Assembly: GCA_026416875.1 (NCBI GenBank) | Contig: JAOAEI010000012.1 | Location: forward strand, 1-32,311 | Length of the DNA stretch: 32,311 nucleotides | From: Caloramator sp. | GTDB lineage: Bacteria; Bacillota; Clostridia; Clostridiales; Caloramatoraceae | Direction of reading: 5' to 3' | In this document: in pieces, positions 1 through 32,311 of the stretch | How positions within the stretch are numbered: position 1 is the stretch's first letter | How the letters are laid out: every line of letters begins with the position of its first letter | The notes under the pieces: model-generated | Seen by the model: only the letters and a program-made list of their open reading frames with translations | Database searches by the model: none | Told to the model about the DNA's origin: nothing | Position numbers and translations under genes: made by a program

Positions 1-245
1 GTTTCCATTCCATCTACTCCGTGGCTACCTTTATTAGCAACTACTCTCTTGTATGCCTTTTGCATATTCTCTCTTGAGAGTATTCTCTCCAAGGTTCCGT
101 ATTCCTCTGCACTGGTTTCTCCTTCTGGGACTGCCGGAGATACTCTATGCACTCCTTGTTTACCTTCATGTTCCACATTATTCTCAACAAGGCAGCCTGT
201 ATATTCAGTTTTCTGCAGTCTTTGAGTATCTCTCGAAGTCTTCAA
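1..245 (-). CDS. ltrA: Group II intron-encoded reverse transcriptase/maturase, N-terminal fragment
   Basis: This is an open frame of 81 codons running off the window edge. It probably starts at the TTG at 245, preceded by AGGAGG with 8 nt spacing. The segment LERILSRENMQKAYKRVVA followed by NKGSHGVDGM is the conserved start of the RT-0/RT-1 region of group II intron-encoded proteins. Such proteins bind the intron RNA, help it splice and reverse-transcribe it at new DNA targets. The catalytic YxDD motif, the maturase X domain and any endonuclease domain lie beyond position 1, so intactness cannot be judged. The first 40 or so residues are poorly conserved in this family, so the start is moderately certain. 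Confidence 0.8.
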   Translation of the reverse strand, partial: MKTSRDTQRLQKTEYTGCLVENNVEHEGKQGVHRVSPAVPEGETSAEEYGTLERILSRENMQKAYKRVVANKGSHGVDGME

Positions 246-664
246 AATTCAAAACCTCCTAACGTTCGGTCCTTCACATGATAACGCGTTTCTCATGCTA
301 CTATGACCTCTGCTGACTTCTAACAGTTCAGTTATCCATCGCTGGATAGGTTACCACTTGGAAAATTCATTCCTTTAGTGGTGTATCTGTTAGACCTCCC
401 CGGGTAAGAGCGACCGCCTTCATCCCATATACTCGCCACATTTACTGCATGAGGTTTGGGTAGTGTTGGACTTTGTTTTGTTAAGCAAACTCGTCCGCCT
501 CAAGTCAGCCTCCTATGTGGTTCTTGTTCATCGAGCCGGGACTTTGCCTCCGGCTTCCTTCAGATTCCACCTCACGATGGACACCCTTGCCATTGGCTAG
601 TGGTTCCCACTACCAAGCCCACAACGGACTTTCACCGTCAAGCTGTCGCCCATGCCGGGCGCAC
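1..664 (-). mobile_element. Group II intron, 5' portion (continues past window start)
   Basis: Read on the minus strand, the element begins at 664 with GTGCGCCCGGCATGGG, the conserved 5' end of many bacterial group II introns. It continues with the domain I string GGTGAAAGTCC and, near 310, the GTTAGAAGTCAGCAGAGG segment seen just before the maturase gene of clostridial introns. A maturase reading frame begins at 245 and runs off the window. The 5' exon is the terminator of fchA: the intron starts directly after hairpin-TTTTAA. Insertion behind a terminator is typical of class C introns, but the 5' RNA looks more like the common IIB-type clostridial lineages, so the class is left open. Domains V and VI and the 3' splice site lie outside the window. 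Confidence 0.85.
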
Positions 665-695
665 TTAAAAGCACCCTACAATTCTAGTAGGGTGC
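665..695 (-). terminator. Terminator of the hut/C1 operon, T-tract interrupted by the intron
   Basis: A perfect 9-bp stem (GCACCCTAC / GTAGGGTGC, 671-695) with a 7-nt loop lies 5 nt after the fchA stop codon. On the minus strand it is followed by TTTTAA, and the group II intron begins immediately after. It should end the fhs-hutU-ftcD-hutI-fchA transcript. Confidence 0.85.
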
Positions 696-700
696 AAATA

Positions 701-1327
701 TTATAGTTCTACCTTTGATAATATTTCCTTTTCTAATTTATGTGCCCTATCCTCAAGCTCCGCAACTTCCTTTGCAAGCCTTTGAACGAATTCTTCATCC
801 TTTATAGATGAAAGGTTTATTTTAACGTTTAATAAAGCTGAAAGTATCGCTGTTCTTGCCATCATGCAGGACACAGCCCCGTCTGTTACAGCATTTTTAT
901 TTCCCTTTACTATGACCTTTTCAGCAAGTTGAAATATCTTTTCTGCATCCTTTGCAACTTCAAGTGGAACAAGGGCAGCTTCTTTAAGAGCACTTTGAAT
1001 AGCTTCTTTTCTTCTTTCCTTTTCTTCATCTGTATCCTTTGGCATCTTAAAAGCATCCATAACCTTGTCAAAGGCCCTTGAATCCTTGTCTATGTCTTCT
1101 AGAAGTTTATCCTTAAGTTCCTTTGCCCTTTCTAATATCCCCTTCATTTCATCTTGAACTTCTTCATATCCTTTTTTGCCTATTGTAAGGTTTGCAACCA
1201 TACCTGAAAGGGCTGCAGAAAGTGCCCCTGCTAGGGCTGCAACGCTTCCGCCACCTGGAACTGGTGATGAGCTAAAGGTTTCTTCTACAAATCCTTTAAC
1301 TGTTTTTTCTATAAGCATATCTATCAT
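701..1327 (-). CDS. fchA: Formimino-THF cyclodeaminase / methenyl-THF cyclohydrolase family protein (FchA)
   Basis: This 208-aa, mainly helical protein belongs to the cyclodeaminase/cyclohydrolase family (the C-terminal half of eukaryotic FTCD). The family marker PVPGGGSVAALAGAL is at residues 23-37. In clostridia such proteins convert 5-formimino-THF to 5,10-methenyl-THF plus NH3, and/or methenyl-THF to 10-formyl-THF, in the cytoplasm. The start ATG at 1327 overlaps the end of hutI by 32 nt, so the two are translationally coupled; AAGGAG lies 4 nt upstream of this start. As the last gene of the cluster it links the formiminotransferase (ftcD) to fhs, and could serve formimino groups from both histidine and purines. 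The sequence does not tell cyclodeaminase from cyclohydrolase activity. Confidence 0.88.
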   Translation of the reverse strand: MIDMLIEKTVKGFVEETFSSSPVPGGGSVAALAGALSAALSGMVANLTIGKKGYEEVQDEMKGILERAKELKDKLLEDIDKDSRAFDKVMDAFKMPKDTDEEKERRKEAIQSALKEAALVPLEVAKDAEKIFQLAEKVIVKGNKNAVTDGAVSCMMARTAILSALLNVKINLSSIKDEEFVQRLAKEVAELEDRAHKLEKEILSKVEL

Positions 1328-2576
1328 CCCTCTCCTTATCGTAAACTAATTTTCCATTTTTAAATACCTTTTCAACTACACTAACCCCAATATGATATGG
1401 GATAAATTTATATGATGGATGTTCTAATATGATTATATCCGCCTTCTTGCCTACATCAATGCTCCCTATTTCCTTTTCCCTTCCTACTGCTGCTGCAGCA
1501 TTTATGGTAACGGCATTTATTGCCTCCTCTAGAGACATATTCATATAAAGGGTTGCAAGGGCAATTACAAGGGATAAATTTTCGGTAAAGCAGCTTCCGG
1601 GGTTAAAATCGCTGGCAAGGGCAACAGCAAGACCGCTATCTATCATATATCTTGCTCTTGCAAAGTTCTCCTTTAAGCTAAAGGCTGTTGCGGGAAGCAA
1701 TGTTGCAATAACTCCCCTTTTCGCCATCATCTCTATTCCCTTGTCGCTGGCCTGCAGAAGGTGATCTGCTGATACTGCCCCAACCTCTGCAGCAAGTTCA
1801 GCACCGCCAAGGGATACTATCTCATCGGCATGGAGCTTTAAATTAAATCCCATCATCTTTGCAGCTAAAAGGAGCTTTCTCGATTCATCCACAGAAAATA
1901 CATTCCTTTCGCAGAAAACATCCACATATTGTGCAAGATTATTTTCCTTTATGTAGGGCAGAACTTTTTCTATAATAAAATCTATATATTCCATATTTCT
2001 ACATCTATATTCCCTTGGAATTGAATGGGCTCCAAGAAAGGTTGGAACAATATCGATAGGATGCATTTCATTCAATTCTTTATAGCACTCAAGCTGCTTG
2101 ATTTCCGTATCAAAATCAAGGCCGTAGCCAGATTTTCCTTCAACCGTTGTAACCCCAAAGCTTAACATCGAATCAAGCCTCTTTTTACCAAGCTCAATTA
2201 ATTCCTCTTTACTTGCCCTTCTTGTGGCCTCAACTGAGTTTATTATTCCCCCACCCTTTTCCATAATCTCCATATAGGTGGCACCCTTGAGCCTTAGATA
2301 ATATTCATCGGCTCTATAGCCACCAAATACAAAATGGGTGTGGGAGTCAATAAATCCTGGCAATACTGCCTTCCCTTCTGCATCGTAAACTTCATATTCC
2401 CCTTCATTTATTTCCTTAAATATTTCTTCCGTTTTTCCTACTTTTTTAATTATCCCATCCTCTACTACAACTGCACCCTTTTCAATAATATTTAGCTCCC
2501 TCATTTCTTCTCCTTTTTTAGGAGAAGTGCCGCTGCAGGTTACAAGCTCACTGGCATTTTTTATCAAGATTTTCAT
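1296..2576 (-). CDS. hutI: Imidazolonepropionase (HutI), possible 4-imidazolonase
   Basis: This is an amidohydrolase of 426 aa, the normal length for HutI. It hydrolyses 4-imidazolone-5-propanoate to formiminoglutamate. Metal-site motifs are GFIDSHTHFVFGGYR near residue 75, LHADEIVSLGGAELA near 245 and ALASDFNPGS near 320. The frame could start further upstream, but the ATG at 2576 has GGAGTGAT in front of it and gives the usual MKILIKNA start; it lies 4 nt after the ftcD stop. The chemistry (opening an imidazolone ring to a formimino amino acid) is the same as that needed for 4-imidazolone -> formiminoglycine in xanthine fermentation. A double role is therefore possible, but inferred. Confidence 0.9.
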   Translation of the reverse strand: MKILIKNASELVTCSGTSPKKGEEMRELNIIEKGAVVVEDGIIKKVGKTEEIFKEINEGEYEVYDAEGKAVLPGFIDSHTHFVFGGYRADEYYLRLKGATYMEIMEKGGGIINSVEATRRASKEELIELGKKRLDSMLSFGVTTVEGKSGYGLDFDTEIKQLECYKELNEMHPIDIVPTFLGAHSIPREYRCRNMEYIDFIIEKVLPYIKENNLAQYVDVFCERNVFSVDESRKLLLAAKMMGFNLKLHADEIVSLGGAELAAEVGAVSADHLLQASDKGIEMMAKRGVIATLLPATAFSLKENFARARYMIDSGLAVALASDFNPGSCFTENLSLVIALATLYMNMSLEEAINAVTINAAAAVGREKEIGSIDVGKKADIIILEHPSYKFIPYHIGVSVVEKVFKNGKLVYDKERDDRYAYRKNS

Positions 2577-2580
2577 ATTA

Positions 2581-3483
2581 TCACTCCATAATTCTGTTTT
2601 CCAAAATCTGATCCATAGAGAAATCTTCAACTCCAAGGTAATAAACTGCTGTGTCGATTAAAGCCTCCATGGGCACAAGTCCGATTATTTCGCTGCCTAT
2701 AACAGGAACGCCGTATCTTCTTGCCTCAACCTTTATAAGTTCAAAGGCTCTATAAAGTGCTGTCTTTGTATAATCGGTCATGTTCATTGAAACCTGAACT
2801 ATTCCCCTGTCCTTAAGTTCAACACCTATTGCTTTGCAGTATCTTAATCCTCCATTTAGGAAGCGAACATTTTTTGCAATCTTGTTAGCAATTTCTATGT
2901 TGTTTGTTCCAAGGTTTACGTTAAAGGCAACAAGGGGCATTCTTGCACCGACTGCAGTAACTCCAGCCGTTGGATGAACCTCTGCAGGGCCAAAATCAGG
3001 CTTCCATTCAGGCTGCTTTATCTTTTCAAACATACCTTCGAATTCGCCTTTTCTTATGTTTGCAAGGTTTTCCCTATCAGGACTTGTTGCTGATTTTTCA
3101 TAAAGGAATATTGGAAGGTTATACCTTTCTGAAGCCTCCCTTGCAAATTCCTTTGAAAGTTCAACGGCTTCAGTCATAGTCATATTTTTAACAGGGATAA
3201 ATGGGACAACGTCAACTGCTCCCATTCTTGGATGTTCTCCCTTGTGGCTTCTCATATCTATAACTTCAATTGCAACTCCCATCGCCTCAAGCATAGCCTC
3301 TTTAACCGCCTGTGGCTCACCAACAACAGTTACAACAACTCTGTTGTGGTCAACATCTCTGCTGTAGTCAAGAAGTTTTACCCCTTCTTTTCCTCTAAAG
3401 GGATTAACTATTCTTTCGATTTTATCAAGATCCCTTCCTTCGCTAAAATTTGGAACGCATTCAACTATCTTTGTCATTGCCAT
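2581..3483 (-). CDS. ftcD: Glutamate formimidoyltransferase (FtcD), monofunctional
   Basis: This 300-aa protein transfers the formimino group of formiminoglutamate to tetrahydrofolate. The N-terminal ECVPNFSEGRD and the later segments SHKGEHPRMGAVD and EVHPTAGVTAVGARMPLVAFN are formiminotransferase hallmarks. It has the two formiminotransferase subdomains but no cyclodeaminase domain, which matches the separate fchA gene downstream. It lies between hutU and hutI, so histidine is the expected source of its substrate. A second, diverged copy (26328-27233) heads the purine run. The start has AAAGGAGC about 8 nt upstream. Confidence 0.93.
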   Translation of the reverse strand: MAMTKIVECVPNFSEGRDLDKIERIVNPFRGKEGVKLLDYSRDVDHNRVVVTVVGEPQAVKEAMLEAMGVAIEVIDMRSHKGEHPRMGAVDVVPFIPVKNMTMTEAVELSKEFAREASERYNLPIFLYEKSATSPDRENLANIRKGEFEGMFEKIKQPEWKPDFGPAEVHPTAGVTAVGARMPLVAFNVNLGTNNIEIANKIAKNVRFLNGGLRYCKAIGVELKDRGIVQVSMNMTDYTKTALYRAFELIKVEARRYGVPVIGSEIIGLVPMEALIDTAVYYLGVEDFSMDQILENRIME

Positions 3484-3510
3484 AATTTTTGCTCCTTTCC
3501 TTTAAATATT

Positions 3511-3531
3511 GGATGGGCCAATGGCCCATCC
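3511..3531 (-). other. Intercistronic hairpin between hutU and ftcD
   Basis: A perfect 9-bp GC-rich stem (GGATGGGCC / GGCCCATCC) with a 3-nt loop starts 2 nt after the hutU stop codon. It is followed by AATATTT rather than a long T-run, so partial termination or mRNA 3'-end protection is more likely than full termination. Confidence 0.6.
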
Positions 3532-3533
3532 TA

Positions 3534-5567
3534 TTATCTTTCTATTCCGTGCTTTTTAAATGCAAAATCTACTACTTCCTTTACAAGGCTATCGTCTGCA
3601 AGATAAGGTAATGTAATATGGTCTGTTGTGCTCTTTTTGTTGTGTTCCATTGAAACTTCGATAGCGTGCTCATTTCTTGCCCAAGCTCTTCTTGCAACTC
3701 CTCCCATAACGTCCCACATCATAGCGCTCTTTATTATCTCATCTACTCTTAAGCTTCCATCAAGAACAAGTCCAAATCCGCCGTTTATTGACTTTCCAAT
3801 TCCAACGCCGCCGCCGTTGTGGAGGGCAACAAGGCTCATTCCTCTTGCCGCATTTCCAGCAAAGCAGTGGGTTGCCATATCAGCCATTATGTTGCTGCCG
3901 TCCTTAATGTTTGCTGTTTCTCTAAATGGAGAGTCAGTTCCTGATACATCGTGGTGGTCACGTCCGAGCATTATAGGTCCTACTTCTCCCTTTCTTACCA
4001 TTTCATTAAACTTAAGGGCTATTTTTGTTCTTCCTTCTGCGTCTTGGTAAAGAATTCTTGCCTTTGTTCCAACGACAAGTTTATTCTTTTCAGCATCCCT
4101 AATCCATATCCAGTTGTCCCTATCCTGTGGTCTTCTGTTTGGATCTATGCATTCCATAGCAGCTCTATCTGTCTTTCTTAGATCTTCTTCTTTACCGCTT
4201 AAGCATACCCATCTGAATGGTCCGTATCCATAGTCAAAGAGCATTGGTCCCATTATATCTTCAACATAGGATGGGAATATGAATCCGTTCTTTGGATCGC
4301 CACCCCTTGCTATTTCCTTAACTCCTGCATCGTAAACTGCCTTCATGAAGGAGTTGCCGTAGTCAAAGAAGTAGGTTCCTCTTTCAACGAGGATTTTAAT
4401 AAGCTCATAATGCCTTCTAAGACTTCTGTCCACTAATTCTATGAATTTTTCTCTATCTGTTTCAAGAAGTTTTGTTCTTTCTTCAAATGTAAGTCCCTGT
4501 GGGCAGTATCCTCCTTCATATACCGCATGGCAGGAGGTTTGGTCGGATAATAGGTCAACATGGATATTGTTCTTTACTATATATTCAAGAAGGTCAACTA
4601 CATTTCCGTAGTAAGCAATTGATATAGGTTCTTTTTTGTCAAGGTGTTCCTTTGCAACCCTAAATACTTCATCAAGATCTGATGAGATGTATTTTACCCA
4701 GCCTTGGTTGTATCTTGTCATTATTCTTGAGTAGTCAACTTCAGCTATTATTCCAACACCGTTTGCAATTTCAACTGCCTTTGGCTGTGCACCTGACATT
4801 CCTCCAAGACCTGAGGATACGAAAAGTCTTCCCCTAAGGTCTGCATCGTGGCCAAGGCCAAGTTTTATTCTTCCTGCATTAAGTATTGTGTTGTATGTTC
4901 CGTGAACAATACCTTGAGGCCCTATATACATCCATCCGCCAGCTGTCATCTGCCCGTAGTTTGCAACTCCCATCTCCTCTGCAATTTCCCAATCATGTGG
5001 GTTATCAAACATACCAACCATAAGGGCGTTTGTTATAATTACCCTTGGTGCATCCGGTTTTGATCTGAAAAGCCCTACAGGATGTCCTGATGCAACAACA
5101 AGTGTCTGATCTTGAGTCATAACCTCAAGGTATTTTTTGATTAGTCTATACTGCATCCAGTTGTGGCATACAGATCCTGTTTCACCATAGGTTACAAGTT
5201 CGTATGGATAAAGGGCTACATCAAAGTCGAGATTATTGTCGATCATAACCTGGAAGGCCTTACCTTCTATGCAGTTTCCTTTATATTCATGGATTGGCTT
5301 TGCCTTTATGTTGCCTTCCGGCCTAAATCTATAGCCGTAAATTCTTCCCCTTGTTAGTAATTCTTCCATGAACTCTGGTGCAAGCATTTCGTGATACTCT
5401 TCTGGAATGTATCTTAAGGCATTTTTAAGGGCAATTTCAGTCTGCTCCCTTGTTAGCCTAAATCCTCTGCTTGGGGCTCTTCTTATCCCTTCTACAAACT
5501 TTGGATATTCAGGTATTTCATCAAGTCTTATTTTCATTGCACTTTTTATATCTAGATTTGTTATCAT
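3534..5567 (-). CDS. hutU: Urocanate hydratase, long form
   Basis: This 677-aa protein converts urocanate to 4-imidazolone-5-propanoate with tightly bound NAD+. Typical segments are SGHPVGLF, NYGQMTAGGWMYIGPQGIVHGT and the glycine-rich SSGLGGMSGAQPKA (NAD-binding region), followed in the C-terminal third by GRDHHDVSGTDSPFRET. It is about 120 residues longer than the roughly 550-aa form of Bacillus and Pseudomonas and close to the length of eukaryotic urocanases. The start ATG has GGGGTGG 4 nt upstream. It lies 42 nt downstream of fhs and upstream of ftcD and hutI. The preceding step, histidine ammonia-lyase (hutH), is absent from the window. Confidence 0.95.
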   Translation of the reverse strand: MITNLDIKSAMKIRLDEIPEYPKFVEGIRRAPSRGFRLTREQTEIALKNALRYIPEEYHEMLAPEFMEELLTRGRIYGYRFRPEGNIKAKPIHEYKGNCIEGKAFQVMIDNNLDFDVALYPYELVTYGETGSVCHNWMQYRLIKKYLEVMTQDQTLVVASGHPVGLFRSKPDAPRVIITNALMVGMFDNPHDWEIAEEMGVANYGQMTAGGWMYIGPQGIVHGTYNTILNAGRIKLGLGHDADLRGRLFVSSGLGGMSGAQPKAVEIANGVGIIAEVDYSRIMTRYNQGWVKYISSDLDEVFRVAKEHLDKKEPISIAYYGNVVDLLEYIVKNNIHVDLLSDQTSCHAVYEGGYCPQGLTFEERTKLLETDREKFIELVDRSLRRHYELIKILVERGTYFFDYGNSFMKAVYDAGVKEIARGGDPKNGFIFPSYVEDIMGPMLFDYGYGPFRWVCLSGKEEDLRKTDRAAMECIDPNRRPQDRDNWIWIRDAEKNKLVVGTKARILYQDAEGRTKIALKFNEMVRKGEVGPIMLGRDHHDVSGTDSPFRETANIKDGSNIMADMATHCFAGNAARGMSLVALHNGGGVGIGKSINGGFGLVLDGSLRVDEIIKSAMMWDVMGGVARRAWARNEHAIEVSMEHNKKSTTDHITLPYLADDSLVKEVVDFAFKKHGIER

Positions 5568-5597
5568 TATACCACCCCTTAAAAATCTTAATTTTAG

Positions 5598-5608
5598 GTG
5601 CCTGGCAC
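5598..5608. repeat. Short GTGCCTGGCAC palindrome
   Basis: An 11-nt interrupted palindrome lies 1 nt after the fhs stop codon. GTGCCTGGCAC-like strings recur between genes in many bacteria and are often tied to REP/Y1-transposase families. That link is from memory, and no transposase is present in this window. Confidence 0.3.
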
Positions 5609-5609
5609 T

Positions 5610-7292
5610 TTAGAATAACCCTGTAATGTTGCCGTTTTCGTCGATATCGATCTTTTCAGCTGCTGGAACCTTTGGAAGTCCTGGCATCGTCATGATATCC
5701 CCTGTTAGAACTACAATAAATCCTGCACCTGCAGATAACCTTACTTCCTTAACTGTTATATCAAAATTCTTTGGTGCACCAAGCAGTGAAGGATTATCTG
5801 AGAAGGAATACTGAGTCTTTGCCATACAAATTGGCAGTTTATCAAGCCCAAGTTCCTCTATCTTTTGAACCTGTTTCATTGCTTGTGCTGTAAATACCGC
5901 ACCATTTGCTCTATAAATTTCCTTTGCAATTTTATTAACCTTTTCAACTATTGAAAGGTTTACATCATATAGATGGTTAAAGTTTGGCTTGTTATTTTCA
6001 ACAAGGTTTACTAATTTTTCTGCCATGTCAATTCCGCCTTCGCCGCCCTTTGCCCAAACTTCGTTTAGTGAAACTTCTACATTGATCTTTTGGCATAATT
6101 TATGGAGAAGTTCAATCTCAGCCTCTGTATCGCTTACAAATCTATTGATTGCAACTAAAACAGGAAGGCCAAATTTTCTTACATTTTCAACATGTCTTTC
6201 TAGGTTTTCAAATCCTTTTTCAAGAGCTTCTAGGTTTTCTTTTGAAAGATCTTGCTTTGCAACTCCACCGTGCATCTTTAGAGCTCTTATTGTTGCAACG
6301 ATTACAACTGCATCTGGTCTAAATCCTGCATAACGGCAAACAATATTAAAGAACTTTTCTGCACCAAGGTCAGCACCAAAGCCTGCCTCTGTTACAAGAT
6401 AATCTGCAAGCTTCAATCCAAGTTTTGAAGCTATTATACTGTTTGCTCCATGGGCTATATTTGCAAAAGGTCCTCCATGAATTAGAGCTGGTGTATTTTC
6501 TAATGTTTGAACAAGGTTTGGCTTTATTGCATCCTTCATTAAAACTGCCATTGCACCTTGAACATTTAAGTCCCTTATTGTAACTGGCTTTCCATCGTAT
6601 GTATAGGCAAAAACCATTCTTGCAAATCTTTCTTTTAAGTCCATAAGATCGCTTGCAAGACAGAGGGCTGCCATAACTTCTGATGCAACTGTAATCATAA
6701 ATCCGTCTTCCCTCGGGAATCCATTTGCCTTTCCTCCAAGGCCAACTACAATTTGTCTTAGGGCTCTATCGTTCATATCAAGAACCCTTTTCCAAACTAT
6801 TTGTCTTGGGTCTATTCCTAGGGAGTTTCCTTGATGGATGTGGTTATCTATAGCAGCTGAAACTAGGTTGTGGGCTGCAGTTATAGCGTGCATATCTCCT
6901 GTAAAATGTAGGTTTATATCCTCCATAGGAACAACCTGCGCATATCCTCCGCCTGCTGCACCCCCCTTAACTCCAAAAACAGGACCTAGGGAAGGTTCTC
7001 TTAATGCTATAATTGCCTTTTTACCTATCTTATTAAGTGCTTGACCAAGTCCTACAGTAGTTGTTGACTTTCCTTCTCCAGCTGGGGTTGGATTAATTGC
7101 TGTAACAAGAATCAATTTTCCGTTTGGCTTATCCTTTAATCTTTTGAAAATATCAAGGGAGATTTTTGCCTTATATTTTCCGTAAAGCTCTATTTCGTCC
7201 TCTTCAATCCCCCATTCTTTTGCTATGTCCATTATTGGCCTTAATTTTGCACTTTGTGCAATTTCAATATCGCTTGGAACTTTAACTTCCAT
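5610..7292 (-). CDS. fhs: Formate--tetrahydrofolate ligase (10-formyl-THF synthetase)
   Basis: This full-length protein (560 aa) interconverts formate + ATP + THF and 10-formyl-THF. In purine- and histidine-fermenting clostridia it runs toward ATP formation. The P-loop [11 protein letters not shown] is near residue 70, followed by [20 protein letters not shown] and [10 protein letters not shown], all family signatures. It is the first gene of the minus-strand cluster, with AAAGGGG about 8 nt before the ATG and a promoter candidate at 7323-7350. With fchA at the far end of the same cluster it completes formimino-THF -> methenyl-THF -> formyl-THF -> formate + ATP, so it would be the energy-yielding step for both pathways seen here. 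Confidence 0.97.
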
Positions 7293-7322
7293 AACCCTAC
7301 CCCTTTCATTCTTGTTTCTTTA

Positions 7323-7350
7323 ATTATATTTTACATTTTTAGTGTCTAAA
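7323..7350 (-). promoter_or_regulatory. Candidate sigma-A promoter for the fhs-hut operon
   Basis: On the minus strand TTTAGA (7345-7350) is followed, after 16 bp, by a consensus TATAAT (7323-7328), about 30 nt upstream of the fhs start. The -35 is weak. TCTAAAAATC/A occurs twice in tandem across the -35 (7345-7365). Confidence 0.45.
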
Positions 7351-7403
7351 AATCGTCTAAAAATAATTTTCAAATTATGAATTGTTTATGAAGTAAAATG
7401 GAC

Positions 7404-7421
7404 TTTTAATCTAGATTAAAA
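7404..7421. promoter_or_regulatory. 18-bp perfect palindrome, operator candidate
   Basis: TTTTAATCTAGATTAAAA is a perfect palindrome in the 401-bp divergent region between fhs and the permease (7293-7693). It lies 54 bp upstream of the fhs -35 candidate. The rest of this region is very A+T-rich and shows no reading frame or RNA gene I could support. Confidence 0.35.
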
Positions 7422-7624
7422 TATTATTTTAAAATTTAAGGCAAAAATATTTTAATTTTGTTTTTTCAAAAAAAAGACATTATTTTACCTTTTCCAGTTC
7501 ATTTTTTCTCTTAAACTATATATTTATTCATTTTTATTGCTTTATTTTGATAATATGTTCTTATTTTTTACCATTAGTCTAAATTTATTTAATTTACAGA
7601 ATTTTACTACTTTTTGTAGAATTA

Positions 7625-7652
7625 TTGATTTTATTGTCGATTTTAGTATAAT
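7625..7652 (+). promoter_or_regulatory. Sigma-A promoter of the permease
   Basis: TTGATT (7625-7630), a 16-bp spacer and TATAAT (7647-7652) lie about 40 bp before the permease ATG. A strong ribosome site, GGGGAGG (7680-7686), follows. Confidence 0.6.
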
Positions 7653-7693
7653 GTTTATTTGTGAACAAAATGTAAAAAAGGGGAGGTTTTAAA

Positions 7694-9211
7694 ATGTCAC
7701 ACGGTCCAAATAAAGGCCAAAAGTTAACACTGGTATCATTAATTCTTATGATCTTTACTTCCGTGTATGGCTTTAACAACATTCCAAGATCCTTCTACAA
7801 AATGGGATACGCTGCTATTCCATGGTATATTCTTTCAGCTATAACATTCTTCGTTCCATTCGCTCTTATGATGGCAGAATTCGGTGCTGCCTTCAAGGAA
7901 GAAAAGGGCGGAATTTATTCATGGATGGAAAAGTCAGTAGGACCTAAGTTTGCATTCGTTGGAACCTTCATGTGGTATGCTTCATACATCATTTGGATGG
8001 TAAACGTATCATCAGGTATTTGGGTTCCACTTTCAAACGCTATTTTCGGTAAGGATACTACAAAGACTTGGGCATTCCTTGGTTTACAAGGACCAAAGCT
8101 CCTTGGTGTTCTAGGTATTTGCTGGATACTTTTCGTAACTTATCTATCATCAAAGGGACTTGAAAAGATTAAGAAGGTAACATCACTTGGTGGTTCAGCA
8201 GTTGCTGCATTAAACATATTACTCTGGGTAGGTGCTCTACTTGTTCTTATATTAAACAAGGGTCACCTTGCTGAACCAATAGTTGGACTTTCAACATTTA
8301 CTCAATCACCAAATCCAAAATATGCTGGAAACATTTTAGCTGGTCTTGCATTCGTAGTTTATGCGATCTTCGCATATGGTGGAATTGAAGTTGCAAGTGG
8401 TCTTGTTGACCAAACTGAAAATCCAGAAAAGACTCTACCAAAGGGAATTGCAATTTCAGCTGCAATTATTTCAGTTGGTTACTCATTAGGTATTTTCCTT
8501 GTTGGTATATTCACTAACTGGGCAAAGGTTATAAACGTTGATGGCGTTCACCTTGGAAACGCAAGCTACGTTATAATGGGCAACCTTGGATATCAAATAG
8601 GTATAGCAATGGGTGCTAGCGAAGCTACAGCTATTGCATTAGGTCAATGGATTGCAAGATTTATAGGACTTTCAGTATTCCTTTCAATAACAGGTGCATT
8701 CTTTACATTAACTTACGCACCACTTAAGCAGATGATCGAAGGAACTCCTGCAGAACTTTGGCCAGGAAGATTTGGCGAAGTTAAGGACGGAATGCCAAAG
8801 TTTGCTATGTGGGTTCAAGGAATTACAGTTGCTGTTATGATAGCACTTGTTTCCTTCGGTGGAGACTCAATGGCAAAATTCTTCGATATACTTGTTATGA
8901 TGACTAACGTTGGTATGACACTACCATATATGTTTATTTCATACGCATTCGCTCCATTTAAGAAGAACACTAACATTCATAAGCCATTCGAAGTATTCAA
9001 GAGCTACAACAGCGCATTATTCTGGACAGTAATCGTTACTCTTACAGTTGGTTTTGCTAACTTCTTTACAGTATTAGAACCAGCACTTCAAGGAGACAAA
9101 CTAACAACATTCTGGTCAGTAGCAGGACCAATCTTCTTCTCAATCGTTGCTCTTGCTATATATGGAAGATATGAAAAGAAGATAGCTCAAAAACAAGATA
9201 AGGTTGCTTAA
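7694..9211 (+). CDS. APC-superfamily amino acid permease/antiporter
   Basis: This 505-aa membrane protein has about twelve hydrophobic segments. It carries APC-family features: VYGFNNIPRSFYKMG near the first helix, MAEFGAAFKEEKGGIYSWME after the second, and FAYGGIEVASGLVDQTENP in the middle, resembling the glutamate/GABA-antiporter branch. It should move amino acids across the cytoplasmic membrane. The substrate is not readable; histidine uptake or glutamate exchange would suit the divergent hut operon. It has its own promoter, a strong ribosome site (GGGGAGG) and its own terminator. Codon choice differs from its neighbours, with many C-ending TTC, AAC and TAC codons, which suggests high expression. 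It appears intact. Confidence 0.85.
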   Translation: MSHGPNKGQKLTLVSLILMIFTSVYGFNNIPRSFYKMGYAAIPWYILSAITFFVPFALMMAEFGAAFKEEKGGIYSWMEKSVGPKFAFVGTFMWYASYIIWMVNVSSGIWVPLSNAIFGKDTTKTWAFLGLQGPKLLGVLGICWILFVTYLSSKGLEKIKKVTSLGGSAVAALNILLWVGALLVLILNKGHLAEPIVGLSTFTQSPNPKYAGNILAGLAFVVYAIFAYGGIEVASGLVDQTENPEKTLPKGIAISAAIISVGYSLGIFLVGIFTNWAKVINVDGVHLGNASYVIMGNLGYQIGIAMGASEATAIALGQWIARFIGLSVFLSITGAFFTLTYAPLKQMIEGTPAELWPGRFGEVKDGMPKFAMWVQGITVAVMIALVSFGGDSMAKFFDILVMMTNVGMTLPYMFISYAFAPFKKNTNIHKPFEVFKSYNSALFWTVIVTLTVGFANFFTVLEPALQGDKLTTFWSVAGPIFFSIVALAIYGRYEKKIAQKQDKVA

Positions 9212-9219
9212 TATAAGTT

Positions 9220-9247
9220 AAAAAGTCCGGCAATGCCGGACTTTTTT
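9220..9247 (+). terminator. Bidirectional intrinsic terminator
   Basis: AAAAAGTCCGGC, a 3-nt loop, then GCCGGACTTTTTT. The GC stem is flanked by A-run and T-run, so it can end both the permease (plus) and the SHOCT-like pair (minus). Confidence 0.92.
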
Positions 9248-9296
9248 ATTGGGGGATCCAAATGAATACATTCTAAGGAGAGGGGAGTTAAATTTA

Positions 9297-9668
9297 TCAC
9301 TCTTTCTTTTCATTTTCAGTTTCTGTTTTCAATTCGTCTTTTACAATATCTTCAGCCTTTTCTTTTTTGATTTCTTTATATGCTTTTTTAATTTTTCTTC
9401 CTAATATAAGCTCCTTTTTTCTTAAATATTCCTCCTCTGTTATCTCGCCAGTTACAAATCTTTTATTCAGCATTTCAAGAGCTAGATTGTTGTTAATCAT
9501 ATATCTTTTTACTAAAAAGTATATGATTAAGCCAGCAATAAGGATTAAAGCTACCACCGCTACAAATTCTATCCAGTGGAATCCAAAGCCTCTTTCTAAA
9601 AATCCTCCCTCAAATCCTCTTCCGTAAAATCCTGATCCGCCAGGAAAACCTTTAAAACCCTTATGCAT
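9297..9668 (-). CDS. Small membrane protein with SHOCT-like C-terminal domain
   Basis: This 123-aa protein has a Gly/Phe-rich N-terminus (residues 1-30), one membrane helix (about 33-55), a short helical hairpin EMLNKRFVTGEITEEEYLRK (about 65-84) that matches the SHOCT pattern, and a highly charged Lys/Glu tail. SHOCT domains are short oligomerisation-type modules at protein ends; no specific function is known to me for this one. The start ATG has GAGGTGATGAT upstream and lies 4 nt after the stop of the upstream SHOCT-like gene, so the two are co-translated. It ends at the shared bidirectional terminator. Confidence 0.75.
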   Translation of the reverse strand: MHKGFKGFPGGSGFYGRGFEGGFLERGFGFHWIEFVAVVALILIAGLIIYFLVKRYMINNNLALEMLNKRFVTGEITEEEYLRKKELILGRKIKKAYKEIKKEKAEDIVKDELKTETENEKKE

Positions 9669-9672
9669 ATCA

Positions 9673-9840
9673 TCACCTCATTTTATTTAATAATCTTTTC
9701 TTGATTATGTAATCCTCTTCGTTTATCTCTCCATTAACAAGCATTATATCGAGCCTTTCTTCTGCTGGAGAGTATCTTGAAAAGGACACTTTACAGAAAT
9801 AAACTATTGCTATTATAAGCAAAAGATCTAAAAGAAACAT
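9673..9840 (-). CDS. Very short membrane-anchored SHOCT-like protein
   Basis: This is a 55-aa protein with an N-terminal hydrophobic helix (MFLLDLLLIIAIVYF) and a C-terminal SHOCT-like hairpin (RLDIMLVNGEINEEDYIIKK). The frame is open upstream, but AAAGGAG lies inside that extension, 8 nt before the ATG at 9840, so 9840 is taken as the start. It overlaps nothing and is followed 4 nt later by the larger SHOCT-like gene. Function unknown. Confidence 0.65.
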   Translation of the reverse strand: MFLLDLLLIIAIVYFCKVSFSRYSPAEERLDIMLVNGEINEEDYIIKKRLLNKMR

Positions 9841-9932
9841 TTTCATCACTCCTTTCATCTTTCTTGAATATATTTTAAAACCTTAATGTGTCAATTCTGT
9901 GGCAATAATTATGAATAAATTGAAAACAAAAA

Positions 9933-9960
9933 AGCACTTAGGCTCAGCCTAAATGCTCTT
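9933..9960. repeat. 28-bp palindromic repeat, left copy
   Basis: AGCACTTAGGCT, one loop base (C), then AGCCTAAATGCTCTT. It matches the copy at 10709-10736 in 27 of 28 positions, the loop base being the only difference. It lies between divergently transcribed genes, so no upstream transcript needs a terminator here. Confidence 0.85.
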
Positions 9961-9977
9961 TAAACAAAACAATAATG

Positions 9978-10006
9978 TAGACAATTGAGTGACAAATGTA
10001 TATAAT
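9978..10006 (+). promoter_or_regulatory. Promoter of the toxin-antitoxin operon
   Basis: TAGACA (9978-9983), a 17-bp spacer and a consensus TATAAT (10001-10006). The -10 box lies inside the longest open frame from 9989, which argues for the downstream start at 10037. Confidence 0.6.
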
Positions 10007-10036
10007 ATTTATAAACAATCCATAGGAGGTATAACG

Positions 10037-10324
10037 ATGAATTTTTATAGTGTAAGGGATCTTAGGACACACCCCAAAGAAATATGGAAAAAACTTTCAG
10101 AAACAAGGGAAATTATTATAACCAACAATGGAAAGCCAACTGCTTTAATGATAGAAGTTGATGAGGAAAACGTTGAGGATATTTTAAATAGCTTAAGACA
10201 AGCAATGACTATGAGGGCGTTAAATAAAATTCGAATGCAAGCAAAGGAAGCAGGACTAGATAAAATGAGCATCGAAGAAATAGAAGAAGAAATAAAAGCG
10301 GCACGTAAGGAGAGAAAAAGATGA
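10037..10324 (+). CDS. Phd/YefM-family antitoxin
   Basis: This 95-aa protein has the Phd/YefM fold near its N-terminus (FYSVRDLRTHPKEIWKKL, then IIITNNGKPTALMIEV), followed by a helical, charged C-terminal region (residues 50-95) of the kind that binds and neutralises a toxin. The ATG at 10037 has AGGAGG 7 nt upstream; an earlier GTG at 9989 would put the promoter -10 box inside the gene and is rejected. It overlaps the PIN toxin by 4 nt (ATGA), the usual arrangement for coupled translation. Antitoxins of this family normally repress their own operon by binding at the promoter. Confidence 0.88.
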   Translation: MNFYSVRDLRTHPKEIWKKLSETREIIITNNGKPTALMIEVDEENVEDILNSLRQAMTMRALNKIRMQAKEAGLDKMSIEEIEEEIKAARKERKR

Positions 10325-10722
10325 TTAGAGCAGTGATAGACACTAATGTTCTGGTTTCAGCATTATTAACATCCAATGGTGCCCCTGCCAAAGTGTTAAA
10401 TCATGTAATTTTAGGTAATGTGGTGGTTTGCTACGACAGCAACATTATGTCTGAATACAGGGAAGTTTTAGCACGCCCTAAATTTAATTTTGATCAAAAA
10501 CTTGTAAAAAGAATTATTGATTTTATTGAATTAAAGGGTATATCAATTATCCCACAGCCATTATCAGTAGAATTTGAAGATGAGGATGATAAAATTTTTT
10601 ATGAAGTTGCAATGTCAGCAGATGCAAATTTAGTTACGGGTAACAAAAAACATTTTCCTAACAATACTATTGTAGTAACGCCTCAAGAATTTTTAAATAT
10701 AATTGAAGAGCACTTAGGCTGA
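10321..10722 (+). CDS. PIN-domain toxin (putative ribonuclease)
   Basis: This 133-aa protein is of the PIN family found in toxin-antitoxin pairs. The acidic metal-binding residues are visible: D7 in AVIDTNVLVSALL, E45 in MSEYREVL, D90 in EDEDDKIFYEVA and D101 in SADANLVTGN. Members cleave RNA with Mg2+ or Mn2+. All four acidic positions are present, so it is probably active. Its last codons (…LG stop) lie within the right copy of the 28-bp palindrome, which also forms its terminator. Confidence 0.88.
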   Translation: MIRAVIDTNVLVSALLTSNGAPAKVLNHVILGNVVVCYDSNIMSEYREVLARPKFNFDQKLVKRIIDFIELKGISIIPQPLSVEFEDEDDKIFYEVAMSADANLVTGNKKHFPNNTIVVTPQEFLNIIEEHLG

Positions 10723-10736
10723 GCCTAAATGCTCTT
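10709..10736. repeat. 28-bp palindromic repeat, right copy; bidirectional terminator
   Basis: AGCACTTAGGCT, loop base G, then AGCCTAAATGCTCTT, followed by TTAT. It overlaps the toxin stop codon and ends exactly at the stop codon of the convergent adenine deaminase gene (10737). It can act as an intrinsic terminator for the toxin operon and as a hairpin for the purine run. Confidence 0.85.
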
Positions 10737-12443
10737 TTATACTTCAAATGTAAAATTAATTACATTAAATAATCCCATATCGGTCAGTTTCAGCTCTGGA
10801 ATTACAGGCAGGGCTAAAAAGGCAAGGGTCATCACTGGGTCAAAATCCCTTGAAACGTTAAGCCTTTCGTAGGATATTTTTATTATCTCCGATAATTTAT
10901 GGTTGACAGTTTCTATATCCTCATCGCTCATAAGCCCTGCGATTGGAAGGGAAAGTGTCGATAAAACTTTTCCATTTGAAACTACAGTCACTCCACCCTT
11001 TACCCTTTGAATTTCAAGGGCTGCAGCTGTCATATCCTTATCGTTATCGCCAATTATAATCAAATTATGGGAATCATGGGCTATAGTTGTTGCGATTGCA
11101 CCACCTTTTAGACCAAATCCTTCAACGATGCCAAGACCTACATTGCCTGTTCCCTTATGCCTTTCAATCACAGCAAGTTTTAAAAGACCTTCATTGTCTT
11201 CGCATCTAAACTCACTATCCCTTAGAACAACCTTCTTTTTAACCTTTTTTGTCACAAGGCTAAAGGGTAACAGCCTGATTATATTTGCAACATCTTCCTT
11301 GAGCCTTAACCTAAACATATCTTCATTAATATCCTTTATGTTTATCCTGTTTAAAACTCTTTCGTCTACAACCTTTTTAACATCAAATAACGCCCTTCCA
11401 TCCTTTGCAACAAGCTTTCCCTTTTTAAATACCATCCTAGGTTCAAAGGATTCAAGATCCTTAAATAAAACTATATCAGCATCATATCCAATAGCTATAG
11501 CTCCCTTTCCCTTAAGGCCATAGCATTCGGCTGCATTTAATGTAGCCATAGTAATTGCTGAAATCGGGTCTAAACCATTTTTAACTGCAACCTTAAGATT
11601 ATTATTAATATGTCCATCTTTAATTATATCTTCAGGATGCCTATCGTCGGTGCAGAAAAGGCATCTTCTTAAATTGTATGGATTTACAGCCTTTATAAGT
11701 TCAGAAAGGTTTCTTGCAGCAGATCCTTCCCTTATTAAAATATACATTCCAAGCCTTAATCTATCTAAAAGCTCCTTTATAGTTGAGCATTCGTGTTCTG
11801 TTTTTACGCCAGCTGCAACATAGGCTGAAAGATCCTTATCTTCAATGGAAGGTCCGTGTCCATCGATTATTTTACCCTTTGAGGCTTTTATCTTTTTAAG
11901 GGCTTTTTCACTGCAGTTAATTACAGAAGGATAATCCATAAGTTCACCAAGTCCTAATATCCTTTCATTATCGATAAGCTCTTTTATATCCTCATCTGAA
12001 AGGATAGCCCCAGAGGTTTCAAATTCGGTTGCCGGAACACATGATGGGAACATTAAGAATACATCTAAAGGCAAATCTTCACTTGCCTTTAGCATATAAT
12101 TTATTCCATTTACTCCGCAGACATTGGCAATCTCGTGGGGATCCGCAATTATGCAGGTAGTGCCTTTTGGGACAACTGCCTTTGCAAATTCACCTGGGGT
12201 TACAAGGGATGATTCTATATGAACATGCCCGTCAATTAAACCTGGCGATGCATAAAGCTCTTTTCCGTCGATTTCTTCTTTTCCATCATATTTCCCTATT
12301 CCTACAATTTCTCCATCTTCAATTGCAATATCACCTTCTATAATCTCATGGGAAAATACGTTTACTATTTTTAAGTTCTTTAAAACCAGCTCTGCCCTTT
12401 CCTTTCCCTTTGCTATTTCTATCCTTCTTTTTAAATCTAACAT
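10737..12443 (-). CDS. ade: Adenine deaminase family protein (copy 1)
   Basis: This 568-aa amidohydrolase is of normal length for bacterial Ade. Motifs are GLIDGHVHIESSLV, ADPHEIANVCG and LFCTDDRHPEDI; the C-terminal part has GGAIATTIAHDSHNLIIIG, as in Fe/Mn adenine deaminases (adenine -> hypoxanthine + NH3). It is the last gene of the minus-strand purine run, 4 nt after the end of the broken xdh large subunit. Start is ATG 12443 (or the adjacent TTG 12446), with GGGTGAT upstream. A paralogue lies at 18729-20537. With two Ade copies and one SsnA-like deaminase, one of them may instead deaminate 4-aminoimidazole; the sequence does not decide which. Confidence 0.88.
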   Translation of the reverse strand: MLDLKRRIEIAKGKERAELVLKNLKIVNVFSHEIIEGDIAIEDGEIVGIGKYDGKEEIDGKELYASPGLIDGHVHIESSLVTPGEFAKAVVPKGTTCIIADPHEIANVCGVNGINYMLKASEDLPLDVFLMFPSCVPATEFETSGAILSDEDIKELIDNERILGLGELMDYPSVINCSEKALKKIKASKGKIIDGHGPSIEDKDLSAYVAAGVKTEHECSTIKELLDRLRLGMYILIREGSAARNLSELIKAVNPYNLRRCLFCTDDRHPEDIIKDGHINNNLKVAVKNGLDPISAITMATLNAAECYGLKGKGAIAIGYDADIVLFKDLESFEPRMVFKKGKLVAKDGRALFDVKKVVDERVLNRINIKDINEDMFRLRLKEDVANIIRLLPFSLVTKKVKKKVVLRDSEFRCEDNEGLLKLAVIERHKGTGNVGLGIVEGFGLKGGAIATTIAHDSHNLIIIGDNDKDMTAAALEIQRVKGGVTVVSNGKVLSTLSLPIAGLMSDEDIETVNHKLSEIIKISYERLNVSRDFDPVMTLAFLALPVIPELKLTDMGLFNVINFTFEV

Positions 12444-12447
12444 CAAA

Positions 12448-14672
12448 TCACCCTTTACTATTAAGTGCTAATAATACCCTCTCAGGGGTTACAGGGATCT
12501 CATAAAATCTTACTCCAATAGCATCATATATAGCATTTAAAATCGCTGGTGCAACAGGAATCATAACAGGCTCACCAATTCCCTTTGCACCAAAGTGTGC
12601 TGTATCCTAAGGGTATTCTATAAGAACCTTTTCAATTTCTGGAATATCTAATGATGTTGGAATAATAGACTTTTCAAAGCTTCCATTTGTCATTCTGCCC
12701 TCCTTAAGTCCTATATCCTCCATGAGGGCATATCCAACTCCCATAGCAAAGCCTCCATCTATCTGCCCCTCCACAAGGGTTGGGTTCACTGCTCTGCCTA
12801 CATCCAAAACATGCTTTGCCCTTAAAATTTTAACTTCTCCAGTTTCAGTATCCACCTCAACCTCTACTGCACAGGATGCAAAGGTATACGGCCAATAGGG
12901 AGCCCCCTGTCCGTTTTCATCCATCTGTGTTGTTTGGGCTGTAAATATTCCTTCTGCCTTTAGCTCTTTATTATTTTCAGCAATTTCCTTTAAACTTACA
13001 TTCCTTGATGGATATGATTTAACATGAATTAGTCCATCCTTTATATGCAAACCTACTTTAGTATTAACCCCTAATAACTTAACTGCTTCATCTAAAATCT
13101 TTTCTCTCAGGTTTTCGCAGGCAATTTTTACTGCATTTCCAGTGTTATAGGTTTGTCTTGAAGCAGCTGCAGTTCCTGCATCTGGTGTTTTGGATGTATC
13201 TTCATTTATCAATACTATATCTTTATCTGAAAGTCCTAAGGTCTCTGCAGCAATTTGGACCATCACAGTTTTTGCCCCTTGACCTACCTCTGTTGCACCA
13301 ACGGATATTTCAACCTTACCATCCTTTAATAGCCTTGCATATGCCCTTGAAACATCTGGGAATCCATTGCCATAACCTGTTCCATAAAATATACATGCAA
13401 TGCCCTTTCCTCTTTTTTTCAAGATATCACCACCTAAAAGGACTTTAATTCTTCAATACATCTTTCAAGAGGAATAAAACCTTCAAGAATTTGCCCTGTA
13501 GAAGTTTCAGAGCCTTCCCTAAAACAATTTTTAAGCCTTATCTCAATGGGCGTTAACCCCAATTTTTCCGCTAAGATATCTATCTGCTGTTCGTAGGCAA
13601 TAGGAACCTGCGTTGCACCAAATCCCCTCATTGCACCTGTAAAGGGGTTATTAGTATATACTGCAAAGCTGTCTACCTTTACGTTTGGGATGTAATATGG
13701 GCCTGTTGCATGAACAGCTGCCTTTCTTAAAACATTCATAGCCCAGGAAGCATATGCACCAGAATCCCCTATTATTTTAGCCTCTAGAGCTAAAAGGGTT
13801 CCATCCTTTAGCGCTCCTGTTTTATAATACATCTTCATCGCATGCCTTTTTGAATGGGCAAGGAAGGATTCTTCCCTTGAATAAATTGTTTTAACAGGCC
13901 TTTTCAAAGTTAAAGCTGCTATAGCAAGGTGAATTTGAACTGTTATATCCTCTCTTCCTCCAAAGGCACCTCCAACCGCTGGAGTTAGTACTCTTACCAT
14001 ATCTTTATTAACTCCTAAACTTTCAGCTATCTCTTCTTGATCAAAATGGGGATATTGAGTTGATGCAATAACAACTACTCTACCATCCTCATCCAAATAA
14101 GCCACTCCAGCCTCAGGTTGCAAAAAAGCATGGTCAACCATTGGGACCTTATATACGTTTTCAACTATAACGTCGCATTCTAAAAAGGCCCTTTCTACAT
14201 CTCCACGCCTTATTTTAAAATGATAAAATACATTATCCCTATCGTGGACCTTTGGGCTTTCTTCCTTCATTGCCTCCTCAGGGTCAAAAACGGCAGGAAT
14301 TTCTTCATATTCGACTTTTACAAAGTTTTTGGCGTATTCTGCTATCTCTTTAGTCTCTGCAACTATAAAAGCTATAGGATCCCCTATTCTCCTTACCTTT
14401 TTACTTGCAAAAACCTCATGATCCTTCAAAACCACACCGTGATGATTTTTACCTGGAACATCCTTATACGTAAATACCTTAATAACACCATCGATCTTTT
14501 CTGCCTCTTTTGTATCAACCTTTATATATGCGTGGGGCCTTGTTGATCTTATTGTAACTCCAAAGGCCATGTTTTCTAAATAGATATCCTGTGGATATAC
14601 TGCAGTCCCATCAACTTTATCCTTAGCATCAATTTTTTTAATGCTTTTTCCTACTATTTTAAGCTCATTCAC
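12448..14672 (-). pseudogene. xdhA: Xanthine dehydrogenase, molybdopterin-binding large subunit, disrupted
   Basis: This would be a subunit of about 740 aa for oxidising hypoxanthine to xanthine. Conserved cofactor segments remain: FGGREDITVQIHLAIA, GAMRGFGATQVP and EVGQGAKTVMVQIAAE. Two lesions are seen. (i) The frame ends in KSF-TAG at 13434 and resumes in another frame at about 13430; one extra T in the TTTT run would restore ...KSFLGGDILKKRGKG. (ii) An in-frame TAG at 12607 splits IEYP from DTAHFGAKGIGEP and the remaining 50 or so codons to the TGA at 12448. The Glu of GIGEP, catalytic in this family, lies after the TAG. The start GTG at 14672 overlaps the 2Fe-2S gene's end. Alternatives are sequencing errors, or a split gene at the first break, where AGGTGGTGAT precedes a TTG at 13422. 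Confidence 0.75.
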
Positions 14673-15138
14673 TATCCCCACCCCTTTTAATTGAGGCTGC
14701 TTTTTTAATGGCACTTACAATCTTATTGTATCCTGTGCATCTGCATAGATTCCCAGAGATTGCCTCCCTTATTTCTTCCTCATTAGGATTTAAATTTTTA
14801 TCAAGAAGGCTCTTTGCTGCAAGCACCATCCCTGGCGTGCAAAATCCACACTGAACCGCTCCTTCTTCTATAAAGGAATTTTTAATAATTTCATCCTCTA
14901 TTCCTTCTATTGTGATTATCCTGCATTTATCTGCCTGGAAAGCAAGGACAAGGCAGGAATTTACTATTTCCCCGTCCATTATAACTGTGCAAGCACCGCA
15001 CTCTCCTTCTCCGCAGCCTTCCTTTGTCCCTGTAAGATGAAGTTTATCCCTTAAAAGATCTATAAGTCTTAAATTTTCTTCAACTTCAAGGCAGTAGTCT
15101 TTTCCATTTATATTAACATCAATTTTTTTCAAATTCAT
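14665..15138 (-). CDS. Xanthine dehydrogenase 2Fe-2S subunit
   Basis: This 157-aa protein carries two [2Fe-2S] clusters: the plant-ferredoxin-type motif GCGEGECGACTV (residues 42-53) with a later Cys (NSCLV, about 62), and the C-terminal helical-domain motifs QCGFCTPGM (about 97) and GNLCRCTGY (about 130). It carries electrons between the molybdenum and FAD subunits. It overlaps the FAD gene by 20 nt and the large-subunit start by 8 nt, so all three subunits are coupled. It is intact although the large subunit is not. Confidence 0.93.
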   Translation of the reverse strand: MNLKKIDVNINGKDYCLEVEENLRLIDLLRDKLHLTGTKEGCGEGECGACTVIMDGEIVNSCLVLAFQADKCRIITIEGIEDEIIKNSFIEEGAVQCGFCTPGMVLAAKSLLDKNLNPNEEEIREAISGNLCRCTGYNKIVSAIKKAASIKRGGDSE

Positions 15139-15997
15139 TCACCCCTTTACAAAGATAAAGGGCATTTAAAAGGGCCTTTTTAAATACACCCTTTGCTGCA
15201 ATGCTCTTAAACTTTGCCGTCTGTCTTCCCTTTAATCTTTCGAATATGATCCTTTCTAAGAGAGATTCAGCTTCCTTTAACGTATCTTCATTAATGATTC
15301 TTCCTGTAAGATATTCTTCAAGTTCGTATTCCCTCATGGGAAATCTTCCTATTGCACCGCTGGCAATTCTAATTATTTCAATTCTATTCATTTCGTCGAT
15401 TTCTAAAAACACAGCAAAACTCAATCTTGAGATTGCAAGGGCTCTTCTAAGTCCTAATTTATAAAAACCAAGCCCCTGATTTTTTAAAAGGTTCTTAAAC
15501 TTAATCCTTGTTAAAATTTCATCCTCTCCTAGGTCAACTCTTCCCTTGTCTTTGAAAAAGTCTTTAAGATAAACTTCTCTTTTTCTACCTTTTCTTTCTA
15601 AAACCAAAATGCTGTCGAGGGCAAGTAGCGGCGGAACAGTATCTGCAGCTGGTGAGGCATTGCATATATTTCCTCCTACTGTTCCTCTATTTCTTATTTG
15701 TGGAGAACCTACGCTTTTTGCAGCATCCTTAAGTCCCTTTAGGTTTTTATTTAAGAGAATGCATTCACTAATCTTAGTAAAGGTTGTTGCAGAACCTATG
15801 TCGATATATTCTAAAGTTTCTCTAATTCCTTTAAGTTCTTGAATAGTGCTTATATCTAAAATTACCTTTGGATTTTCCTCACCTTTTCTTATTTTGATAA
15901 TAAGGTCCGTCCCACCGGCAATTATTTTTGCATCATTTTTATATTTGTATTTATATTCTAGCACCTCTTCTAAGCTTTTAGGTTTTATAGCTTCCAT
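15119..15997 (-). CDS. Xanthine dehydrogenase FAD-binding subunit
   Basis: This 292-aa protein is of the CoxM/XdhB family. FAD-binding segments are IIAGGTDLIIKIRKGE near residue 25, GSATTFTKI near 68 and IRNRGTVGGNICNASPAAD near 100. It passes electrons from the iron-sulfur subunit to NAD+ or another acceptor. It starts at an ATG with GGGGGATAAC upstream, 12 nt after the deaminase gene (16010-17332), and runs into the 2Fe-2S gene. Intact. The trio is the usual three-subunit clostridial layout, here in the order FAD, FeS, Mo. Confidence 0.92.
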   Translation of the reverse strand: MEAIKPKSLEEVLEYKYKYKNDAKIIAGGTDLIIKIRKGEENPKVILDISTIQELKGIRETLEYIDIGSATTFTKISECILLNKNLKGLKDAAKSVGSPQIRNRGTVGGNICNASPAADTVPPLLALDSILVLERKGRKREVYLKDFFKDKGRVDLGEDEILTRIKFKNLLKNQGLGFYKLGLRRALAISRLSFAVFLEIDEMNRIEIIRIASGAIGRFPMREYELEEYLTGRIINEDTLKEAESLLERIIFERLKGRQTAKFKSIAAKGVFKKALLNALYLCKGVNEFEKN

Positions 15998-16009
15998 AAC
16001 GTTATCCCC

Positions 16010-17332
16010 CTAAATTAGGCTTATCTGTTTTTTGATTATTCTATTTACATCCTTCTTGAGGGAATTTTCATCTATTGTTAAAAGTTTTCTATCCTTCATT
16101 AAAATTTTCCCATCCACAATTGTTGTTTCAACGTCTTCAGCCTTTGCAGAATAAACTATTTGTGATACTATATCAACTTCCTCCGTCGGCATGTTGTGAA
16201 GCTTATTAAGGTTTAAAATAATGATGTCTGCAAGCTTGCCTTCCTCAATGCTTCCTAATTTATCCTCCATACACATAGCCTTTGCACCATTTATTGTTGC
16301 CATTTCTAAAACCTTCATCGCAGGCATAACTGTTGGACTTAAAAGCCTTGCCTTTTGTATTAGTGCTGCTGTTCTCATCTCTATGAATATATCAAGGTTA
16401 TTATTGCAGGGAGCACCATCCGCACCTATCGATACATTAGCTCCCATATTTAATAGTTCAGGAATCTTTGCTATCCCTGAAGCAAGCTTTAAGTTGGAGC
16501 TTGGGCAGTGGGCTATTTTTGTTCCTGTGTCTGCAAGTATTTTCATTTCCTCATCATCCAGCCATATACAGTGGGCAAGAACAACCTTTTCACCAGTAAG
16601 CCCTAATTTATGAAGGTAAAGAATATTCCTCATTCCTCTATCCATTTCAACAAACTCAATTTCTCCTCTATTTTCAGAAGCATGTGTATGCACTAAGCAA
16701 TCGTATTCCCTTGCAAGATCCCTAACTCTTAATAAAAGGTCTTCTGTGCAGGAAACCGCAAACCTTGGATTAAAGGCATACTGTATCCTCCCAGCCTTTC
16801 CGTGCCATTTTTTAAGAAGTCTTACGCTTTCCTTTATAGAATCTTCAGCATTTTCCATTAATGTCTTTGGAACTTCTGTTCCGTAGTCCATCATACATTT
16901 GCCTGCAACTGCTCTAAATCCTGTTTCATATATTGCCTCAAAAGCACTGTCGGTATGGTGAACTGTTTCCATATCTATAATGGAAGTTGTTCCGCACTTT
17001 ATAAGTTCTGCAATACCGAGCTTTGCTGAAATATAATTAGACTCTTCTGTATGTCCTCCTTCAAGGGGCCATATCTTTTTCTTTAGCCAGTCTAAAAGTT
17101 CAAGATCATCGGCCTGGCCTCTAAACAGGGTTTGGGTAAGGTGAATGTGGGTTTGGATAAATCCAGGCAAAACCACCTTATCTTCAGCATCTATAACTTC
17201 ATCAGCTTCAACATTTATATTTTCTTTTATTTCTTTAATTTTATTGTCTTCGATTAAAATATCAGCCTTTAATATTTCTCTATCTTTATTCATTGTAACT
17301 ACTGTTCCATTTTTGATTAATATTCTTTGCAT
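16010..17332 (-). CDS. SsnA/TrzA-like amidohydrolase: guanine or 4-aminoimidazole deaminase candidate
   Basis: This 440-aa protein is of the metal-dependent aminohydrolase branch (TrzA, AtzB, SsnA, 8-oxoguanine and guanine deaminases). Metal ligands are H62 and H64 (GFIQTHIHLTQT), H217 (VHTHASE), H254 (LAHCIW) and D305 (GADGAPCNNN). The ATG at 17332 is chosen because GGGGGG lies 6 nt upstream; an upstream extension would read through an intercistronic hairpin. Its place between the purine permease and xanthine dehydrogenase suggests deamination of a purine or a product of one. Guanine -> xanthine would feed the pathway; 4-aminoimidazole -> 4-imidazolone would be the otherwise unassigned deamination. 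The sequence alone does not choose between them. Confidence 0.8.
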   Translation of the reverse strand: MQRILIKNGTVVTMNKDREILKADILIEDNKIKEIKENINVEADEVIDAEDKVVLPGFIQTHIHLTQTLFRGQADDLELLDWLKKKIWPLEGGHTEESNYISAKLGIAELIKCGTTSIIDMETVHHTDSAFEAIYETGFRAVAGKCMMDYGTEVPKTLMENAEDSIKESVRLLKKWHGKAGRIQYAFNPRFAVSCTEDLLLRVRDLAREYDCLVHTHASENRGEIEFVEMDRGMRNILYLHKLGLTGEKVVLAHCIWLDDEEMKILADTGTKIAHCPSSNLKLASGIAKIPELLNMGANVSIGADGAPCNNNLDIFIEMRTAALIQKARLLSPTVMPAMKVLEMATINGAKAMCMEDKLGSIEEGKLADIIILNLNKLHNMPTEEVDIVSQIVYSAKAEDVETTIVDGKILMKDRKLLTIDENSLKKDVNRIIKKQISLI

Positions 17333-17353
17333 CTTAATCCCCCCATTAGACTT

Positions 17354-17377
17354 AGGATGAGGCCGAGGCCTCATCCT
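17354..17377 (-). other. Intercistronic hairpin after the purine permease gene
   Basis: An 11-bp perfect GC-rich stem with a 2-nt loop (AGGATGAGGCC / GGCCTCATCCT) lies 2 nt after the permease stop codon. No T-run follows. It probably stabilises or processes the mRNA or gives partial termination. Confidence 0.6.
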
Positions 17378-17379
17378 GA

Positions 17380-18717
17380 TTATAGAATGCTCTTTAATAT
17401 GAATAGGATAGCCAATATATACATTGTAACTGAAATATCCTTTGTCTTTCCAGATATGAGCTTTAATACAACATATGATACTATACCAAATACTAAGCCT
17501 TCTGCGATGCTGTATGTGAATGGCATCATTATAATTGTTAAGAAGGCTGGAATTGCTTCAGTATAGTCTTCAAAGTTTATCTTAAATATTGGTGATATCA
17601 TGAATAGACCTATGATTATTAAAGCTGGTGCTGTAGCTGCAGCTGGAACTATTGTAAGTATTGGCGCAAATAATAGTGAAAGAAGCATTAAAACAGCAAC
17701 AGTAAGGGCAGTAAGACCAGTTCTTCCACCTTCTGCAACACCTGCTGCGCTTTCAACGTAGGTTGTAACTGTGCTTGTTCCAACTATTGCACCAAAGGTT
17801 GTTCCTATAGCGTCTGCTAAAAGGGCTTGTTTTGCCCTCGGAAGTTTTCCATCCTTGTCGAGCATATCTGCCTTTGATGCAACTCCAACTAATGTTCCAA
17901 CCGTATCAAACATGTCAACAAATAGGAATGTAAACATTACAACTAGGAATTCTCCAGTAAAGACTTTACTAAAATCGAACTTAAAGAGTATTGGTGATAA
18001 TGAAGGCGGTGCACTTATTATTGATGAAGGCATTGGAGTAACCTTTAAAGGAATTCCTAAAACTGTCGTAATCAAAATACCAATTAAAAGCGCTCCCTTA
18101 ACTCCCTTTGCAAGAAGATATCCAGTTATTATAAGACCTATAATAGCTAAGATAACTTCTGGACTCTTTAAATTTCCTAATGTAACTCCTGTTGCTTCAG
18201 AGTTAACTACAAGTCCTGCACTTCTTACACCAATGAAGGCTATAAAAAGTCCTATACCAACGCTAACTGCATGCTTTATTGAAAGAGGTATAGCATTAAC
18301 TATTGCTTCACGAACAGGAGTTACTGAAAGTATTATGAATATAATACCTTCTATAAGTATTGCTGCAAGTGCAACTTCCCATGAATATTTCATTCCAAGA
18401 ACTACTGTAAATGCGAAGAAGGCATTAAGTCCCATTCCTGGTGCAAGAGCAAAAGGATAGTTTGCATGGAAGGCCATAACTAAAGTAGCTACTGCAGCTG
18501 AAAGAGCTGTTGCTGTAAATAGAGCCCCTTTATCCATTCCTGTATTGCTGAGTATCTGTGGATTAACTATTAATATGTAAGCCATTGTCATAAATGTTGT
18601 AAAGCCTGCTATAATTTCTGTCCTAACATCGGTCTTATGTTCCTTTAGTTTAAATATCCTTTCTGCCCAAGCTGAAAATGCCGAATTGTTTTTTACTGTT
18701 TCAGGCTTGGTTGACAC
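17380..18717 (-). CDS. AzgA/NCS2-type purine permease
   Basis: This 445-aa membrane protein has about twelve to fourteen hydrophobic segments. It carries AzgA-branch signatures: ITGFTTF-like AGFTTFMTMAYILIVNPQIL near the N-terminus, FALAPGMGLNAFFAF in the third segment, GTSTVTTYVESAAGVAEGG in the middle, and FLFVDMFDTVGTLVGVA. Members import adenine, guanine or hypoxanthine, usually with protons. It starts at GTG 18717 with GGGGGG 6 nt upstream and lies 11 nt after adenine deaminase copy 2. It would supply the substrates for the deaminases on either side. Confidence 0.92.
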   Translation of the reverse strand: MSTKPETVKNNSAFSAWAERIFKLKEHKTDVRTEIIAGFTTFMTMAYILIVNPQILSNTGMDKGALFTATALSAAVATLVMAFHANYPFALAPGMGLNAFFAFTVVLGMKYSWEVALAAILIEGIIFIILSVTPVREAIVNAIPLSIKHAVSVGIGLFIAFIGVRSAGLVVNSEATGVTLGNLKSPEVILAIIGLIITGYLLAKGVKGALLIGILITTVLGIPLKVTPMPSSIISAPPSLSPILFKFDFSKVFTGEFLVVMFTFLFVDMFDTVGTLVGVASKADMLDKDGKLPRAKQALLADAIGTTFGAIVGTSTVTTYVESAAGVAEGGRTGLTALTVAVLMLLSLLFAPILTIVPAAATAPALIIIGLFMISPIFKINFEDYTEAIPAFLTIIMMPFTYSIAEGLVFGIVSYVVLKLISGKTKDISVTMYILAILFILKSIL

Positions 18718-18728
18718 AAAAAACCCCC

Positions 18729-20537
18729 CTATTCAATTAATGGATTTAAAATTTTAAAGTTATTTACGTCGATAAGTCCTTTGTCGGTAATCTTCCATTT
18801 TGGACTTGTGGTTAAAGCCAAGAATGAAAGATGCATAAATGGTGCGTGAACTTTACATCCTAAGACGTTTCTTGTAATGTCCTCTAATTTTTTAATCTTT
18901 GCTGCTACTTCATGTCCATCAAGTTCGTCTGTGATTAGCCCGCCAACTGGAAGTCTAAGTTCTTCTAGAATCTTTCCTCTACTTGATATTGCAATACCAC
19001 CCCCCATTTCAATTACTCTATTTACTGCAATTACTATATCTTTAATATTGCAGCCAACGGCGATAATATTGTGGGCATCATGGGAGACGCTCTCTGCAAA
19101 TGCCCCCTCTTTAAGTCCAAAGCCCTTTACAAAGGCCTTACCTATTCCATTAGTTCTTCCGTATCTTTCAACGCAGACTATTTCTAATACATCCTTTGAT
19201 GTATCCGGTAAAACCACGCCTCCACTTACCCTTAATTCTTCTTCAAAGGCATCTGTTAAATTCTGATCTGGAATAAGGCCAATACATCTTACCTTTTCGT
19301 AGGATTTACTACTTCTTATTGCAATGTCTTCCTCTGTCACTTTTGAACATTTAACTGACCTTTTTACCTCATCTGGATAAGTGTATTTTGGAAGATCGAT
19401 AATAAGTCTTCCCTTTACAGCAACAAGCTTTCCTTCTATGAATACCGCCTCAACCCTCATGCTTTCTAAATCATCAATAACTGCAATATCAGCAAGGTAT
19501 CCTGGCAATAGTGCACCCCTATCTTTAAAGCCAAAATATTCTGCAGGATTAATAGTTGCCATCTGAATAGCCTTAACCGGTTCAACGCCTTCTTTAATAG
19601 TTCTTTTTATTATTTCATTCATATGGCCTAAAGTCTCTAAATCTGCCGCAACCATATCATCAGTTGCAAGGATTAATCTTCTTGTATCTAAGTTTTCCTC
19701 TGTATATGCCCTTATGCATTCTGCCATGTTCTTTTGCGTTGAGCCTTCCCTCATAAAAACATATACGCCTTGTCTTAGCTTCTCAATGCACTCTTCCTTT
19801 GTTGTCGTTTCATGACAGGAGCATCTTGTTCCTGTTGCTATTATATGGGCAGCAAGTTCAGAGCCGAAAAGCTCTGGAGCATTTCCATCTACGACTTTAC
19901 CTATTGATTTTGCATAGGTAGTTGATGCCAAAAGGTCATCAATAATCTCTGGTGTATTTTTATATACATGTTTTGCATTGCTAAAACCTTGAAGCTCACC
20001 TATTCCAATTATGTTTTTATAGTTTAAAAGCTCCTCCATGTCCTTCGATGTTATATCGTATCCAGCAGTTTCAAGTTTTGGGCAGTCCGGTGTTAAAGAT
20101 GGAATAACAAGATGGACATGATTTGGAACGTTAGATATTTCGTCTGCCATAGCCTTAATGCCTATAGGACCTAATGCATTTCCAATTTCATGGGGATCTG
20201 CTACTAATGTGGTTGTTCCTGATGGGATTGAAAGCCTTGAAAATTCAGTTACTGTTAACATACTGCTCTCAAAGTGCATATGGGAATCTATAAAGCCAGG
20301 GGAAATGTATTTGCCCTTAACATCGATAACTAAAGTGTTATCTCCTATTAATTTATCTGCATCTCCAACCATTAAAATATATTTTCCCTTTATTGCAACA
20401 TCGGCTTCGTAAATTTCCCCTGAAACCACATTAACGACTTTTCCTCTATGTAAAACTATATCTGCATACCCATTTCCCATTAGGATATCGATAAGCTGTC
20501 TGTATTCTATTGCCCTTTTAACATTTTCAAGTTTCAA
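18729..20537 (-). CDS. ade: Adenine deaminase family protein (copy 2)
   Basis: This 602-aa amidohydrolase is homologous to the copy at 10737-12443. Motifs are GFIDSHMHFESSMLTV, ADPHEIGNALG, ATDDMVAADLE and, in the C-terminal part, SHDAHNIIAVG. It begins at TTG 20537 with AAGGAGGTGG upstream and follows the BMC vertex gene by 12 nt, so it is the first enzyme gene after the shell block. Adenine -> hypoxanthine is the default function. The second-site motif ATDDMVA differs from CTDDRHP in copy 1, which hints at different substrates. One of the two could be the 4-aminoimidazole deaminase. Confidence 0.85.
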   Translation of the reverse strand: MKLENVKRAIEYRQLIDILMGNGYADIVLHRGKVVNVVSGEIYEADVAIKGKYILMVGDADKLIGDNTLVIDVKGKYISPGFIDSHMHFESSMLTVTEFSRLSIPSGTTTLVADPHEIGNALGPIGIKAMADEISNVPNHVHLVIPSLTPDCPKLETAGYDITSKDMEELLNYKNIIGIGELQGFSNAKHVYKNTPEIIDDLLASTTYAKSIGKVVDGNAPELFGSELAAHIIATGTRCSCHETTTKEECIEKLRQGVYVFMREGSTQKNMAECIRAYTEENLDTRRLILATDDMVAADLETLGHMNEIIKRTIKEGVEPVKAIQMATINPAEYFGFKDRGALLPGYLADIAVIDDLESMRVEAVFIEGKLVAVKGRLIIDLPKYTYPDEVKRSVKCSKVTEEDIAIRSSKSYEKVRCIGLIPDQNLTDAFEEELRVSGGVVLPDTSKDVLEIVCVERYGRTNGIGKAFVKGFGLKEGAFAESVSHDAHNIIAVGCNIKDIVIAVNRVIEMGGGIAISSRGKILEELRLPVGGLITDELDGHEVAAKIKKLEDITRNVLGCKVHAPFMHLSFLALTTSPKWKITDKGLIDVNNFKILNPLIE

Positions 20538-20549
20538 TATGCCACCTCC

Positions 20550-20819
20550 TTATCCTATGTCAACCCTATCCACTATTCCTACGATGGCAATATCGATTGG
20601 AGCCTCCATCTTTCTTGCTGCAAGCCTTGCGGCAGTTCCTGATGTTGTATATATAACAATCTCCCCTATCCCGGCACCTACTGTATCTACTGCAATAAAT
20701 GGGTTTCCAAAGGGTTTATATTTATAATCAACCGGCTGCGTTATAAGAAGCTTGCAACCGGTTAATCTTTCGTCTTTTCTTGTTGCTACAACTGTTCCGA
20801 TGACCTTTCCTAAGTTCAT
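20550..20819 (-). CDS. eutN: BMC vertex protein, EutN/CcmL family (BMC-P)
   Basis: This 89-aa protein forms the pentamers that cap the corners of bacterial microcompartment shells. It shows the family pattern: MNLGKVIGTVVATRKDERL at the start, AVDTVGAGIGEIVIYTTSG in the middle and PIDIAIVGIVDRVD at the end. The start ATG at 20819 has AAGGAGGTT 5 nt upstream; the longer frame to 20864 has none. It lies between a small BMC-associated gene and adenine deaminase. It is the only BMC-P gene in the window. Confidence 0.93.
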   Translation of the reverse strand: MNLGKVIGTVVATRKDERLTGCKLLITQPVDYKYKPFGNPFIAVDTVGAGIGEIVIYTTSGTAARLAARKMEAPIDIAIVGIVDRVDIG

Positions 20820-20875
20820 ATATTTAACCTCCTTATATTGCTGCAGAAAAGATTTATAAAACACATAACAAAAGT

Positions 20876-21190
20876 TTAATTTTCTTTGATTATAATGATT
20901 CCCTTTTTCCTCGCAGCATCCTTTGCAAGGGGAGTTAGAATTGCGTCATGTGGCAGAAGGAGCTTTTCAACATTCATGTTTAAAATATCATTTTCGGTTA
21001 AAACAATTCTTTTACCATCATGATCCTTTAACTTTTGTTCTGATACAGTTTCCGTTTTTTTATCTTTATCTTGATTTAAGAAACTTTCTAAAGTAACGGA
21101 AACTATCCTTTTACTCCCCTCTTTTTTTCCCTTTAATCTATTCGTCAAATCCTTTAGGATGGCATCTGCAAAATCCTTTTTATCCATCAT
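20876..21190 (-). CDS. Small BMC-associated protein with EutT/PduL-like C-terminal motif
   Basis: This 104-aa protein has a predicted amphipathic helix at residues 2-20 (MDKKDFADAILKDLTNRLKG), a polar linker, and a C-terminal segment (about 63-104) reading RIVLTENDIL … HDAILTPLAKDAARKKGI. The second pattern (V-T-P-x-A-x-x-x-A-x-x-K-G-I) recurs in BMC-encoded proteins of several loci. The first helix resembles the encapsulation peptides that carry cargo into shells. These likenesses are from memory; function is unknown. It lies between a BMC-H gene and the BMC-P gene, so a scaffold or cargo adaptor is a reasonable guess. Start is ATG 21190 with AAGGG upstream. Confidence 0.65.
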   Translation of the reverse strand: MMDKKDFADAILKDLTNRLKGKKEGSKRIVSVTLESFLNQDKDKKTETVSEQKLKDHDGKRIVLTENDILNMNVEKLLLPHDAILTPLAKDAARKKGIIIIKEN

Positions 21191-21225
21191 ATTCACCCTT
21201 AAAATTTTTCAAAGTTGAAAAAATT

Positions 21226-21237
21226 GAGAACTGTCCC
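21226..21237. repeat. Short GAGAACTGTCCC motif after a BMC-H stop codon
   Basis: The minus-strand reading GGGACAGTTCTC starts inside the stop codon of the BMC-H gene and is followed by AATTTTTTC. The string recurs in intergenic DNA of many bacteria as a REP-like motif (from memory). It sits in the same post-stop position as GTGCCTGGCAC at 5598. Confidence 0.25.
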
Positions 21238-21515
21238 TAGTTTTCGCTCTTTAAAATAACCCTTTCAACTTCTGCATGTGGTCTTGGAATTACGTGAACA
21301 GCATGAAGTTCTCCAACTTGTCTTGCAGCTTCAGCACCAGCATCAACGGCAGCCTTAACTGCACCAACGTCTCCTCTTACCATTACAGTTACAAGACCAA
21401 ATCCTATCTTTTCATATCCTACTAAAGTAACATTAGCAGCCTTTACCATAGCATCTGCAGCTTCGATTGCTGCTGTTAATCCTTTTGTTTCAACTAAACC
21501 TAAAGCTTGACCCAT
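21237..21515 (-). CDS. BMC-H shell protein A
   Basis: This 92-aa, single BMC domain (PduA/CcmK type) protein forms hexagonal shell tiles. It shows the classic order: [20 protein letters not shown], then [25 protein letters not shown] and the signature [12 protein letters not shown] near the C-terminus. The pore loop, around KIGFG, differs from the other two copies. RBS AGGAGG is 8 nt before the ATG. It follows the 102-aa BMC-H gene by 12 nt. Length is standard. Confidence 0.97.
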
Positions 21516-21527
21516 AAAAATTACCTC

Positions 21528-21836
21528 CTATTCAATATTTTTTATGTTTTTCTTTAGCTCATTTAAAATTTTATCAAGTTCCTCGTGAGGTCTTGGAATA
21601 ACCTTATAATATGCAACCTTCCCTACTCTATTTGCTGCTTCTACGGCAGCGTCCACAGCAGCCTGAACTGCTGCTACTTCTCCTTCAAAATGGATTGAAA
21701 CTCCAACGGCTTTATTAACTCCAATGACTCTATCCATACCTATGAGATTAACATCGGCAGCCTTTGCTGCTGCATCCATTGCAGCAACAGCTGCACTAAA
21801 GCCTACCGTTTCAACAATACCAAGCGCCCTTCTCAA
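21528..21836 (-). CDS. BMC-H shell protein B, with extended C-terminus
   Basis: This 102-aa, single BMC domain protein has ALGIVETVGFSAAVAAMDAA, NLIGMDRVIGVNKAVGVSIHF, then EAANRVGKVAYYKVIPRPHE. The stretch around the pore (VIGVNKAVG) is longer than in its neighbours, and a charged tail DKILNELKKNIKNIE follows. It starts at TTG 21836 with GAGGGGGTG upstream. It may give a different pore size or selectivity from proteins A and C. Confidence 0.95.
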   Translation of the reverse strand: MRRALGIVETVGFSAAVAAMDAAAKAADVNLIGMDRVIGVNKAVGVSIHFEGEVAAVQAAVDAAVEAANRVGKVAYYKVIPRPHEELDKILNELKKNIKNIE

Positions 21837-21851
21837 TGCTACACCCCCTCA

Positions 21852-22073
21852 TCACTTTAGTAGCTTCTCAAGGTCATCGATTGTTATAAAGCTGCGCGAT
21901 GCTGCATTTCTTTCCGCTACTTTGTTTGTGCTAAATCCATTTTTATGTAAAATCTCCTTTAATATTCTTTCTTCCTTCTCTCCTAAATTTCCTGCCCTTT
22001 TTTCTGAAATTTCCAAATTTTTATCCGCCAATGTTTTTTCAATAAAGTTGTTAAAGGCAACCCTATTTAGCAT
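21852..22073 (-). CDS. Small protein within the BMC gene block, unknown
   Basis: This 73-aa, highly charged, probably helical protein is not recognised as a known family. It begins with an amphipathic stretch (RVAFNNFIEKTLADK) and ends with SFITIDDLEKLLK, which loosely resembles RIVLTENDIL…VEKLLL in the 104-aa protein at 20876-21190. It sits between two BMC-H genes with gaps of 11-15 nt and has GGGGTGG 4 nt before its ATG, so it is very likely translated. A shell-core linker is possible but unproven. Confidence 0.6.
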   Translation of the reverse strand: MLNRVAFNNFIEKTLADKNLEISEKRAGNLGEKEERILKEILHKNGFSTNKVAERNAASRSFITIDDLEKLLK

Positions 22074-22084
22074 TTAACCACCCC

Positions 22085-22348
22085 TTAAAACATCCTATCA
22101 ACTTCATCATGGGGTCTTGGAATTACATTGAAGGAAATAACCTCAGAAATCTCTTCTGCAACCCTTCTTCCATTTTCAACAGCTGCCTTAACAGCTGCAA
22201 CTTCTCCGCTTACCGTTACTGAAACCAATCCTGAACCTACTATTTGGTAATTCATTATCTTTACATTTGCAGTTTTAACCATGGTATCTGCAGCTTGGAT
22301 TGCAGCTACAAGGCCTCTTGTTTCAACAATACCTATAGCTTCCCTCAT
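22085..22348 (-). CDS. BMC-H shell protein C
   Basis: This 87-aa, single BMC domain protein has AIGIVETRGLVAAIQAADTM, VKIMNYQIVGSGLVSVTVSGEVAAV and FNVIPRPHDEVDRMF. The pore segment reads IVGSG. It is the first shell gene of the run, 12 nt after ubiD, with GAGGTGATAGG before the ATG. Close spacing to the decarboxylase places shell and catabolic enzymes on one transcript. Confidence 0.97.
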   Translation of the reverse strand: MREAIGIVETRGLVAAIQAADTMVKTANVKIMNYQIVGSGLVSVTVSGEVAAVKAAVENGRRVAEEISEVISFNVIPRPHDEVDRMF

Positions 22349-22360
22349 CCTATCACCTCA

Positions 22361-23665
22361 TTAAACGTTAGGAATTTTGCATCTTTCAAATCTTTCATTG
22401 TTTAGGGGTTTTGTTGCATCAAGTCCTAACTTATCAGTAACTCCCCTTAATGTATGGGATGGATCTAATGTTGTTCCTAAGGCACCTGAAATCACAACAA
22501 GATCCTTTGAAGCCTGAAATCTTGTTGCAATTGCAAGCTCAACATCCTCCATGTCAAATATATCTATATCATCATCAACTATAACAACGTGCTTTAAATC
22601 CTTTATGCTGCTCAAGGCTCCAATTATAGCAGTCTTTCCATCGCCCTCTTGTTTTTTCTTTATGGAGGCTACTGCATGAAATCTATAACCTCCAGCTAAG
22701 GTAACATGAACGTCCTTAACATCCACAAGCCTTTTTAATGAATAATAAAGCTCAACTTCCCTCAAAAGGCCGTTTGCAAGATGTTCTTCCCTACAGGGAA
22801 AGGCTGTCTGATAAATTGGGTTATTTCTATGCATTATGGCCTTAATCTCTATGATTGGATGCATTCCTTGCTGTCCATAATAACCCATAAGTTCCCCAAA
22901 GGGGCCTTCCGTTTCCCTTCTATTTGGAACCATTACTCCTTCAAGAACTATTTCAGCATGGGCTGGAACTTCTAAATCGACAGTTTTACATTTTACAACT
23001 TCTAATGCTTCTCCCCTTATTGCACTATCGATTTCATATTTATCAACCCCATAAAGTTCGCTGCTAACCTGAGAAGCAAGCAAGAAGGGAACATCATATC
23101 CTAAAACTATAGCAACTTCAAGAGGTTTATTTTGTTTTTCCATTTCTAAAAACTGATTTGTAAGATAAGGGGATGCTATAAGGGCACTTATTTTATTCCT
23201 ATCTATCACTTGAAATCTTCTAATTGAGGTATATCTTTTTCCTGTTTTTATGTCCTTTACAACTAACATTCCAGCCGTTATGTATGTAGAGGAATCCTTT
23301 TCATGGAAATATGGATTAGGAAGTGATCTTACATCCAAATTTCCTGTAATTATGTTTTCCATAACAGGCCCGTAGTTTAAAAGCTTTACAGGCTTTGGAT
23401 TTGCAATTGCCTCCATAAGTTTAAATATTCTTTCTTCGTGTTTTATACCTAAAAGTTTGAATAAAACATCCCTGTCGGTGTAAAGGGCACCGCATACAGG
23501 CATCTTATAACCCTTTACCTTATTAAATATAATTGGCCTTCTGTTTTTATATTTTTTTAGGATGCTTCCAAGCTCAAACTTGGGGTCCACCTCATTATTA
23601 ACTTCCATTAAAAGCCCCATTTGTTTTATTTTATTAAGCTCATATCTTAACATCTGCCTATCCAT
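22361..23665 (-). CDS. ubiD: UbiD-family decarboxylase, candidate 4-amino-5-imidazolecarboxylate decarboxylase
   Basis: This 434-aa protein is of the prenylated-FMN-dependent UbiD family, which removes or adds carboxyl groups on aromatic, heteroaromatic and alpha,beta-unsaturated acids. Family segments are RPIIFNKVKGYKMPVCGALY, the prFMN-region VVKDIKTGKRYTSIRRFQV, EGPFGELMGYYG with its Glu residues, and VIVDDDIDIFD near the C-terminus. The start ATG (23665) overlaps the end of ubiX by 8 nt, and UbiX makes the cofactor. Gene context fits 4-amino-5-imidazolecarboxylate -> 4-aminoimidazole + CO2. A ubiquinone role is unlikely in an anaerobic clostridium. Substrate is inferred. Confidence 0.88.
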   Translation of the reverse strand: MDRQMLRYELNKIKQMGLLMEVNNEVDPKFELGSILKKYKNRRPIIFNKVKGYKMPVCGALYTDRDVLFKLLGIKHEERIFKLMEAIANPKPVKLLNYGPVMENIITGNLDVRSLPNPYFHEKDSSTYITAGMLVVKDIKTGKRYTSIRRFQVIDRNKISALIASPYLTNQFLEMEKQNKPLEVAIVLGYDVPFLLASQVSSELYGVDKYEIDSAIRGEALEVVKCKTVDLEVPAHAEIVLEGVMVPNRRETEGPFGELMGYYGQQGMHPIIEIKAIMHRNNPIYQTAFPCREEHLANGLLREVELYYSLKRLVDVKDVHVTLAGGYRFHAVASIKKKQEGDGKTAIIGALSSIKDLKHVVIVDDDIDIFDMEDVELAIATRFQASKDLVVISGALGTTLDPSHTLRGVTDKLGLDATKPLNNERFERCKIPNV

Positions 23666-24221
23666 TTTGTTCACCCCATCTTGTAAAGAGGCTATGCTCT
23701 ATATCAAATTGATCAAGTATCCTTCCAACCATAAAGGCAACAAGGTCGCTAATGGATCTTGGATTATTATAAAAGGCTGGAGAGGCAGGCATTATTTTAA
23801 CTCCTATTTTTGATAGCTTTAGCATATTCTCAAGATGAATAGGACTCAAGGGGGTTTCCCTTGGAACAAGGATTAATTTTCTTCCTTCTTTTATACAAAC
23901 ATCAGCAGCCCTTGTTAAAAGACTTTCTGAATATCCATTTGCAACCGCTGATAATGTCTTCATGGAACACGGAACAATAATCATTCCATCGGTTTTAAAG
24001 GAACCGCTGGCAATTGCTGCACTTAAATCCTTGTTATCATATGAGTAGCTTGCAAGCCTTCTAACATCTTCCAGATTATATCCACACTCATGTTCTAAAA
24101 CATATTCCCCCATCGTGGATACAACAAGATAGGTTTCGATGTTTAGCTCCTTTAAAACCTTCAAAAGACCTATTCCATATATTACACAGCTTCCGCCTGA
24201 AATACCAACTATAAGCCTCAT
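23658..24221 (-). CDS. ubiX: UbiX-family flavin prenyltransferase
   Basis: This 187-aa protein joins a dimethylallyl group to FMN to make the prenyl-FMN used by UbiD. Typical motifs are VGISGGSCVIYGIGLL at the N-terminus, VPCSMKTLSAVANGYSESLL in the middle, LVPRETPLSPIHLENML and the C-terminal VARILDQ-like GRILDQFDIEHSLFTRWGE. ATG 24221 is preferred over the upstream GTGs because AGAGTGG lies 5 nt upstream. It is coupled to ubiD by an 8-nt overlap. It follows the isochorismatase-like gene after a 53-nt gap containing a hairpin. Confidence 0.93.
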   Translation of the reverse strand: MRLIVGISGGSCVIYGIGLLKVLKELNIETYLVVSTMGEYVLEHECGYNLEDVRRLASYSYDNKDLSAAIASGSFKTDGMIIVPCSMKTLSAVANGYSESLLTRAADVCIKEGRKLILVPRETPLSPIHLENMLKLSKIGVKIMPASPAFYNNPRSISDLVAFMVGRILDQFDIEHSLFTRWGEQNG

Positions 24222-24253
24222 AAGCACCACTCTTTACTTAAATATTGGACAAA

Positions 24254-24273
24254 GGGGCAGATTGCCCTGCCCC
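24254..24273 (-). other. Intercistronic hairpin after the isochorismatase-like gene
   Basis: A 7-bp stem (GGGGCAG / CTGCCCC) with a 6-nt loop begins 1 nt after the stop codon and is followed by TTTGTCC. This is a weak terminator or mRNA-processing signal that could lower expression of ubiX and the genes behind it. Confidence 0.55.
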
Positions 24274-24274
24274 A

Positions 24275-24886
24275 TTATTCAACTTTATTTTCCCTATCTC
24301 CAGCTCCTGTCCATGGATCTATTCCCTTTTCCCATGCATCTATATACTCATCGATTGTCATTATCTTAGAGAAAAGGCTAAGATCCCTAAGTCCTGATTC
24401 ATGCATTTCTTGAGTCTTTGATTGAGTTCCATCTGATAAAACTATAACCTTATATGCACGGTGAATAGCATCTGATGCTGTGCTTCTTACACACACATTT
24501 GTCCAAACTCCTGTTAATACAACAGTATCTATATTTTCTTCCCTTAAGTATAGGTCAAGGTCTGTATACGCAAAGCCTGAGTGTCTTCTCTTTTGAACTA
24601 TATATTCATCTCCCTCTGGCTTTAATTCGTCGATAAAATCTGAACCCCAAGTTCCCTTAACAGCATGAACTGGTCTTACTCTAAAGTCTGCATCGTTCTT
24701 TCTGTGGGCTTCTTGGATATGAACAAGTTGAACTTCGTCCTTTCCATTTGCTCTTCTTTCTCTAACCCACTTAAAGAGCTTTTGAAGATTAGGAACTATA
24801 AGGTCTGCTCCTGGGCATCTTAAAGTTGCCTTTTCACCAACGAAATCGTTTAACATATCTATAACTAAAATTGCATGTCTTGGCAT
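24275..24886 (-). CDS. Isochorismatase-fold amidohydrolase, candidate 4-ureido-5-imidazolecarboxylate hydrolase
   Basis: This 203-aa cysteine hydrolase has a readable D10-K99-C132 triad (VIDMLNDF, IVQKRRHSGF, TGVWTNVCVRST). Relatives split ureido or carbamoyl groups: N-carbamoylsarcosine amidohydrolase, ureidoacrylate hydrolase RutB and biuret hydrolase. The long N-terminal insert and the C-terminal tail (to 203) are normal for that group. It lies between the cyclic-amide hydrolase and UbiX/UbiD, exactly where removal of the ureido group (releasing CO2 and NH3 and giving the amino-imidazolecarboxylate) would be needed. Nicotinamidase is an alternative but fits the context less well. Confidence 0.82.
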   Translation of the reverse strand: MPRHAILVIDMLNDFVGEKATLRCPGADLIVPNLQKLFKWVRERRANGKDEVQLVHIQEAHRKNDADFRVRPVHAVKGTWGSDFIDELKPEGDEYIVQKRRHSGFAYTDLDLYLREENIDTVVLTGVWTNVCVRSTASDAIHRAYKVIVLSDGTQSKTQEMHESGLRDLSLFSKIMTIDEYIDAWEKGIDPWTGAGDRENKVE

Positions 24887-24898
24887 ATTAATCCTCCT

Positions 24899-26314
24899 TT
24901 AGAATTTGATAACTCTGTCAAGCTTTTGAATGCTTTGTCTCTTTATCCACTTACCGTATCCTGGTTCTCCAACTATTCCCTTTTCTTCATCATATACAAG
25001 TTTTCCGCGAACAACAGTCTTTACAACTTTACCCTTTAATTTCATTCCGTCAAATGGAGTGTATTTATTGAGGCACTGCATCTTTTCCTTTTCAATTACC
25101 CATTCTTTGTTAAGGTCTATTATTGTAAAGTCAGCATCTGAACCTATCATTAAAGCACCCTTCTTTGGATAGAGTCCATAGTGCTTTGCTGCATTTGTTG
25201 ATAATATTTCAACTAATCTTGAAAGGGATATTCTTCCCTTGTTGTATCCTTCGCTAACTATGATTGGAACCATAGTCTCTGTTCCTGGAATTCCTGGGAA
25301 GGCAGTCCAAATTGTCATGCCTGGAGCGTCCTTTTCAGTTGGAATTTCATATGGTGCGTGGTCTGTAGCTATAAAGTCAACGCTGCCATCTTGAAGTCCC
25401 TGCCATAATTCTTCGTTGTCCTTCTTTGTTCTTATTGGAGGTGCAATCTTTACAAACTGTTTAAACTTAGTCATATGTTCTTGATAATTTAATGTAAGGT
25501 AATGAGGACAAGTTTCTGATGTAACATCAACCCCCTTCATTTTTGCTTCCTTAACAAGCTTTGCTCCTATTCCTGTTGACATGTGAACTACGTGGAATCT
25601 TGCTCCTGTTTCCTCTGCATAGCTTATGCAAAGCTGAATTGCAACCTTTTCAGCAAGTTCCATTCTTGCCTCTGCCCACGCTGGTGGATCCATTCTGCCC
25701 TCTTCTTTAAACTTTTGAACCATATAATCACAAATTGCAAAGTTTTCAGCATGAACTCCAACTGGAAGGCCTGTCTTTGCAACTTCTCTAAATATTTCAA
25801 GCATTTCAGGGTCAGTAACCCTTGGATATGATGGAACCGATGGAGTCATATAAACTTTGAAGGCTACAACACCTTCAGCAGCCTGTTCTTCTATTATTTT
25901 TAAGTTCTTATTTCTAACATCCTCTCCAGTAACTCCACCCCACATAGCATAGTCAACTATAGCTTTGTCCTTTATAGCGTTTATCTTGTTGTGAAGTTCT
26001 GCAACTCCTCTTACTGATGGAACAGAACAGCATGGCATATCGATTATAGTTGTAACACCACCAACTGCTGCACCGCTTGTTCCTGTTAAGAAGTTTTCTC
26101 TGTGGGTAAATCCAGGGTCCATGTAGTGGGTATGGGAGTCGATACATCCTGGTAAAGTTAAATGGCCTTCTGCATCGATTATGCTATCTGCCTCGATGCC
26201 TTCTAAGTTGTCAATAAAGCCTGCAATCTTTTCATCCTTAACAAGGATGTTAGTTAAAACTGTGTCGTCCCCCTTTGGAATCCTTGCATTTTTAACGATT
26301 AAATCATACCTCAT
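24899..26314 (-). CDS. Cyclic-amide hydrolase (dihydropyrimidinase/allantoinase family), candidate xanthine amidohydrolase
   Basis: This is a 471-aa amidohydrolase with the two-metal site of hydantoinases: H61 and H63 (GCIDSHTHYMDPG), K153 for carbamylation (AFKVYMTPS), H188 (VHAEN), H244 (HVVHMST) and D318 (ATDHAPY), plus the family marker ETCPHYLTL. Dihydropyrimidinase opens a six-membered cyclic ureide to a ureido acid, and opening xanthine between N1 and C6 to 4-ureido-5-imidazolecarboxylate is the same type of reaction. It is second in the run, directly before the ureido-hydrolase candidate. Allantoinase or hydantoinase activity is the main alternative. RBS GGGGGAT lies before the ATG. 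Confidence 0.85.
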   Translation of the reverse strand: MRYDLIVKNARIPKGDDTVLTNILVKDEKIAGFIDNLEGIEADSIIDAEGHLTLPGCIDSHTHYMDPGFTHRENFLTGTSGAAVGGVTTIIDMPCCSVPSVRGVAELHNKINAIKDKAIVDYAMWGGVTGEDVRNKNLKIIEEQAAEGVVAFKVYMTPSVPSYPRVTDPEMLEIFREVAKTGLPVGVHAENFAICDYMVQKFKEEGRMDPPAWAEARMELAEKVAIQLCISYAEETGARFHVVHMSTGIGAKLVKEAKMKGVDVTSETCPHYLTLNYQEHMTKFKQFVKIAPPIRTKKDNEELWQGLQDGSVDFIATDHAPYEIPTEKDAPGMTIWTAFPGIPGTETMVPIIVSEGYNKGRISLSRLVEILSTNAAKHYGLYPKKGALMIGSDADFTIIDLNKEWVIEKEKMQCLNKYTPFDGMKLKGKVVKTVVRGKLVYDEEKGIVGEPGYGKWIKRQSIQKLDRVIKF

Positions 26315-26327
26315 AATTTATCCCCCT

Positions 26328-27233
26328 TTAATCCATTAAATGATATTCGATTATTTGTTCCTTTCTAAAGTTTTCAAGGCCTAAGAAATATTCAAGGGAA
26401 TTTAAAAGATAATCAAGCTTTACTGGACCTACTATTTCTGAGCCTGTAACCTGCACACCATATCTTGCAGCCTCAGACTTTATAAAGTTATATGCCCTAT
26501 AAAGTGGAGTTAAACCGCAATCAAACATATTCATTGAAACAACAACACCGCTTCTTTCTGGGAACTTAATTCCAACCGCCCTCACAGTTGAGAAACCTCC
26601 ACTTGGTCCCCTTACTGCCTTTGCTATTTTCTTTGCAATGTCTAAATCTTCAGTTGCAAGGAATACGTTATATGCAGTTAATCCTTCATAGTCAGCACTT
26701 ACTATTGTCGCACCAGCCGTAGGATGTAGTGCTGCAGGTCCAATGTCTGGACGTCTTTCCTCTGTATGTGCAACCTTCTTTAATCCTTCGTATTGTCCTT
26801 CCCTTATATTTGATATGGATTTTCTAAATTCATTTCTTGCATTTTTCCCTGAGAAATAAACAGGAACCTTATATCTTTCATAAATTTCCTTTCCTATTTC
26901 TTCTGCAAGCTCAATAACTTCTTCAATTTTAATATTTCTAAATGGGAAAAGAGGAATTGTATCCTGGGCGCCTATCCTTGGGTGTGAACCCTGCTGTTCT
27001 TCCATATTAATAAGCTCATAAGCCTTTCCTGCCATATTAAGTAATGCTTCCTTTAAAGGCTCTGGTTCCCCTATTACTGTCACAACAGTTCTGTTAAAGT
27101 CATATTCAGGTTCGTAGCTTATAAGCTTTACACCCTCAACATTTCTTACCTTATCAACTATGGCTTCAATAACTTCCTTTCTTCTTCCTTCGCTAAAGTT
27201 TGGAACGGCTAGAACATATTTCTTTTCAGCCAA
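26328..27233 (-). CDS. Formiminotransferase paralogue, candidate formiminoglycine formiminotransferase
   Basis: This 301-aa monofunctional formiminotransferase starts at TTG 27233 with AGGGGGG 6 nt upstream. It shares VPNFSEGR, QQGSHPRIGAQD and ALHPTAGATIVSADYEGLTAYN with FtcD at 2581-3483 but is clearly diverged, for instance in DRYK-like YERYKVPVYFSGKNARNEFR. It lacks a cyclodeaminase domain. It opens the purine run, next to genes for xanthine breakdown, so formiminoglycine rather than formiminoglutamate is the likely donor to tetrahydrofolate; glycine would be the product. FchA and Fhs in the hut cluster could finish the chain. Confidence 0.85.
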   Translation of the reverse strand: MAEKKYVLAVPNFSEGRRKEVIEAIVDKVRNVEGVKLISYEPEYDFNRTVVTVIGEPEPLKEALLNMAGKAYELINMEEQQGSHPRIGAQDTIPLFPFRNIKIEEVIELAEEIGKEIYERYKVPVYFSGKNARNEFRKSISNIREGQYEGLKKVAHTEERRPDIGPAALHPTAGATIVSADYEGLTAYNVFLATEDLDIAKKIAKAVRGPSGGFSTVRAVGIKFPERSGVVVSMNMFDCGLTPLYRAYNFIKSEAARYGVQVTGSEIVGPVKLDYLLNSLEYFLGLENFRKEQIIEYHLMD

Positions 27234-27294
27234 TTTTATCCCCCCTTCAAAATACATGTTTATAAAAAGATTTCAATAAATATTTCTAAAAACC

Positions 27295-27324
27295 TTTATA
27301 GAATTTTCATAATATCCATGTCGA
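27295..27324 (-). promoter_or_regulatory. Candidate promoter of the purine/BMC run
   Basis: On the minus strand TCGACA (27319-27324), an 18-bp spacer and TATAAA (27295-27300), about 60 nt before the formiminotransferase start. The 181-bp divergent region 27234-27414 also carries TATAAT on the plus strand at 27362 and 27377 for the cyclase-family gene, but no convincing -35 there. Confidence 0.45.
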
Positions 27325-27414
27325 TTTTTACAAAATTCCCCTTGTATTTTTGTGTAATATTTATAATTGAAAGGAGTATAATTAAAATTAAATTCATTTT
27401 GGGGGGTGTTTTTA

Positions 27415-28107
27415 TTGCCGTTTAAAGTAATAGATTTATCTCAAGAAATATATCAAGGCATGTCAGTTTTCCCAATGCATCAAAAGACATTTATAATGGT
27501 TAACATGACACATGAAGAAAATATGAAACAGACAGGCAGCAAAACATTAGGCTTTTCGGCAAGAAATTTGCTTATAAGCGAACACGGCGGAACCCACTGC
27601 GACGCTGTTTGGGAATATAAACCTACAGGTGCAACAATTGAAAAGATGCCTTTAGAATATTTCTTTGGGAGTGCCGTTTGTATAGACGTATCCTTCGTTC
27701 CTGCATCAAGATACATAGAAGTTAAGGACCTTCAAATGGCAATAAAAAATTCAGGGCAGGAAATTAAAAGGGGAGATATAGTTCTTTTATATACAGGACA
27801 CTATGACAGAAACTTTGGAACTGAAAAATGGCAAACAGAATATACAGGCCTTAGCTATGATGCTGCAAAATTCCTTGCTGAACTTGGAGTTGTAAACATA
27901 GGAGTTGATGCTCCATCTATCGACCACCCTGATGATTTAGATTTTTCAGGCCACCTTGTATGTGGAGAATATAACATAACCAATACAGAAAACCTGTGTA
28001 ATCTTGATAAACTTGTTAACAAAAGATTTTTATACTTTGGTCTTCCCCTTAAAATAAGGGACGGTTCAGGATCACCAATAAGGGCAATAGCATTAATAGA
28101 GGAATAG
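27415..28107 (+). CDS. Cyclase-family metal hydrolase (kynurenine formamidase / isatin hydrolase-like)
   Basis: This 230-aa protein is of the Cyclase (PF04199-type) superfamily. The metal-binding motif HGGTHCDA is near residue 55, with FSARNLLISE before it, GDIVLLYTGHYDRN near 120 and GVDAPSIDHPDD near 160. Relatives hydrolyse N-formylkynurenine or open the lactam ring of isatin, using Mn2+ or Zn2+. It starts at TTG 27415 with GGGGGG 8 nt upstream. It is transcribed away from the purine run from a shared region, so it may act on a purine-derived intermediate. Opening 4-imidazolone to formiminoglycine is an attractive, unproven guess. It ends at a clear terminator. Confidence 0.82.
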   Translation: MPFKVIDLSQEIYQGMSVFPMHQKTFIMVNMTHEENMKQTGSKTLGFSARNLLISEHGGTHCDAVWEYKPTGATIEKMPLEYFFGSAVCIDVSFVPASRYIEVKDLQMAIKNSGQEIKRGDIVLLYTGHYDRNFGTEKWQTEYTGLSYDAAKFLAELGVVNIGVDAPSIDHPDDLDFSGHLVCGEYNITNTENLCNLDKLVNKRFLYFGLPLKIRDGSGSPIRAIALIEE

Positions 28108-28131
28108 GAAACCCAATTGGGTTTCTTTTTT
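28108..28131 (+). terminator. Intrinsic terminator of the cyclase-family gene
   Basis: A 9-bp self-complementary arm pair (GAAACCCAATTGGGTTTC) is followed by six T. It lies directly after the stop codon. Confidence 0.9.
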
Positions 28132-28163
28132 GTTGCTTTTTGTAGCAATAAGTAAATGCACCT

Positions 28164-28172
28164 CATAATGTA
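28164..28172 (+). promoter_or_regulatory. SigK-like -10 element before the spore-surface gene block
   Basis: CATAATGTA matches the late mother-cell sigma-K -10 pattern CATAnnnTA, about 40 nt upstream of the 28211 start. The -35 (expected AC) is only partly matched (GCA at 28145). Support comes mainly from the kind of genes downstream. Confidence 0.4.
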
Positions 28173-28210
28173 ATAGTAGGTTAGTAATTTTTTCAATTGG
28201 AGGGAAGATT

Positions 28211-28741
28211 ATGGGCTTAAACAAATGTTTTTGCGGTAACTACCTTGACTGGTGTTTTAAATTCCTATGTGAAGAGGAAAAGGAGGAAAACGGAAATGGT
28301 CAAGCAGCTGCTTGTGATGCTGGATATATATATAGGTTAGAAGGAAGCGATTTTGTTAATTTTAATGAAGGTTCAGCCATTGCGTTTCAAGGGGCAGTTT
28401 TAAGGGGTGGAATAGGCTTTCAAGCATCTTCGCCTACTGATATAACGATAAGCTCTCCTGGACTTTACAAGGTAACATTTTATTTAAACTGCCAGAGCCG
28501 TTCAATCGTTGGGATTCAGCTTGTTGTTAACAACACTCCTCAGCCTGTTTTACCTCAATATACCTACAAAAATAACGCTGCAAGCCAGTTTATATACGGT
28601 CAAGGCTTAATTGAAATTACTGTTCCAAATACCGTTTTAAGAATATTAGTTTTAAAGGACGTTACCCTCGATAAAACTCAGCAAAATGAACCTAAAAGCG
28701 TTAATGCATCTGTTCTTATAAAAAAGGTATGCCAAAATTAG
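28211..28741 (+). CDS. Jelly-roll (BclA C-terminal/C1q-like) protein, putative spore-surface protein
   Basis: This 176-aa protein has a Cys-containing N-terminus (CFCGNYLDWCFKFLCEEE), a low-complexity acidic linker, and from about residue 40 a beta-rich domain with ITISSPGLYKVTFYLNC and GLIEITVPNTVLRILVL. This pattern resembles the C-terminal TNF/C1q-like domain of exosporium proteins such as BclA, but there is no collagen-like GXY region. No signal peptide is seen, which is usual for spore-coat and exosporium proteins made in the mother cell. RBS GGAGGGAAG precedes the ATG. It heads a block with three small proteins. Confidence 0.6.
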   Translation: MGLNKCFCGNYLDWCFKFLCEEEKEENGNGQAAACDAGYIYRLEGSDFVNFNEGSAIAFQGAVLRGGIGFQASSPTDITISSPGLYKVTFYLNCQSRSIVGIQLVVNNTPQPVLPQYTYKNNAASQFIYGQGLIEITVPNTVLRILVLKDVTLDKTQQNEPKSVNASVLIKKVCQN

Positions 28742-28775
28742 TAGCACTAAGAAATAATGATAAGGAGGAATATGT

Positions 28776-29129
28776 ATGTCCCAAAACAGCATCCCAGAAG
28801 AAATATTGACTCAATTTGAGAGCATCGATGCCATTGCTAAAGCCGAATCAGGTATTTTAACTTGTTTAAGTAACCTTTTATATAAACCAACATCCTCTGA
28901 GAATCCTACCCCAAGCTCTCCATCTTTGCTTTACAACATTTATAAGCTTCTCACCAACGGTTCTAATGTTTTACCTTTAACTCCCGAAATTGCATCTTTA
29001 ATCAAAAAATTGCTTTTAGCTTATGCCTGCAAAGAATTTGCGATAGCTGAGATTATAAATGCCATTGCATGTAAACTTGGATTAATAAAGGGGCTAGTCC
29101 CAGAAGGTAAAGATGAATGCTGTTGTTAA
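28776..29129 (+). CDS. Small helical Cys-containing protein, paralogue 1, spore-associated candidate
   Basis: This 117-aa protein, probably all helical, has AIAKAESGILTCLSNLL near residue 20, LAYACKEFAIAEIINAIACKL near 85 and a C-terminal Cys cluster (ECCC). The AYACKExAIAxII block recurs in the next two genes. No known family is recognised. RBS AAGGAGG lies 7-8 nt before the ATG; the gap to the jelly-roll gene is 34 nt, so both are probably on one transcript. Confidence 0.65.
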   Translation: MSQNSIPEEILTQFESIDAIAKAESGILTCLSNLLYKPTSSENPTPSSPSLLYNIYKLLTNGSNVLPLTPEIASLIKKLLLAYACKEFAIAEIINAIACKLGLIKGLVPEGKDECCC

Positions 29130-29166
29130 CAAAAATAGCTAAATTTTATAAAATGGAGGGAATAAT

Positions 29167-29481
29167 ATGCCTGCAATAGAACCAAATAATATAGACCTTG
29201 AATCTATGGAAGCTATAACGGCTGCTATTGCCAATGAGCTTAAAGGGCTTGCCTGGCTATTCTGTAACGTTTTAAAACCATCCCTTGAGCAAACCTTAAC
29301 AAATCCTGATGATATAAATCAGATTAAAAAACAAATTTCTTTGTTAAAGTCAATTCTCTGCGGCTATACCGTAAAAGAAAAGGCTATTGCTGACATAATA
29401 AAAGCCGTTGCAAAAAAGGAGGCCGCTGACTTAGGAATTAGTCCTTTTGATGTATGTAAATGTTTAGAATGTAAAAAATAG
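29167..29481 (+). CDS. Small helical Cys-containing protein, paralogue 2
   Basis: This 104-aa protein has the same layout as its neighbours: an N-terminal helix with SMEAITAAIANELKGLAWLF, a middle CGYTVKEKAIADIIKAVAK block, and a C-terminal KCLECKK. The Cys positions partly differ from paralogue 1. RBS GGAGGG precedes the ATG. The gap to paralogue 1 is 37 nt. Function unknown; related to its neighbours by eye only. Confidence 0.65.
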   Translation: MPAIEPNNIDLESMEAITAAIANELKGLAWLFCNVLKPSLEQTLTNPDDINQIKKQISLLKSILCGYTVKEKAIADIIKAVAKKEAADLGISPFDVCKCLECKK

Positions 29482-29497
29482 CTGCCCTGAGGGCAGC
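29481..29497 (+). other. Intercistronic hairpin after paralogue 2
   Basis: A GCTGCCC / GGGCAGC stem of 7 bp with a 3-nt loop starts on the last base of the stop codon and has no T-run. It is the same post-stop arrangement as the hairpins at 3511, 17354 and 24254. Confidence 0.5.
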
Positions 29498-29527
29498 ATA
29501 CATAATCAATTAAAAGGAGTTATGAAT

Positions 29528-29872
29528 ATGGAAATGAACTATCCTTTTGAATCAAAGGAATTTAAAATAAAAGAATCCATAGAGAGCATTTTAAATTCAG
29601 AGGCACAGATAGCCGAATGTCTGAGCTGCCTTTTTTGCAATATTTCTAGTGAATTAAAAGATGTTTACCCCATTGAAAAGAGGGTTCTTCTTACAAAACA
29701 ATTAGTCAATGCCTATGCCTGCAAGGAAAAGGCAATGGCCGATTTAATAAAATCCTTAAGCTGCCTTTGCATAGCTTCCCACAGGCCCTGTAAAGGAAGG
29801 GTTGACATTAATAGAATTCTTTCTATTTTAATATTTTTGTTTATTCTCAAGAAGATGTGCTATTGCTGCTAA
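29528..29872 (+). CDS. Small helical Cys-containing protein, paralogue 3, with hydrophobic tail
   Basis: This 114-aa protein has ESIESILNSEAQIAECLSCLF at the N-terminus, then NAYACKEKAMADLIKSLSCLC, the block shared with paralogues 1 and 2. The C-terminus is different: a hydrophobic stretch ILSILIFLFILKKMCYCC that could anchor it in or on a membrane or coat layer. ATG 29528 is preferred to 29522 because AAGGAG is then 8 nt upstream. It ends 5 nt before the convergent pucR stop codon; no terminator is seen between them. Confidence 0.62.
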   Translation: MEMNYPFESKEFKIKESIESILNSEAQIAECLSCLFCNISSELKDVYPIEKRVLLTKQLVNAYACKEKAMADLIKSLSCLCIASHRPCKGRVDINRILSILIFLFILKKMCYCC

Positions 29873-29877
29873 ATCTT

Positions 29878-31524
29878 TTAATTTTTAATTACATCCCTTA
29901 TTTTAAGCGCTAAATGGAGGCAAAGCCTATCGTTTTCCCTTTCTACATCAAGGCCTGTAATCTCTTTTATCCTCTGGAGTCTATAAAGTATAGTATTATA
30001 ATGGGTATATAAAACTTCTGACATCCTTTTTAAATTTCCGTTGCATTCAAAATAAGTCTTTAAAGTTTTTACAAATTCAGTAGATTTTCTGCTATCGTAT
30101 TCATCTAAAACTTCTATTGTTGACCTATAAAAATCCGTTATTTCATCTTTTATATCTTCATTACAAAGAAGCTTATAAATCCCAAGATTATCATATGATA
30201 TTATATTTTTATCATTTAAAATATCCACTGCCCTAATAGATTTTTGTGCCTCCTTAAAGCTCTTTTCAATGTTCTTTACTCCCTTTAAACACCTTCCTAC
30301 ACCTATTTTATATTCCAAGAATATTCTTTTGCTGAAAAGGTCTAATATTTCATCCTTAAAGGTATTTATCCTTCTTTTTACATCTTCATCCCTTTTAAAG
30401 CAAAGCAATATGTCGATTTGATCCTTTCGGGTAGCTACCAATCCATTTAACTTTAATTTAGATAGAATTTCTTCTAATATATTTGAAAGATAAATATTAT
30501 CACTATATAAATTTAAATCCGCTTTTTTATAGCTTCTTTTTATTTTCACTATTATGTAGCAGTAGATATCCTCAGGGCCAAAATTATAAATGCTAAAGCT
30601 TCCTTCTGCCTTTTCCTTTCTTTTTTCGTCATTTGAACAGAGGTCTTCAATAAATTCAATTTTGTGAGTATTTTCGGCCTCCCTTAAGGATAATAGTTTA
30701 AGTATCTCTACAGCCATTGTCGTTGCAGCGATCTCCAAAACTGAAAGATCAAATCCGCCAAGAGGAGTATTTATTGCCCAGGAAAAAATATGGCCGTAAA
30801 CTGTATTTTTAACTACAATAGGCATAACCATCCTTATAACATTTTTTCCTTGAATTCTTTCTACCGATTCATAGAATTTTTTTTCTAATGTTCCTTTGCT
30901 TTTGCTGTAAAATTCTTCAAAATTTTTCTTTATCTTATCCTTTATATCATCTTCTACTCCATCAAGTTTTAAAATATTTTTTTCAGGGTAATTAAGCCTA
31001 AGAATAACAGGGTTTTTTATGTTTTCATATACTACGTTGATAATCTCCTCGATGCTTCCACCCTTTAGCATTATATTCATCATACTCTCGTGGACGTTTT
31101 CTAGCCTTTGCAGGAGTATCGTCTGTTTGTTGAAAATCTCTTTAAATATGGGAGTTATTATCTCTGAAAAGGGAGTTGCATAGTAAAGATCAATTATAGG
31201 AAAGGAAATGCTGTTTGCAAGCTCTAAGACAGATTCATCTAATCTTTCTATATAGGGATAAATTTTAATTCCAAGACCTGAAAGTTTTTTTTGGCTACAG
31301 GATAATATAAACTTTTTTTGAAATTCTACATCACTTGTTAGAGCATATGCTGTTGTTAATAAAAGCTCTCCTTCGCTAACCCAGTTTAAAATATCAGGAT
31401 CTGCCATAATATTTACCCTTGAAACCGTGTTTTTTATTCCTCCATATCCAGCTATAATCCTACAATTTTTCATGCAATCCATCCTTAAAACTTCTTCAAT
31501 AGTTATTCCATTTTGCCTTGCCAT
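29878..31524 (-). CDS. pucR: PucR-family transcriptional regulator
   Basis: This 548-aa protein has an N-terminal PucR domain (TIEEVLRMDCMKNCRIIAGY and DPDILNWVSEGELLLTTAYAL, residues 1-120), a central GAF-like/linker region, and a C-terminal helix-turn-helix of the PucR/CdaR type (FECNGNLKRMSEVLYTHYNTILYRLQRI). In Bacillus such a protein controls purine catabolism genes. Located next to the purine run, it is the obvious candidate regulator, but its binding site cannot be read here. ATG 31524 is taken because GGGGGG lies 6 nt upstream; the ATG at 31530 has no room for one. Confidence 0.85.
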   Translation of the reverse strand: MARQNGITIEEVLRMDCMKNCRIIAGYGGIKNTVSRVNIMADPDILNWVSEGELLLTTAYALTSDVEFQKKFILSCSQKKLSGLGIKIYPYIERLDESVLELANSISFPIIDLYYATPFSEIITPIFKEIFNKQTILLQRLENVHESMMNIMLKGGSIEEIINVVYENIKNPVILRLNYPEKNILKLDGVEDDIKDKIKKNFEEFYSKSKGTLEKKFYESVERIQGKNVIRMVMPIVVKNTVYGHIFSWAINTPLGGFDLSVLEIAATTMAVEILKLLSLREAENTHKIEFIEDLCSNDEKRKEKAEGSFSIYNFGPEDIYCYIIVKIKRSYKKADLNLYSDNIYLSNILEEILSKLKLNGLVATRKDQIDILLCFKRDEDVKRRINTFKDEILDLFSKRIFLEYKIGVGRCLKGVKNIEKSFKEAQKSIRAVDILNDKNIISYDNLGIYKLLCNEDIKDEITDFYRSTIEVLDEYDSRKSTEFVKTLKTYFECNGNLKRMSEVLYTHYNTILYRLQRIKEITGLDVERENDRLCLHLALKIRDVIKN

Positions 31525-31560
31525 ACCCATCCCCCCGAAAATTCTACATCATTTATTATA

Positions 31561-32202
31561 TCACATAAATTTAATTATTTTTAAGCCGCCGTAGATTAAA
31601 AAACCTATTCCTATTATCAACATAACAAAGGCCATTGCCCTTTCAGTTTTTCTATCATTTCCTTCTATAAATCTTCTAAATCCCTTTAATGCTAAAATGT
31701 TTAGAAAAACAAACCATGCAGCCATACCTAATATTAAAAATACCAAAAACGAGTAATAAACTAATGTTCCGTTATCGCTAAATCTATGAATGATAGTTCC
31801 ACTAACAGTTATCCAAAAAGAGTGGGTCATCGGGTTAAAAAAGGCAAGGAAAAAACCTTTTAAAAATGGCATTGAATCGTATTTTTTTATAAAATTATCA
31901 TTTTTTACTTTATTAAAATCTAAAATTGCAAATACTATAATTAAAAGACCGCATATTATAAAAAACATTGCTTCTAACTTTCTATTGTCGTTAAAAAGAT
32001 TAAAAAGACCTACATTTATAAAAATTAAATCTAAAGCATCGGCACTTACAGCACCAAGGGCAACCTTTATTCCCTCTTTTATCCCATTTTTTAAAGTTTG
32101 TTTAATGGACTCAAGCCCAGCAGGACCTAGGGGAAGAGCAAAAAATATTCCAGTTATGAATCCAGTTACTATAGTTATAATTAGCTTAAAAATATGCTGC
32201 AT
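31561..32202 (-). CDS. LysE/RhtB-family exporter
   Basis: This 213-aa membrane protein has about five or six hydrophobic segments and the LysE-family N-terminal pattern FITGIFFALPLGPAGLESIKQ. Family members export amino acids or small related compounds. It is upstream of pucR on the same strand (gap 36 nt), so the two may be co-transcribed. The substrate is unknown; glycine or another fermentation product of the purine pathway would be a speculative fit. The start ATG has AAGGA about 10 nt upstream. Confidence 0.82.
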   Translation of the reverse strand: MQHIFKLIITIVTGFITGIFFALPLGPAGLESIKQTLKNGIKEGIKVALGAVSADALDLIFINVGLFNLFNDNRKLEAMFFIICGLLIIVFAILDFNKVKNDNFIKKYDSMPFLKGFFLAFFNPMTHSFWITVSGTIIHRFSDNGTLVYYSFLVFLILGMAAWFVFLNILALKGFRRFIEGNDRKTERAMAFVMLIIGIGFLIYGGLKIIKFM

Positions 32203-32241
32203 TTTATCACAATCCTTATTTTAAATTTTAGTTGTATTATA

Positions 32242-32270
32242 ATTATAATATATTTTACTGTTTAGGTAAA
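32242..32270 (-). promoter_or_regulatory. Candidate promoter of the LysE-pucR unit
   Basis: On the minus strand TTTACC (32265-32270), a 17-bp spacer and TATAAT (32242-32247), about 40 nt before the exporter start. The -35 matches consensus in 4 of 6 bases. Confidence 0.4.
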
Positions 32271-32311
32271 AAATAATTCTTGACAAAAAAAATAGAAGTT
32301 TTATAATCAAA

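Follow-up and report, generated by a model that had tools for sequence, protein, structure and literature searches.

Gene content of the Caloramator locus

The window, that is the whole stretch of 32,311 nucleotides that we analysed, is a Caloramator purine locus on a single contig, and the matching locus of C. australicus, of which a stretch was fetched, is 88-100% identical to it gene by gene. On the minus strand, the operon starts with a formiminotransferase, a hydantoinase/allantoinase-like hydrolase and an isochorismatase, followed by UbiX, UbiD, BMC-H, a 73-aa ORF, two further BMC-H genes, a 106-aa protein, BMC-P, Ade1, a purine-type permease, a 5'-deoxyadenosine-deaminase-like amidohydrolase and the subunits of a xanthine dehydrogenase. 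Upstream of the operon lie a divergent gene for a cyclase-family hydrolase and a gene for a PucR regulator. Further along the window, we found a second adenine deaminase, a formate-tetrahydrofolate ligase and a set of histidine-degradation genes that includes a separate formiminotransferase (FTCD, 2581..3483), to which the formiminotransferase of the operon is 46% identical. The ORFs of the hydrolase and the isochorismatase are separated by 12 bp and lie where the initial annotation had put them. The features are listed below, with step numbers referring to the proposed route.

12607..15997, minus strand: xanthine-dehydrogenase-type molybdenum hydroxylase (FAD, FeS and split Mo subunit)
16010..17374, minus strand: 5'-deoxyadenosine-deaminase-like amidohydrolase, accessory purine/nucleoside deaminase (NF005557 over cut-off)
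17380..18717, minus strand: xanthine/uracil-type permease
18729..20537, minus strand: Ade1, adenine-deaminase-like, proposed 4-aminoimidazole deaminase (step 4)
20550..20864, minus strand: EutN/CcmL shell vertex protein (BMC-P)
20876..21196, minus strand: 106-aa protein, possible cargo or assembly protein (weak TIGR02536/PduM-like C-terminus, E 1e-7, below cut-off)
21237..21515, minus strand: BMC-H shell protein (about 78-99% identity to other loci)
21528..21836, minus strand: BMC-H shell protein
21852..22073, minus strand: 73-aa ORF within the shell operon, without family match
22085..22348, minus strand: BMC-H shell protein
22361..23674, minus strand: UbiD-family decarboxylase, proposed 4-amino-5-imidazolecarboxylate decarboxylase (step 3; TIGR00148 over cut-off)
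23658..24230, minus strand: UbiX-type flavin prenyltransferase, making prFMN for UbiD (TIGR00421 over cut-off)
24275..24886, minus strand: isochorismatase-fold hydrolase, proposed 4-ureido-5-imidazolecarboxylate hydrolase (step 2; 203 aa, 3hb7 orthologue)
24899..26314, minus strand: hydantoinase/allantoinase-like metallohydrolase, proposed xanthine amidohydrolase or xanthinase (step 1; 471 aa, Amidohydro_1)
26328..27257, minus strand: formiminotransferase paralogue, proposed glycine formiminotransferase (step 6)
27406..28107, plus strand: cyclase-family (PF04199) metallohydrolase, proposed 4-imidazolone hydrolase (step 5)
29878..31530, minus strand: PucR-family purine regulator

The molybdenum subunit of the xanthine dehydrogenase is encoded by two ORFs in different frames (12607-14714). 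A frameshift error was dropped as the cause of this split, given that a second Caloramator genome is split identically, with zero indel across 2399 aligned bases at 88% identity. Judging from this alignment, the split is probably natural. In the window, the second of these two ORFs stops early at an in-frame TAG (12607-12609), and the corresponding ORF of the second genome runs on for ~50 residues past that position.

Between the cyclase and PucR genes (28211-29872) there are four small ORFs, the first with a sub-threshold match to the BclA C-terminus (exosporium-like) and the remaining three without family match where scanned. Another contig of the assembly (G000:C7:1-4865, L113) holds a second copy of window positions ~27450-32240, from cyclase to PucR, whose proteins are about 95-99.5% identical where measured. 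This copy reflects either two strains or a duplicated contig end.

Active sites and relatives of the hydrolase and the isochorismatase

All six residues that the initial annotation had assigned to the metal site of the hydrolase (H61, H63, K153, H188, H244 and D318) were found, and they are identical in 85 of 85 relatives, a set made of 83 Xau-type orthologues and one HyuA-type protein counted twice, with a few of the loci overlapping. The protein matches Amidohydro_1 (Pfam, E 1.4e-31), its predicted structure (pLDDT 95) adopts the amidohydrolase TIM-barrel fold, and its four His, carboxylatable Lys and Asp make up the binuclear metal site of the hydantoinase/dihydropyrimidinase/allantoinase family. 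The closest solved relative is the L-hydantoinase 1gkr (E 4e-90, 36% identity), with which the model aligns over 448 residues (Z 55.9, rmsd 1.6).

The D10-K99-C132 triad claimed for the isochorismatase is likewise present, and identical in 84/84 relatives. The protein matches the Isochorismatase family (Pfam, E 9.7e-45) and has as closest solved relative 3hb7 (E 9e-105), a close orthologue that we take to be the isochorismatase of Alkaliphilus metalliredigens. By comparison, the models for RutB and biuret hydrolase match it far below their curated cut-offs. These two enzymes and N-carbamoylsarcosine amidohydrolase have the isochorismatase fold in common with the window protein, but act on different substrates.

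The hydrolase exceeds the cut-off of the NCBIfam allantoinase model TIGR03178 (375 vs 358), so that automatic annotation may well call it an allantoinase. It could then be an allantoinase or a hydantoinase, with the isochorismatase acting on allantoate or on a carbamoyl amino acid, and its 32-36% identity to solved allantoinases and hydantoinases, with 1gkr as top structure, goes in the same direction. We consider this very improbable, for several reasons. First, the hydantoinase-like proteins from Xau loci group together in the tree (support 0.94), and all five references (an L-hydantoinase, a D-hydantoinase, two allantoinases and one HyuA-type protein) fall outside this clade. Second, this clade has conserved residues around the active-site loops and metal site that are absent from the references, such as C96, S100, P158, A320, Y322, F339 and P340. 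While the L-hydantoinase of Arthrobacter aurescens (1gkr) and the allantoinase of E. coli (3e74, 8hfd) share the fold and the six metal-site residues with the hydrolase (Z 54-56, 33-36% identity), the latter sits in a separate clade with its own conserved active-site loops. Third, no M20-type carbamoylase was found over cut-off in the genome; for an allantoate-processing enzyme, there was no TIGR01879 match over cut-off in the genome (78% complete) and none was seen in the window. Finally, UbiD and Ade1 genes, for which an allantoin route has no use, almost always accompany the hydrolase. The allantoinase label was therefore dropped on the basis of context, clade and the missing allantoate enzyme, and a standard profile would mislabel what we propose to be a xanthinase.

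In Tissierella and Peptostreptococcaceae, the xanthinase-like proteins (L045:8367-9965, L010:8340-9887 and similar) are 512-546 aa long and have YQGFPHREN in place of DPGFTHREN after the HxH motif. Since their N- and C-termini align, the extra 40-60 residues are probably internal.

Proposed route from xanthine to glycine

The initial annotation read the pair as a xanthine opener followed by a ureido hydrolase, and the surroundings make this clearly the most plausible reading: PucR, the purine permease, the purine deaminases, xanthine dehydrogenase, UbiX/UbiD, Ade1, the cyclase and the formiminotransferase are all encoded here. The gene set from hydrolase to formiminotransferase covers the whole Rabinowitz route from xanthine to glycine. 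From this context we infer the substrates and bond specificities that follow. The hydrolase, with its carboxylated-lysine binuclear metal site, would hydrolyse the N1-C6 amide of xanthine to give 4-ureido-5-imidazolecarboxylate, a bond change that would equal that of dihydropyrimidinase on dihydrouracil; it is the context that points to this reaction. The isochorismatase (Asp-Lys-Cys) would then take off the carbamoyl group, releasing 4-amino-5-imidazolecarboxylate, CO2 and ammonia. Decarboxylation of 4-amino-5-imidazolecarboxylate by UbiD/UbiX and deamination of 4-aminoimidazole by Ade1 would follow, after which the cyclase-family enzyme may open the imidazolone ring to formiminoglycine and the formiminotransferase may pass the C1 unit to tetrahydrofolate, leaving glycine. 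Together, these data suggest, with a probability of roughly 0.9, that the pair, as part of a Xau-type microcompartment locus, catalyses steps 1 and 2 in the anaerobic fermentation of xanthine.

The precedent first offered for this pairing, namely that the two folds work in sequence in hydantoin and uracil degradation, is inaccurate. The carbamoylases of the hydantoin and dihydropyrimidine pathways are of nitrilase fold or M20 type, reductive uracil degradation uses a ureidopropionase of nitrilase fold, and RutB, which has the isochorismatase fold, acts after the flavin monooxygenase RutA. The conclusion holds nonetheless, because it rests on gene context.

The same context bears on whether the pair degrades dihydropyrimidines, as a dihydropyrimidinase followed by a ureidopropionase-like step. 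The fold class would suit such a role and the hydrolase does match TIGR02033, although below its cut-off. However, the neighbouring enzymes belong to purine, histidine and C1 metabolism, and no Rut, Pyd or dihydropyrimidine dehydrogenase genes turned up in the window, in line with the absence of pyrimidine signs noted earlier. Also, PreA gave no match over cut-off in the genome (78% complete), on which basis pyrimidine degradation by the pair was discarded; we regard it as extremely improbable.

Gene order and the choice of the xanthine opener

Fold and residues alone cannot tell xanthine from the imidazolone ring that arises later in the route; gene order makes this distinction. The core hydrolase-isochorismatase-UbiX-UbiD-BMC-Ade1 keeps its order in most of the 80 loci fetched from Clostridia and Bacilli, and the hydrolase is followed immediately by the isochorismatase in 80 of 81 loci, a set comprising loci chosen by their isochorismatase together with genomes searched further. 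This count is inflated, since the choice by isochorismatase over-represents its neighbours by design; the pairing of cyclase with Ade1 and the split described below are not explained by this selection. In 12 loci, a gene of the same orientation precedes the cyclase at a distance of no more than 400 bp; it is Ade1 in 12/12 and never the isochorismatase. These 12 loci come from Bacillaceae, Andreesenia, Acidaminobacter and Thermosyntropha, with two from genomes labelled Rhodospirillales and Brenneria. In Clostridia, the cyclase is divergent and adjoins the hydrolase or the formiminotransferase. Thermosyntropha has the pathway divided between two sites, one with hydrolase-isochorismatase-UbiD (L115) and one with Ade1-cyclase (L116, one genome). 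In the other genome (L117), the order is cyclase-formiminotransferase-cyclodeaminase, and the genes after these resemble, on visual inspection, those for thioredoxin and glycine reductase. A search of the window's own genome for glycine reductase (PF07355) gave no match, yet the control set gave none either. In a set of 17 genomes from the family, a genome has either all three of hydrolase, isochorismatase and cyclase (5 genomes) or none of them. The arrangement in Thermosyntropha follows the sequence of the reactions: the hydrolase stands where xanthine enters and the cyclase where formiminoglycine is formed.

This arrangement is pertinent to a published assignment. Ravcheev 2019 attributed opening of the xanthine ring to Amet_4587 and of the imidazolone ring to Amet_4584, with Amet 4586 as formiminotransferase and 4581 as decarboxylase (PMC6620236). 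Alkaliphilus loci are ordered cyclase, formiminotransferase, sometimes formate-THF ligase, hydantoinase-like protein, isochorismatase. Combining this order with the published roles of 4586 and 4581, we infer that Amet_4587 is the cyclase and Amet_4584 the hydantoinase-like protein. In that case, the 2019 prediction runs opposite to the initial annotation: the cyclase would open xanthine and the hydantoinase-fold protein (XauF) the imidazolone, while the isochorismatase would still decarbamoylate. Besides having been published (PMC6620236), such swapped roles are in keeping with the opening of five-membered rings by hydantoinases and with the divergent cyclase of Clostridia beside the hydrolase or formiminotransferase. 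Yet in the 12 loci and in the divided pathway of Thermosyntropha, the cyclase is grouped with Ade1 and the formiminotransferase, and the hydrolase goes with the isochorismatase and UbiD. Moreover, the cyclase model (pLDDT 86) finds isatin hydrolases as its best structural matches (Z 25, a tie with other cyclase-family chains, which score no more than 1 to 2 units apart), and isatin hydrolase opens a five-membered cyclic amide (lactam). We therefore judge the swapped roles to be improbable. The assignment of the pair to xanthine is well supported, though it has been reported before; what is added here is gene-order evidence, independent of biochemistry, on which enzyme opens xanthine and which the imidazolone, and it goes against the 2019 prediction.

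The microcompartment locus and related systems

The locus encodes three BMC-H proteins and one EutN/CcmL (BMC-P) protein, together with the amidohydrolase, isochorismatase, carboxy-lyase, formiminotransferase and deaminase of the Xau/BUF enzyme set; xanthine dehydrogenase and a purine permease are linked to it, and the aldehyde/alcohol dehydrogenase core is absent. It is an unusual microcompartment locus, of neither carboxysome nor aldehyde-metabolosome plan, and its enzymes may be located in the shell. Axen 2014 had described the locus type as BUF, with isochorismatase, amidohydrolases, deaminase, carboxy-lyase and formiminotransferase (PMC4207490), and Ravcheev 2019 predicted BUF to be a xanthine-utilisation compartment (Xau) from Amet_4568-4587 of Alkaliphilus metalliredigens (PMC6620236). 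The Xau locus of that species has the same formiminotransferase, ring hydrolases, carbamoyl hydrolase, decarboxylase, xanthine dehydrogenase, permease and BMC shell, whereas the roles that we propose for the ring openers are reversed, provided that Amet_4587 and Amet_4584 are indeed the cyclase and the hydrolase, respectively. BMC-T has been reported for BUF, and a search of the whole genome (78% complete) showed only three BMC proteins of the single-domain kind and no BMC-T.

Anaerobic purine breakdown is relevant to gut purine handling and gout. The abstract of the 2023 work by Tong and colleagues reportedly names four hydrolases that belong to different families, along with a prFMN-dependent decarboxylase, which fits the gene set of the window, and the first two hydrolases are said to enable E. 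coli Nissle to obtain nitrogen from xanthine. Li et al. 2025 credit Tong et al. 2023 with the gene cluster of the xanthinase pathway, place it in Clostridia and Bacilli, and describe xanthinase as slow, with a kcat of 0.1 per second (PMC12507026). By their account, this pathway likewise cleaves xanthine hydrolytically without oxygen and then reaches glycine through further hydrolytic and decarboxylative steps. A hydantoinase-fold enzyme also takes part in anaerobic purine breakdown in the reductive urate pathway (HyuA/SsnA/YgeY/YgeW; PMC12507026), but there it acts after ring reduction and is only 36-37% identical to the hydrolase of the window. A relative from another genus of the same family (G020, L118) has a reductive-urate-like cluster with xanthine dehydrogenase, HyuA-like, peptidase, carbamoyltransferase and SsnA-like genes, in which the HyuA-like gene is without adjacent isochorismatase, UbiD or shell genes.

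In two Thermosyntropha genomes, an orphan hydrolase-isochorismatase pair (L072:8543-10561, L073:8501-10561) exists beside the copy linked to UbiD, and none of the other pathway genes was recognised near it. Because of this lone second copy, the pair could act outside the microcompartment, as a self-contained unit yielding two ammonia and one CO2 from xanthine, a possibility that we hold to be rather doubtful.

Two small ORFs of the shell operon, 20876-21196 and 21852-22073, lack a firm family assignment. On visual inspection, the N-terminus of the 106-aa protein (20876-21196) resembles an amphipathic encapsulation helix. Their counterparts by position in L112 are 274 and 204 aa long.
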